Below are positions 1-64,000 of a stretch of DNA of 64,000 bases, in pieces. Origin of the DNA: Hericium rajendrae. Lineage: Eukaryota; Basidiomycota; Agaricomycetes; Russulales; Hericiaceae. The stretch covers positions 5,022,001-5,086,000 of the forward strand of contig CM065878.1 of NCBI GenBank assembly GCA_033439255.1, read 5' to 3'. Within the stretch, counting starts at the first letter, position 1. Each line of letters begins with the position of its first letter. The notes beneath the pieces were generated by a model. That model was not told the DNA's origin, did no database searches, and worked only from the letters and a program-made list of their open reading frames with translations. A program made the position numbers and the translations under genes.

Positions 1-338
1 CCCGTGATGAGCTTGAGAACCGCGATTATGAGTGGCGTGCGGCTTCAGCTGCGTATCATAGCGGAAAGATGAGCCATGCCGAGTACAGTGCGGTGCGAAA
101 GCGCATCCTGGACGCGGACCGCGCCTACGACAGGCGGGTAGAGGACTATCTAGTCCGAAGGGAGGCCGGGCAGACGAAGCCCGGTGAGTTCTTTCGAGAG
201 TTCTATGGTTGTACGGATGAGGAGGCGCAGGAGTGGCATCGTGACGAAGTCAACGCGGTGAAGATACGGAATGCCAATTTTGAAGCTCACAGCCAATCTC
301 GGGTTGCACAACAGAGCAGGCATGGGCGGGGCCACTGA
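1..338 (+). CDS. Gene A, copy 1 (A1), 5'-truncated by window edge
   Basis: This is the last exon of a gene-A paralogue; the earlier exons lie outside the window. The reading frame is open from base 3, upstream of the ATG at 69, and in this frame it matches exon 3 of copies A2, A3 and A5, which is 341-347 nt long, so only a few bases of the exon are missing. Visible signatures are a helical segment around GKMSHAEYSAVRKRI, the central block EAGQTKPGEFFREFYGCT and the C-terminal QQSRHGRGH. The function is unknown to me. It is followed 103 bp later, on the opposite strand, by the end of gene B1, as in every other module. The protein is hydrophilic, with no signal peptide and no membrane segment. 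Confidence 0.75.
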   Translation, partial: RDELENRDYEWRAASAAYHSGKMSHAEYSAVRKRILDADRAYDRRVEDYLVRREAGQTKPGEFFREFYGCTDEEAQEWHRDEVNAVKIRNANFEAHSQSRVAQQSRHGRGH

Positions 339-441
339 TTCCGTCATTTTGCCTATCATGAATTAATATATAGTCTCAGATCTTGTACTATACACGATGA
401 CCATCAAAGTTTGGGTATCAACGTCGCTAGAGCTTTTCCTC

Positions 442-1625
442 TCAGGGTCTTGTGTGCCTTTCATCGAGGCCATACCATTGACCTCCATTGACACGCAGCA
501 GCTCTCGATTCTGCCGCCGAAGCACAGAATTGTCCGTCCTTAGAGAGTCTATTTCTTGGTCGGAGGCGAACTGCGCCGCTCTCGCCTGGCCAGCTTCGTC
601 CTCGAGCCGCTGAATCCGGGCGCTCTGTTCATCGATATGGACAATCGCTGCACACGCTATGAGCTCTAGGCCTCATCTTATGGACAGGCGTGCGCACCTT
701 GTCTGATATGCTTCACTGATGGAGCCTCATATACCTGGAGATGGTTAGGGAGTCTTTTAGCGAGCTCCGCGATAGCTTCAGTCCTGTCCTTCCTGTGGCC
801 CTTGACTCTTAACGCTTCCTTCTTCTTGAACAGCAGCGCTTCGGCATCACTTGTCGACGGAGACGATGCGCGGTCCTTGCGCTTCGCACCGACTTTAGGA
901 GACTGAGGCACGGCTTCGGCGCGTGCGTTGCCTCCGATTGGAAGCCTCATTCTACCTATCATACTTGTCATGTTCGCTTTGTGGGAAGAGGTGCCGTCGG
1001 CTGGTCTACTGTGAAATGAAGTGCGCTGAGAACCTGGGGCTGTCCGTGTCTTCGATGGTACAAGTTTTGCTTTTGGAGCAAGCTGACTGCTGCTTGAAGA
1101 GGCGCGGGTGGTAGCATGTGGCTGATTTGAGTTCTGGCTGTATCTGACCGACGGCTGTGCGGAGTGATCATTGTAGGCCGACAAAGGCCAGTCGGGTGGA
1201 GTACTTTGAAACGATGCGCTGATCTGTTGGTCTGGTCTGGCGGGACGTCAGTCGTGTCGATAAATGAGATAGGCCGCTGTGGACTCACTGATTATTAGCA
1301 GGGTATAGACTATGAGGATACTGATAGCTTGACGAGGTACCAGCCGTGTGGGTATAAAGTGAGGATTCAGTCGTTTGCGTGTAGTTCGTATATTCAGCTT
1401 GCGTTGTACTTCGAAGCGTCGTGAGTTACGCTGCGCCCACGGCCGAGTGAAAGGTCCAACTACTTACTAAGGATAATATGCATTTGTTGTCGCATTCGTC
1501 GAAGACGTGCGTGCATAGTCGTATTGAATGCCCTGTGCTTGTTCGGCGCCAGCGCTGAACTGAGCAGAGCTAAGACAGGTGGGAGACCATCTTCGAGACG
1601 GTCCAGGCGTAGACGAGCGGTGCAT
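442..1625 (-). CDS. Gene B, copy 1 (B1): bHLH-like/coiled-coil protein
   Basis: Four exons (1625-1468, 1408-1289, 1236-698, 647-442) give 340 aa. The N-terminal two thirds is Ser/Thr/Gln-rich and low in complexity. It is followed by a basic patch with KRKDRASSP, a candidate nuclear signal, then RKDRTEAIAELAKRLP (helix 1), a loop, and AIVHIDEQSARIQRLEDEA (helix 2) running into a coiled coil. The spacing fits a basic helix-loop-helix dimerisation domain with a zipper, although the classical basic-region Glu is not obvious. A 50-nt phase-1 intron splits the loop from helix 2, as in B2-B5. The likely role is a nuclear DNA-binding or dimerising protein, which is inference. The N-terminus may extend further, because a block just upstream of the ATG is conserved between copies. 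Confidence 0.72.
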
Positions 1626-3386
1626 GTCGGTCGTAAGTCGTGAAAAGGCGACGTAAAGGAATAATTACCAAGGTCCATTGCATGTATTGGCTACTTTATA
1701 CACGAGTGATATCATCTTCGACAAGACGTCTGGCCATAGACGGTACAAGCCAGCTCTGGAAACAAGGTTGTTGTCAGCCAATACAATGGATGATAAGACT
1801 TGACGACGGGCTGAGCAAGTACGGACCTTACAAGGATTGCCTAGAGAATCAAAATGTCAGCTAAGACAAGGATAAGAGTCCTGTTCCCGACGAAGAAATC
1901 CTCGCGTCAAACAGCGTACCACAGAATGAGCTCTAGCTGTAGCTTCGGGAACTAGGTAATTGGCCTGAATTGAGTATGCATCCCTGAGAGTGACAGAGCG
2001 GAAAAGTATATAAAGGCATTGTCTTATCCAGTTCTGGTACAACACCGGCGCTCATATAATACGTACATTGAGCTGTACCTTGTATCCAGTTAGTTCCCAG
2101 TGCGAGAGCTAGGTCTTCAGCGTGCCTTCTGCAGACCGACGGACCATGGTTCGGTCGTAAACTGTTGGTCGATTTCAGGAGGATCATGCCAAGTTCGCGA
2201 AAGGCTGCTGGCGGAAAACAAGGGTTGCAAACGATCATCACACCTCGGTACCGCCACCTCTGGGGACCAATGCTTCCACACTCAAGGCATACCGCTGTGA
2301 AGGGACGCTGGCAGAGGACTCCCAGCTCAAACGTCGAAAGTCTTGAACAGTCGATTGGTGTTGTAGAGTACAGTTGATGTAGACGTCCGTGGCGGAGAGT
2401 TAGATCATGAGAAGCTGGAAGATGACATCGCACCCAGTGGCGGAGACGTGGAGAAGAGCTAGTCTTCGAAGCTGGAGAATGAATCTGCGCGGATCTGTAC
2501 TCAGAACAAGTGCCTGATTCGACACGATTGTGGGAATCGGAAGGAATTGCAGTCTTGCAGAGGCGGTGAGTCACAAGAAAGGAAATTGTTTGGATCGGAG
2601 GCCGTTGCCAAACAAACGCCTGGTGGACCGTTCGAAGCCGTCGATCTCGATTCTCATCCTCTTGTAGATCTTAGTCTACCAGCGAACACCACTGACCTGA
2701 TCCACTTTCTGTGCAGGAACAATAGCATGGACATATCCACCTCTTCTCGCGAATCCTATTTCTCCAATGGTCCTTCCACGGCGGCCTGAAACTGGACCCA
2801 CGCGGCAAGTCCCCGTAAGTCCCACGTTGACAATAAGTCTTACAGTCTCAGGTTTCGGTGGTCTGTTAGCGCTGTACGCGCTGCTACCGCACTGGAAAAT
2901 GGTCCACCATACTTTCCATGATCTCACAGCTTTGCCATTCCCAATTGTCTTGCTCTTACAGAGCTGCTGCCTTCACGACGGCCTCTAAATTTAAAGTTCG
3001 TCAGCCCTCTTATCAGGTTATTGTCATAGATTATGTCGCGTCCAAGTAATCCCATCTCTATGCGGCAACGACGTCGATTCCATTGCTGACATACCATGTC
3101 GCCATACCATATGCACATACGCATGCTTGGCAACAAGCAATGCGGAGCAACAAAAAAAAGAGAGGGACAAATAATTTCGGCGCTTTCTGACGCTCGAGTG
3201 CTCTCATCGGTCTGGCCTGTGAGGATATAGGTGAGCCATGAATCCTGAACGTCATCTCACTTTGCTCGACCCCGTTGTCCCGTGAGTTCTGTCTGTATGA
3301 CATGACTATCTTCGCTTATTACCTGCTCTTCTGACAGACATTCATCTTACGCCTTCCAAGTCGATTGACCACACGTGTCCATAGTC
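1626..3386. other. Intergenic region with duplicated blocks
   Basis: No intact gene is recognised. Bases 1700-1860 are similar to 5290-5430 and 13780-13920, which are the regions upstream of B2 and B3, so they probably contain the gene-B promoter. Bases 2740-2990 resemble 11140-11400: a stretch ending in a CAAG/GTAAGTC-type splice donor, then a segment with a shared 'CTGCC(T/A)TCACGACGG'. These look like decayed copies of a third transcribed unit, but no protein could be built. Confidence 0.4.
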
Positions 3387-3963
3387 ATGTCATACCCCTC
3401 GCATTCCTCGACATCGATTAGCATCGCCTCCGGTCACTCAGATCGCCGTAGTGTCCCATCACAGGCCATTCAGTCTGCCATCTCGACCCATCGTGAGTCA
3501 AAATTCTGCTAGGCATGTGATGGGTTTTACTCATGCTTTCTTCGATAGAACACAAGTCTTCTCAGATTGGTGAGACCATTCTTATGTCGATATTGTTTTG
3601 TTCATATAGGATGTAGGCATGCTCGCTCGCGGCGACGAGATCTACGAGCTTGACATGCAGCTCGAAGCTGCCATCACAGCATATTCCAGCGGACAGATTG
3701 GCAAAGTTGAATTCGACGCCATAGTCTATCACATCAATGATGCTATCCGTGATCGCGAGCGGCGTTATGCAGATTACTGCATACGAGAGCAGGCTGGGCA
3801 GACTCGACCCGTCGATTGGTACAAAGAGTTTTATGGATACACGGAGGAACAGGCGGAGGAGTATCTTCGTGAAGAACTCAGATTGAGAGATATCCGAAAT
3901 GCTAACCAGGCACGCAGTCAAACTCGCATGTTACAGCAGAGCCGACATGGGCGGGGCCATTGA
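3387..3963 (+). CDS. Gene A, copy 2 (A2)
   Basis: Three exons (3387-3492, 3549-3569, 3617-3963) give 157 aa. Exon 1 encodes a Ser-rich leader ending in QAIQSAISTH. Exon 2 is a 21-nt micro-exon. Exon 3 carries the conserved helical part, with a SHOCT-like hairpin around SGQIGKVEFDAIVYHI, EQAGQTRPVDWYKEFYGYT, and the basic C-terminus TRMLQQSRHGRGH. The exon lengths 106/21/347 are identical to those of A3, which supports the model. The start is the first ATG, shared with A3 (MSYPS). It converges on B2 with a 100-bp gap. I do not recognise the family. A small nuclear or cytosolic partner of B is possible but inferred only from pairing. Confidence 0.78.
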
Positions 3964-4063
3964 CTATACAATCCTGGTTTCGATGTAGACACCTTCAATA
4001 CAGCTTGACTCCATCAAGCCAGCAACACATGTAGAAATATGATGTTCAAGTATGTGACATGAA

Positions 4064-5212
4064 TTATACCTGTCGGTATTGTCGCCACGCTTGCAGCTCT
4101 AGCTCTAATTCGCCAATCCTGTTATTCAATCGAGCCAAGTCCTGAGCATTTGTGCGCTTCTCATTCCGCAGTGCTTGGAGTTCGTGTTGATATGCGATAT
4201 TTTGACGGGTAGCCTGGACGTGGGCAGCTCTAAGTTGAGCAGCCTCGTTCTCAAGCTCGTCAATGTGGATGATCGCTGTGCATGCAATCAGAGCTGAAGT
4301 TACCTCGATAGCGGATCCACACACCTTGTCTGATATTGGCCACAGTCGGCTTGTCCTCGAATAATTGCAAGTGGTGGGGGAGCCTCGTAGCCAGGTCCGC
4401 AACGTCACGACTCAACTTGTCCCTGTGCTTCTTGGCTTTCTCCGCGCGATCAGATTTCTGCACCCCCTCGGAGGTCTCCGCGCCCGTCGCAGCAGGCTTC
4501 GCCTTCTTGTTTGCCGGCGCCTCAGCGGCGCTGGTCATTTCTGTCGGAGACGGCGCGCGGTCCTTGCGCTTCAGCTCACCGACTGCGAAAAGCTGAGATG
4601 GGGCCTGGGCCGGTGCATTGCTTCCGAGCCGCCACCTGCCCATCTTGCTGTTCATGTCCGGATTGCTGTCTTTAGGACGGCGGGATGTGGACGCAATTGG
4701 CTTGGCGGGTTTGCTTCGTTTCTCGGACGATGCATGACTTGCGCTAGCTGCAGATTGTCTGATGCTTGTAGAGGTGGTGGTAGCAGCATATTGGTCGGCC
4801 GAGCTTGGGCTATAGTTGGTCGATGATTGTCCAGAAGGACCGTGGTAGGACACTTTGGGCCACTCCGCCGGAGCGCCGTACGAGGCACCGGTCTGTTGGT
4901 ATGGTCTAACGAGACGTCAGCCCTTTATATCCATCAAGGAGGTGTTGTTTCAAACTTACTGGAAGTTGTTATCGTTTGCATATCCAGCTTGCGTCGTGCT
5001 TCAAAGAGTTGTCAGTTACTTTACACCCACGGCCAAGGACAAGATTCTGCTTACTATGGATAGTATGCATTTGGGGTCGCAGTCATCATGAATGTATGTG
5101 CATAGTCGTGTTGTGAAGCCCGTGATTGTTCAGCACCAGGGCCGAACGTAGCAGGGTCAAGACTGGCAGGAGACCGTCTTCGAGACGGTCCAGGCGTAGA
5201 TGGGTGTTGCAT
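4064..5212 (-). CDS. Gene B, copy 2 (B2): bHLH-like/coiled-coil protein
   Basis: Four exons (5212-5055, 4998-4960, 4905-4325, 4275-4064) give 329 aa. The start MQHPSTPGPSRRRSP matches MHRSSTPGPSRRWSP of B1. A low-complexity middle with LKRKDRAPSPTE precedes helix 1 RDKLSRDVADLATRLP (about residues 227-242), a loop with KPTVANIRQ, and helix 2 AIIHIDELENEAAQLRAA. A coiled coil of about 50 residues ends the protein. The intron at 4276-4324 (49 nt, phase 1) falls between loop and helix 2. Exon 1 is 158 nt in both B1 and B2. The protein is probably nuclear and dimeric. The first-exon start is the least certain part. Confidence 0.75.
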
Positions 5213-6011
5213 GTCTGTCGTTAGTCGTAGCAATAAGACGTAAGGGAATAGCTACTGGCCCCATTGCAGGTCCTGAATGCTTTATACGCTGGGACCATCG
5301 TCTTCGACAAGACGTCCGACCATAGATAGTACAAGTCAGTTCGTAAAACAAGGGTGTCAGGACGACAGATCTTGACGACGGGCTGAGTACGTAAGGACCT
5401 TACAAGGATTACCTAGAGAATAAAATGTAAGCTCCAAAGCACTGACACGAATCAACTTATTTTCGTGGCCCGGAGACGCTTGTCGCAGCGAGGAAATAGC
5501 AATAGCGTCTTGCGTCGAGCTACTGAAAATATTTCCTCTGTTTTCTGGGTCCAGAAGTCAACCCGTCTAGCTATATCGTTAGCCTGAGTGGATGCGCATC
5601 CTCGTGAGCACCGGAAGATGAGAACAAGAGCATAGTCACAGTCCGATTCGAGCACAAAACGCGCCAGCGCTCACTGTAAGGGCGCATACGCAAACTCGTA
5701 CCCTGTCCTATAACGTGATGTAAAGCAACATCTCTTTAACTTCCCTTTTCTAGAGGCAAAAGCCATGGCAAGTTTGACAGTCCGTTGTGAGTGGTCGTAG
5801 TCGTGAACAAGAGAGTTGCCCACCATCTCAACGCGGTCGGCAGAAGGTCGGCTATTTCCGGCGCCGGCACAGTGGCCTTCCCGGAGATAATGCTGGCGGC
5901 CACCCTGAGCGTTTTCTTTGCAGTCAGACAACATTGACTGCACCGCTGTCCCACTCTTGTCTAGCACCGGTCCAGACGCTATTAGTCTCTATCTTGGATC
6001 AAGGAATACAC
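5213..6011. other. Intergenic region upstream of B2, up to the LTR element
   Basis: Bases 5290-5430 match the upstream regions of B1 and B3. The short motif TTACGACTAACGA-like (about 5213-5235) precedes the first ATG in B1, B2, B3 and B5. It may be a 5'-UTR intron branch site (CTNAC) or a conserved leader. From 5440 to 6011 I see only short spurious reading frames. Confidence 0.4.
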
Positions 6012-6016
6012 GCTTC
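6012..6016. repeat. Left 5-bp target-site duplication (GCTTC) of the copia element
   Basis: GCTTC directly abuts the left LTR, and the same five bases follow the right LTR at 11139-11143. Five bases is the usual duplication length for Ty1/copia integrases, so this fixes both element ends. Confidence 0.8.
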
Positions 6017-6421
6017 TCTTGCGCGTGATAGGTCTTCGAGATGGCTATAAGTAGACAATAAAGGATGTATTGCTCAGCTCTCGAAGAATAGAACTGTAGC
6101 TACGAAAGTGCAAACCTATAAGTAGACAATAAAGGATGTATTGCTATTATAGTAGTTAGCTTTTGAGTCGAAAGGAAATAAGAACAATATAACGAACCTC
6201 AGCTCTCGAAGAATAGAACTGAGGGAAAAAGCTGTCGGTATCGTAGCGTGTATGGTAAGAGTCCGTTCAGCCACAAAGACCAGAAACTGTATAGTATATT
6301 GTCCGTGGACCAATATTTGCCTCCGTCGTAGAGACCAGCGCCGACGCTCCTGGCGTCGGCCACACGTGACCACGTCGCGCTCAATGGGCGCGCGTCGCGG
6401 AGTGTCCCTCGACTTCCAACA
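6017..6421 (-). repeat. 3' LTR of the copia element
   Basis: This 405-bp repeat matches 10734-11138 base for base as far as I can read. It contains two internal short duplications: a block with GTAGACAATAAAGGATGTAT, and CTCTCGAAGAATAGAACTG, each present twice. Confidence 0.92.
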
Positions 6422-6428
6422 CGCCCAC

Positions 6429-9335
6429 TCACTCCGTGTGAGCTAAGCCCATGCCTGCGACAAAGCGGTCGTGCTTCTCGCGCGATAGGCCCTTCGTGAG
6501 CACGTCGGCAACTTGATCCGCCGTCGGAATGTATTCCGCGGCAATTGTGCCGTCCTCGACCTTGTCCCGTAGGAAATGATGACGCACGTCGATGTGCTTC
6601 GTGCGCGCGTGGTAAGCGGGATTCTTGGCGAGGGCAATTGCACCTTGGTTGTCGATAAGGAGGAGCGTCGGCCGTTCGATCGGCTGACGCAGATCTGAGA
6701 GTAGCATACGCAACCACACGGCTTCCTTAGCGGCATGGGCTGCGGCCATATACTCGGCTTCCGTGCTCGACTGAGCGACGGATTGCTGCTTCTTCGAGGA
6801 CCAGGAGATCGCGGCACCGGCAAGGGTAAAAACGTAGCCGCTGATGGATCGGCGATCGTTCGGATCGTTGGCCCAGTCAGAGTCGACATACCCTGTAAGC
6901 TCGTCGTTCTTCCGCTTCCCGTTATAGACTAACTGGTAGTCCGCAGTCCGTCGGAGATACTTGAACGTGCGTGCGGCGACGTTCCAGTGTTCCGCGCCAG
7001 GGGCGGAACTGTGTTGGCTGAGGAGGCCAACCGCGTAGGCGATATCAGGGCGCGTGCCGAGCATCGCGTACATGAGCGATCCGACGGCGCTTTGGTACTT
7101 GCGGGCATCGATCTCGGCGGCTGGGAGCTTCTCGAGCTTCTGATTGACCGAGACGGGAGTGCTGATGGGGCGCGCGTCGGCAAAACCGTGGCGCTCCAGA
7201 ACGTCGGCAATGTACCTCTTCTGTGAGAGGGTGACAATCTTCAGCGCGCGGTCGCGCGTGACTTCCATGCCGAGAATCCAGCGCATCTCGCCGAGGTCGG
7301 TAATCTCGAAGATTTTCGAGAGCCGCGCCTTTGCCTGTAAAATCGCCTCCATGCTGTTCGAGGCAGCTCCGATGTCGTCAACATAAATAATGATGATTAG
7401 GAGCGTACCATCGGAGTCGCGATGGAAAACAAAAACGCCGTAATCGGCATAGGATCTCGAGTAACCGAGATCGCGGAACTCCCGTTCGATGCGCATGTAC
7501 CATACGCGTCCCGCTTGCTTGAGCCCGTAAATCGACTTGATTAGTCGCCAAACGATGTTGCCGTCGCCTCGGAAACCTGGAGGGGGCTCCATGTAGATCT
7601 CTTCTTCCAGATCTCCGTTGAGGTAAGCGGTCTTGACATCCATTTGATGGAGTTCGAGGTCGTGCTTGGCAGTGAGGGCTAGCAGTGCACGGAGAGAGTT
7701 GAATTTCATCACCGGGGTGAACGTTTCGTCGAAGTCGACGCCTTCTACCTGTGTGAACCCTTTTGCCACAATGCGTGCCTTGTAGCGTTCGATCGCGCCA
7801 GTCGGGCCTCGCTTGATGCGGAAAACCCAGCGGCTGTCGATAACTTTGCGGTCTCGCGGTCGAGGCACCTCAGCGTAGACATTCTTGTCCAGCAAGGATT
7901 TGAGTTCCTCGGCGCATGCTTCGGACCACTCGGCGGAATCGGAGCGGTGCATGGCTTCATTGTAGGTTTGCGGGTCGCCAGATTCAGCGTGCGCCCGATG
8001 AGCGTGCTCGTCGCCCACTGGCTCGGGGCCGTCGTCATCGGGGATGTTCTCGACTGTCGGCTTCTTCCGGTTATACGATGAGACCTTGAGTTTTGGGTCG
8101 TCGCGTATCGGGACTGCGGCCTTGCGCGTGGAGCGTCGTGGCGCAGGTGCCGGTGGGTCGGTCGCCGGTGAGTCGGTAAGTGCAGGTGAGTCTGAGTGAA
8201 TGCTCGTGCTCTCGCCCCCTCGCTCGGGCTCAGCTGGCGCGTCGGCTGGAGCGACGGTCGGAGCGGCGGCGGGAGCGGAAGCCTCAACTTCGATCAGGGC
8301 ACGATGCGGAGCGACGGTGCCTTCGTCGAATATGACGTCGCGGGACTCGAAAACGCGGCCAGTCGGTCGGTGAACGACGCGGTATGCCTTGCGATTTTGG
8401 GCGAGACCGATAAACGTGCATTCGAGCGATTTCGGGTCGAGCTTGCGACGGTGCTTGTCAGGCACGTGCACATGAGCTTTGCAGCCGAAAACGTGAAGTT
8501 GCACAACTGAGGGCTTGTTGCCAGACCATGCTTCATGCGGGGTGATGTCGCTGGGCAGGGAACGGGTGGGTACGCGGTTGTGAATGTAAGCCGCGTACTC
8601 GATAGCATCGAACCAGAAAGAGTTCGGTAGCTCAGCGTCAGCTAACATCGCGCGTGCAGATTCAACGAGCGTGCGGTTGATGCGCTCGGCAACGCCGTTC
8701 TGTTGGGGCGTATCCGCATTGGACTTCTCGTGTTTGATGCCACGCTCACGGAGGAAAGTCTGGAGCACCGTAGACTTGTACTCTCCACCACCGTCGGATC
8801 GCAAGATCCGCATCTGTTGACCCGATTCGAGCTCGGCGCGTGCGATGTAAGCCTGGAGGTGGGTGAAGACTTCAGCCTTGTGCCGCATCCCGTTGACCGA
8901 GGCATCACGCGAGTGATCGTCGATCCAGGTAACGAAATATTGGTAACCTTGACGGGACATGGTTTGCATCGGGCCGCAGACGTCCGAATGGACACATCCA
9001 AGAATAATCTCCGCGCGCGTCTGTGATTCCTTGGGAATGACGGCGCGTGCCTGCTTCCCTTTGAGGCAGGGCGAACAGGTGCCGATGGAGTCGCGAGCGG
9101 TGTCGCCGATGATGGACATCCCGTCGACCATGCCGTGCTTCATCATACGTCGAGACGGCATCAACGCTGATATGTCCGAGTCGGCGGTGCCAAGTGCGAA
9201 GGTCTGCGGTGGAGACATGCACTTTTGCAGGCATTGCGGCTGGTTCGGAAGCGAGTGGATCGGTGTCGGAGTCACTGTCCGCGGAATCGGAGGACGGATC
9301 GGGGAGATGGGCAATATAGGCGGTGGCCGGGGCAT
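6429..9335 (-). CDS. copia pol: integrase, reverse transcriptase, RNase H (downstream frame)
   Basis: The open frame is 968 codons. Its first codons are overlap or out-of-frame sequence; real pol begins near the frameshift at about 9150. Recognised in order are a pre-integrase zinc region (CSPCLKGKQ), the integrase core (DVCGP, WIDDHSRD, NGVAERINRTLVES), the RT (KARIVAKGFTQ, QMDVKTAYLNGD, active site YVDDI), and copia RNase H (SSTEAEYMA, HIDVRHHFLRDKV). The length is complete to the stop just before the 3' LTR. Codon usage and domain spacing look undamaged, so the element may have died only recently or may be mobilised in trans. Confidence 0.9.
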   Translation of the reverse strand: MPRPPPILPISPIRPPIPRTVTPTPIHSLPNQPQCLQKCMSPPQTFALGTADSDISALMPSRRMMKHGMVDGMSIIGDTARDSIGTCSPCLKGKQARAVIPKESQTRAEIILGCVHSDVCGPMQTMSRQGYQYFVTWIDDHSRDASVNGMRHKAEVFTHLQAYIARAELESGQQMRILRSDGGGEYKSTVLQTFLRERGIKHEKSNADTPQQNGVAERINRTLVESARAMLADAELPNSFWFDAIEYAAYIHNRVPTRSLPSDITPHEAWSGNKPSVVQLHVFGCKAHVHVPDKHRRKLDPKSLECTFIGLAQNRKAYRVVHRPTGRVFESRDVIFDEGTVAPHRALIEVEASAPAAAPTVAPADAPAEPERGGESTSIHSDSPALTDSPATDPPAPAPRRSTRKAAVPIRDDPKLKVSSYNRKKPTVENIPDDDGPEPVGDEHAHRAHAESGDPQTYNEAMHRSDSAEWSEACAEELKSLLDKNVYAEVPRPRDRKVIDSRWVFRIKRGPTGAIERYKARIVAKGFTQVEGVDFDETFTPVMKFNSLRALLALTAKHDLELHQMDVKTAYLNGDLEEEIYMEPPPGFRGDGNIVWRLIKSIYGLKQAGRVWYMRIEREFRDLGYSRSYADYGVFVFHRDSDGTLLIIIIYVDDIGAASNSMEAILQAKARLSKIFEITDLGEMRWILGMEVTRDRALKIVTLSQKRYIADVLERHGFADARPISTPVSVNQKLEKLPAAEIDARKYQSAVGSLMYAMLGTRPDIAYAVGLLSQHSSAPGAEHWNVAARTFKYLRRTADYQLVYNGKRKNDELTGYVDSDWANDPNDRRSISGYVFTLAGAAISWSSKKQQSVAQSSTEAEYMAAAHAAKEAVWLRMLLSDLRQPIERPTLLLIDNQGAIALAKNPAYHARTKHIDVRHHFLRDKVEDGTIAAEYIPTADQVADVLTKGLSREKHDRFVAGMGLAHTE

Positions 9336-10665
9336 CGGTTATGGCGTTGACGACATAAAGGTTGTCGATGCGACGCGCGATCCCGACAAGCGCGTTGTCA
9401 GGGGCGATGATGTGGCATTGTTCGGCGGCGAAATTGACGTTGATGCCTCGGGTGTTGAGTTGGGCAACAGACATCAGATTTCCGTGAAGGTCGGGTACGT
9501 AAAGTACGTCTCGGAGGATCACCGGGGATTCGTGTGAGCCAATGCACATGCGGATCGCGATGCGGCCGATGCCGCGGGCAAGGATGCATGAGTCGTCGCC
9601 GAGCCAAACTTTGATCGGCGGCGAGAGCTCCGCGTACTGGAAGAACCAGGAACGATGGGATGACATCGTACGTGAAGCGCCCGAGTCAAGTAGCCACTTG
9701 TCGATGAGCGCGTTGCATCGAGGGGCCGGAGCGCGTGCCATGAAAATGCGCACGACGGTGGCGGGTTCCTCGGTAGCGGCAACCTTGGCAACGGCAGAGG
9801 AAGAAGATGATTTGTCCTTCTCCGCTTGGGAAGCCTTGAGCTTTCGACAATCATCACGTACGTGGCCTCGGTTATGACAATACTCGCATCTGATGACCTT
9901 CTTCTCGCCTCCCTTGCCCGCCCCCTTGCTGCCTGAACTATTTCCCCCCTTCCCACCAAACTTCTTAGAAGCACGCGCCAATAGGGCGGTAGCGGTGAGT
10001 GATTCCTTGCGCCGTTGTTCCTCCTGCAAGACCTGAGTCTTGACCTTGTGCGGGGTTAGGTCGGAGATAGCGCCGGAAGTGAGGATGGTCTTCAGCGTGT
10101 CATAGGACGGCGGAAGGGCGAGCATGATGGCAACGGCGACGAGTTTCTCGTTAAGCGGGCAGGAGAGCGCCGTGAGACTCTGCGAAGCACGCTGAAGCAC
10201 GTTAATTTGCGGCTCCAGTGGTTCGTCGTCCGATAAATTTCCTCGGAAGAGTTGGCTGATGAGGAAGGCGATCTTCTGCTCGCCTTCGCCTTCGTAACGT
10301 GCGACTAAGCGATCCCACGCGGCTTTGGCGGTCGTAACGTCGGTGACGGTGTTGAGCGGGTCGGACTCTAAGGTGAGTGTGATTTGCGCTCGTGCTTCGT
10401 CGTTGCCGAGGGCCCATTCGTCTCGGGCGTCCTGGCTTGCGTTAGCGGCCGGTTCGACCTTCGTGCCGTCGACATATGGCCAGAGTCCGCGTATGCGGAG
10501 CACCATCTTCGAACGGTATTTCCATTCGGCCCAGTTCGAGTCGTCCTTCAGGAACTCGACGTCGTATAGGCGATTGGAGCCGCGGGCTTTGATGGAAGCC
10601 TGCGAAGCGGCGGGGGTCGATACGGGTGACTTGCCGGATGTCTTGCCGGAGTCGCTGCCGGTCAT
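8905..10665 (-). CDS. copia gag plus protease (upstream frame, ends at frameshift)
   Basis: The frame is 586 codons starting MTGSDSGKTSGK. Gag (LYDVEFLKDDSNWAEWK onward) is followed by a CCHC zinc knuckle CEYCHNRGHVRDDC, the aspartic protease motif LLDSGASRT, and the gag-pre-integrase start TWHRRLGHIS. After about SVDAV the frame departs from family expectation while the homologous continuation RRMMKHGMVDG appears in the pol frame. This indicates a single-base deletion near 9150. The last 80 or so codons of this frame are therefore noise. A programmed frameshift is unlikely because it would fall inside a domain. Confidence 0.88.
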   Translation of the reverse strand: MTGSDSGKTSGKSPVSTPAASQASIKARGSNRLYDVEFLKDDSNWAEWKYRSKMVLRIRGLWPYVDGTKVEPAANASQDARDEWALGNDEARAQITLTLESDPLNTVTDVTTAKAAWDRLVARYEGEGEQKIAFLISQLFRGNLSDDEPLEPQINVLQRASQSLTALSCPLNEKLVAVAIMLALPPSYDTLKTILTSGAISDLTPHKVKTQVLQEEQRRKESLTATALLARASKKFGGKGGNSSGSKGAGKGGEKKVIRCEYCHNRGHVRDDCRKLKASQAEKDKSSSSSAVAKVAATEEPATVVRIFMARAPAPRCNALIDKWLLDSGASRTMSSHRSWFFQYAELSPPIKVWLGDDSCILARGIGRIAIRMCIGSHESPVILRDVLYVPDLHGNLMSVAQLNTRGINVNFAAEQCHIIAPDNALVGIARRIDNLYVVNAITDAPATAYIAHLPDPSSDSADSDSDTDPLASEPAAMPAKVHVSTADLRTWHRRLGHISVDAVSTYDEARHGRRDVHHRRHRSRLHRHLFALPQREAGTRRHSQGITDARGDYSWMCPFGRLRPDANHVPSRLPIFRYLDRRSLA

Positions 10666-10719
10666 GGCGGGATGCTAATATTATCTGCACGGAGTTCTTG
10701 TTTTGAAGTTATAATGACG

Positions 10720-10733
10720 CAGGGCCCATAACC
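10720..10733 (-). promoter_or_regulatory. Primer-binding site of the copia element
   Basis: GGTTATGGGCCCTG lies directly next to the 5' LTR. It is complementary to the anticodon-arm region of initiator tRNA-Met, the half-tRNA primer strategy known from Drosophila copia. Confidence 0.65.
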
Positions 10734-11138
10734 TCTTGCGCGTGATAGGTCTTCGAGATGGCTATAAGTAGACAATAAAGGATGTATTGCTCAGCTCTCG
10801 AAGAATAGAACTGTAGCTACGAAAGTGCAAACCTATAAGTAGACAATAAAGGATGTATTGCTATTATAGTAGTTAGCTTTTGAGTCGAAAGGAAATAAGA
10901 ACAATATAACGAACCTCAGCTCTCGAAGAATAGAACTGAGGGAAAAAGCTGTCGGTATCGTAGCGTGTATGGTAAGAGTCCGTTCAGCCACAAAGACCAG
11001 AAACTGTATAGTATATTGTCCGTGGACCAATATTTGCCTCCGTCGTAGAGACCAGCGCCGACGCTCCTGGCGTCGGCCACACGTGACCACGTCGCGCTCA
11101 ATGGGCGCGCGTCGCGGAGTGTCCCTCGACTTCCAACA
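10734..11138 (-). repeat. 5' LTR of the copia element
   Basis: This is the second copy of the 405-bp LTR. It carries the element promoter by position and is followed by the GCTTC duplication at 11139-11143. Confidence 0.92.
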
Positions 11139-11143
11139 GCTTC

Positions 11144-11753
11144 GTCTGCAAACGTCATGTTTTCTAACGATCCTTCTACGGTGACCTGCCCGGTCCCACG
11201 TCAACAAGTAAGTCATAAATCATCTTATCTGCGTCAATCTGAAGAACTGGGTTCTACCACTGCATTGAGCGATAGTTTATTGACCATATCGTCCGTAATA
11301 TTACACTGGATCGACATAGCCAATTGTCGAAATCGTCGAGAGATGCTGCCATCACGACGGTTTCCACGTTTCCACTGAGCTTATTGTCCCAGGCCGTGCG
11401 GGGCAGTTTCACAGCTATCTCTGGATTGTTACATGTCATTGTTGCCACGGCTGACGCGTGCCACATCGCCATGGCATGCACGTACTCGGCGTAAGAAAAC
11501 GACGCGAAGACAAAAGGTGGTAAACAATTGACCTCAATGCTTGCACGGACTTGAGTCCTGTCGTCTCATCTGCGAGTATATAAGCTACCGGCAAGTCCTG
11601 AGTCCCGTTCAATATCAGCATCTGAGTGAACCATACCGCATTTTCTCGTGAGTCTTGACCGCACGAGACAGCCGCTTTTACTCATTGAGTGTTTTTGGTT
11701 CTAGAAACGCATTTGGCGCATCCGAGATCGACTCCACCCACCAGGTTCTAACT
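11144..11753. other. Host sequence between LTR element and A3
   Basis: Bases 11140-11400 are a diverged copy of 2740-2990. A short ATG frame at 11158 ends at a good donor (CAA/GTAAGTC), but no continuation could be built. AGTATATAAG at about 11576 is a plausible TATA box for A3. Confidence 0.35.
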
Positions 11754-12333
11754 ATGTCTTACCCCTCGAGCTCTTCGACATCGAGTGGCATGGCTCCAGG
11801 CCAATCAGGCCATTATATCGTTTCACCACAGGCCATTCAATCTGCTATCTCGACGCATCGTAAGTCGACAATTTGATGGGTTTGTTGGAAGCTGTACTAA
11901 TTAGCTTGGTCTCATAGAATATAAATCCACTCGAATTGGTGAGAGGATTCTCGCGTCGGCATTATTCTTATTCATCCGGGCCCTAGAGAATCTCGCTCTC
12001 GACGATGAGCTTACTCGAATTCGGATCGAGTGGAACGCCGCTTACAGAGCGAATCTCTGCGGGCAGATGAGCGACGACGAGTACGCTGCTGTGGAAATAC
12101 GCCTCAAGGATGCTAGAGATGCCTTCCGCAGGCGCGGTGCGGATTACGACGCACGCAGACGGGCTGGACAAACTAAACCCACTGACTTCTTCAAGGAGTT
12201 TTATGGTTGTACAGACGAAGAGGCAGAGGAATGCCTCCGTTATGGCATGAACCTGGAAGACAGAAAAAGAGCCAATGAAGTGCACAACAGATCTCGCATG
12301 CTACAACAGAGTAGGCATGGACGCGGTCACTGA
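11754..12333 (+). CDS. Gene A, copy 3 (A3)
   Basis: Three exons (11754-11859, 11918-11938, 11987-12333) give 157 aa, with exon lengths 106/21/347 exactly as in A2. The leader is MSYPSSSSTSSG ending QAIQSAISTH. The micro-exon encodes about QYKSTRI. Exon 3 has the hairpin LCGQMSDDEYAAVEIRL, the core RAGQTKPTDFFKEFYGCT and the end SRMLQQSRHGRGH. It converges on B3 with a 119-bp gap. The preceding copia element inserted about 615 bp upstream and may affect expression. Function unknown. Confidence 0.8.
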
Positions 12334-12452
12334 CCGTATAATTCTGCCTACAATGTATAGTAGTAGTCTTGTCAAGTAGAATCTATTGCCATCGGTTCAG
12401 GATAAGATAATGTGTCAGGTGCTGACAAGGTACTAGGAGCCCGAGATTGTTA

Positions 12453-13689
12453 TCACACACGTTGAGGATATCCATATTGCCATGTCTGCAGCTGCCTCTC
12501 CAATTGTCCGATTCTCGCGTCCTTTTGAGCGAGTTCGCATCGTAGTGCATGAATCTGTGCTTCTTTTTCAAGATCCAAACAATCAAACCGTCGCTTTTCT
12601 TGTTTGTGGGCGCTGTAAGCCGCTTTCAATTGAGCGGCCTCGTCCTTGAGCCGCACGATCTCACCATTCTGCTCATCGATGTAGTTGGCCGCTGGACATG
12701 CAATCAGCATTGAAGTCATCTCAATAACGGGAACACGCACCTTTTACAATGTTCTCCTTCGATGGCATCTTCCCAGGCGCTAGCAAGTGGCTGGGGAGCT
12801 TCCCAGCGAGTTTCGCAATGTCACTATTCAGCTTGTCCCTAGCATTTTGGGCTCTCGCTCTTCCCGCTTCCTTTCTCTTTGCCTCCTTCTCCGGGGGCGC
12901 TCCGGCGCGGATCGAGTCTGGCGTCGGTGAGCGTTCCTTGCGCTTCTCACCGGCCGCGGAAGGCCTCGGCTGATATGTCAGTGGGTCCGCGACCGGAATC
13001 GTTGATGCCATATTTGCGGCACGGAACCTGTTCATCTTGCTCTTCATGTCTGGAATGATGCCTTTCCTCGGGCGTGACGTGGACGCAGTCAGCATAGAAG
13101 CCTTGGTCCGTGTCTCTGATGATGCAGGGGCACTCCCTGCAAGTTGACTGCTGCTTGTAGAGGCAGCGGCGGCGGCACGCTGGTCGGTCGAGCCCAAGCC
13201 GAGTGATGTTTGCTCCGAGAGATCGTAGTAGGACTGTTGAGGCCATTCTGTTGGAGCGCTGTGATAAGGTACGCCGGTCTGCTGGTATGATCTAGCGATA
13301 CATCAGCTGTATTTTCAATAAAGTATGTTTCTTGGAACTTACTGCGTATTATTAGGGTTTGCATTATAGTTCTGGTAGCTCTGAGATGATACTATCGTTT
13401 GGGAATAGTAAGTGGATCCAGTCGCTTGAAGAGGATACGAGTATCCGGTCGGTATTGTACTGGACGCCGCCAAAGTTACGACGTGTCCGCAGCCAAGGAC
13501 AAATTCGACTCACGATTGGTATTGTCCATTTGGTGTTGCCATCGTCACAGAATTACGTGTGGGGTCATATGGCCAACCCTGTGTTTGAGCAGCGCCAGCG
13601 CTGAACTGAGCAGGATCAAGAATCTTGGGCGACATCCTCTGGGACGAGGTTCGAGATGGTCCATGAGTAGGAGAATATGAATGCTGCAT
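12453..13689 (-). CDS. Gene B, copy 3 (B3): bHLH-like/coiled-coil protein
   Basis: Four exons (13689-13514, 13459-13343, 13291-12741, 12691-12453) give 360 aa. Exon 1 starts MQHSYSPTHGPSRTSS. A Gln/Tyr/Ser-rich middle contains SYQQTG, also found in B2 as PYQQTG. EKRKERSPTPDS precedes helix 1 ARDKLNSDIAKLAGKLP, a loop with MPSKENIVK, and helix 2 AANYIDEQNGEIVRL, then a heptad-rich coiled coil. The K-x-x-I-x-K-A-x-x-Y-I pattern of loop/helix 2 is the best bHLH match in the family. A 49-nt phase-1 intron splits it. Probably a nuclear dimer; its partner could be another B copy or an unlinked bHLH protein. Confidence 0.77.
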
Positions 13690-15022
13690 ATCGATCGTTA
13701 GTCGTAAGAATGAGATGTAAGACGTTAAGATGGATGGTTTGAACGTACGTCCTGGTTTTGGCGACTTTATATGATAGTACCATCATCCTCGACAGGTCGT
13801 TCGTCCATAGATGGTACAAGCAAGTTGAGGAGACAAGATCGTCAGCAAGTACAATGGACAACATGACTTGACGACGGGCTGAGCAGCTACGGACACTACA
13901 ACGGTTTCCTAGAAAATCAAATTACAGTATAAGCTTGAAGACACGGATGTGTATATCTTCGCATTAGCTGTCGAAACTGCTGATAATCATAGTCAAGAAA
14001 TACCAACATCACTCGCATGGCCTGCCACTACGACGCGTCAGCCCATTTTCCAGGTGCAATACTATCGGAGAAATACTAGACGATCTGCTTGCATGGGGCG
14101 AGCATTTCTGTGACCCGGAGAACAAGGGCGTTATCGCAGCCCTAAATCGAGTACAAGTCACTTCTACAGACACGCAAATGAAGACCGCACCTTGTCAGGG
14201 AATATCCGGAAACGTGCTGTCCAATGCGATCGCATTGTCTCTGTCAAACCTGCAACATATGTCTACTGCTTCGCTGCGCTGCAGCATGAGTTGTAGAGGT
14301 CAGAACGAAGACAGGCGCCTCCATGTTGATGAACAAAATTCGGCAGTTTCCGAGCTCAGCGACAGACAGCGACAGACGCTCGACTCCTCATCCGGACCCC
14401 GACCAGGCTACGATGCTTACTTCCACGCTACGTTTCTCCTTCCTTCTTTCTCTGGATCCCATGCAGTGCTGAGTTGGTCTTGAAGTGCTGCAGCAACCGC
14501 TATCGCAATTGTCTATGACAAAGAAGATATTATGAATTCTCACCGTGGACAGTCGATTACTCTCTTTGCCGGAGATGGTAGATCGAACTTCCAGCTTCAT
14601 TGCGGTGTGCTTTGTGATGGAAGTCTCTTCGACGGTGAGTGGTGTCTTATTGTTGTCCTGACAGGTCATCGACATCGCGAACAACCAAGCTGCCAGCCGC
14701 TTCGGTGTACCTTGTACGGGCTCGGTTCCGTTGTCATTGACCGCATCTGACTTACGCCGAGGCCTTGGAACAATTAGGTTGCATCTCTACGTTCTGCAGA
14801 GGTGTCATTTTTCCTGTATCCTATACTGGCATCGCCGCGAGACAAAAGACCAGTTTAGATCCGCTGGCAACGCCGCATTGCAAGGCAAGTCCAGCGTTGG
14901 GCATAGCAAAGTTCATTCAGGACACCTATTCCTCAAAAATAGCTCTCGCTCTCAGATATAAATGAGCTTCCTGTGTCGAGGTATTTACTCCCATCTATCT
15001 GATTCGACACCTCTCGTCTGTC
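13690..15022. other. Intergenic region between B3 and A4
   Basis: Bases 13780-13920 are the B-upstream block shared with B1 and B2. From 13920 to 15000 only short unsupported frames are present. TATA-like ATATAA at about 14956 precedes A4. Confidence 0.35.
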
Positions 15023-15573
15023 ATGTCTTCCAACGTTAGTAGTTCTCATGGTACCCATGCGTCAGTTCCTCAGCAATCAACCCCAGCGTCCGCTCCACAC
15101 GGTAAGCAGAACTGATATAATCTCAAGCGAGCTCTCCCATTCGCTGCAGAATGCTACATCACGCGTTTATTATAGCTTCCGCGCACCTTCAGCAGCCAGG
15201 TGATCTATGGTTGTTTAAAATGTATAAATCCCATCCATATCGCGCAGGTGCTGCTATGGTCGACCCGCACTTCGAGCTGCATGAGGCTATACGGCTGAGC
15301 CGTGCAGGGCTCATTAGTCTTCAAGAATACAGCGCCATCGCTCGCCGCGCGACAAACGACATCGTCGAGGAAGGGAAGCGCAAGCAAGCCTTGATTGACA
15401 AATACATCGGGCGCACACCCACTCCAGCCGAGCTGCAGCGCGACTTCGGCTATACACCCGAGCAGCTGCAGGCCGGGGTGGACTACTACATGCGCATGTA
15501 CAATATTCCTGTGGAGAACGCGATGCGCAGCCGGGATCGTCCGCGTAACTGTAGGAGTGCGCGGGGACACTGA
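15023..15573 (+). CDS. Gene A, copy 4 (A4), divergent
   Basis: Three exons (15023-15101, 15176-15199, 15248-15573) give 142 aa. The micro-exon is 24 nt rather than 21 nt; an earlier acceptor would bring an in-frame stop, so the acceptor at 15175 is chosen. The leader MSSNVSSSHGTHASVPQ is shorter. The hairpin is SRAGLISLQEYSAIARR. The core is reduced to GRTPTPAELQRDFGYTPEQL, and the C-terminus is NCRSARGH instead of QQSRHGRGH. This is the most diverged copy, paired with the equally diverged B4 across a 252-bp gap. Confidence 0.72.
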
Positions 15574-15825
15574 GGTATGCGTGGCATTGACTCGCACTGA
15601 ATATCGCTGACAATTTGCTTATAGTATCAATGGTATCATCCCGCCTTATTGCATATCGTCATGTAGCAATATACCCAAGAATGTATGAAGGATGCTCTTA
15701 TGCGTCTTCAGCCAAGAAATACATTATTGTCTAACTTCGCATGGCTTCAGTTCGCCATCGTCCATATTGTATCGTCCCTGTTATCTGGCACAGGCTCAGC
15801 CATGCTGCATGCCCCGAAGACTCGC

Positions 15826-16668
15826 TCATGCGTTCATCCTTCTATCCTTCAGGTGCCCGTCCCGCGACATCGCCTGCGCTTGCATCTGCGCGATCGTCCC
15901 GGCCATCGCAGTCTTCTCATATACAAGCTGCTCATTCGCAGCCTGTGCCGACCGGCACTGCGCGTCCAGCGCCCCCACTTGCCTCTGCAGCTCCTCAATT
16001 GTCGCCTGCACCACGCGGAGATAGTCAGTAGCTGTACACTCGATCAGCAGGTGTCCGCGGTGCAGAAGGACGAGCTCACCTCTGTCGATGGCGCGCATGT
16101 CTGGCTGGTATGAGTCCTGGCGGTACGGCGGCGGCAGCAGCGCATTCAGCTCGGCGAGCCGGTTCCGCCGCCGGTCGCGCATCCTGTCCTGCTCGCGCGC
16201 GCCCTTGCTCTTACCCTCACAGCCGTCCGTCCCGATGCTTGCCGCGCGCTGCGCGGCCAGCGGCGTGTGTGTCGCGTGGGAGGATCCTGCAGGGAACTTG
16301 TATGTCATCGAGCGCATGGCGTCTTTGTAGGACGCGCTTGAGCTTGAGCAGTCGTGCGTGCTCAATGCAGGCATCGGAGAGATGTTCGCTGATGGCGCGG
16401 AGGATCGATGGCCATGGTGAGTTCCGGTGTGACTAGACGGGTGCGGGCTCGCGTGCATGCTTGGATTGACATTAGCCGACGGTTTCCAGCACGTTAAAAC
16501 ACCTGTCGCTTACTGATGTACGCCTGCGTACGACGTGCTGGCGGCCGGCGCCATCGCAGGACTCGGAAACTGCACGAACTGGATGGGCTCGTCCAGCATC
16601 CATTCGCTGGGGTTGAGCCAGTTCGAAGATACTCTGTGCGAGGCCGAGTGGTCATGGTGCGAACCCAT
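15826..16668 (-). CDS. Gene B, copy 4 (B4): shortest bHLH-like copy
   Basis: Three exons (16668-16514, 16459-16080, 16031-15826) give 246 aa. It lacks the KRKDR block and much of the low-complexity middle. The C-terminal domain is the most canonical: RMRDRRRNRLAELNALLP (basic region/helix 1), a loop with QPDMRAIDR, and helix 2 ATDYLRVVQATIEELQRQV followed by a coiled coil to the end. The 48-nt intron between loop and helix 2 is in frame, so unspliced mRNA would insert 16 residues there. The start is MGSHHDHSASHRVSSNW. The pairing with A4 is convergent. Confidence 0.75.
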
Positions 16669-17244
16669 GCTCGTGCGTGAGGCAGTAATGCGAGCGGGGA
16701 TTGGTATGCTGCATTTCGCTTTGGCCTTCCGCAGTTAAAAACCGTGATGGGATGTCGGCGGCGGCATGATAGCACGAGCAAAGCACAAGGTACTCAATCC
16801 AACACTTGCCGTCACATCTTGTGGGTGTCGACGTAGTCCCTGATTGTACATCAGAACGGGAAGCAGGAGCCTCTGGCGGGTACGATGGGCACGAAAACAG
16901 ACAAGGACCGGCTCGGCTACCCTGCGACGTCGAGGTTTGCCCTGCTAGAAACGGCGCGAACAAAAGTCCTGCTGAATCTGCAGGACGACCTGTCAATCAA
17001 CCGGAGGACGTACTCAGCAAGGCAATGCGCTCGAAAACAAGGATGGGCGTCTAACGCGTGCATGCCCTGATGTATAATTTGGAAACGCCTGTCAATGAGG
17101 CTTTGACTCACCATGGTGACGATTTCCGTAAATTTCGGCGAAATCCCTCAAAAGAAAGGTGATCAACGGCGTCCTATCCCGTGGTCATTACGTAGTACAC
17201 ATAAGGATGAGGCTTTCCGAGGAGACACTATTCGCTGTTCGAGC
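16669..17244. other. Intergenic region
   Basis: No supported gene. Only short frames on both strands occur between the 5' end of B4 and the 3' end of the hydrolase. Confidence 0.4.
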
Positions 17245-18658
17245 TCAAGGTGCGCCATCCAGTAGCCAGCGAATACCATCCTGGCGATCTGCCATGTATT
17301 GCTTGCCCACTATTATCCCAGAATGGGGCCAAAAGAACGCATGAGGTACTCCCGGATATCTTACAAAAGACTAAGTATCATCATCACGACGAACATTCAG
17401 GTAAATTGACGTACAGATAAAGTCGCGTCTTGACTCCCTCAGTTTTAAGGACTTTATTGTACACGATCCCCTCATCGCGGAGCGGGTCCAGCTCACAGAC
17501 TTGGATCACCGCCGGAGGCAGGTCCGAATGGTTGGGGTGCAGCAACGGCCAGGTAATGATGTCGTTAGGATCCGGGTTCCATAACTCTGTTCGGCGCGGC
17601 GTTTGTGCCTGTGCGAGTGAATGAAAATGGCGACGCACCGGTGTGCTGCATAATCGCATGCTTATTTAGGAAGCTGGGGTGCAGAGGCAGATCTATGGAC
17701 TTCAACTCTGCTTTATATCTGCGCCCGACGTGGGCATCCGATAAGACCCGAGACTGCCGAGCAGGAAGGTGCGAGACGAATAAACTCACTTCTCAGGGAA
17801 GTTTTCCGCATGGATGAGACCCGGAATCTGCAGGACCTGGCCCGTCAAAGGTCGCCCTTGGAAGAACGGATCGTCTCTGGCACGGAGCGCGGCGCCAGCT
17901 GCCAGATTCCCGCCAGCAGAAATACCACAGACTATAAAGCCTTTCGACAAGGATGCATGAAGGAGCTCTGTATTATCGGCAGCCTACAGTGGACGAAGAG
18001 TAAGACACCGTGTGTTGTCTGCGAACGAGAAACCTCACGGACCCATTTCAGTCCGGCATAGGCGTCCTCCCTGCATACCGGGTGGGGAAATTCTGGTGCC
18101 AGCCTGTTGACCGAGATCATTTTTCAGGAAAGGCATCGCACGAGATGGCCAGATACAGACCTGTAGCCGACGTTCACGATAGAAACCTGATGTCTGATGC
18201 AAGTCTGCCTCAGCCAGATGTCATCCATGTCAAGGTCGCCGGAGATCCAACCTAAGAGGATATTCGATTTGAGAATATAGACATGTCAAGGAGTGACAAG
18301 GCACGAACCTCCTCCATGATAATGAACGAGAAGCGGGAAGAGAGCGTTTGTTTCTCCCACAGGTGTCGGAATGATGCATCTGACGGTGATCTCTCCTCCA
18401 TCTACAGGCACCGTGTGCTCTTCGACACGATGCTCAGATGCTGAAGAACTTGAGCCATCGCGTGAATTCAACAGAGAGATTATGATGTTCACCAGGTGGT
18501 ATGAGGCCTTTGTCGCGCTCATTGATCGCCGTGACTAGGCTGCTGAGCTGCTTCCTCCTACCCACGGGGTCGAAGGAGCGATTGGGCAATGGCGCCTTCG
18601 AAATAGCCTCTGCAAATTCTGGATCAAAATCAGCGAGATCAGTCGGGCTTAGCGACAT
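17245..18658 (-). CDS. Alpha/beta-hydrolase (fold-3, hormone-sensitive-lipase type)
   Basis: Eight exons (18658-18493, 18440-18309, 18251-18161, 18103-18039, 17967-17790, 17718-17639, 17586-17411, 17370-17245) give 337 aa, typical for the family. The oxyanion-hole motif HYHGGG is split by an intron. YRLAPEFPHP follows, then the nucleophile elbow GISAGG (Ser), the acid in CELDPLRDEG (Asp), and the His in PGVPHAFFW. All catalytic residues are present, so an active carboxylesterase or lipase is expected. There is no signal peptide, so it is cytosolic. Small-ester or xenobiotic hydrolysis is the usual role in this family, and the substrate cannot be told. No functional link to its neighbours is visible. 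Confidence 0.88.
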
Positions 18659-19504
18659 CGAGGGATGTGGGTGGGGTAGAGCTTGAGAACGGGTAGGATG
18701 GCTCCGTATCCTGCAAGTTCATATACGGGAGGAAGGTTAGTTCTCACCATCCTCGGAAATCAGGCCGACTCGCTGGGAATGAATGTCGATGAAGAACCCA
18801 ATGTCTGCCGTCTGCGTGCCGGGAGGACATCCAAGGTCATCTGTCTCAGTGAGAATGTCGGGGCTCCGTGCTGATGCTCACACGCCATACTTAAGCTTCA
18901 AGCTTTGCACACAGCATCACCAACTGTACACTATCGCGCGCAGCTTCGCTATTGGCCAAAAGCAAGTACATACCATAACTTGTCGTCTCTTTCCCAAGAA
19001 CTTCATCAGACGCTGGGTCGCATCGCTGCGTTCAATTGCAAGCTTCGGCCCCTAGAAGCTTCCTTAAAAACCATGTATATAGATAGAACTGACCTTAGTG
19101 ACAGTCACATACAGAGGTACATGACTGAGGAGCTCGACATTGATCTAGGATGACAGAACGAGTTGACGTTCGATGGCGACGGAGCTCGACGCTACCACTC
19201 GGACAAGATTCTCACGGTCCGGCTGAACTGAAGCTCAAAGCTTACAGTAAGGTCAATCATAGGTTCGATTACTGTACTGGTGCGAACCAAACAACAAAGG
19301 CCTATAGCTATCCGTCTGTACAGCGAACTACAGTGAATAGCGCAACAAAGTCCACGATCGACATCGAAAAAGTCAATCAAAGTCCAGTTATGAAGTCCGA
19401 GTAATGAAACTGTCCGTGAGTGCAGGTTACCTCGGTTGTCCTATGCTCAGCCCCTTAAGAGTGCTGGACCCTGAGGCAACGGTTGTCAGTCGCGGCGATC
19501 GGTA
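18659..19504. other. Intergenic region
   Basis: No supported gene; short frames only. Confidence 0.4.
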
Positions 19505-20055
19505 TCAGAGAGAATATTGCACATACTGGACGAACCACCTGCCGTCGCTGGCAACGCAGTTCCCACCGTGCGCATTCTGCGTGGCCTGGCAGTTGGGCGC
19601 GATGTAGTCGACGAGGCTCGACTAACACAAGGGTCATTATATGAAAAGGAGCACTCAAAGGAAATCTACATACCCAGTCGGTGCGGCAGTACTCCAGAGT
19701 GTCGTTGGTCTGGTTCACGATGAAGCTCTCGCAGCTCGCGTAGGTCATCACGATCAGTGAGGTGTTTTGCTGGGTGCGCACGTTAGAAATATACTTCAGA
19801 TGGAATAGGGCGGACGAAAGGGTGACTCACAGCAGGGTTCATTTCGAAGAGGGCACCGATGTTCTGGCTGTCGTAGAGCAGCGCGTCCGCAATGACAGTG
19901 CAGTCATTCGGGTCGGGGCCGCCACCAGCGCCAGAGAAGCAGTTCGTGTTGCCTGAAAGCAAGAGGAGTCAATATAGAAAGGCAGGCTTGCAATGTCTGG
20001 ATGAGACGTACAGGTGGCCCCGCAGACGTCCTCCTGGCGCTTGCCCAGCACCTCG
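19505..20055 (-). pseudogene. 3' part of a secreted Cys-rich protein gene, split by the MULE
   Basis: Four coding blocks (20055-20012, 19952-19831, 19769-19674, 19621-19505) match exons 1(end)-4 of the intact gene at 36871-37657. Two of them have the same length (122 and 96 nt). Shared landmarks are REVLGKRQEDVCGATC, GAGGGPDPNDC, YRTDW-type CRTDW and IAPNCQATQNAHGGNC. The missing signal-peptide end lies 6.7 kb away at 26759-26932 on the same strand, and the break coincides exactly with the element's target-site duplication. The coding sequence is otherwise undamaged, so the insertion is recent. No start codon or promoter is left for this half. Confidence 0.88.
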
Positions 20056-20065
20056 CGCCGCACGG
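20056..20065. repeat. Left 10-bp target-site duplication of the MULE
   Basis: CGCCGCACGG is repeated at 26749-26758. A duplication of 9-10 bp is characteristic of Mutator-like elements. Confidence 0.85.
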
Positions 20066-20639
20066 GGTCATGACCAAAAGAGTGGAAGTGAAGTGGGACC
20101 GGCCGGCTCGGCAGGTGCCGAACTGACCAAAATAGTGGAAGTCGAGTGCAACTTCCACTGACGCGTCGCGCCACCCCGCCCATAGGGCGGGATTCTCACG
20201 GCACGTTCATTGTTTTGGACCGCCATTGTCCGGGCCATCAAACCGTCTATCGCAACCACATTGTCGCTCATCGTCGCTTGTCCTACTCGCCATGAGGTCC
20301 TAGCACACGGTTTTGTGCTGTGGACCCGGGTGTACTTGTTCCTGGCTTGATCATACTGGTTCCTTGCTCTGTGTATACGGGCAACGGCCAGGTGAAAGAG
20401 CTACAGTCTCATCGTCACCGTCCCCTCGCACGAATCCGTCCTCCCCATTTGGTCGTTTGCGACACAAGCTTTGGCATCTAGCACCTGATTCATGCGTATG
20501 AGATCTTTTCGTCCTGCTACACGGCATGCTGTATACGAACATCGAGCTCGACGACTTTCCCGCCGGGTGCCTTCATGCGTGCATGGTGTGGGTTCGGCAA
20601 TGCATCTTACGTTTTGGTAAGTGACTCTCAAGTCGAATT

Positions 20640-21790
20640 AGCCGAGGCGAATATGTACTCACTAGGCCTCTGAAACCAGGTATCTTCACCATAAATTCCA
20701 ACCTTTCGAGGCCTATGCCAAATGGCAGAGTTCTCGAAGGCCAATGCTATGAAGAACATGTTAGCGTGCTTCCGTCAACGTTGTCCGTAAGTGCGGGGTG
20801 CAGGGCCATGCGAGCGCTGTACCAGAGACGGCGTCAACGGGTCTCCGTCGAGGCCCACATTCCACGCGCAGGAGCCGGGCGAAGCCCAGCGACGTCCTCG
20901 CGTTTCTATGTGTCATTGCTGGTTCCCGGAGGCATTCTGGGAGCTGTGTGATGCATTCTGGTGAGTGCCTGAGCGAGATTTAGCCGAGCGAAATGGATAT
21001 CCACTGGGCCATTCGCAGGACCGATCTTCGTCACCACATTTTGCCGATTTCGAGGCCCCGCAGCGAGCGGCGAGCGTGCCCTTAGACGAACTGTTCGGAG
21101 CTGGCAGCGACGGATCTCCGTCGACATCCATGTCCCGAGCGCAGGAGCCGGGCGAAGCCCGGCGACATCCTCGCGATCTTGCTGTTTCGCGCGCGCATTG
21201 TAAGAACTGTGCAGCACATTCTGGTGAGTTATTTTCAATGCAGTTAACCGAGTACGATGACGACTGACCAGGTTCTTCGCAGCGTGAATTCTCGTCGCTG
21301 TTGTTCGAGATTTCGAGGCCCCATGGCGAGCGGCGAGCATGGCAATGAGACAGGCAATCGGAGTCAACGTCAGCGGGATCCCGCTGACGTCGAGGAGACG
21401 CGAGCGCTGGGCGCAGGCCAGCGCGATTCACGATACTTTCCTCGCGTCTTCGTGAGTCTTTCGTATCCGATTTAGCCGAGCCAATCAGGTACTCACGAGA
21501 GCCGCAGGCATTGAATACTTTATGCTCAAAATTTCGACCTCAAGGCCCCCGCGGCGAGCGGCAACGATATACACCAGGGCGAACTCGACGCCAGCGGGTT
21601 TCCGTTCACGTTGAGGCGGGAGCACTGGGCGCAGCCCAGCGCGACTGCTGCTCGCTTCCTCGCTATCTACGCCTTGTCGCACGCGAACTCGGCATCGGCT
21701 TCCCGTGTAACGTCGAGTGGGCGCAACCCAGCGCGACTTCCTTCTGCACGCCACTACATGCGTTGCGGCCAGCCGCCGCCTCGTGGCGCT
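20640..21790. repeat. Degenerate tandem repeats in the MULE left arm
   Basis: About four units of roughly 230-260 bp share a TTTCGAGGCCCC...GCGAGCGGCGAGC core (about 21045, 21305, 21530 and a weaker one near 20800), a GCGCAGGAGCCGGGCGAAGCCC or equivalent GC inverted repeat, and TAGCCGAGC plus TACTCAC near unit ends. No frame is conserved between units, so it reads as a structural or regulatory arm rather than a gene. Confidence 0.6.
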
Positions 21791-21807
21791 CGCCTATGAT
21801 GCACGCA

Positions 21808-22065
21808 GGGCGTCATCGTCAAGTACGTCGTGCTGGGCATGAGGCAGATCTAGCCGCGGGTGAGTGCATCGTGTCATATATCTTATCAGCGTACTCACCT
21901 GGCGGTTTTTGTGTTCCAGACATCGCAAGGGCGTCATCGTCAAGTTCGACGATGCGCGCGCCCGATGTCATGGTGGAGTCGCCTGCGCCCTGTGATATCG
22001 CCTACGCTTCTCGACTGATGCGGCGCTGGCCAATGACACGCGAAGGGCATCATTGTCAAGTACGT
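21808..22065. repeat. Three short GGGC(G/A)TCAT repeats
   Basis: GGGCGTCATCGTCAAGTACG recurs three times with small changes (about 21808, 21928, 22045). It lies between the tandem-repeat arm and the transposase 3' end. Confidence 0.55.
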
Positions 22066-22254
22066 CGAGTATGCATGAGAAACTAATGATATCAGCTGTC
22101 TACGTCTACAGTACTACATTGTATAATTGCATGAGATGCTGAGGTATCTGACTTGTGTGGTATAGTATTATATCCTACGAGTGCTTTGCATGTAAAGATA
22201 AGGAAAAGTCATCCTAAGTCTGTCCGACAACAGGGTTGGCTGATAACTGTGTAG

Positions 22255-25200
22255 CTATAGGTGCACGGTGGCAGAGGTGTTAGATGTTGACATTGACATA
22301 CTGTGCGCAGCATGAGTAGCGGCCGAGATGCTTGAGCTAGGAATGGGAAACCGTGCTTTGACTGATCCTGGAGACATTTGCAACAGCTGTGCCATGGTCC
22401 ATTGCCTTGGTCGGAATGGAGACTTTGGTGTCGACACCAAGTCCTGGTCGAGCTCGAGATGCTCGCTAGAGCTCGGTTGCATCCCGACAGCTTGATCAGC
22501 TAGATCATCACACGGCAGTCCAGATGCAAAGCCAGTGGATGCCCCATCATCATAGGGCAGTCCGAGTTCGAGGCCAGCGGATACCGGCAGAGCAGACAAA
22601 TGCTCGTCTTCATACAAATCACTGTCCGACTCTGTGATGTTCGCGGCAGACGTCGCGTTTGCACATGCGAACTCGTTATTGGCAATATCGAGATTTGCAG
22701 CATCCATGGTAGTTTTGCTGCCAGCAGATCTCTTGCAGCTTTGTTGTACCCGACGTGATTCTTGTAGTCCTTTCTTCTCTGCTCGAAGTTCTTGTATCTT
22801 TTCATCAATTTCATTGAGCTTGTCAACTGCTTTTCGGTGCTCCGCAGCCTTTCTCTGTTGGCCTTCCTTGCGCTGCTGGTTCGCCTTCATGCGATGAGAA
22901 TCTGTGTTGCGATGGTTAGGCAGGATACCATGATCTTCAGCTTCACAGATCCTTGCTGCCATGATCTTGTCAGCTTCGCGTGCTCTGCCAGTGAATCATG
23001 AAATCAGCACCGGGGTTGTATCAATGATTACGTAGGGTTCGTACGTGCTGATCGCATCGAATAATGAATGTCGAATGCCAGTGTATGCATTTGTGAGAGT
23101 ATGAGCACTCTCGTTAATGTTCGTATCATTCCGGACAAGAAACCAATCTTCGAGAGGCATTTTGGACAAGAACCGATTGAGGGAGGGAAAGAACCAAGGG
23201 CACGGTTTCTTGTCCGCGTACCAATCTAGAAAGATCCTATTGGTCATCTATACATGTCGAAGGGCCGAGATCTCACTCACCGCGCAGCTTCTTATAGGGT
23301 GAGTTCTCGCAGAAGCGCTTGAACTCTTCAAGTTCATCGTCCGTCTCGATGAATTTAAACCGCCGAACATAGTCCATGACATCAGGCGGACAATGTGATG
23401 AGAGCTCTGTGAAAAATCTACAAGCAGGTCAGAAATTATCACATGCAGCTGTAAACAAAATGATACATTACCGGTCGAGATGGACACTACATGTCTTGAG
23501 AATGTATTGAACTATGCTCTGCGGATCACTGTCCTTGATTGGGCTTTGTAGATAAGCTGCATTACGCTGGACCAGAATATCGCCACATGCATTGATCTGC
23601 GGTTTACAACCATCGACAACAATTCCACGTAAGCCAGCTCCATGAATGAACTTGAATTGTACCGGAGTGCTAGTGACTTTTTCGATAGTATCCCACAGAT
23701 GTGACCACATTTGTCGGAATGCTTCTCGTGTTTCATGCTCGCAGTAAATCCGAGCAATCGTCACACCTATCATGACAGAGAATAAATTTGTGTGAATACT
23801 CTTTATCAATAAACACGGCTTTGAAGTGGGACTCACGCATATCCAACCGATGGTGCCAAATGACGACTTCCCATTCCTTCCAGTCACCATAAACTCGCTT
23901 ATATGTATTATCGTGGAAAGATGCAGAAGCGCCATGAAAGAGCTCCGCTAGCCTTGGAAGCATAGTAATAACAACGTCGATCCCGTTGTTCGAATGGATT
24001 CCATGAATATATTGTTCGTCCTTTGGTAAACTCACCCGATCAGATTTGTATTGCCACAAGACACCTGTTAATCCTGTCTGTCAGTTCAAAATTTAACATA
24101 ACAAGTAATAGCTTACCTTCGAGCCCTGTGCCGATCGGTGCGAGCTCACCCTTAACTTCACGAATTAGAGCTCGACGGTGACGCGAGTTGCCCAAAGCAG
24201 GATCCAATTGCCAAGGCATCTTCCCATTCAGAGCTTGGCGCGTACTTGGTGCTGTGTATGTACAAATGAGGACAAATTCTACTATGAAATCGACGCAGAT
24301 CATGCAGCCGTACCCTGATCACATTTAAGTACTGTCAAACCCGCGGCACCCATGGAACGGGCAGCATCCTTATATGCTTCTTTCCCCTTTCGCGAGACTT
24401 TCCGGTTGAGGGGTGCGGGGTGGTTGTGTGCCCCTTCGAGCAGAACGATCGCACGGTGGTCGGTTACATCAGCTGGGTACCATATACGCAACCTCGCATC
24501 ACATTTGCGAGGGATGAGTTCACCTTGAACAGCGTTATTATCTGCATCGATATGCGGATATGCTGTAATTTTTTGAATAAGCCCTACCGATTTTGGGGGA
24601 TTAGGGAAAATGTTACATACGGCATCGTCCGTCACCCTTGCCTCCATTGCGAGGTGGCAAAACATGAGCACATTTGCCAGTCTTGGTAACCTTGTTCGGC
24701 ATCACTGACAGAAGGGCCCCCTTGTTTTGAAAAAGCTCGAGAACGAGACCTTCATTCAAGCCGGCCGGAATGGTGTCGAAACGATGGGCGCGTGCCTCAT
24801 CGCCAGCTTTCCAGGCAGAGCAGCCTATGAAATAATGCATGCCGTCATAGTTCATCTAAATTGACGTGAGAAAGAGGATTGAGCACCAACGAGTTAGCGA
24901 TAAAGATAAGAAGAAGAGTTACCTTCTTAAGTGGGCGGATAACGGGTAAACCCTTGCACGAATCTTGATCAGAGTGATTTTTTCTGCGACTGGTACAAGA
25001 TGTCGCGTGAACCTGATTATAGAATCTACATAAAGCTGAGCACGCCCGATGGGATGAAAGATGAAAGCAAGAATCGACTCACGCAATGGCATCAGCTTCC
25101 ATGCTGCTCACTTCGTGTACTTCTCGTTCTGCCTGCAACAACGCCAATCTCGAGTTGTCGTCTGCCTCATAGCGACACCCTTCGAGTAGTGACATATCAA

Positions 25201-26378
25201 GCTTGTCGCAGTGATAGACCCCTTGGCACGTATGGTCAGCAGCACGACATTTGACTGGGTTCTCGCCGAACGCGAGAACATTCGTGAGCTTGCTTTTTGA
25301 GCCCGCAGAACCTCCACCCCATGCATCCTGATCCTGGAATAATCTATTAGTTACGCCAATGCCCGAGTCAAGGGTAAATAAGACATTACCTCAGACTTGA
25401 TGAAAGTTGCAATTGACATTGCTGTACCTGTACGAGAATCAATCCAGTTCCCGTTGTCGTTGCTAAGGTCTAATAAGTACGCAAATGAATCGCTGCCGGG
25501 CCGTGGCACATCCCAACAAGATGGTGCAGCTGTTAAAGTAATAAGCTTGTCCACCTTTGTCTGGCGAGTGATTTGAATTTTCTCATCGCGCCCGTTCTTT
25601 CGCGCCCGTTTCGGCTTTGCCACGGTGATAGTGATGACATCGTCTGAATCGGAGAGCTCGATGGGAGATGGCGACTGCATGCGCTTTCTGGATTTGGACG
25701 GCATAGGCATAGGGCTTGTCAGGCGAGTGGGGAAGTCCTCGTCATCCGAAATATCGATGACCTCCGAAGGCGCAGAGAAGTCTGGCGCTGGAAGTCGCGG
25801 AGAATCTGATACTTCAGCCTTGCAAACAATATGTGTCTTGCTCTGAGTTATTGAACGTTCACGGGGAGCCATAGAGTGAGGTGTCGCATGGGGTGCAGGA
25901 GTTGAGGATGTCGAGGGACAACCCGAGGCCTTTGACGATCCGAACGGTGTCTTGAGTGTGAAGGCTGGCGCGGGAGTCTTGCTCGAAGATCCATGTTCCT
26001 GATAGTGAATAATACGACGAGGTGTAGCATCGACCCGTACAGGCGTCGAAGGCGTCGAGGGAATTGCATTCAGCGCCGAGTTGAATAGCTTCCGGGGAGT
26101 GACTGGCACACTGGGGGTCTTGCTCGGGGATGCCTGGCGCTGACGGGAAAGCCAGCGCAAGAACTTCGTCTTGTCGATCCATGCGAGAACATTGTCAAGC
26201 GAGTAGAAATCAGCACATATCTCTATGATATCATGGTCAAAAGTCTGGTAAAATGGTTAGCTCTCCGAAGCTGTATGAAGCCCGAGAGACGTACTAAATC
26301 TCGATATTCCAAGATCTTCTCGGGACCAACTTTATCGAGAAGCTTAACAAGCTGCTCATCGACACTTTCATCATCCAT
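22255..26378 (-). CDS. MULE-type transposase, 1042 aa
   Basis: Twelve exons: 26378-26295, 26244-25390, 25333-25083, 25025-24923, 24855-24621, 24562-24314, 24251-24117, 24064-23837, 23766-23472, 23417-23281, 23225-23045, 22984-22255. The total is 3129 nt with no stop. The N-terminus is Ser/Pro/Thr-rich with acidic patches (DISDDEDFP). A Cys/His module CRAADHTCQGVYHC precedes a second zinc-type region (YFIGCSAWKAG to CPYPHIDADNN and GAHNHP). The catalytic core then includes the DDE-type strand HDNTYKRVYGDWKEWEV and a second Asp in VVDGCKPQINACGD. A basic, coiled C-terminal tail ends the protein. This layout is that of the large MULE-like proteins abundant in Agaricomycetes. It cuts and pastes its own TIR ends. 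Confidence 0.85.
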
Positions 26379-26748
26379 AGCAGCAGTATCAGATGTAGTA
26401 GATAGATCAGATTTTCGGGGGAGGAGTGTATAGTTCTCGAAAAAACAGTGGCATCGCACTGGCTCACATTAAATACAGACATAACCAGAGAATGTGGCCT
26501 AGTGGCCATAATCAAACAATAGGTAAGACACAGGAGCAGCTTTGTGTGCAAAGCGTCCTGCAGAGTAGTGGTATAGAGCAGTGGGAGGAGGCGGGAGGGC
26601 GGGAGGAGGCGCGTTGCGCGCGGTGCCACCTCCGACACGCGCCGTCAAAATGGTGGAAGTGGATGACGCGTCTCAGTGAAAGTCGGAGCTACAACTGACT
26701 TCCACTGACTCGGACTCACTTCACTTCTACTTCTTTAGTATATACTCC

Positions 26749-26758
26749 GCCGCACGGC
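26749..26758. repeat. Right 10-bp target-site duplication of the MULE
   Basis: CGCCGCACGG is identical to 20056-20065. Confidence 0.85.
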
Positions 26759-26932
26759 AACCGTGTCGCCCGTGGGCGTGATCGGGTTCGAGCACTTGAC
26801 GTGCTCGACGCGCACGCCGCTGTTCTGGCCGACGTACGCCGTCGACAGCGTCTGCTTATTGTCACAGTGGACAACGGAGGCATGCGCAGTCGCGGCGGCG
26901 AGGGCGAACGAGAGGAGAGCAGTGAACTTCAT
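26749..26932 (-). pseudogene. 5' part (signal peptide) of the split secreted-protein gene
   Basis: Starting at ATG 26932, the frame encodes a signal peptide MKFTALLSFALAAATAHA, then a mature start with VHCDNKQTLSTAYVGQ and HVKCSNPITPTGD. This is parallel to CENKQILSTTYVGE and RVRCSNIILPQND in the intact paralogue. It runs through the target-site duplication (codons for VRR) into the transposon and stops three codons later. An in-frame ATG at 26962 exists, but the signal peptide fits the later one. If expressed, only a truncated secreted peptide of about 60 residues would result. Confidence 0.85.
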
Positions 26933-26962
26933 GGCGACGAGCTTGGAGAGCTGAGAATGCAA

Positions 26963-27451
26963 AGGCTGAGTAGACAGTTGGATCAGGATGTGGAAACTCG
27001 GTGCAGATAGAATGCCTGCACGAGATGCCTTTTATACAGGACGAGTCCGGGCGTCGGGCTGATTCTGGGGTGGCAATGCTGGAGGGAGCATGTGGACGTT
27101 GTGCACTGGAACGAACGGGCTTCGAGACCGTGAGTCCGAGGCGTCTTCTCTTCGACTGCAGGCGCGCCGAGGCGCGTAATGCAAACTCGTGGAGTACGAA
27201 CGAAATTGACATAGTTTACCTCGAGGGCAGTCCTAATTCTTCTTCGTGGCACCTTCATGTCAAGGAGGCTTTTGTTCCTACCGGCGGGAAAAATGCCTCA
27301 TGTTGGTCTCGGCGAAGACATCGAGAACGGGCTTGGCGAAGCTAGCCATGACGCATGACGCCGGAGGACGGATGGATTTACGGCTGCGACGCCCAGCATG
27401 CAGTAAGGCCTATAAAAATAGCTGTTGTATGAAGCCCGTGTGTGAAGGCTT
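26963..27451. other. Intergenic region (promoter side of the split gene)
   Basis: Nothing coding recognised. CTTTTATACAGG near 27028 and TATAAAAATAG near 27412 are TATA-like. Confidence 0.35.
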
Positions 27452-28253
27452 TTGCTAGTCAATGTGCTGGTCAGATCATTGGATGACTTCCCGTAAGGGT
27501 CGTGCGATATAAATTCCTAGATTTTTGCTTCTAAACGTTTCTAAACTGCCTTAGCCGAGAATTTGATGCAAAATCGCGCGTTGCTACCTCGTTCTAGATA
27601 AGCAATCTGGAAGGTGGGTACCCCCCCACCTTCCAGATCTAAATCCATTTCCTAAACGTTTCTAAACGTCGGCTAACGTCGGCTAGACCAAATCGTCCGC
27701 GTGCCGAGCTTCCGTCAGATCCCATCGGCAGCATGGACCATAGTGAAGGAGCAATACCAGACGCAGCGCTGGACGGCGGAGAGGAATAACGGCCAGAATG
27801 AGAGCGACGAAGCATTGCCTCGCTGCGCGCGATGATTCGGCTCAACAGGGGCGAAGCAGCACCGACAATCATGAACCGTGGATAGCGATATCGTGCGGAG
27901 ATGGGTTAGTATGTGCGATAATAATTATTGGGGACTCTCATGGGCTCGACGAGTGCATATGCATTGGTCAATGAACATCCGAAAGGTCTCCAATGATCCT
28001 GCATGAGCGACGATGGCGACTAGCGGGCTCTCAAGCTCACTTTTCATTGAAGTCCTCCTGCCGCGCACGCCCAAATCGGAAGGAGTTCAGGGACAAATCT
28101 CGGCTGATCATCCTTCGCGACATGTTTCTAAATTCCTAGATCTGACCTTACGGTTTAGAACACTGATTTCTAAATTTCTAAACTTCCGCGTTTTTAGGTC
28201 TAGAAATAGAAATCTAGCGCAAAAGCCTTACGGGAAGTCATCCATTGACCAGC
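27452..28253. mobile_element. Foldback/MITE-like element, about 0.8 kb
   Basis: The left end contains TTGCTAGTCAATG, and TGGATGACTTCCCGTAAGG at 27480-27498. The right end contains the exact complement at 28226-28244 followed by CATTGACCAGCAA. Inside, TTCTAAACGTTTCTAAAC-type A/T-rich motifs recur in inverted positions. No coding capacity is seen. The superfamily is not determined, and the exact ends are uncertain because of a 15-bp insertion in the left repeat. Confidence 0.6.
27606..27638. repeat. Strong hairpin inside the foldback element
   Basis: TCTGGAAGGTGGG pairs perfectly with CCCACCTTCCAGA across a loop of about 7 nt. Confidence 0.75.
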
Positions 28254-28966
28254 AACGCGCCCCGAAGAGCAGTGCCTTCAAGGCTGTGTCTGAATTAGGG
28301 TCAAAATCAGTAGTCAATATACGCAGCTGGTACAGATGCCTTCACGACGCTCGAAACCTCATGGGCCTGACTTTCTGGAGGAGGTCAGCAGGGTTTGGAG
28401 CCTCGGGGCGATGCGAGCGGATCTGGGATAAGTTAGCAGTGACGACCGTGCGTCGGGCTCTCTGAGCGCTGAGCAGCGAAAGAACGGGTACTGTCTCCCG
28501 CTGCATGTCATCGTTGATAGGCTGCTAGCAATGCGCTGGATTTGAGGGTCCCTTCGTGAATGACGAGTGAGAGATGAAAGACGAGATGCTGGGAGATTTC
28601 AAAGATAGAGTTGCAGACCGACCTGGAGACGAGTCACATGGCCGTTCATTCAGAGATGCTGGAGGCTCAGCCTGGAGCTGGTGGAGGAGAGCTCAAGTCT
28701 CGGGCCCGGACTTTCGGGATGTGTCCACGAAGTTAGAACAAGCGCAATGACACGGTGGGCTAAGAGCTCCGCAAGTCCTTGTACAACGCGAAACAACATG
28801 ATGAGCGCGCTTGAGGCGCGCTTCAACGGTTGATGGATCTCGATATTATTCTGCACGTGCTAATCCGGCGGCTTGCTGGGTTTCGAGTCGACTTACATAT
28901 GCTTGACCAGCTTTACATTACTACTCGACGATTCATTATACCCAGTAACTGCAGTAAGTGTCCACG
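28254..28966. other. Intergenic region upstream of SPT3
   Basis: No supported gene; short frames only. Confidence 0.4.
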
Positions 28967-30326
28967 ATGGCGCCGACGAAGGGGGCATCGAATACCCTGC
29001 AAGTCGACACGAGCGACAAAAAGAGGGAGTACAAGTACCAGCAGGAGATCTCCCAGATGGTTTGAGCTTTTCCTCTAGCTCATTAATGACGTAGAATCTT
29101 ACATATCGATTGTATCATTCGCAGATGTTTGTCTTTGGGGAAACCCAAGACCCGCAGACGGAGACTGTCAATCTGGTTGAGGATATCGTCCACAGCCAGT
29201 TGATTCAGCTTGTACGCCACACATATGATTGTTCGATTTCGGTCACTGAGCTAGCTTTCTAGATCGTAAAGGCACGCGCACTTGCAACGCGACGCGGGGC
29301 GCGATTTATCGCTGCCGAAGACCTCATCTTCCTCATTCGACACGACCGGTCGAAGGTTAACAGACTCTGTACTTATCTATCATGGAAGGATGTCCGTAAA
29401 CACGCGAAGGATTCGAACGCAGATGGCGGTGGCGGCGTTGAGGTTGAAGCGCTTCAAGTTGACGATGCAGATGGTAAGTGACTTTTCAACGTGCCCCTTG
29501 TCGCCTATACTGAATTGCCTGTAGACAAGCTGACTGCGAAAGCGCAGAAGATAACCATTAAGTTGCCTTGGGAAATCAAGACCGTCTTCTCAGAGAATCT
29601 CAAGAAGAGCGGTCACCAGTCAGACGATGAGGAGGATGAAGATGACCTGGAAGCTCAGGAGTCAGTGCGCGAACGGCTCAAGGTGAGCCTCTCTCGCTGA
29701 GTGCACATGCGTAGTCGATGTATACTGACGGCTTGTTAGGAAGCTGACGATGTTACGAAACGAATGACACGGGAAGAGTACCAACATTATGCGGATTGTC
29801 GACAGGCATCCTTTTCGCGCAAAGGTCAGCTTTTCGCTCATATTTGTTTAGGCGTTGGTTCTTACCCTCTAAGCTCTGCATAGCCAAGCGTTTCAAAGAG
29901 TTCCTGAACCTTACCTCGTATCTGGAGCTCAGAGCCAACGACGACACAATCGACATCGTCGGATTCCTCGCCTTCGAGATGGTCCGCTCGTTAACCGTCG
30001 CTGCTCTGGAAGTGAAGAAATCACTCGAGGAATCGTATCTCCGCGGCGACGTCACGGCTTCGCCCGTTCTGGGTAAACGCAAGGCAGGCGGAGGCGTGGA
30101 ATCAAGCAACAAGCGGCGGCGCGAAGAACCGGCAGATGACGACTCCGATACCCCGCTCCCGGTCTGCTCTCTCTTCATGCCACCGCCCGAGGCATGCACG
30201 CCTCTGCGGCCGGAGCACATCCAGGATGCATTTTCCAGAATGCAATGGGACTGGTCCCAGAGTCGCACCGCCGGGATGAGGAACTGGAGAGGCGGACTCA
30301 TACGGACTAGTGTCGGCCTCATCTGA
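28967..30326 (+). CDS. SPT3: SPT3-type SAGA complex subunit
   Basis: Six exons (28967-29059, 29125-29211, 29263-29473, 29525-29682, 29740-29824, 29884-30326) give 358 aa. The N-terminal histone-fold (TFIID-18/TAF13-like) contains YQQEISQMMFVFGETQDP, VNLVEDIVHSQ, the helix RGARFIAAEDLIFLIRHDR and LCTYLSWKDVR. The second histone-fold half contains KRMTREEYQHYADCRQASF and KRFKEFLNLTSY with DDTIDIVGFLAFEMV. The C-terminus PEHIQDAFSRMQWDW is family typical. In SAGA, Spt3 regulates TBP loading on promoters and acts in the nucleus. The start at MAPTKGASN is the first in-frame ATG, and no other model keeps the fold. It is a single-copy housekeeping gene. Confidence 0.95.
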
Positions 30327-30546
30327 TCCCGACAGGTGTTCTACTACTTTATTTCATCTCGGGATCATTGTTGTATACTTGTTGTTGCGTGTAATCATAT
30401 CTGTACATGAGTGTCTTTGCTTTGTATTGCATCTATGTGCTGCGAACGCGCGAATGCCTATGTCGCGATGGCTGCGACATGACTGGTTGACCTTTGGCTC
30501 GAGATAACCACGAAGTAGCGATGCAATATGGTCGCATGTACACACT

Positions 30547-31916
30547 CACTGCGGAACCCTCAATTTACTTTGAGGAGAAAAGGGCCGAAAGAAATGGATT
30601 CCTTCACCTTTTATGATTTGGGAGTGCCTTTTCTGACCCTTTGGAGATCGAAGGAGTGACGAGAAAATATCCATCAACACTGCGTCCTGATCATGACCTT
30701 TTCGGGTCGGGATAGTTGGACTTTTCCGACCCCTCGTGAGCTCGAGAAATATCTTCAAAGTTGGCCACTTTTTCGTTTGCAAAACCCAATCCATAGACCT
30801 TTTCAGACTTGAGAATATGTTCCCGCAGAGCTTGCTCACGGACCTTGGCATCGTGCGAGATTTTCGCTAAGTCGCGTCTTGCTGTGACGCCTCAGCGTTC
30901 CCCTTTGCCCCGAACCACCACATGCTCCTCCCGCCCTCTTTCATTCCCCTTCCCTCACAGCGTGCTTGAACCGTGTCTAATCGCGCTCGATTCTCTATAG
31001 CTTATCAGACGACTGGTACGTTCCACGAGGCTCGCCTAATGTGTTGTACGCAGACGTGTCGTGCGCGCGGGCACCTCCGCCGTCCGGGTGCTGAGTCTTT
31101 CCTTATATACTTGATGCAGTGCCCGCCACTCGCCCGCCGCGATGATTCTTCCAAGTATAGAAAGCCTGTGAGTCCTCGTCTCATCATTGAGTGCCGAGTC
31201 CGTGTAAGTCCATGAAAACAAAGTGAGTGGCTCAGTTTATGTGGTGTATTCGGTGAGAGCATCGGCCGCCTACCAGTGTTTGCAGATCATGCCGTACTGC
31301 TTAGGTGAGTCCACAGAGAGCAATGCTACCATGGTAAGTCGAGAAGACAGACTACCAGGCTGCTCATGAGCTGCTCTTGATGAACAGGTATATAGACCGG
31401 CAGCTGAGCCTCTCTTTCTCTTGCCCTCCTTGCCCGCTGATTCAAATTAATTATAGGACCCTTGCTTTATGTGCGACTTCCAATTCTCATGGCCCTGCTA
31501 TGTCCATGACTGCGCGAAGTCTCTCCCTCAAGCATCGCATGTCTACCACACTTGAGGTTTAGAGGACGACGGGAAGATATTCTACGGTGCCGCGGAGGGT
31601 ACCGAGGGCGAGTCGGATGCCGGATGCGAACCGAGCGGGAGCACCTGTATTTAATATATGTGTGCTTTTACTACTCGAGAAGGGTCAATTGCCTATCCTT
31701 TTTGATATCTGAAAAGGTCGTGACATCTCTCCTGCTTGCTTAGAAAAAGGGATCCGAAAAAGGTCTCATCTTTGCGCTCGAGAAGGTGAAATAAGTGAAA
31801 AATATAACCCCTTTTCAGACTCGAAGACACGACTTCGCATGGGGCCGAAAAGGGTATGAAAAGCAGTGCTTTTCACATCCTTTTACGACCCAAACTTTTC
31901 CGAGGGTTCCGCAGTG
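30547..31916. mobile_element. CACTA-like non-autonomous element 1 (1370 bp)
   Basis: It begins CACTGCGGAACCCTC and ends with the exact complement GAGGGTTCCGCAGTG. It is flanked by ACT on both sides (30544-30546 and 31917-31919), a 3-bp duplication. CACT(A/G) termini plus a 3-bp duplication are the hallmark of the CACTA/EnSpm superfamily. Subterminal runs of AAAAGG and CCTTTT follow at both ends. No transposase is encoded. Confidence 0.75.
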
Positions 31917-31963
31917 ACTGTACTCAGCCCTTCGATGATATACGATACATGATCAGATGAATT

Positions 31964-33351
31964 CACTGCGGAACCCTCAGAAAATTTTGGGTCGTAAAAG
32001 TGTATGAAAAGGAGTGCTTTTCATACCCTTTTCAGACCCGTGCGAAGTTATGTCTTTGAGTCTGAAAAGGGCTTAAATTTTTCACTTATTTCACCTTTGT
32101 CATGCGTAAAAGATAGCCTTTTTCAAATGTCTTTTTCTACGCAAGGATGAGAGATATCATGACCTTCGCAGACATTAAAAAGGACAGGTAATTGACCATA
32201 GTCGAATAGTAAAAGTACACAGGTTATATACAGCTGCTCCCGCTCATTGCGCGCCCGCGCCCGCTGCCGATACCTTCCCCGATGCCATAGAATTACTTCC
32301 TGCCATCCCTCGAACCCCAAGTGCGGCAAAGGTGTGATGCTTGAGCAGGACCTCGTGTGGCCTTAGACACAGCAGGGACATGAGAACTAGAAGCTGCACA
32401 TAAAGCCAGAGTCCTGCAATTGGTTTGAATCAGCGTGGCATTTGGGTGAGAGGAAGAGAGGGCTCACTTACCAGTCTCTATACCTGTTCGTCAAGATCAG
32501 CTTACGAGTGACAGTAGCCTATCTTCTCGACTTACCACGGCAGCATTGCTCTCTGTGGACCCACATAAGTGGTACTTACGGCATAATCTCCAGACAGTAG
32601 CCACCCAATGTTCTCGCCTAATATACCACATAAATTGGACCACTTACTCTGTTTGTATGGACTGACAAACTCGGCACTCAGTGATGCGATCGTAGAGAGG
32701 ACTCACAAGCTTTTTGGACTTAACATAATTATCGCAGCAGGTGCTGTGTAAAGCGTACGAGGAAAGGACCCTCAGCATCCGGAGGTGCTCATATGCATGC
32801 GCGACACATCTGCGTACGTCACGTTAGGCGAGTCTCAGATAGCGTACCGGTGCTCTGACAACCTGTATAGAATCGGCCGCAATGAGAGGTGGTTGAAGTG
32901 CATCGTGGAGAAGAGATGATGCGAGAGGACGGGAGGGGCAGGCGGGAGAGGCGGGAGAGGCATGTGGTGGTTCAGAGGGAAGGGACGAAGGCGGCAAACG
33001 CTGAGGCATCAAGATGCGACTTAGCGAAAAACTCGTGCGAATGGGCCTGAAGGCCCGTGCGTAAAACTCCCGCAGAACCATATTCTGAAGTCGGAAAAGG
33101 TGTATAAATTGGCTTTTGCAAGCGAAAAAGTGGTCAAGTTCGATGATATTTCTCGAGCTCTCGAAGGGTCGGAGAAGTCCGACTATTTCGACCCAAAAAG
33201 GTCATCAACAAGACGCTACGTCGATATTATTTCTTTCGATCTCCTTTGATCTCCAAAGGGTCGAGAAAAGGCAGTCCCAAAGCATAAAAGGTGAAAAAAC
33301 TCATTTCTTTCGGCCCTTTTTCCCTCAAAGTAATTTGAGGGTTCCGCAGTG
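31964..33351. mobile_element. CACTA-like non-autonomous element 2 (1388 bp), opposite orientation
   Basis: It has the same CACTGCGGAACCCTC / GAGGGTTCCGCAGTG ends with an ATT duplication (31961-31963 and 33352-33354). Its left end matches the right end of element 1 and its right end matches the left end of element 1, so the two copies are in opposite orientation, 47 bp apart. The pair can fold into a 2.8-kb inverted structure. No transposase is encoded. Confidence 0.75.
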
Positions 33352-33524
33352 ATTGGGACTTGAATAACGCGCCACTGGTGAGTACTGAGTGCCTGAGACC
33401 TGCCTTGAATAAAAGCATCAAGTAGTAGGGTCTGAGTAGTCTCCGAGCAGACCTTACACAGAAGAAAGTCGTTCTGTGTTCAAGGGTCTGAGTGCCTGGG
33501 CACTTACTTATCTTGATGAATGAA

Positions 33525-33540
33525 AAGATAAAAATAGAAT
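33525..33540 (-). terminator. RNA polymerase III T-run after tRNA-Gly
   Basis: The strand downstream of the tRNA 3' end carries a T5 run (complement of GATAAAAATAG) about 20 bases beyond the gene. Confidence 0.5.
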
Positions 33541-33554
33541 GTTTACATGCAAAT

Positions 33555-33625
33555 ACACCGAACGGGAGTCGAACCCGTGCCGCTTGCTTGGAAGGCAAGC
33601 ATGATAACCGCTTCACCATCGGTGT
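33555..33625 (-). tRNA. tRNA-Gly (anticodon TCC)
   Basis: The gene is 71 nt and intron-less. The acceptor stem ACACCGA/TCGGTGT pairs in all seven positions. The D-arm includes GGTTATC, the anticodon loop is CTTCCAA (TCC, Gly) on a GCTTGC/GCAAGC stem, and the T-arm is CGGGTTCGACTCCCG with its GTTCGA-type box B. CCA is not encoded, as expected for a eukaryote. The two CACTA-like elements end 200 bp away. Confidence 0.95.
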
Positions 33626-34232
33626 ATAAATATTTTATCTTCTACTTTTTATTATCTGCCAGCTGACCGGCACCGGAGCTGAGGACCAACTGCATGCAAA
33701 CCGATACCAACGAGAAGTATTTGGATTGAACAGTAAAATCAGATCTCGGTTTTCCGAGCCGCGAGGCACTCACCGTACATCTGAGCAGACGCTGGGATCG
33801 AAGCCGGCGTCGGTATCGAGGCCATGGTCGGACGGCGAAACATAGAATGTAAAGGAACTACCACTGCACAATCGAACAGAGGCAGCCTTTCCAGACGGCT
33901 AGCAATCAATCGCGCATCTTCCGGCGTCAAGATGTAGCCTAGGCCAGACGGCGTGCCTCAGAAGGTTGCCCGCCATCCACTGGTTGGCAGTGACGACAAC
34001 GACGCCCCAGCCCTTGCACGATCGACGCTGCCGGAATTCCTCAAAAGCAAAGGCTATACCAGTTTGTGAAAATTTCAGTGAACCTTATCGGTGACGGTGC
34101 CCGCTGCAGCATCCTGCACGATAGTCATCCAGGAGCCACACCATCGACGTTGATAGCAAATCAGCGATCTCTGAATGCCCATCAAGGTATCCGGGAATAA
34201 TTCTCTCCAGGGTATCCTCCAAACACAAACAC
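33626..34232. other. Intergenic region between tRNA-Gly and the Sae2 homologue
   Basis: A 63-codon open frame on the minus strand (33739-33930) containing LTPEDARLIASRLERLPLFD looks protein-like, but I could not connect it to other exons or a family. It may be a relic of a further gene. Confidence 0.35.
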
Positions 34233-36335
34233 TCAACTGCCCACCCGCTTACGATACTTCCCGCCCTCCTTCCTGCACCAAAATCAGCCCTCCGCACCCA
34301 CGCACAGCACAGCACAAACCCACGCACCTCGCCTCGCGCTCGACGTCCTCCCTTACGCGCTGCTGCATCTCACGCGCACGCGCATTAATTCCCGCCGCCT
34401 CCTGCGTGTCCGGGAAGCCGATGTCCCAGTAGCCCGGCGGCGTCGGCGCGCGCGCCCACTGGTGCCGGTGGCGCGAGATCGCCTGCTTGTGCGTGCTGAT
34501 CGCCTCCGCGGCGGGCTCGAAGTCGGGGTCGGACGGGTGGTAGTGGTGCCGTGTGTGAGACGGCGAGCGCCACATGGGCGCCTCGAGTCGTGGAGGAAGC
34601 GGGCCGATGGCCTCGTAGTACTGTAGTCGTGTTACTTGTAAGGAGGCGATGGTAACGTGTATGTGTTTGGGATGATACGCACGTCGCGGCAGCACTCGCA
34701 ATCTCCGGCATCCATTCGGTGGCGGTCGCGCTTGCTGCGCACGACTGTGTCAAACTGGAAGGCGAGCCCCTCGTTCGCCTCGGGGTTGATTTCGAATTGC
34801 GCGTTGATCGTCGCCGACCTGCAACGCAGTCAGTAGCGCCTACCACCAGCGGCGGCCATGGCTTACCCCGGGTCGCTTGCGCGCGCCTTGCCCTTCTGTT
34901 TCTTGCTCGGCTGGGCCTGGACGAGGGATTCCTCACATTCGTCGACCTCTTCTTTCAGGCGTATCTTCCCGCTTGTATCCGTCTCGCGCTTTCGCTTACT
35001 CTTCCCTTTGCGCGGCGAACGCGGCGGAGAAATTCCGAGGCGGATATACTCTGGGACCTTGGAGGTCGATGGGCCGTCGTACCAAGCCGGTGCTAATCAT
35101 CGCACTTAAGCATCAGCAGGCGACCTGCAGAAGCCAGGATACGGACCCTGCGAATCATCCTGCGTCTGTGACGAGGTGGCCGTGTCGAGATCGTCGTCAC
35201 TGGCCCGGATGTCAACATTTTGCAGGCCAAGACGAGCGCGCGCCGGGGATCGCTTGTGAGGCGTGCGCGAGGGGCTGGACTCAGACGCAATGCATCAATG
35301 AGAATGCAAAGCAACGATGTAAAATGGCTTGCCTCTGCTGGTTCGCGTAGTTGCGGGAGAGAGGCATCGGAATGGGTGGGGGATGCATCTTTGTCGGGGT
35401 CTGTGGAACGACTGTTGGAGTGGTGGCTGCTGAGGAAGGCAAAGCCGGTGCCACCTGAGGTATATCTGCGGATGTTGCTCCAGGTGAGAAGTCAAAATAA
35501 GAACAGCGATGCTACGGCACAAACCCGCCGTGACAGTCTCTGTATCCGTTTCGATTCCGTGCTCGTCCTCTTCGATCTTCACCGGCGTCGTGTCGACATC
35601 GTCCAAAGCCGGCATCATCGCCTTTATCTCTGCCTTATCCTTCAACAAGTCCCGGACGAGCGTCTCATTACTCTTCTCAAAGATCCAATCCTTGAAACGT
35701 CGCCACTTATGGATGTCTGTGCGGTGCCGCGCCGCGATGCGGTTGCGCGTCTCGACGAGCGCGTCGTAACGCGTCTCAAGATCAGATAGAGTAGCCCGGA
35801 GGGTAGCGATGGTGATAGATGATTCAACGTCCGTCGTTGGGGCGGGCTGCACAGTGGATTTCTCTACGCCGACGGTCAGACGCGGGGGGGTCTCTTGTAC
35901 CATCGCCGATCAAGCTCACCTTTCAACGACGCGTTCTCCTCCTTCAGTTTCTCCAATGCATCCTCTGTCTCCTTCTTCACGAGCAAGTCTGCCTCCCGAG
36001 CCTCCCGCAACTTCTGCAGCTCGCGCTCGAGCGACGCGACGCGCAACGCGTTGTACTCGGTCGTGGCACGGTTGTACAAGTGCGGATCGGCGCGCACGCT
36101 CGTTTCGGCCTCATCGATGCTTTCGAAGCCGATGTCCTGCGCGAGTTGCTGGCCGCGTTGGGTCGCGTCAAAGCACCGCCGCTCGAGGTCGCGGTTCGCA
36201 GCGCGGAGAGTCGTGGCCTGTGTGAGGTCTCAGCGTTGTCTAACAGTGCCACTGCCAGGAAAATACCTGTTGTTCGAGGGTCTTTAGTCGCTGCTTGATA
36301 TGCTCGGAGACGGTGTCTGAGGTATACCCAGACAT
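34233..36335 (-). CDS. Sae2/Ctp1/CtIP-type DNA-end-resection protein
   Basis: Nine exons (36335-36267, 36217-35920, 35863-35525, 35465-35333, 35274-35147, 35092-34867, 34818-34683, 34620-34328, 34272-34233) give 553 aa. N-terminal coiled coils (LERELQKLREAREADLLVK; LSDLETRYDALVETR) suit the family's oligomerisation region. A long Ser/Pro-rich linker follows. The conserved C-terminus has DCECCRDYYEAIGPLPP (Cys-x-x-Cys-like), SRHRHQW (the RHRH DNA-binding motif, residues about 493-496) and TPPGYWDIGFPDTQ. The family activates the Mre11 complex to cut DNA near double-strand breaks and is regulated by CDK. The intron after exon 4 appears to use a GC donor (GCAAGC). The last exon is the least certain. 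Confidence 0.88.
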
Positions 36336-36870
36336 ACTAAGAGCATAGATGCTCTGTGTCTGTCTACGATGAAAGCATGCGGCCCCACTGAGAGCGCCCC
36401 ACCGCTAAGTGACATGAATTCGAAATAGGAATAATTTTTCCACGATGCAAGCGCCCATAAGCGCCCATATGGGCGCTTCCATCCATTCAACAATGTTCAC
36501 AACGATACACTCGATGACGAGGAACTCTGCGCTCACGATTACTACTGATGTACTGGCCGAAACGATCTTGAGCTTCAGGTCTTTAAACTGGTTTCCGGAT
36601 GAAGCGAGATGAATCTTCTCTATCGCCCTCCTCGCAGCAATGTCTTCGCCTCTATGGACTTCAGGGTCCTCGAGAGACGAAGATAAAGCGTTTCGGACTG
36701 ACGGTCACGACTATGGGGCTCGGTGCAGCGAGTGCCAATCATACCATGAAACTCCGTAAGGATCTTGTAACCAGACTGAAACGAAAGGCGGGCCATTTCT
36801 CATACAATGCCATCTCCCACCCATCCTTTTTTTGCCGCCCATTCCATTTGATCTACCGATTTTCGTCCAG
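36336..36870. other. Intergenic region between divergent Sae2 and secreted-protein genes
   Basis: The two genes diverge from here. Nothing else is recognised. A GCGCCCATAAGCGCCCATATGGGCGC short repeat/palindrome lies at about 36448-36475. Confidence 0.4.
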
Positions 36871-37657
36871 ATGCAGCTTCTCTTCCTCGTCACACTGACT
36901 GCCTTCGCTGTGACCGCGCGTGCTCTTCTTCTCTGCGAGAACAAGCAGATACTTTCGACGACGTATGTTGGGGAGGATCACAATGTGCGTGTCGAGCGTG
37001 TGCGGTGCTCTAACATCATATTGCCGCAAAACGACAAAGTTTTCGTGCGCGAGGTGCTGGGCGAGCGCCAGTCGAATATATGCGGTGCTACTTGTGCGTA
37101 TCCGTCCAGATGTTTGCCTCCTTGCTGATTTCGCTGGCACTGGTGCTCAGGCAGCACAAACTGCTTCTCGGGAGCAGGAGGTGGTCCCGACCCGAACGAA
37201 TGCCATGTCATTGCCGACGCTCTGCTCTACGATAGCCAGAACATCGGCCCGACCTTCGACATGGACCCTGCTGTAAGCCTCCTCCATTTTCTCCACGTCG
37301 TTCTGTGCTGCATCTCTAGGTTGTCTGTAGAAAGGCACTTCTCTCATCGTGATGACCTACCGGAGCTGCGAGAGTTTCATCGTCAACCAGACAAAAGAAA
37401 CTTTGCAGTACTGCCGCACTGATTGGGTGAGTGTCCCGTTGATTGCTTGCGAGATAACTTATTCATTTCTGCATTAGTCGAACCTCGTCAGCTACATCGC
37501 GCCTAATTGCCAGGCCACACAGAACGCGCACGGCGGTAACTGTGTTGCCAGCGACCAGCGCTGGTTCGTCCAGTATGTATCGCGATGCGTTCTTTGTACG
37601 GCGAGCAGAAACGACTGATCAACTCCTGCTTTTATTTGCAGAGTCCAGCACTCGTAA
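36871..37657 (+). CDS. Small secreted cysteine-rich protein (intact paralogue)
   Basis: Five exons (36871-37093, 37151-37272, 37331-37426, 37478-37572, 37642-37657) give 183 aa. The signal peptide is MQLLFLVTLTAFAVTARA. The mature protein has about ten cysteines in CENKQ, VRCSN, NICGATC, NCFSGAG, NECHV, SCESF, YCRTDW, NCQAT and NCVAS. I do not recognise a named family; secretion to cell wall or medium is inferred. The same exon phases occur in the MULE-split copy at 19505-26932. The last 16-nt exon could be skipped, since the unspliced frame also ends after a short extension, as it does in the other copy. Confidence 0.82.
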
Positions 37658-38436
37658 GAGCAGGATATCTCACTAGTGCTGTGTTCATGTAGGGAGTTGT
37701 TCGGATTGACGTGACCTTCGTGTTGGATGTACCATGTTGTCGCTGATTATTCTATCATATACGCAACGCCGCAGGCCTTTGGCTTACGAGCTTTTCGTAC
37801 GAACGCACCAGGCAGAAAGACCTTTGATCGCTCTGAGAGGCTCCTGGACAAGTCTTGAATTTGCGTGCTTGGAGATCACAATAAGGTACGTACATTGAAA
37901 ACAAAAAGGATGAAGAGTTCACCGCCACGCTGGCTCGCGACGACATACATATGGCCCTGGAGACGTGTTACGCGTATCCCCGCAAGGTTAAGAACAACTC
38001 ATAGTTCTGCGTGTGGACGACCAGGTACTAGTGCAGCAAGCTCAACGACTCGATCGATATCATTGGTGGATGGATGAGAAAGCGTGGGAACGTTGGCTTT
38101 GTAGCCAGTTGGCGGACCGGCGGTTGATTGCAATCTTGATCTTCCCCACAGTTCAGCTAAGTACTCACAGAAAGATCCAGAGAATGACATCTATTCAACA
38201 GTTTTCGGACGGAAAGTCCTAACGCTTGGCCTTGGATCATCCATCCTTTAATTTTTTGCGCGTCGCGAAAGACCAGTTGCAACGACCACGAACAATGGGA
38301 AAGCGCGCTAGTTCGTCGATTGTTTACTTCCGCAGCGTCCTTATAAAAGTACGATCTTTTTGGTTGACTTAAGATCTCCATCAACAGCTTTCTGCCTACC
38401 ATTGTCTCTTGCTTTGAGACCCACTCTGCCAGAGCC
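37658..38436. other. Intergenic region
   Basis: No supported gene; short frames only. Confidence 0.4.
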
Positions 38437-40192
38437 ATGTCCGCCGAGCCTAGTGCTCGAGAAATCACCGTGTACGTGCCACCCGTCTTTCAATCTACTG
38501 TTATTGACGCTTATCATCATCGATAGAACTAATGTCTCCGAGAGCGAACAGAGACCTCAGCCTTCGGCGTTCTCCGGCGCAAACATCGCATCTCTGCCGA
38601 GAGAAATACTTTTAATGATCTTCTTTTGTCTTCGAGATGCCTTTCCTTATTGGTGTCAACCAGAGGACGGTGATAAAACGTGGATGGTCATCACCCACGT
38701 CTGTAGCCTGTGGAGAAACCTGGCCATTAGCTCTTCTCTTCTCTGGACCGATATTCCGTCGCATCTCGGTGCAGAATGGATGAAGTTGGTACTCAAGCGC
38801 TCCAGAAAGGCGGTCATCTACATAAATATCAACGACGAGGACCTCCTTCCACCTGCAGAGGAAGAACTTCTTAAACATATATGCCGGGCCAGAAGCATCG
38901 AGATGGAGGTTTCCCACAATGCCCTCCAGCAATTTTTAGACAGGATGGTAGAACCTGCTCCCATCCTCGAGCAGCTGGCGATTGGCTTAGGGGAAGTATC
39001 CTTCCCTGAAGACCTACTGGGCGGCTATGCACCTCGCTTTCGATCGCTCGATCTTACTGAATGTTCCCTCCCCGGCACACTTCCGATCTTCAGAGGACTC
39101 ACTGAGTTGACGATGGACCGTACTTTCCCACTGCTCACAGTTCCCGCAACGAGTGGTCCGTTATTTCTGAGCGAACTCCTCGACTTCCTCGACAACACAC
39201 GGGCGCTAACCAAGTTGGAGTTGGACAACGCATTCGGGGTGCAACGCGCAGACATAGAGCGCTTGCAAGTGCGTCCCAAGGTCCCACTTTCGAATTTGCA
39301 ATACCTAGAGATCCGCGGAAGAGGCGACGAATGCCAGTTTCTCATGAAGGGTTTGCAGATTGCTGCCGGGTGCGAGATCTGCTTAAATGCGACGGCGGTC
39401 GGACCACGGAGCTTCGACGTTCTGTTCAGGGCCACTCTCGAGCTCATCGCGCACTGCTTCTTCCGGCCGAAGCCCTTCACGCATGTTGACTTTGTGCTCG
39501 ACGAAGACGGCGAACTGCGTGTTGGTTTCGACCCCGAGTTTTTCCACCCACCCAACATCTGGTGGCACTCCCACTGCCGTATCACCCTTACGTGTCCGCC
39601 GGAATATCGCCCCATTGTGTACAGGAATCATCTGTATCGGCTTTTCCGCGTTCTTCCCGGTATAAAGAGCATTGCGCTCGAGCAGAGAGGGAGCGATCTG
39701 CTCACCACCACGGACTTTCTCAATATCATGTGTCGGAGGAATCTAGACACCATACACACGGTCAGGCTGACTTTCAAACCGGTCAGTTCCTGCGCGGCAT
39801 TCTTCAAGTTCCTTCAAATAGTCGATGCCAGACTAGCCGCGGGAGAGGCGATTGAGGGGCCGATGCTGCCAGGTCTCAAGACACTCATCATAGGCGACAA
39901 CGAGCCTTGTGATTGGGGCTGTCCATGCAACTCCAAGGAAGAACGAATCCGGAATCCAGGCATTGATGGCGAGCTTGCGGAGCTGGTGCGAAGCAGATGT
40001 GAACTTGGAGTACCGCTCGAGCGGCTTGTGATCAAGGGCTATTGGAAGATGGAGCAGGAGTTCATGGATAGCCTCCGGACGAAGGTCGGGAATGATGTGC
40101 GGATCGAGGAGACGTTCTTGGAGCATGTCAAATGCCATGAGATGTGTCGGCATCTGTCGGGTACCAATGAGGTAACCTGCATGGGAAACTAG
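38437..40192 (+). CDS. F-box protein with LRR-like repeats (copy 1)
   Basis: Two exons (38437-38471, 38527-40192) give 566 aa. The short first exon MSAEPSAREITV replaces the longer uninterrupted frame, because the 35-nt exon is conserved in the paralogue at 42369. The F-box lies at about residues 35-80: IASLPREILLMIFFCL, then HVCSLWRNLAISSSLLWTDI. The rest has irregular leucine-rich repeats (RSLDLTECSLPGTLPIFRGL, LLDFLDNTRALTKLELDNAF). Proteins of this type bind Skp1 through the F-box and recruit substrates for ubiquitination. Large, variable F-box families are typical of Agaricomycetes. Substrate unknown. Confidence 0.85.
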
Positions 40193-40533
40193 TATTGTCT
40201 TACCGCCTTACCACTGCCACCCAGGTCTTGCTGCAAGACTGGCATGAGGGGACTATGTTCCGATGTTTACGATGCTCAATAAGATGATCAATTTTTCCTG
40301 CACCGTCATAGAGCCTAAGATTTCGTGAGGCATAGGAATCGACGAATGGATTTCTTACCAAGGATTGAAACCTATTCGGGGTGCCCAAAGGATGCAGCAG
40401 TGACCAGTCAGTACTCAGTCAGTTCACTGATCGACGATCGGGCATAGCTCGGGTATGCCGTGGGCGGCAATTTCCGGATCTCTTTCGTCCGAGCACTGTC
40501 AAGCAGCGCCGACCCTTGCATGGCTTGACCACC

Positions 40534-40583
40534 GACAACGACAACGACGACAACGACAACGACGACAACGACAACGACGACGG
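40534..40583. repeat. (CGACAA)n/(CGACGA)n microsatellite
   Basis: About eight trinucleotide-based CGACAACGA units in a row, in non-coding sequence between the F-box gene and gene D1. Confidence 0.85.
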
Positions 40584-41149
40584 GACGATATGATTTGGCA
40601 GCCGGCATACCCACTCCAGAGAATCGCTCCTTCAACTATGTGAGGTGAGCTTACAGGTATGCCAATCAAACTATCCTGACTTCTGGTCACTTCTCCACGG
40701 TTCTCCAGTCGTCGAAATGTTGCTTGGCTGAATTTAGACATCGCAGCGATTATAACCTTACGGATTCTGACTGTCAGTGCTTCTATGCAATGCAAAATTC
40801 CAGTTTCGGACGAAGATGCAGAGCTACGCGTCCTGCGCAAGGTGATCTCAAAACACACTAAAGTATGCTGCTAATGTCGCCCTTGTTCGAAAAACAGCCT
40901 TGCATACAGGCTCGGGCTCGCTCTCCACTTTCAACTTGGAGTATGCCGTCAGTGAAAGGCAGAGGAGGACCATGGCAACATGGTAAGTGGTGCTCCCAAT
41001 GAAGCACCGCATGGCTTACGACCGGTCTGCCACATCCCTCCAGAAAGAAGCAGCCACCCCACCCATCGTGCCCTTATGAGGCGCGCGTAGTCGGTTACTG
41101 TATACGCCGTTCGTCCTTGGCCAATATCTTCGTCTTCAAAGCTTCGCCA

Positions 41150-41536
41150 TCAAGCGCGGACGCTTCTCCTCGACAAGCTCCCTTGCCCAGTCCAGGTCAA
41201 CGCAACGTGTGGACTGGGCGCAATTTGCGTTGACGAGTCGTCACCGCGGCTCGCGAGTTCGCGCAGGCATCGATCCATCGTTGCGAAGTACTCTTCGTGG
41301 CTGATCTCGTCGTTGCCGTAGCGTTGTCGTGCTAACATCAGCTCCAGATCCGGGAGCGATTCGTAGGCTGACCGGTCCAGATATTGACCTTCGCCCACCT
41401 GGCACGTCAATACGTTCCGCGACGATGCATAAGTATGATTCGGAGCAGACTCACCATGAACCGGAATATTCCGCGCCTCCGCGTAGGAACCAACATGCAT
41501 GGCTCCGCTACTCTGGACTTGGTGGACGCTCAACAT
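41150..41536 (-). CDS. Family D gene, copy 1 (D1), short
   Basis: The frame has about 128 codons starting MLSVHQVQSSG. It is parallel to D2 at 58680 up to ISHEEYFATMDRCLRELA, after which the C-termini differ; D1 ends early with LSRRSVRA and lacks the membrane-like tail of D2. A 5'-UTR intron is suggested by a conserved donor/acceptor pair upstream in both copies (CAAAG/GTAAGC ... TTGCAG in D2). The segment ARQRYGNDEISHEEYFATM resembles a SHOCT-like helical hairpin and the equivalent part of gene A. It is divergent from the F-box paralogue at 42369. Possibly a truncated copy. Function unknown. Confidence 0.6.
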   Translation of the reverse strand: MLSVHQVQSSGAMHVGSYAEARNIPVHGESAPNHTYASSRNVLTCQVGEGQYLDRSAYESLPDLELMLARQRYGNDEISHEEYFATMDRCLRELASRGDDSSTQIAPSPHVALTWTGQGSLSRRSVRA

Positions 41537-42368
41537 CACAGGAACCGAATGGGCGATCTCGAGTTCTGCACTGCAATGGATACATTAACCAAAGATTCGA
41601 GGCTTGTCGAGGTATAGCTTACCTTTGCCCTTTACGACGGATCGTGCTGAGAACCTTGCAACCAGGCAAGTACCGACTTAAGTATCCCCTGTCCCGGGTA
41701 GCTCAGTTCAATTGTTTAACGCCTCTTTTGTGTCTCTGTCGTAGGGCATACATAGCAAGGCGCAATCCGCCTTTCTTGGTAGTCCCTGACAATAAGGATA
41801 TGGCCTGCAAGGTTCGTATTTGTACCGAGACCGAAGACAATTACCGGGAATGGCCACGAAGGCTGGAATAGATCCCGAGCCGTCTGGCAGAAGTCGATGC
41901 TACGGTCTATACGTGCCGGCTTATCCCCTTCAGATGGACTAATCGATAGGTATGTCTGAATCCCGGGCAGATGCGTGCAGCTGCGTGCAGGCTTCTTTTG
42001 GCCTTCTTGGCAGAGGTACTAGACTAAGCGTGGGAATGCTTGGCTTGCGCGCAAGTCGGAGTTGACCGACATTTCGTTCAACTAACTGCATATACAGTTG
42101 CATAGACGTGCAATGTTTCGACTCTGCATCATGTCAAATACTCAGAAGAGTTCTTTCAGTACAAGGACACTCCATGGTATTAATCTCCTCATTGTGACGG
42201 ATTCGTCGGAAGCACTGCCACTGATAATTGGAAAGCGGAATCCTCCGTCCATTGTTTGTTTTCTCCGCGCTTATAGCAGTATAAAGCATGAACGAATCGA
42301 GGTTACCAGCAGCATATCTTACCACCACTTCTGCCTCTATCCCAGACCCACTCCATCCTGCCACAGTC
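41537..42368. promoter_or_regulatory. Divergent intergenic region D1 / F-box paralogue 2
   Basis: Bases 41560-41720 are strongly similar, inverted, to 58500-58680, including the 5'-UTR intron of gene D. This shows that the duplication included the shared promoter region. Confidence 0.6.
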
Positions 42369-43968
42369 ATGCCGACCGAGTCTAGTGCTGAAGGACCTGC
42401 GAGGTATGTGCGTTCTACCTTACTGTCTCCTGTTATTGACTATCGTTATCAACACCAGGATCGATGTTGCCGATATCCGTCAACGTGCTGCAGGTCTTTC
42501 CGGAGCTGCCCTGAAGGACTTGCTCCTAGAGACGGGAATTCTGACGCGTGAATATGGTGCGGGAACTATCAAACTGCACAGCAGCTACGAGGTCCTCCAA
42601 CGATCTCTGTATACGATGGTGCAACATGCTCCCAACGCGTCCGGGCTGTCGATTGAGATCCCCGGCTCTCAGTGGGCACGGCTATTCTTCCCCGACAACC
42701 TTCTGGGTGGCGATGCACCTCGCCTGGACATTCTCAACCTCAGGAACTGCTCGCTCCCCGGCCCCCTGCCGATCTTCAGAGGGCTCACTCACCTGTCAAT
42801 ACACATCTACCCCCCGCCGACTTTCCCCGCTCCGGTGTATCTAGGAGAGCTCCTCGACTTCCTCGACAACACGCCGCAGATGGAAAATTTAGAGCTGGAC
42901 GACGCGTTCAAACTGACGCGAATGGACGCCGAGCTCGTGCCACGGCGCAATAAGGTCCTGCTCCCGCGCTTGAACTACCTGGATGCCGCCGGGTCCGGCA
43001 GGGAATGCAACTACCTTCTAGGGAGCCTCGCCCTTCCAGAGGACTGCGAGGTCCGTCTGACCGCGACGGCCGAAGGCCCGCAGAGCGTCTCTGCCCTGAT
43101 CTGCGCTATCGAAAGGCTCGTGCTGCACTGCTGTGGGCCGCAGCGGCACTGCTGTGAGCCGCAGCGGTTGCTCCAGCCCTTCTCACATGTTGACGTCGTG
43201 TACCGAGGCGACGACGACCGTAACGTTTTGCGCGTCGGCTTTAGCCCCGCGTTCTTCCACCCGCCTAACGTGTGGTGGCACAGCCAATGCCGCCTCACGC
43301 TGCAGTGCACGCCGGAGCACCGTCCCAAGGTGTACCGCGGAGTGCTGTTCTGGCTTTTCCGGAACATCCAAGGCATACAGAGCATCGCGTTCGAGCAGGG
43401 CGTGGCGCATACGTGCGAGCACTGCACCACCGACGTGCTCAAGGTGACGGATCTCTTCTACATCTTGTGCGGCCGCAATCTGGACAGTGTACACACGGTC
43501 AGGATGCCGTTCGGTCCCGTCGCCGCGTTCTGTACGGCTCTTAGCCAGAAGGGCATGATGCTGGCGCCCTCGGGCCAGGCCATCGAAGGGCCGATGCTGC
43601 GGGGCCTCAAGACGCTTGTCCTGGGCGACGGCGAGCGCTGCGAGTGGGGCGAGCTGTCCGACGATGAGCACGATTCAGACGATGAGCAGAGGTCCAGCGG
43701 CGAGCAGAGGTCCAGTGAAAGACGACTCTGTAATCCTCGTGTCGACGGTGCGCTTGCGGACATGGTGCGCCGCAGGATGGAACTTCAGGTGCCGCTCGAG
43801 CGGCTTGTACTCAAGGGATATTCAAAGATGGAGCGGGAGTTCATGGATAGCCTGCGGGTGAAGGTTGGCAACAACGTGCAGATTGAAGAGACGTTCTTGG
43901 AGCATATCGGCGAGGAGCGATGTACGCATCAATTGGGTTCCCAGGGCACACCTTGCCTAGGAAATTAG
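42369..43968 (+). CDS. LRR-like paralogue of the F-box gene, F-box lost (copy 2)
   Basis: Two exons (42369-42403, 42459-43968) give 514 aa. Exon 1 (MPTESSAEGPAR) has the same 35-nt length as in copy 1. The segment that carries the F-box and the HVCSLWRNL region in copy 1 is absent. Instead the protein goes directly to VADIRQRAAGLSGAALKD and then RSLYTMVQHAPNASGLSIE, after which the two align to the end (LLGGDAPRLDILNLRNCSLPG, GELLDFLDNTPQMENLELDD, EREFMDSLRVKVGNN). A stretch with HCCGPQRHCCEPQR and a DDEHDSDDEQRSS acidic run are local expansions. Without an F-box it cannot dock to Skp1 in the usual way and may act as a decoy. Confidence 0.8.
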
Positions 43969-44400
43969 GTTAATGTCCTACGATTGCTCGTGAAGTATAG
44001 GGTGTCTTCTGAGGGATGTGTACCCTTATGTATATATGTAATAGTGTATGATTTTCTCCAGCAATTGTTTCATATTATCTCTGAGCAGATCGAACTCAAA
44101 GCAAGGCTCAGACAGGCGATCTGATTGGTCGACGAGGCCATACGGAACGCTGTCAGGCAGAACTGAGGTCTCTCTGCTGTAGAAAGTCATCCAGTGATCC
44201 AATAATATCAAAGTGTAAAAATGACCAGAATCTACCACTTCAAATCCGTGAAATGCGGTTCGGCGAGCTGTCTGTCGGACATGAGAGCGGTCGTTTCCTC
44301 TTTCGGCACAGCTTTGATCCTTGACTTGCTCGCCGACATCGTCGTCGTCGACGACGAGCCCACCACTGGACCAGCAACCTCTCGTCTCATCGCCGCGCAA
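43969..44400. other. Intergenic region
   Basis: Nothing recognised. The region includes upstream in-frame sequence before the heme-lyase ATG that lacks similarity to the family. Confidence 0.4.
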
Positions 44401-45185
44401 ATGAGTGGAGACAAGTGCCCCGTAGACCACGCTGGTCCAGCCCAAACCTCCGCTGCGGGATGCCCTGTCGACCACAAGTCGGCGACAGCCCAGGAATGCC
44501 CCGTCGACCACACCGCAGGCCCAGCCTGGTCCAAACACCTCCCCCACTCCTCAGAAACCCTGCGTGCAACTCCCAAACCCACCAGCGCGCCACGGGTGCT
44601 CTCCAAAGACCGAGAAATCTCGTCCATTCCGCGCGCGGACGGCGATAAATGGGTGTACCCATCGGAGGCGCAGTTCTTCGCCGCCATGGCCCGGAAGAAC
44701 CACAATCCGAATGCGCCAGACATGCGCGTCGTCGTGCCCATCCATAATGCCGTCAATGAAGTCGCGTGGGCGCATATCCTGAAATGGGAGGCGGGGCGGG
44801 GAGGCGAGAGTTGTGGGGGCCCGCGGCTGGTTAGCTTCAAAGGCCGACCAGGAGACCTGAGCCCAAAGGCGCGAATCAGGACGCTTTTCGGGTGCGTTTC
44901 TCTCGCTGAGTCCACCCTTTCTTGCTCACTGTGATGCGCAGGTATACACGGCCGTTTGACAGGCATGATTGGGTCGTCGACCGCTGCGGCACGCGCGTGC
45001 GCTATGTCATCGATTTCTACAGCGGCCGCAACACTCAGGCTGACTCCAAGGTGTCCTTCTTCCTCGACGTCCGGCCGGCGTTGGATAGTTGGGATGCTGT
45101 TAGGATGACTGCGGGCTCGTTGTGGGATAAATGGACTAGTGATCTCTTTCGCCCGACTCCAAGTTCTCGGGAACGCAACCCATGA
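44401..45185 (+). CDS. Cytochrome c heme lyase (holocytochrome c synthase)
   Basis: Two exons (44401-44891, 44942-45185) give 244 aa. Three CPVDH heme-regulatory motifs (Cys at about 6, 21 and 33) open the protein, then GDKWVYPSEAQFFAAMARKNHNP, NEVAWAHILKWE, PRLVSFKGRPGDLSPKARI, LFGYTRPFDRHDW with the heme-contacting His, RYVIDFYSG and DVRPALDSWDAVRM. All are landmarks of CYC3/HCCS, which attaches heme to apocytochrome c in the mitochondrial intermembrane space. I chose the ATG directly before the first CPV motif; the upstream open frame is not conserved-looking. Fungi may have separate c and c1 lyases, and which one this is was not resolved. Confidence 0.93.
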
Positions 45186-45586
45186 TTCTATCCTTGTTTC
45201 TTATGCATTGTACATATTTACCACTACTATAATAATGCCCTCTTTCCCGCCTCAAACTTTGAGTAGGTGACAGGAAACTCGCCTTCAATCTATGTAGGTT
45301 CGAGACACAGCCATGGAATATATGAGCGGAATCCAACGGCTGCTGCGATACTATGCAAACCATGGACAAGTCGACTAAGCTTTCAAGAGTCCCCGCGCGA
45401 CCGTCAACAGCCTACGCCTTCAAAGAGACTTGTCCAATGGCATAGTGAATAGCGGAGATGCAACGCTGAGGAGCTAAGGTAGAGAGTAAGCGAGGATAAG
45501 GTATAAATAACGATTCTAATAAGTAAAATGCGTTGAGGATGAATAAAAACACGGTGTTCTGTCCTGAGTGTTTCACCACCAAAACC
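45186..45586. other. Intergenic region
   Basis: Convergent 3' ends of the heme-lyase and F-box-3 genes; nothing else seen. Confidence 0.4.
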
Positions 45587-47545
45587 CTAGCTATAGACAA
45601 CTTCCACACCCCACTGCCCCAGCGACCGCGCCTGCTCTTCCGAAATCAACGCGCACTCCTTGATCCGCACCTGCGCGATGCGCGCACACGGCTGCCCCTC
45701 GTCGAACCCATTCACCAACCCCGGCACGGCCTGCGCCGACGCCGCCCTCACACTCCGCTTCAGCGCCTTGATCATCCGCGGCCGCTCCCCGCCCGGCGCC
45801 CCCGCGCGCCCTGCCCCCGCATCCCTTGCGCCCGCCTCCGCGAACCCGTTGCGCACCTTCACGACGCGCTCGAGGCACCCGAATTGCACATCATGGCACT
45901 CCCAGAGATGGATCGCGCGCAGCGCAGGACAGCACTTCATCCCGCGGTCCGCGCGCGCGGCGGCAAGCGCGTGCAGGAGCTCGGGCGCGCCCGCGACGAC
46001 GTCGCAGTCGATGCGCTCGAGCGCAGGCATGTACCCGAGCATCGACGCGGCGTGCTCCGGCGCGACCGTGTACGCGCTCAGGACGAGGTGCGCGAGGTGC
46101 GGCATGCGCGGGTCGCGGAAGATGGACTCGGGGCGCGGGAGGTGCGGCTGCGGCGCGTTGAGCGCGTCCGCGTTCGCGAGGGAGAGCGTCTCGAGCGCGG
46201 GCATGCTCAGCTTGAGGAAGGGGAGGCGCAGCACGTCGCCGTCGAGTGCTTCGGCGCGCAGCGTCTTGAGTGCGGGGAGGGCCAGGACCGGCGGCAGGCC
46301 GTGCTGCGCGGGGAGGAAGGCGCCGAGCGCGAGCGTGAGCGGGTTCCAGCCGTGCCGCGGCATGTAGTTCTTGTCGACGTCGATGAGCGCGACGTCGAGC
46401 ACCTCGAGCGCGGGCGCGGGGAAGTGCGTGAAGAAGTAGTACAGCGCCTCGGGGTGCGCGTCCGTCCACGCGAGCTCGCGCAGGCTCGCCAGCGGCACGG
46501 GCGGCAGTGTCGGATGGTCGAGCGTGGTGCTGAAGCCCCAGTTCGTGCGGCGCGTCCAGAAGGTGTCCTCCACGGCGGGGTCGACGCGTGCGTGGAACGT
46601 CGGGCTTGCGTCGTTGAGCACCAGGCGCTCTACGTTCGGCGCGAACGCGAGCAGCCGCGCGAGGAACAGCACCTTCATCCCAGGCATGTACGGCCGCACC
46701 TCGTCGTCCTTCGCCATCTCGATCGTGAGCTCGCGCAGGGAGGGGTAGTGGCTGATAGGCATGCACGCCGGCGAGAGGTCGTGTAGCGTGAGCGACGCCA
46801 GACGCGGGAACGACTGCGAGTGCGCCGGGTTGCGGAATGAATCGGGCAGATCGAGGTGGACCTTGAAGTACATAAAGACCTCCATCGGCGTGTTTCCGCC
46901 TCTGCATCCTATCGTGAGCGACTCGAGCACCGGGAACACGCGAGAGTGGCAGCGCAGAAAGACGAGCGCGTCGATGAGGACGTCGTACCCGCCAAAGACA
47001 GATAGATGGGTCAGAGCATTGAGCTGGTCGAAGAAGTGTGGCGTGTGCAGCGAGTCGTTCAGCACGAGCGGGGGTGGCGGGAAGGACTTGCCGCTCTTGC
47101 AGCCTGGATCGCTGTATACGACTTCATGCGGCGTCACGCCCGCGCGAACAAAGAATGTCCGCATAAGTGGCCGCAGGAATCCCTCTTCGTCGACGTCGCC
47201 TGGGCTGAGATAGAGACGGCGCCACAATGCGGGCGTGGACAGGGCCACGCTCCTCCACCTGCGCGAGACGTGCGACAGGGCTACGGGGATCCGGTCGCAC
47301 GAGGCGTGCACATCGGCCGTCTCGGAGCAGAATTCGAAGATCAGGGCGAGCAGCTCGGCTGGTAGCCAGTTGAAAGGGATGCGCTGAGACTCGAGGTCGT
47401 CGCGCTTGACCTCGAGGGCGGTGCGCTCGGCGCGAATGGAGTCGAGGATGGCTTGGAGCTCTGCTTCGCGCTGCTGCAGGACGTCGAGTTTGCCGTCGAT
47501 GACGGCGACAGTTCTGTCGATGTAGTCGAGGGGGATTCTGGACAT
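45587..47545 (-). CDS. F-box protein with N-terminal coiled coil (copy 3, different subfamily)
   Basis: A single exon encodes 652 aa. The coiled coil at about residues 10-55 contains LQQREAELQAILDSIRAER. The F-box follows: FNWLPAELLALIFEFCSE, then ALSHVSRRWRSVALSTPALWRRLYL. Irregular LRR-like repeats fill the rest (LPALKTLRAEALDGDVLRLP, MPALETLSLANADALNAP). This coiled-coil/F-box/LRR layout is very common in Agaricomycete genomes and implies an SCF ubiquitin-ligase adaptor. It is much more GC-rich than its neighbours (over 65% by eye in its 3' half), so all other frames are also open. No close sequence link to copies 1 and 2. Confidence 0.88.
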   Translation of the reverse strand: MSRIPLDYIDRTVAVIDGKLDVLQQREAELQAILDSIRAERTALEVKRDDLESQRIPFNWLPAELLALIFEFCSETADVHASCDRIPVALSHVSRRWRSVALSTPALWRRLYLSPGDVDEEGFLRPLMRTFFVRAGVTPHEVVYSDPGCKSGKSFPPPPLVLNDSLHTPHFFDQLNALTHLSVFGGYDVLIDALVFLRCHSRVFPVLESLTIGCRGGNTPMEVFMYFKVHLDLPDSFRNPAHSQSFPRLASLTLHDLSPACMPISHYPSLRELTIEMAKDDEVRPYMPGMKVLFLARLLAFAPNVERLVLNDASPTFHARVDPAVEDTFWTRRTNWGFSTTLDHPTLPPVPLASLRELAWTDAHPEALYYFFTHFPAPALEVLDVALIDVDKNYMPRHGWNPLTLALGAFLPAQHGLPPVLALPALKTLRAEALDGDVLRLPFLKLSMPALETLSLANADALNAPQPHLPRPESIFRDPRMPHLAHLVLSAYTVAPEHAASMLGYMPALERIDCDVVAGAPELLHALAAARADRGMKCCPALRAIHLWECHDVQFGCLERVVKVRNGFAEAGARDAGAGRAGAPGGERPRMIKALKRSVRAASAQAVPGLVNGFDEGQPCARIAQVRIKECALISEEQARSLGQWGVEVVYS

Positions 47546-48150
47546 CCTCGACGGCGTAGAGGAGGGTTGTTTGTGGTGTCAAGTTACAAGTTGGTTACAA
47601 GACTTATTGTTCTGAATTGAATCTTCTAACAGCAGCTCGCGATGTTGACGTTTGTTGACGCGTCATAATCCCGGCGTAAGCCTGATCCTAGACTTACTGT
47701 AGTCCCTTTCAACATTGAAGTCTTGTTGCTTGAGACTGCCTTGACTCTCCCTGAGGCCTGACCTTCGTCAAGTAAGATAGGTAATGCTCGTGCTTGGTAA
47801 GGAACTTCATGATCAGGTGAGTTGCTTCTGTTATGACGGACCGTGTACTTATACAAGCTCATCGGCAATAAGCAGACTAAAAGCAGTCCGCAATATTACA
47901 TTCCCCATCAAATTTCGTTTGCCGCTCTCAAACCAAATGATCTCCTGTCATGATGGGTCCTACTGTGCTCTTCGTTGAATGGAGAAGCCAGGGTCAGCAG
48001 ATCCTCAGCACCATGTGCTTGAGCTCCGACTTCACTCGCCTCATTGCGGACGGAACGCCCCATGTCTGGTTATTTCTGGTATATATAGTCTGTCTGAGCA
48101 TAACGCTGAAGAAACAAGGACGGCCTCACGCCTTGATCAGTGCAGTGGTT
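47546..48150. other. Intergenic region, divergent F-box-3 / GH31 promoters
   Basis: No gene recognised. TATATATAG at about 48078 could be the GH31 TATA box. Confidence 0.4.
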
Positions 48151-51100
48151 ATGTTTCTACTCTCTGTCCACGCACTGGGACTTCTTCTCTTCGCCCGATT
48201 AGCGCGCAGCAGGTCGTCCAGTGGACTCAATTTGCCTGTGCAAGAGGCTAGTGAACCGCAGTGGTCATTAAACGTCTCTAGCTGCCCAGGTATCTTCGAC
48301 TGCGTGGCTTCTCTGCATGGAACTTACGTTTTCTGTTAGGGTATAATCTTCAGTTTCTGCAGCAGACGTCTCATGGTCTCACGGCCCAGCTCAACTTGGC
48401 TGGACCAGCCTGCAATGCATTCAGTGAAGATATAGCAAACCTCACCATCGAAGTGACCTACGAGACGGAATCAAGGTCAGGCGTTAATTCTTACTACCTT
48501 ACCTGACCACTTCATATTCCTTCCGACAGACTGCATGTCCACATCTTCGACACCGCGTCGCAGCAGTTCACTCTTCCAAGTGCTTTCTTTGATCGTCCCG
48601 GCCCACCCTCTGCTTTAGCGCCGTCGCTCGTCAACACTTCAGACCTTGAATTCCAATACGAGTCCTCGCCGTTCGCGTTCTGGATCACGCGTCGCTCAGA
48701 GCCTGACGCGCCGCCGGTGTTCGACACCCGTGTATCGTCATTACCTCCCACGCCGATAGCGCCCGTGTTCAACGCAAGTGACAGCAGCACAGGCTTTGAT
48801 GGGTTCCCGCTTGTGTTCGAGAAACAATACTTGCAGGTACGTGCCAACGTGTTGACAATTTGAAGGCAGCATGAACACCGACTTGCGTAGCTCACATCCG
48901 CGCTACCACTCGATGCCAACATCTACGGGCTGGGCGAAGTGGTCTCCAGCAGTGGTTTCCGGCGTCAAGTGACTGGAAACGGCACCCTTCAGACGCTGTG
49001 GGCCCGTGACTCGGCTGACCCAATCGACGAGAACATGTACAGTAATCCAGAGTCTCCGCATACCAACCTCTTCTGACGCGTGATAGGTACGGTTCACATG
49101 CCATCTACATGGAGCATCGCTTCAACCAATCCACCACTACTTCACAATCGCACGGCGTCTTCCTCAACAGGTGGGTCGTGTCCACTATTCATATACACGT
49201 TATTGATCCCACATGCCACAGCGCTGCGGGCGCGGATATCCTTCTCGCGACGCCGCCGTCCGCGAACACGTCTCTCATCCAGTACCGCCTCATTGGCGGC
49301 ACGCTTGACCTATACTTCCTTTCCGGCCCCGACCCGAAAAGTGTCATCGAACAGTATGGGCAAGTCGTCGGTCTTCCTGGGTGGCAGCCCATGTGGGCAT
49401 TCGGCTTCCATCTATGCAGATGGGGCTACACGAATTTGAGCGTCTTGGAAGAGCAAGTGCAGAATATGAGGGATGTAAATATTCCTCTGGAAGGTCACTG
49501 GTTTTCGGAATGCATTTGAAGCGGGGTGCGCTGACCGAGAGGCTGGACAGTGATTTGGACGGACATCGATCTGTACCATGCACGCCGGATCTTCACCTCT
49601 GATCCCGTCAGTTTTCCTGGTGACCAGATGAGGAATTTCACGCGTGGTCTGGTGAGTCGCTTTCTCATTCAACACTGAAGTCACCATTCATTCCTACGTC
49701 GACAGGCCTCGAAAGGCCAACATTGTACGTCCGACCTTTCAACCATTCGATTCATAAACGATGCCCAGTCAATCTTTGTTGCAGATATACCCATCTTAGA
49801 TGCCGCTGTGGCTCATATAGCCAATGACACAGACGTGGTCAGTTGCCGCACTTCCTGTAAGGGTTTCTGCCTCATTGACTCCCATATCCAACACAGTACG
49901 ATCCCTATCTCAGCGGCATTGAACAGTACGTCGCACCAGTAGTTTTAACCATATATCAGACCAATGCCCTTGCAGAGACGTGTTTGTCAAGAACCCTGAC
50001 GGATCGACGTACATCGGCCAAGTTTGGCCTGGATACACCGTATGTGAATCTTCGATTGCCTCATGGACCTGCTGACGATGTCAACCAGGTCTTTCCGGAC
50101 TGGTTCGCGAACAACACGACGCAGTTCTGGGCGGACGCGCTGCGCAACTGGTCGGACGGAGGCGTCGAGTACTCCGGCATCTGGCTCGACATGAACGAAA
50201 TCAGCTCTTTCTGCGAGGGATCATGGTATGATTCTTTGTACGTTTCTATGGGAGATTCATTGACTGTGGTCCAGCGGTACTGGAGCAGATCTATCTAATA
50301 CGTCCGTGCCGGTTCTGATACCTGGCAATCCGGACGACCTGGTGACAGATTGGCCCGAAGGGTATGCCGAAGCCCATTGTCGGATCATATATCTGACACT
50401 GATGGCCATCTCACTAGGTATAATGTGACGATCTCCGGGCCGAGCGGCAACATCACCGTCAATGGTACTCTCACCTACGGCGCCGGAGGCAATTCGACGG
50501 CCCCTCAGACCAAGCTCACGAAGCGGGGTCTCGGCGCAGGTAACCAGTCCAATGTCGATTTGAACGCCCCGCCCTATGCTCTACATAATGGTATGTAGCT
50601 CACTAACTCTGCTCTACGCTGTATTGTGTGACAGTGATCCGTCTAGCTTTTGGAAGGCTGGCAGTGCGCACGCTCTCGCCGAATGCATCACACAGCGGAG
50701 GTATCGCCGAGTTGGATATACACAACGCCTATGGTTACATGGAAGAACGCGCGACGAACCTTGGGCTGCGACAAATCCATCCCGGGCAGCGCCCGTTCAT
50801 CATCAGCCGCTCAACATTTCCTGGCTCGGGGAAGTGGACGGGACACTGGGTAAGCATAGTAATAGCTGCAGCGGAGTGAATGCCGTGCTCATGGATGACT
50901 GCAGCTAGGCGACAACTTCAGCAGGTGGCAGTACCTGCAGTTGAATATTCAAGGAATCCTCCAATTCCAGCTCTTCCAAATCCCGATGGTCGGCGCGGAC
51001 ACCTGTGGCTTCAGTACGCCTTCCATTGTGTATCATGTTCACACTTGTCGCTAAGCCATGGATTTACAGATGGGAACACGGACGAGGAACTATGCAATCG

Positions 51101-52054
51101 ATGGATGCAGCTTTCTGCGTTCGCACCGTTCTATAGGAACCATAACGAGCGCGGCGCGATTTCGCAGGAGCCATACCGGTGGCCGAGCGTCGCAAATGCG
51201 AGCCGAACGGCGATCGCGACGCGCTACGCGCTGCTGCCGTACTGGGTAGGTCGTCTCTTAAGATGTCGTGAGACTGGAGAGCTGAATTGGAAGTTTCAGT
51301 ATACTCTCTTTGCCAACGCGTCGACCCGTGGAACGCCGCCCGTGCGCGCGCTCTTCTTCGAGTTCCCCGACGAGCCTGAGCTGTTCACTATTGACGAGCA
51401 GTTCATGCTCGGCAGTGACATTCTCGTCACGCCCGTCCTGAACCCGAACGTATCGTCAGTCGATGGTAAGTCTCACCTCCGAACACACGGGTTCCCTTCT
51501 CATTATACCTTTCAGGCATCTTCCCCGGCCGAGGCCAGGTAACCTGGCGCGACTGGTATACCCACGAAGTCGTCAATGCCGCTGTAGGTGCCCCTACGAC
51601 GCTCGACGCGCCCCTCGGCCACATACCAGTGCATGTCCGCGACGGCGCCGCAATCCTACTGCATTCGCAGCCGGGATATACCACGAACGAAACGCGCGCG
51701 TCGCCCTATGCGTTGCTCGTCTCACTCGGCGCGGACGGACGCGCGTTCGGGACGGCGTATGTCGACGACGGGATCAGCCTGCCGGACGACTCCGGAACGG
51801 GCGTGCAGAATCGCACAGTGCGGTTTTCTGTGGGCGGCGGGCGGCTGGAGGTGACGAGCGATGGTGAATGGGAGGTGCAGCAGCCGCTGGCGCAGGTGAC
51901 CGTGCTCGGCGTGGCTGGTGCGCCGCACAATGTGTCGGTCGGTGGTCGGGTGTTGGGAGAGGGTGGGTGGAACTATACCTCGGCAGTGCAGAGGTTAAGT
52001 ATTGCAGAGCTGGCGGTTGATCTCAGCAACGCGACGACAATCTCGTGGTCGTAA
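48151..52054 (+). CDS. Secreted GH31 alpha-glucosidase
   Basis: Nineteen exons: 48151-48289, 48340-48475, 48530-48836, 48891-49036, 49087-49170, 49222-49493, 49551-49651, 49706-49724, 49785-49837, 49897-49925, 49976-50039, 50089-50225, 50275-50361, 50418-50590, 50635-50849, 50905-51013, 51070-51245, 51300-51465, 51516-52054. The product is 983 aa. The signal peptide is MFLLSVHALGLLLFARLA. GH31 landmarks are IYGLGE, GWQPMWAFGFHLCRWGY, VIWTDIDLY, the nucleophile region GIWLDMNEISSFC (Asp about 484), SRSTFPGSGKWTGHWLGDN (acid/base Asp about 657) and RYALLPYWYTLF. Many N-glycosylation sites are present. It releases glucose from maltose- or starch-type substrates outside the cell. Exon 8 is only 19 nt. 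A decayed copy of its 3' end lies at 54645. Confidence 0.92.
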
Positions 52055-52641
52055 TTTACAGCAATATTAGATGATTTCTCGGGCCTTAGATCTATGACGT
52101 AGTGACACTCCTGGACTTCTGAACTTGTCGCCAATCTCAGACCGATTTGTCGTCTAGCTAGGTCGTAGAAGTTAGTGGACTGACTGAATCTCGGTGAAGA
52201 CTATGGTGAGCGCCGGCCACGCGGCTCACCATAAAGAGACATTCCCACGGTGTCTGGCATGTCGGAGAGCTCAGGCATAGCGACTTCAATCTTCCCGGCC
52301 AAACTGCAGACAGTTGGGAATGTCAACGACGTGTACGTGTCACCATCTCGACAGCCAGCTCACTCTATCTACCGCTCAAAAGTGACTGGTTCATACGGTG
52401 AACTCTAGCGATCGCTCGTAGGCATATCACACTGAATCGCTTCAATTCGTATATCTGATTGACATATGAGCACGCAGATCTTACGATCTTGTCCGGTTTT
52501 CAACACCTGATGGAGAGTGTCGCAGGAGCGGTCGGCGATCTCTCGAGGTAGGTACGATCAGCACTGGGGCTAAACGCAATGACCGAGAAAGTGCTTTAAC
52601 GCAGCGCTGAGAGCTACTGGACGGGTGTTTTCAATCATCGC
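52055..52641. other. Intergenic region
   Basis: An ATG at 52258 starts a short frame (MSESSGIATSIF) ending near a donor. It could be an upstream exon of the F-box gene, but this is not provable here. Confidence 0.35.
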
Positions 52642-54345
52642 ATGAACTTGCTCAGCCAAGTGGCTTTTCCCGCCTCACGATCTCATAGAATTATCCCAAA
52701 CAGCGATCAAATGCGGACGGCCGTTGATAACGAGTTGGCTGCGTTATTCAGGATCCCTGCCAGCCAATTGCTACTCCATTTCCGCAATTCCTTGTCCCCC
52801 GTTTGTCAGATTCCACCAGAAATCCTGTGCTGCATCTTCGCTTGGCTGGCATTTCTGGAGCCTCCGAGCAAGGTTGAACACCCTGATGGCCGTGTTCTTC
52901 AGTTTAAACCCGGCTGGATCAACGCCACGTACGTGTGTCGGCATTGGCGGGACACTGCATTGCACGAACCTAGCCTCTGGCAGGAGATTCTGATTGTATT
53001 TGGACAGGAGTGGCTACGAGAGACCCTGGCCCGCTCGAAAGCGGCGCCTATATCTATCCAGTGGGCTTCGGAGGACGCGAATGTGTCTTGCCTGGATTTC
53101 ATTCCGCAACACTTATCACGTGTGCAATCCTTGGAGCTGGACGGACCCTGTTCTGATCTCAGCCCTATCATTGGATCCCTTAACGTCCCCAGCCCGTTAC
53201 TGGAGTGGCTTCGACTGTCGAGTCCGTCCCGAGAGCTCGCCCCGTTGACATTACCGGACGGCTTCTTAGCTCGTCACGCACCGCGACTGCGATTCGTCCA
53301 TCTCAAACGTTATTTCATACCGCTAGCATCTCCACCTTCTCCAATATTCTCGCAAGTTGTTCGTTTGACCATGGAAGCGGACCTCGATTTTTTGCACCAT
53401 TCGCAGAGTCAGCGCTCATTAATCCCCGCCCAACGGCTGCTAGCTGCCCTCGAGGACATGCCTGCATTGCAATATCTTAACCTTGCACACTGCATCTCCT
53501 TGAGCACTCCACATGATGCCGTTAAAGTGGTGCTTCCGGCTCTGCGGGAACTTAACTTGAAAGAAAGCGATATTGGATGCGTCAATTTCCTCGAACATGT
53601 CGAGATGCCGGCATTGCTGCGATTACACATGATATGCTACTACACAATTCTTACAGACGACTGCCTCATCAGCGTTGGAGACAGTGTCAGCCCCCACCTT
53701 GCAGCTATAGCTTCTCGTTCGCCTTTGCATATGGTGGCTATAAAAGAGCATCTGAAACATCCCATGGACAGTCCTGTAGGCGTCTCTGCATGGAAATCAA
53801 ACATCTCCTACTGGCGACAACCAAATAGGCATGCAGCAGCCGAAGTTTTTATGAGTTTTCTTCACCTCCCCGAAATGGCCAACATCCAGCTCGCGAACCA
53901 GGCAAACGTAGCTGCCAATCCTGGTCTCACTTTCTGCCGTAGCCTCCCATCCTTCGACGAGATGGAATATATAACAGTTGATTCTTGGGCTGCCGACAAG
54001 GGATGGACCGCGCAGTCCTGGAGAGACTTGTTTGGACGCAGTCGAAGCATTGCAGGCATACATGTCCATGGGACATTAGTGACATGCAGTCTTATCGAGA
54101 CCTTGAATGCTTCGTTCTCGACACGAACCGCAAATGGCCAAGGCTCCAAACCGGTCTTTCTGGAGAAATTGAAGCACCTGGTGATTTGGCTCGACAGAGT
54201 CCTGGACGAAAGACGTCCTCCCATGCTCCGGATCATGGAAAGCAATATCACGAGAGCAATGGTCGACGAGTTGAGGAACTTTACCACAGTCCACTGGGAT
54301 GGGACGACCGTACCCGCTGACAGCAGTTGGATCCAACAGGTCTGA
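52642..54345 (+). CDS. F-box protein (copy 4)
   Basis: An uninterrupted frame of 567 codons. The N-terminus has DNELAALFRIPASQLLLHFRN, then the F-box CQIPPEILCCIFAWLAFLEP and YVCRHWRDTALHEPSLWQEI. LRR-like repeats follow (SRVQSLELDGPC, MPALQYLNLAHCISLST, ALRELNLKESD). The layout is that of Agaricomycete F-box proteins and its expected role is SCF substrate adaptor. The real start may be further upstream. A decayed tandem duplicate of its middle part lies at about 55055-55300, together with a decayed GH31 3' end. Confidence 0.83.
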   Translation: MNLLSQVAFPASRSHRIIPNSDQMRTAVDNELAALFRIPASQLLLHFRNSLSPVCQIPPEILCCIFAWLAFLEPPSKVEHPDGRVLQFKPGWINATYVCRHWRDTALHEPSLWQEILIVFGQEWLRETLARSKAAPISIQWASEDANVSCLDFIPQHLSRVQSLELDGPCSDLSPIIGSLNVPSPLLEWLRLSSPSRELAPLTLPDGFLARHAPRLRFVHLKRYFIPLASPPSPIFSQVVRLTMEADLDFLHHSQSQRSLIPAQRLLAALEDMPALQYLNLAHCISLSTPHDAVKVVLPALRELNLKESDIGCVNFLEHVEMPALLRLHMICYYTILTDDCLISVGDSVSPHLAAIASRSPLHMVAIKEHLKHPMDSPVGVSAWKSNISYWRQPNRHAAAEVFMSFLHLPEMANIQLANQANVAANPGLTFCRSLPSFDEMEYITVDSWAADKGWTAQSWRDLFGRSRSIAGIHVHGTLVTCSLIETLNASFSTRTANGQGSKPVFLEKLKHLVIWLDRVLDERRPPMLRIMESNITRAMVDELRNFTTVHWDGTTVPADSSWIQQV

Positions 54346-54644
54346 TATACAGGTGAGGAGGGAGAGAAGGCGGCCGACTGAACCGGTTTCAATTCAAGTC
54401 GATGTCGTATCTATTCCTCACCGGATTTCATTCAAACATTTTATTTACTTGTGGTCGAGGCGTTATTTTGTATCACTGACCGTGATTTTCATTCTTCTTG
54501 ATCATTCAGTAAATTTGTCTCGCACGCGTACTCGTAAGTAATTACATGACTGCCATCTCAGCAAGTCGATCATCGCGCATCATGACAGGCCAAACAAGCG
54601 GCGATCCATTACCCAGCCGAAGAACTTGAGCTGTCCGCTGTCAA
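54346..54644. other. Spacer between F-box 4 and the decayed duplicate
   Basis: Nothing coding recognised. Confidence 0.4.
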
Positions 54645-55000
54645 CATGCCATCTCCTCCGGCCGCGGCTAGGTAATTTCGTACGGCTGTACACTCACGAA
54701 GTCGTCAACGTCAGCACAGACGCGCAACGCTCGCTGCGCCGCTCGGCCACATCCCCACGTACGTCCACGACGGCGCCGCGATCTTGCTGCACTCCTAGCC
54801 GAGCTAAACCACGAACGAGACGCGAGCGCCGCCGTACGCGCTGCTCGTCTCGCTCGGGGCGGAGGGGCGCGCGTTCGAGACGGCGTACGTCGACGATGGG
54901 ATCAGCGTGTCGGACGATGCTGGGACAGGGATGCTGAATCGCATGGTGCTGTTTGCTGTGGACGGCGGATGGTGAAGGTCATGAGCGGGGGTGAATGGGA
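54645..55000 (+). pseudogene. Decayed copy of the GH31 3' exon
   Basis: It is clearly similar to the last GH31 exon from 51505 onward: TYTHEVVN-like YTHEVVNVSTDAQ, a frame carrying ALLVSL and YVDDGIS, and a conserved acceptor region. It has several frameshifts, an internal stop where the parent reads SQPGYTT, and no upstream exons. It forms the left half of a tandem copy of the GH31/F-box-4 segment. Confidence 0.75.
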
Positions 55001-55054
55001 CGTACTGGGCCACTCTAAACGTTCCATGAACTAAATCAATCCCTCTTCTTGCTA

Positions 55055-55300
55055 GGTGATCTACGACAGTGCGATGTTGGATGCATCGACTTCCTTGAAT
55101 AGTCAAGATGCCCCCGTCGACACGGTTTAGCATGTCATATTACCGCACGTCTTGCAGACGACGTCACGATTATCTGCCTGGCGTTTGGAGGCGGCTCCGG
55201 CGTGCACATGGCAGCGACAGCTTCTCATGCGCCATTTCGTATGGTGATTATATGAGAGCTTTCTAAAAATCCCATGATGTCTCTGCAGCTCCAAGGATGG
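55055..55300 (+). pseudogene. Decayed copy of the F-box-4 gene (internal part)
   Basis: It matches 53560-53790, for example GGATGCATCGACTTCCTTGA against GGATGCGTCAATTTCCTCGA, and CAGCTTCTCATGCGCC...TATGGTG against AGCTTCTCGTTCGCC...TATGGTG. Frameshifts and stops are present, and the F-box is not retained. Order and spacing after the GH31 remnant mirror the parent genes. Confidence 0.7.
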
Positions 55301-55975
55301 AATGTTCGCGTCACCTTACAAGCTCTGAATCAGCGCGATATCTTTGTTAGTTTCAATTGCGTCGGTTCTCCGCGATCGGCTCACATCCTGCAGGCCGCGA
55401 GCCTGTCACTGCTGCCTTCCGACACCACTCTCAGGGAAATAAACCGACTGACTTGTACATCTGGTGTATCGAGTAGCATTCATTTCTCGTCTTGGCTTCT
55501 GAGCTTCGGGAACGTTTTACTTTTCCAATACATTGCTTGTCGTCTTTGTTGCCAATTAGGATTAATTGCGATTTCTATATCTTCGTGACCACCAGTGTTT
55601 CCATACAAGTCCTTCCTTCTACGAAGTACGTACCGCCATCCTAACAAATCAACTATCGTACATTGCCGCCCTCCTGATTGGTCACATCAAAGCCCTCCGA
55701 AAATTTTCCGCGCAGTGCGGGGCCCCAGACTCCTGCCCCGCGCTTCTGCGTCGGAAGCTCGCGCCGGAATGACACACCAGCGTAAGCCGGAGTCTGAGTG
55801 GACACGATATAAGCATTCTCCCTCCCTCCTCCTCCAGCGTCTTGCCTCCCATCTGCCACGTCAACCCCCCGCTCTCTTCTAAGCGATTCTTTTTTGCGAA
55901 CGACGCGAGATTCTGAAGTAAGTTCGCGCGTTCTGGACTGTGGGCGCGTGTGTCTGACGCGACTGGGCCATAGGA
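55301..55975. other. Intergenic region upstream of the Mpv17 gene
   Basis: No supported gene; 55301-55600 may be further decayed duplicate sequence. Confidence 0.35.
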
Positions 55976-56945
55976 ATGGCTTCGTTATTCCGAGCTTATA
56001 GGTGTGTCGACGTCTGGCATCGACACTCGTCTTGCAGCTGTTTATGCTTTGGTATCCAGTTCAGCGTTGACCCGCCGTCCCTACCTCGTCCAGAGCGTCA
56101 CCGCGCTGACGCTGTTCGGCGCAGGAGACGTAATAGCGCAACAAGTCATCGAGAAGAAGGGCAAGGACCATGACGTGCGTGTACATCCTTTCGCCACGGC
56201 ATCCTCTGATTGTGAAACCTTCCTTCCAGCTTGCGCGGACTGCGCGGCTCGGGTTTTACGGTGGTGTGCTGTTCGCGCCGCCCATTACGAAGTGGTTCCA
56301 GTTCCTCGGCCGCTTGAAGTTCGCGAGCCCGACGCGGGCGGTCGTCTACCGGGTGAGCACTTATGTTCCTACGCGCGGTATTTACCTAAGCATTGCTCCG
56401 CCTCTTTGCAGACGTGGCTTGACCAGGGCTTGATGGCGCCTCGTAAGCTGGCATTTTCTTACTATCCTCATCTATACTTAAGCCTTCCTCCGTAGTCGCT
56501 GTCGGATGGTTCTTCGCATGGCAAGCGTTGCTGGAGGGCGAAGGCGTGTCTACAGCCGTGGATCGCATGGACTCCGTATGCCATTCTCGCTTCCTCTGGA
56601 GGACCGTCCTGCTAACGCATGACCCAGGCCTATGTCCCAACACTCTTGCGTAACTGGTTGGTGTTCTAGCTGTCTCCACTACTATCTTTTCTCAACTTAC
56701 ACGGACATTGTGCAGGGGCGTGTTCATCCCGGCGCAGGTCCTCAACTTCGCCGTGGTGCCCCCGCAGCTCCGCTTCGCCTTCATCGGCGTCGTGAGCTTG
56801 TTCTGGAGTACGTCCCGCCTTTCGTCCTGCTCGATGCCGCTCACGCCCCGCTGCGCGACTAGACACGTACCTCAGCGCGGTCAACGCGGCGCAACAGCAA
56901 ACGCTCCCGCAGCTGGTCGATAACATGGTGCCGCCGTCCTTCTAG
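55976..56945 (+). CDS. Mpv17/PMP22/Sym1 family membrane protein
   Basis: Eight exons (55976-56001, 56060-56174, 56230-56352, 56412-56442, 56496-56575, 56628-56656, 56716-56807, 56863-56945) give 192 aa, the usual family length. Landmarks are [48 protein letters not shown], the short [11 protein letters not shown] segment, [32 protein letters not shown] and [22 protein letters not shown]. Four membrane segments fit the family. Sym1 sits in the inner mitochondrial membrane and other members are peroxisomal. Which one this is cannot be told from sequence alone. Exons of 26-31 nt make it easy for gene finders to mispredict. Confidence 0.92.
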
Positions 56946-57189
56946 ATGCCAACACATCCGGACAATGTATATAGACCGACACATAGACGCGCCCGCATAG
57001 ACGATTGAAGATACCCTAAGTGTCTATTTGTTACCCTTTAGTACCGCCCAATATCCTCGATATCCTAATCTCATTTCCTGTTCTTGTTCTGTTGTTCTGT
57101 TGGGCTACGAAGGCGATCGGGCATCCATCTTGGTCGGTTCCAGGGCCCTGGCGCTCTCGCGGGGCTGGCCGACTGGCGACTTTCCCTCG

Positions 57190-57970
57190 TCCAGCTCAAA
57201 GCATTTTGCGAGACTTGAGGCGATCTAGGTGGAGCAGATGGACCTTACAGCGCGTGCGCAGGCGCTCTTGGTCCGACCGATGTGGTTTGAAGGCTTTGTT
57301 CAAGTCTAGCTTGTGCAGCGCCGCAATGTCGTCAAAAAGTCGAGAAGCTCGCTCGTTGACAGGCGAGAGGGGGCGACTGGGAGGGACGGGTCGCTGTCAC
57401 TGGTTGCGGGAAGTTTGAGCGCGGGGTGAGTACCACACAGCTGACTGCAGCCTAGTGAGTCCCCTGAATACGGGAAAGGCGCCAGGGAGAGAGCGTCCGT
57501 CCAAGCTGACCTATCCCAAGCTGGGCGCGAAGCCACCTGTTAGCAGATTCGATGGGAGCGACACCTCACGCCTGTCCGATCCCATCAGGAGAAGCGCTTC
57601 GAGATTCGGAGAGCGCTGTGTCATCTCGTACAGGAGACATTCGAGGACCGTCTAGTCATCCCACAATATGATCGACTTCGCGCGAGGAGTATGTGGGAGG
57701 ATGACTTTCCCTACGAGTCCGCAGAGGCCTTCTTGATTGAGGTCGACACTGATCGCGGCTGTTTTCCAGCGCTCGAGCACCAGTTTTACCCACTCCAGGC
57801 CGAGGTGGCGAATGTCGGTCCACAACATGGGCGGAGACGAGATGACAGGCGCTACTTAACTTGGTATCTCCAGCACCAGAGGCAGACATGATCGAGTCCA
57901 GAGCGAAAAAAGAGCAGGATACTGTCGATGGCAGCTTCCAGTGGTCCATAGCTTCCAAAAGTGAGCTGTG
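57190..57970 (-). pseudogene. Decayed paralogue of F-box/LRR copies 1 and 2
   Basis: Scattered frames match copy 1: LWTDIRHLGLEWVKLVLERW against LWTDIPSHLGAEWMKLVLKR, then a frame with VSLPSNLL/GGFAP and SLPGAFPVFRGLT against SFPEDLLGGYAP and SLPGTLPIFRGLT, then STSELLDFLTTL and KLDLNKAF against LSELLDFLDNT and KLELDNAF. At least three frame changes and stops interrupt it, and the C-terminal half is missing. It lies divergent to gene D2, the same arrangement as copy 2 with D1. Confidence 0.75.
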
Positions 57971-58679
57971 AAAGGAGACAATGGATGGTGGCCCCGTTTC
58001 CTGGATGGCGTATAGCGTGGCTCAAGCAGCCGAATTCGACAAAGAAAATAATGGCACATGCAAAGGTCGAGGACTTGAAATGTGTTTAGATTGGAATGCC
58101 GTCTTTGCATCGTCCTGAGATTATTTTAGCACATGTCGATACCGTGTAACATGAATGGGCGCCAAAATGAGCGCTTACCCAGATCCATATGTGAGATCAA
58201 TTTGGACGCAACTTGTCTCCGTGTACTGGAGACGATGTTATCTGCAGGTGATCTGTACGATACCTGGCTAACAGGGATATGTACACACCACCAATCGCGT
58301 TCATCCACCGGCGAGACGGCCTGGGACCTGTTTGAGCTACTTCAGTGCCCGTTATTGTCTTGCGCACATAGCTCCGAACGGTGTCAGCCTCCCGTGCGAA
58401 TCTTGCGAGTCGTATTCTTATTGTCACAGACAACGAAAACAGGCATGTTGCGTCTTCCACATACGTCCCATGACAACAAGACAAAAGAGGTGTCCAACAA
58501 TTGAGTGAACAGTCCGGGCAAAGAGGATACTTAAGCCGTTCGTACTTTGCCTGGTTGCGAGGTTCTCAACACGATCTGCCGTCAGAGCACAGGTAAGCTA
58601 TACCTCCAGACAAGCCTGTCTCCTTGATGAATGTGTCGATTGCAGTGCAGTTTTCAAATCGCCTGTTCGGTCTCCTGCG
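57971..58679. promoter_or_regulatory. Upstream region of gene D2, homologous to 41540-41730
   Basis: 58500-58680 matches 41560-41720 in inverted orientation, including GGATACTTAAG, TGCCTGGTTGC and a 5'-UTR intron with donor GTAAGCTATACCT and acceptor TTGCAG. The rest (57971-58500) shows nothing recognisable. Confidence 0.55.
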
Positions 58680-59354
58680 ATGTCGAGCGTCCAACAAGTC
58701 CAGAGCGACACAGCGACATACCTTAGCTCTTACGAGGAGGCGCGGCATATTCCAGCTCATGGTGAGTCTTCCCCCACGCATGAATCGTCGAAGAACGTGC
58801 TAACGTGCCGTCTGAGCGAAGACAAAAATCCGGACATGTCAGTGTACGAATCGCGCCCAGATCTGGAGCTGAGGGTAGCGCGACAACGTTACGGGAACAA
58901 CGAGATCAGCCACGAAGAGTACTTCGCAACGATGGATCGATGCCTGCGTGAACTCGCTGGCCATGGCGACAAGCTGTCAGCGCTATTCGAGCAACCGCCG
59001 CTGATCGAAGGAGCTGCATCTCCGCCCAGGACAGTGCGCTGGGGCAGCCTGGATTGGGCAGGAGAGCTTGTCGAGATGCGTCCGCGACTGATGGCAAACC
59101 TTTGGAGGCAAAAAGACCAGCCAAGGACAGGTATCACGCGGCAGCGCGCGCGCTTCAGAATGTCAGGACGGGTGGGGCTGTTGCTGTTTTTCTTTGGAGG
59201 GACATGGCGGGTGGTTCATAAGCCATGCGGGGTTTCATTGGGAGGATGGCTTACCATGTTGTTATGGTCCTTCTTCGCTTTTCCCGGTGGCATGTTCAAA
59301 CTTAAGCATCGAGGGTTGGCAGGCAGGGCTGCTTTGCGATTGATGGCTCAATAG
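58680..59354 (+). CDS. Family D gene, copy 2 (D2), with hydrophobic C-terminus
   Basis: The frame is 224 codons starting MSSVQQVQSDTATYLSSYEEARHI. The N-terminal 110 residues match D1, including RQRYGNNEISHEEYFATMDRCLREL, a helical hairpin resembling SHOCT domains and the hairpin of gene A. Unlike D1 it continues to two hydrophobic stretches, VGLLLFFFGGTW and WLTMLLWSFFAF, which could be membrane segments. The latter part could instead be an intron-containing or out-of-frame tail; homologues would decide. Function unknown. Its divergent neighbour is the decayed F-box gene. Confidence 0.6.
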   Translation: MSSVQQVQSDTATYLSSYEEARHIPAHGESSPTHESSKNVLTCRLSEDKNPDMSVYESRPDLELRVARQRYGNNEISHEEYFATMDRCLRELAGHGDKLSALFEQPPLIEGAASPPRTVRWGSLDWAGELVEMRPRLMANLWRQKDQPRTGITRQRARFRMSGRVGLLLFFFGGTWRVVHKPCGVSLGGWLTMLLWSFFAFPGGMFKLKHRGLAGRAALRLMAQ

Positions 59355-60570
59355 CGTAATCTAGTTGCGTTTCGATATCGCCTCGCGCAGGACGCGGGCA
59401 GCTGTACATCTTCGTTCAAATACTAGGGTTTTGCGTGGCGTAGGACCACTGATAGCGGAATATTGAAGCCCTGCACATTTGCGAGATGTCTATACTCAGT
59501 TGAGCAAAGCATTCGAGGACTAAGAGAAATCAGGATGGCGAACTCGTCTCCGTAGCTCACCTAATATATTCGAGACAGAGGCTCTGTGTGGTGAACTTAC
59601 CGGCTACTGATTTCTGTCGTCGTCTTCGTCGTCGTCGACAGAGGCGAACAAGTCAGATCAGAACCGTTTCCATTTGAAAGAGTCCGGAAACCGCCGCAGG
59701 CATGTCCGTGCCCGAAGTGTGCCCGAAATATTGGACCGCATTCCCACGCCAACTCTGCCAGTCTCTGCCAACAGCTGCCAACGGAACGATGGGTCAGTTC
59801 AAACGTTCAATAAGTACACGCTATTTACAACGACAGACTTGCAATCAACCGGTCTGAGCAGAACGCTAAGCTTCTTTTCTTCTCAATGCTTCGTAGCGGA
59901 ACTGTGAGCACCCAGGGCGAGGCAGTCGCAAGTCGGACGTGGCGCCTATGAATCATTGTACGTCTCTCTGCAATCTTTCTGGATACTTTTTTGTCTTCCA
60001 GAGCCATATTATACTGGATCCATGACAACGATGCGACGAGCAGTCTTTTGTAGCATTCCTCCCGACAGATTGATTTCTTCCGTTGCGGCCAGTAGCTAGA
60101 TCATCTTGCGACGCGTGGACACCCGTATTGTGTTGCTCATTGATCGTGCCGGCACCAATGGCCCTTCCGATCGACTGCAAGTGCTTTGATGGTCACACCA
60201 TTCGGTATTCTCAATTATGCTTTTGCTCAGGCAAAGGCGTCTATGGGGTATGGAATGACAGCCATGGCCGCGCTCTTGGCCCACGAGGCAAGAATCCGAT
60301 GTGGTTCGCCAGTACGGATGCACAATGTAATCGACGGATGTATGGGACTAAGATACAAGTGAGAACACAATTGGATCTTGAGCTGACGGAGATCGGCGTA
60401 TTTAGACTAATTGTACTCGATAACTTATAAGAAGGCTCTGCAGAGCGACGATTTCTTCCTCCAGCTGGTTCGCTCTCTTTTTTGTGAGTATTCGTTGTTT
60501 TCCTTCAGCCGAAGCTAACACGATATTCCAGGCTTGTTGACCGCGTCCATCCTATCTCTCGTCTGCAACC
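59355..60570. other. Intergenic region upstream of A5
   Basis: A plus-strand frame of 115 codons (60083-60430) exists but has no recognisable feature. Otherwise empty. Confidence 0.35.
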
Positions 60571-61142
60571 ATGTCATTTCCCTCGAAGTTCTCATCGTCA
60601 GCATCCATCGTACCTGCCCAAACAGTCCGTCAGGTCGTTCAGCCTCATGTTGTTCGATCCACCATCTCCGCTCGTGGTAAGTTGTACCCACGTCTCGCTC
60701 CGGACTTATGATAATAAAACCGTTCCGTTTGCAAGATTCGATGTCGGACGAAAGGGGTGAGGAGCTAGTTCTATCCCATAATATTCTACTGATATTTTCA
60801 GAGCGATTGCCTCCGGGTTCGCAGGAACACTGGAATGCGCTAAACACAATCAAAGAGGCTTATCGAAACGGCCAAATGTCAAGCAGTGAATATGGTGCTG
60901 CACTAGCTCAATATATCGCTGGAGCGAAGGCTTCACTTGATCGCATAAAGGACTTCAATAATCGAGTGTCAGCCGGGGAAGCAAAGTCCAGAGACTATTA
61001 TAAGGAGATCTGCGGCTATTCAGAGGAACAGACTAGGGAGTGGTTGCAGTACCGGGCGAATGTGGCGGACTCGCGCTCCCGTAATGAATCCCAATGCCGT
61101 TCTCGACTTCTTCAGAACAGCAAGAATGGCCGTGGTCATTAG
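60571..61142 (+). CDS. Gene A, copy 5 (A5), distant
   Basis: Three exons (60571-60676, 60736-60756, 60802-61142) give 155 aa. Exon 1 (106 nt) and the micro-exon (21 nt) have exactly the lengths of A2 and A3. Exon 3 has the hairpin RNGQMSSSEYGAALAQYI, the core SAGEAKSRDYYKEICGYSEE and the C-terminus CRSRLLQNSKNGRGH. It converges on B5 with a 109-bp gap. It lies 44 kb from the main cluster, so the module moved or duplicated as a unit. Function unknown. Confidence 0.78.
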
Positions 61143-61251
61143 ATATACATCGCGTTCATTGTAGTTTCAATCTCCAGGGATACATTAAAGATAATTGAGA
61201 GTAGGATAATGAAGCCAATAGACGAGTCACGGGTATCGCGATGGTAATTAT

Positions 61252-62571
61252 TTACAATTGACGTTGGTAGTACGACCGCCATTGCTGCAGTTCGGTCTCC
61301 AATGCTTCAATCTTTGCATCGTATTCAGCCCTTAATGCGGTAATTTGCAAGTGACTGTTGATTTCCTTCGCTATCAACTCAGCTATCTGCGTGTGAGCCC
61401 GTTGCATTTCTTCGTCATGTGTATGCGTCTGGTGAGCGGCTTCAAATGTGAGTCGATTGACCTCGCTCTTTAGCCGCTCAATCTCTGCTTTTTGCTGGTC
61501 GATGTGAATGATCGCTATGAAAGTAATCAGCATGCGCTCAATTCCAGATGACAAAATCACCTACCCTGCCGAACATTCTTGCCCGTCGGTACATCCTCCG
61601 ATAGATACAAAGCGGGAGGGAGCCTGCTAGCAAGGTCAGCGAGATCGCTATTCCTTTTGTCTCTCGCCGTTGCGGCCTTCACTGCGGCCTTGCTGCTAGA
61701 CTTGGTCTTCTTGGGCTCAGGTTGTGAGCCCCCAGGCGCGGACGGGGATGGCGAGCGGTCCTTGCGCTTCTCTGCGGTGCTAGACGGCAGAGGTGTCGAC
61801 TCCGCGAAGGCAGGATTCACGGGCGGCAACCGCATCCGGGTCTGCATAGGCCGCATCTTTGCCTTGATTTCCTCCCTCTCCGACTGGCGTCTCGAAGAAG
61901 AAGCGGCGGGCTGCTTGTTCGAGGTATGCTTGTTCGAGATATGCGTGCTCGATGACCGACTGACACGTGAAGATGAAGCTGCTGCGTGAGTCTCAACTAT
62001 AGAATAGGTCTGATGATGGCTTGAGGGATGCGCAGGGATGCCATGCCGTAATGAAGTTGCAGCTTCGGCGACTGAATTGCTTGTATACACGTTTTGGAAC
62101 GGTCCTGGATTGGGCGGCCCTGCATGTGAATTAAATCTAAGGGAAGATCTATCAGTCAGCTAAGTCGATGTGCACTATTTGGCCAAACCTACGGAGCGTG
62201 TGCGTATGAACTGCTCGTGGGATAGGAACTCGAAGAAGAGCTAGTTACTTGGTGATAGTAATGTACAGATCTGAATTGGGCATTGTACTAGCCTTAGTCC
62301 GGGAATCGGGAGGCGAGGAAAGTGCGTACCGTGAATCTGAATACATATGGCTTAGACTCGGTTCAACGGTCAAAAGCGGGCCTGCTTGGATACCTTGAAC
62401 ATTGTTGGGATATCCACCGACGTTGTAATTATCGTAAGATATGCTGGGATCGTGACTGAAGCCCAGAGCTGATGCCATTTGACCTGCATCGGCACTGTGG
62501 AGACTGGGATTTAGACGGCGTGGAGACCATCTCCGGGAAGGTGTCTGGGTTGAGTTGGGAGAGGATGACAT
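61252..62571 (-). CDS. Gene B, copy 5 (B5): bHLH-like/coiled-coil protein
   Basis: Four exons (62571-62330, 62240-62193, 62136-61565, 61514-61252) give 374 aa. The start MSSSPNSTQTPSRRWSPRRL aligns with MHRSSTPGPSRRWSP of B1; an in-frame ATG at 62637 could add 22 residues. The middle is Ser-rich with EKRKDRSPSPSA. Helix 1 is ARDKRNSDLADLASRLP, the loop contains VPTGKNVRQ, and helix 2 is AIIHIDQQKAEIERLKSEV, followed by a long coiled coil (about 60 residues). The intron at 61515-61564 (50 nt, phase 1) has the same position as in all other copies. Confidence 0.75.
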
Positions 62572-63231
62572 GTCGGTCGTGAGTCGTAACAATGAATCGT
62601 AGACGTGGAGGCTTACTTGGTCCATGCTGGCCTGCATGTACTTTATGCAGCTTCATGCCTTGTCCGTAACGAACAGATCACTCTGTGGAGCAGAGACATG
62701 CAACTCATTTTGGCACAAGCAAACCCTGACCTCGAGGATAAGGTCGCCGGCATCTAGTCGCTAACAAAGTCGACGAAAAGTACAAGATATGGTGATGCCT
62801 GACGACGAGCTGGTCAGGAACGTCCCGAACAACGCATACCCTTGGAGGGCTGATTGGCTATCAAGGCAGGCAAGGACTCAGTCCGTCCGCTGCGTCCGTC
62901 TCGAGTGTCAACCTGAGCTTCCCATGACACGCTTCCCCGTCGCCTGTTGCTAGATTCCATTTCGGCCGTAAGTATATCTTGCAAGTTAATGTTCCACCTA
63001 TACATACCATAGAATGCTTACAATTTCTGCAGAGCATCGTAGGGTCGAGTACAAGGCGCCGAGAACAAGGGCTAGTCGATAAATTAGTCAAGACCATAGT
63101 TACCTTGTACTGCAGCAGGTCGCGGCTTGACTGCATCGCTTCCGCGCAATTTTTTCTTGTGAACAGACCTCTAGAGAGTGGTCTGTACGATGTTACACTA
63201 ACAAGATGAAGAGACAGAGGATTCAGATTAA
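62572..63231. other. Intergenic region upstream of B5
   Basis: 62790-62830 holds a weak copy of the GACGACG(G/A)GCTG motif seen upstream of B1-B3. No gene found. Confidence 0.35.
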
Positions 63232-63667
63232 GGGTCCGTTCGGCAACTCTGCGATGTAAACAGAGACAGAGCTATTTCGGAAACAGAGCGTCAGCCACAG
63301 GCGTGGGAAAATAGAGCGCCGCGTCGTGCCTCTGCTACATCAGCGGCAGAGCTCCATTGGATGCGAGACTGTGAGACCATAAAGGCGCATAGTTTTTGTC
63401 ACCAGAAGTATGGAACAATAGTAAGAAAGTCTCCTGCGAGTGCTACGGGCCAGAGACAAGCTGAAGTCGCAACACGCTGCAAGAGGAATGTTGAACTGTA
63501 TGCAAACACAGCCAAACATCTAGCGCAACGCAGAGGTGCACCCGAACAAGCGGGCAATCTCGGCCTCTGTCGGTCTCTCGAGCATCCCAGAGCTTTGTCC
63601 TCGAGATTTCTATATTAGGTAAGTAAGCAGATCTATTTCGACGTTCACAGAGTTGCCGAACGGACCC
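63232..63667. mobile_element. Tourist/PIF-Harbinger-like MITE (436 bp)
   Basis: Perfect 20-bp terminal inverted repeats GGGTCCGTTCGGCAACTCTG (63232-63251) and its complement (63648-63667), flanked by TAA on both sides (63229-63231 and 63668-63670). GGG(T/C)C(C/T)GTT(C/T)GG ends with a TAA duplication are typical of PIF-Harbinger/Tourist elements. No transposase is encoded. Confidence 0.82.
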
Positions 63668-63670
63668 TAA

Positions 63671-64000
63671 GTAACTTTGTCAACTCGTTCCGGTCTCGAG
63701 TCTGATGACGGCCGCGGCCCGGGAGCAAGATTCTCACGGCTCTCACGGCCTACAGTACGATCCTCGGACACTGTCTTCATCTGTCTTCATGTTCTTCGAA
63801 CAAAAGTTAGTAAGTACTACGATACTTATCATAACACCATTGAACTCGTCTGCCTTATACTGATCCACGCCAAGGGAAAACCTGCTGGGCGCTTCCGAGG
63901 CTGATCAGCGTTTGGGGCGCGCAATGCACCGGCGTCCTGTCGACCTCTACTTAATTGTTGTTCTGCCATTGTCGCAGGCGCCTTCGTCAAGCTTTTTGTT
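63671..64000. other. Window end, nothing recognised
   Basis: Only a 75-codon unsupported frame. Confidence 0.4.

What the first reader, a model, noticed from the sequence alone, without database searches (positions are those of the whole stretch)
1..16668. Five-copy convergent two-gene module: small GRGH protein plus bHLH-like protein
Seen in sequence: modules at 1-1625, 3387-5212, 11754-13689, 15023-16668 and 60571-62571 each hold gene A (plus strand) and gene B (minus strand) ending 100-252 bp apart. Exon structure is conserved: a 21-24 nt micro-exon in the four complete A copies and a 48-50 nt phase-1 intron in B, while the proteins are strongly diverged. Inference: A and B are co-inherited partners under diversifying selection, perhaps a recognition, self/non-self or drive-type system, or a regulator with its modulator. 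I know of no described system of this form.
Basis: partly seen in the sequence, partly recalled or inferred. Interest (0 to 1): 0.88.

Follow-up and report, generated by a model that had tools for sequence, protein, structure and literature searches.

The report
Matched gene pairs with variable cores
A tooth-fungus genome carries many copies of a two-gene unit, a DNA-binding-type protein facing a small partner of unknown family, whose facing ends are old and very different from copy to copy while the outer parts are kept more alike, a pattern that would fit a lock-and-key recognition system, though what it does is not yet tested.

Summary
In detail: five convergent A/B modules lie at the stated places with conserved splicing. 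They belong to an array of 18 facing A/B pairs on one contig (C1:4.77-5.20 Mb), with relics elsewhere and a far-diverged second locus of similar layout on C3. Database relatives were found only in Hericium alpestre. B is bHLH-zipper-like; A is a small helical protein without known relatives.

New result: between module copies, A's last exon and B's last exon (the facing 3' halves, a core of about 0.7 kb) are more diverged at synonymous sites than A exons 1-2 and B's DNA-binding half, in 6 of 6 close copy pairs (Fisher p 4e-5 to 9e-13). A-core and B-core distances covary (Mantel r 0.59). All 4 H. alpestre A/B pairs with consecutive locus tags match one module with both cores (one weakly). Core dN/dS is 0.17-0.35: purifying, not diversifying.

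Best reading: matched specificity pairs in which A is the dedicated partner, probably inhibitor, of a bHLH-Zip-like regulator. Self/non-self recognition and poison-antidote drive remain open. The array lies at neither mating-type locus. Function is inferred.

The parts
1..338 (+). Gene A1: exon 3 from its 12th base on (exon 3 is -11..338; the gene starts 240 bp before the window at C1:5021760)
   Evidence: Spliced model; 157 aa, phases 1,1, micro-exon 21 nt at -81..-61
442..1625 (-). Gene B1, bHLH-Zip-like, 340 aa, exons 1468-1625, 1289-1408, 698-1236, 442-647
1..647 (.). Core of module 1: A1 exon 3 + 3'-3' spacer + B1 last exon
   Evidence: pS core 0.67 v flank 0.27 against module 08 (C1:5005333-5007266); B1 last exon 94% identical to H. 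alpestre P0009
3387..3963 (+). Gene A2, exons 3387-3492, 3549-3569 (micro-exon), 3617-3963; 157 aa
4064..5212 (-). Gene B2, exons 5055-5212, 4960-4998, 4325-4905, 4064-4275; 329 aa
3617..4275 (.). Core of module 2
   Evidence: pS core 0.42 v flank 0.11 against module 09 (C1:5009219-5011055)
11754..12333 (+). Gene A3, exons 11754-11859, 11918-11938, 11987-12333; 157 aa
12453..13689 (-). Gene B3, exons 13514-13689, 13343-13459, 12741-13291, 12453-12691; 360 aa
11987..12691 (.). Core of module 3
   Evidence: pS core 0.55 v flank 0.21 against module 11 (C1:5014641-5016559)
15023..15573 (+). Gene A4, exons 15023-15101, 15176-15199 (24 nt), 15248-15573; 142 aa; the most diverged of the five window A copies
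   Evidence: orthologue H. alpestre EWM64_g345
15826..16668 (-). Gene B4, exons 16514-16668, 16080-16459, 15826-16031; 246 aa
   Evidence: orthologue EWM64_g344, named 'BHLH domain-containing protein' by its source
60571..61142 (+). Gene A5, exons 60571-60676, 60736-60756, 60802-61142; 155 aa
61252..62571 (-). Gene B5, exons 62330-62571, 62193-62270, 61565-62136, 61252-61514; 384 aa

Best explanation
Each module encodes a matched pair. B is a bHLH-leucine-zipper-type regulator. Its N-terminal and DNA-binding half is shared and kept more alike among copies. Its dimerisation half (end of helix 2 and the long coiled coil, encoded by the last exon) is particular to each copy. A is a small all-helical partner whose folded part (exon 3) is also particular to each copy and carries a near-constant RGH tail. 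A is most likely the dedicated, specificity-matched partner of its own B's coiled coil, probably an inhibitor. The two specificity parts lie tail-to-tail with about 100 bp between their stop codons, so they are inherited as one core, while A exons 1-2 and B exons 1-3 (and in some copies the promoters) are homogenised within the array, presumably by unequal exchange or gene conversion. The result would be a set of regulators that act on the same targets but each answer only to its own partner, suited to recognising which pairs are present after two nuclei meet. Shown: gene models, array, core/flank contrast, covariation of the cores, matching of pairs across two species, dN/dS well below 1. Inferred: physical A-B binding, inhibition, common DNA target, recognition role, the exchange mechanism.
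For: Core v flank synonymous divergence, six of six close pairs: 09/14 pS 0.42 v 0.11, 11/15 0.55 v 0.21, 08/13 0.67 v 0.27, 02/03 0.63 v 0.33, 01/12 0.71 v 0.47, 19/21 0.61 v 0.38; Fisher p 9.1e-13 to 3.9e-5. In 08/13 the non-coding DNA upstream of both genes is 75-98% identical per 60-base window while the core windows are 36-73%. On C3, B'2 last exon + A'2 is 45-75% beside a B'2 flank of 87-98%. Mantel A3~B4 r 0.59, p 1e-4; partial given B3 0.56; A3~B3 given B4 -0.03; without two near-duplicate modules A3~B4 0.35, p 0.017 (13 and 11 modules). H. alpestre: P0009 and P0010 are identical over the last 70 aa before the last intron site but 48% after it, while P0009's last exon is 94% identical to window B1. 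The 4 H. alpestre pairs with consecutive locus tags give the same best module for A and B cores: 06, 07, 16, and weakly 07. Core dN/dS 0.17-0.35. B profile against PDB: Myc E 1.3e-4, USF2 0.0022, Max 0.012; all 8 hits that start before profile position 50 (the basic/helix-1 half) are bHLH proteins. Predicted folds, made on the H. alpestre relatives P0001 and P0011: A residues 51-140 helical at block pLDDT 88-96; B helix - loop - 72-residue helix, the long helix at about 95 but the first helix only about 60.
Against: No binding, expression or genetics. One haplotype of one strain, so allelic diversity is untested. Covariation of the cores could come from close linkage alone. Core and flank of B also correlate (B4~B3 r 0.44), so the separation is not complete. 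In three of five pairs viewed by window (11/15, 02/03, 01/12) the outer non-coding DNA is itself poorly alike in stretches (30-60%), so the homogenised flank is uneven. Cores may have stayed different merely because diverged DNA no longer converts. dN/dS does not exceed 1. Pfam HLH is not reached by any B tested, and the E-box contact residues His5/Glu9 (rule recalled) are not conserved in the match to Myc, so DNA binding is uncertain. Only 2 of 6 H. alpestre B cores and 3 of 8 A cores have a counterpart at 85% or more in the best local match, and module 07 is the best match of 3 of those 6 B cores, so agreement on it is weaker evidence.
Confidence: 0.5

Rival explanations
1. Selfish poison-antidote pairs (meiotic-drive type): B harms spores or nuclei that lack the matching A; A is the antidote; arrays grow by drive and decay by loss of B first.
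For: Many copies with few clear core counterparts between species. Intact A without intact B in 7 of 20 (no B: a04, a10; B with internal stops: a03, a06, a12, a19; poor B: a18), whereas all 13 intact B of the C1 array face an intact A. wtf drivers also form a large family with pervasive conversion and putative antidote-only members (PMC6526906, passages). An H. erinaceus cross reported 15 segregation-distortion regions (PMC7005679, passages; no link to this locus known).
Against: B is about 1.7-2.5 times as long as A, so it would decay first by chance. On C12 an unbroken B reading (b23) faces an A (a23) that I did not count as full length. wtf is one gene with two transcripts and predicted transmembrane domains, and there conversion is not confined to one portion. 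A bHLH-Zip-like regulator as poison is unusual (recalled). Pairs and some cores are older than the species split.
Confidence: 0.2
2. Mating-type-like non-self activation: A of one nucleus combines with B of another nucleus (not its own) to switch on a dikaryon programme, like HD1/HD2.
For: Old core, adjacent specificity parts, shared DNA-binding half, few core counterparts between congeners, some cores shared across species. High dS and trans-species polymorphism are hallmarks of fungal mating genes (PMC8970355, passages).
Against: Not at a mating-type locus: homeodomain and MIP lie at C1:2.085-2.089 Mb, STE3 at C2:4.205-4.253 Mb, array at C1:4.77-5.20 Mb. About 20 intact A in one haplotype would offer many internal non-self pairs unless all are mutually incompatible.
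Confidence: 0.12
3. Neutral consequence of a tandem array: the facing ends diverged early, stopped converting and simply persist; A and B need not interact.
For: Conversion needs similarity, so diverged islands persist. The array cores are roughly equidistant (A identity mostly 43-60%).
Against: Pairwise dN/dS of the cores is well below 1. In some orthologues the core is better conserved between species than the flank: P0001-a14 93 v 80%, P0006-a02 84 v 71%, P0009-b13 94 v 81%; but in P0002, P0003, P0004 and P0005 it is the reverse. The non-array-like pair b16-P0014 shows no contrast (86 v 85%). A steep identity fall on the B side recurs on a second contig. The cores covary as a unit.
Confidence: 0.15

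Closest known systems
HD1/HD2 homeodomain pairs of the basidiomycete matA (HD) locus
   Same: Two tightly linked genes; regulators with a conserved DNA-binding part and a variable part; several subloci; old, trans-species divergence (passages of PMC5100862 and PMC8970355); variable parts of the two genes face each other (recalled)
   Different: Here bHLH-Zip-like B and an orphan helical A; convergent, not divergent; 18 facing pairs on C1; unlinked to HD/MIP and STE3; conserved RGH tail on A; outer parts homogenised across paralogues
wtf spore-killer family of Schizosaccharomyces
   Same: Large family, non-allelic gene conversion, specificity between partner proteins, putative antidote-only copies (passages of PMC6526906)
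   Different: Two separate convergent genes instead of one gene with two transcripts; regulator-type protein; contrast concentrated in a fixed core
bHLH-leucine-zipper transcription factors (Myc/Max/USF/SREBP class)
   Same: Profile match over basic region, helix 1, loop, helix 2 and zipper; predicted helix-loop-long helix
   Different: Below Pfam HLH cut-off; E-box His5/Glu9 not kept; zipper strongly diverged among paralogues; paired with a dedicated neighbour gene

Membership tests
bHLH-Zip transcription factors | Sequence profile of basic-helix-loop-helix plus zipper | tested here: met
   Profile of 12 B or B-like domains chosen by me: Myc 5i4z E 1.3e-4 over profile 15-99, USF2 E 0.0022, Max 0.012, Pho4 0.18; 8 of 8 hits starting before profile position 50 are bHLH (48 hits at E<=1; the other 40 start at 52 or later, in helix 2 and coiled coil). 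A 5-sequence profile gave Myc at E 0.0069
bHLH-Zip transcription factors | Pfam PF00010 HLH over its cut-off | tested here: not met
   No hit at E<=1 in 5 spliced B nor in P0014, bx2 or a C3 B'; one unspliced exon at E 0.094, 13 bits against 20.7; the genome-wide HLH search lists 14 matches, none in the array, but it reads exon by exon and the domain is split by an intron
bHLH-Zip transcription factors | E-box contact residues His5-Glu9-Arg13 (recalled rule) | tested here: not met
   In the HMMER alignment with Myc the His and Glu positions are not conserved, the Arg is
bHLH-Zip transcription factors | DNA binding | not testable with these tools
   needs DAP-seq or EMSA
HD mating-type (matA) locus | Homeodomain proteins at the locus | tested here: not met
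   Homeobox_KN matches only at C3:1187854 and C1:2085043
HD mating-type (matA) locus | Linkage to MIP | tested here: not met
   Peptidase_M3 at C1:2087343-2088874 and C3:0.787-0.790 Mb; array 2.7 Mb away
HD mating-type (matA) locus | Divergent transcription of the pair | tested here: not met
   19 of 19 facing A/B readings are convergent, one with a poor B model
Pheromone/receptor (matB) locus | STE3 receptors at the locus | tested here: not met
   STE3 matches only at C2:4.205-4.253 Mb
Poison-antidote meiotic drivers | Distorted transmission or killing of non-carriers | not testable with these tools
   needs crosses
Multi-specificity recognition loci under balancing selection | Specificity region older and more diverged than flanks, shared across species | tested here: inconclusive
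   Met between paralogues and for a few cores across two species, but the feature is defined for alleles, which could not be seen
Multi-specificity recognition loci under balancing selection | High allelic polymorphism within a species | not testable with these tools
   one haplotype only

The most novel reading that the evidence does not exclude
A previously undescribed self/non-self recognition system of tooth fungi: a repertoire of about 20 bHLH-zipper regulators, each locked by its own cognate small partner, with ancient specificity cores maintained across species inside a concertedly evolving array, and an older second locus of the same design on another contig.
Probability: 0.35. Interest if true: 0.93.

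Novelty: categorically new. Interest (0 to 1): 0.8.

Why it matters
Known mushroom recognition pairs use homeodomains or pheromone receptors. A third, repertoire-type system built from bHLH-zippers and an orphan partner would give a new route to study how fungal nuclei and individuals tell themselves apart, or a new class of selfish pair. It also offers many natural, co-inherited protein pairs for learning coiled-coil specificity. The core/flank contrast makes the idea directly testable by binding matrices and population sequencing of an edible mushroom genus.

Tried and rejected
Mating-type locus: rejected by position. Diversifying selection with dN/dS above 1: rejected for the pairs tested. 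Mobile element: the modules carry spliced introns; terminal repeats of the modules were not sought, only the LTR element at 6016-11032 was checked. Fast-mutating 3' ends: disfavoured because in three clear orthologues (P0001, P0006, P0009) the core is better conserved than the flank between species, and b16/P0014 shows no contrast. Known fold of A: no PDB match, best Foldseek E 0.78; by sequence the best PDB hit was a syntaxin at E 0.019, taken as chance. The B model gave none either (one match, E 8.9), most of it being of low confidence. SHOCT resemblance of a C3 A' (E 0.0091, below cut-off) not pursued. Shared promoter motif: k-mers common in the array are not common in the distant modules, so no autoregulatory site is claimed. 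Wider taxonomic reach: three protein searches found H. alpestre only; the B search scored only the 7999 candidates sharing most words, and relatives without shared 5-residue words would be missed.

Rows left out: the Mantel test used 13 modules (01, 02, 03, 05, 07, 08, 09, 11, 12, 13, 14, 15, 21). Left out were 06 and 18 (poor B models), 19 (N-terminal part lacking) and 16, 17, 23 (too diverged). The per-pair core test was made on the 6 of 91 module pairs (14 modules) with B exon-3 pS below 0.40. Over all 91 pairs, near saturation, A3>A12 in 64, B4>B3 in 67 and B4>B12 in 62. One of the six close pairs (19/21) has A12 pS above A3 pS (0.62 v 0.58). P0012 was left out of the core comparison because its last exon is missing. 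No synonymous-site test was made on C3.
Full report
What is there. The window is C1:5022001-5086000 of an unnamed 46.8 Mb genome. The only database relatives found for the two proteins are 8 A and 7 B proteins of Hericium alpestre, so this is probably a Hericium or a close relative. A spliced aligner written here recovered A2 and B2 from the A3 and B3 queries.

The array. Searching the genome with A3, B5, A4, A5 and B4 (counts are lower bounds) showed that the window holds part of a large family. I modelled 24 A loci: seven at C1:4.773-4.818 Mb (A on the minus strand), fourteen at C1:5.005-5.201 Mb (A on the plus strand), one truncated on C10 and two on C12; C19 carries a near copy of the C12 stretch, judged by its hits. 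Of the 24, 20 are full length without internal stops. Nineteen A loci (18 on C1, one on C12) have a B-like reading facing them tail-to-tail; the spacing is 77-252 bp in 17 of the 19, and 18 and 34 bp in two whose B models are doubtful at that end or throughout (b07, b18). Thirteen B in the C1 array are without internal stops and well modelled. b03, b06, b12 and b19 hold internal stops, and b18 is a poor model. Two intact A (a04, a10) have no B beside them. Some weak or fragmentary A hits (C1:5101447, 5104810, 5199329) were not modelled.

A second, far older locus. The A4 query gave four individually insignificant hits (E 0.04-0.55) in two clusters on C3. The DNA there shows two copies, 25 kb apart, of a four-gene unit B'> <A' ... 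A'> <B'. The four A' end in RNSRGH, RNPRGH, RSPRGH and RSARGH. In the two A' that I read by eye there is a phase-1 intron; in the one B' read by eye the last intron is phase 1 at the same place as in B (N|AIACFTD against Q|AIIHID). Aligned, the first A' and the window A share 20-25% identity, and nine columns are invariant among eight A and A' sequences, including the final RGH. I take this as homology; it rests on layout, intron, tail and alignment together, not on an E-value.

What the proteins are. B: a profile of 12 B or B-like domains matches bHLH-Zip structures (Myc E 1.3e-4, USF2 0.0022, Max 0.012). All 8 of the 48 hits that begin in the basic/helix-1 half are bHLH proteins; the other 40 start in helix 2 or the coiled coil. 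The AlphaFold model, made on H. alpestre P0011, shows a helix (pLDDT about 60), a loop and a 72-residue helix (about 95); the rest is of low confidence. Against: Pfam HLH is never reached in the proteins scanned, and in the alignment to Myc the E-box His/Glu positions are not kept. A: the model, made on H. alpestre P0001, is all-helical in exon 3 (block pLDDT 88-96 for residues 51-140) with a disordered N-terminal part. It has no Pfam family over cut-off and no PDB fold match.

Core and flanks. Synonymous divergence separates each module into two parts. The core is A exon 3, the short 3'-3' spacer and B's last exon. The flanks are A exons 1-2 and B exons 1-3. In six close copy pairs (all of the 91 with B exon-3 pS below 0.40) the core is more diverged: 0.42 v 0.11, 0.55 v 0.21, 0.67 v 0.27, 0.63 v 0.33, 0.71 v 0.47, 0.61 v 0.38, Fisher p between 3.9e-5 and 9.1e-13. 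In pair 08/13 the non-coding DNA upstream of both genes is 75-98% identical per 60-base window while the coding core is 36-73%; pair 09/14 is similar upstream of A and less so far upstream of B. In 11/15, 02/03 and 01/12 the outer non-coding DNA is in stretches only 30-60% alike, so the homogenised part is uneven. On C3, B'2 falls from 95% to 48% within one 60-base step, some 36 bases into its last exon, and B'1 falls from 97-100% to 68-85% beginning in the 200 bases before its last exon; there the low stretch takes in the whole A' gene, exon 1 included, so the A-side boundary differs from the array. The boundary in B lies in helix 2, so the DNA-binding half is in the flank and the dimerisation half in the core. 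Core dN/dS is 0.17-0.35 (flank 0.29-0.43): constrained proteins, not dN/dS-type positive selection.

Cores travel as one. Over 13 modules, A exon-3 distance correlates with B last-exon distance (Mantel r 0.59, p 1e-4) and keeps doing so after removing the effect of B exon 3 (0.56). A exon 3 against B exon 3, given the B core, shows nothing (-0.03). Without the two near-duplicate modules, r is 0.35, p 0.017. The separation is not complete: B core and B exon 3 also correlate (0.44; 0.21 without the two modules). Close linkage alone could produce the A-B covariation.

Across species. In H. alpestre, P0009 and P0010 share 70 of 70 residues before the last-intron site and only 48% after it, while P0009's last exon is 94% identical to that of window gene B1. 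P0001 is 93% identical to a14 in exon 3 but 80% in exon 1; P0006 to a02 84 and 71%. In paralogues flanks are more alike than cores; in these three orthologues cores are more alike than flanks. That reversal is the mark of concerted evolution of flanks around old cores. Other candidates do not show it: P0002-a06, P0003-a07, P0004-a07 and P0005-a17 have cores at 57-70% against exon 1 at 70-82%, and P0010, P0011 and P0013 have closer flanks than cores, which I read as core replacement or absence of the true orthologue. Their best core match is the same module for both genes (06: 70 and 68%; 07: 66 and 74%; 16: 85 and 88%; 07: 44% over 45 residues and 70%). Module 07 is the best match of three of the six B cores, so agreement there counts for less. 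Only 3 of 8 A cores (P0001, P0006, P0007) and 2 of 6 B cores (P0009, P0014) have a counterpart at 85% or more, so the sets differ between the species or are incompletely annotated.

How it works. I think A is the dedicated partner, most likely inhibitor, of the B whose coiled coil it matches, and that all B share a target, so the array is a repertoire of lock-and-key pairs. That reading has probability about 0.5. Poison-antidote drive (0.2) draws on the fact that B is broken more often than A, which B's greater length may explain. Mating-type-like activation (0.12) is weakened by position: HD and MIP are at C1:2.085-2.089 Mb and STE3 at C2:4.205-4.253 Mb. A neutral island model (0.15) is not excluded without binding or population data. 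The checking of this report changed wording and counts, not these odds.

Comparison with print. Passages seen: PMC8970355 on balancing selection in Trichaptum mating loci, PMC5100862 on HD organisation in Flammulina, PMC7005679 on the H. erinaceus map, PMC6526906 on wtf. Search listings 37, 38, 68, 69, 88, 89, 100 and 101 showed no description of a convergent bHLH plus small-partner array; the library holds open-licence papers only. No known system that I tested has all its tested defining features met, so I rate the system categorically new in make-up, with function unproven.

Noticed in passing
window 6016-11032: LTR retrotransposon (gag-pol type reading frames 6429-9338 and 8905-10674 on the minus strand, named by eye) between modules 2 and 3; its 300-nt direct repeats 6016-6315 and 10733-11032 are identical, so the insertion is recent.
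   Followed up: partly
window 45590-47578 (-) and 52600-54342 (+): Two long open frames with F-box-like domains between modules 4 and 5; the other 8 of 10 frames scanned had no Pfam match at E 0.001.
   Followed up: no
L029 and L030 (C3:2636501-2642500, C3:2661501-2667000): Second, far-diverged locus: two copies of a back-to-back double module B'><A' A'><B' with near-identical B' flanks and different cores.
   Followed up: partly
C2:2359107-2359340: Another weak A4-like hit (27% identity, E 0.10) that was not fetched.
   Followed up: no
C12:61809-65020 and C19:22767-25923: A5/B5-like decayed copies with matching hits on two contigs; C19 may be a duplicate or haplotig of C12.
   Followed up: no
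C1:4702745-4703493 (L004): Lone bHLH-Zip-like gene resembling B, with no A hit beside it in the searches; possible relative of the ancestor.
   Followed up: partly
C1:4.77-4.82 Mb and C1:5.005-5.20 Mb: The two halves of the array have opposite orientation, separated by about 190 kb; whether this is an inversion is unknown.
   Followed up: no
L011 (b03), L015 (b06), L001 (b12): In three B copies the first in-frame stop lies within the first 13 codons, which may mark young losses, other start sites or sequencing errors.
   Followed up: no
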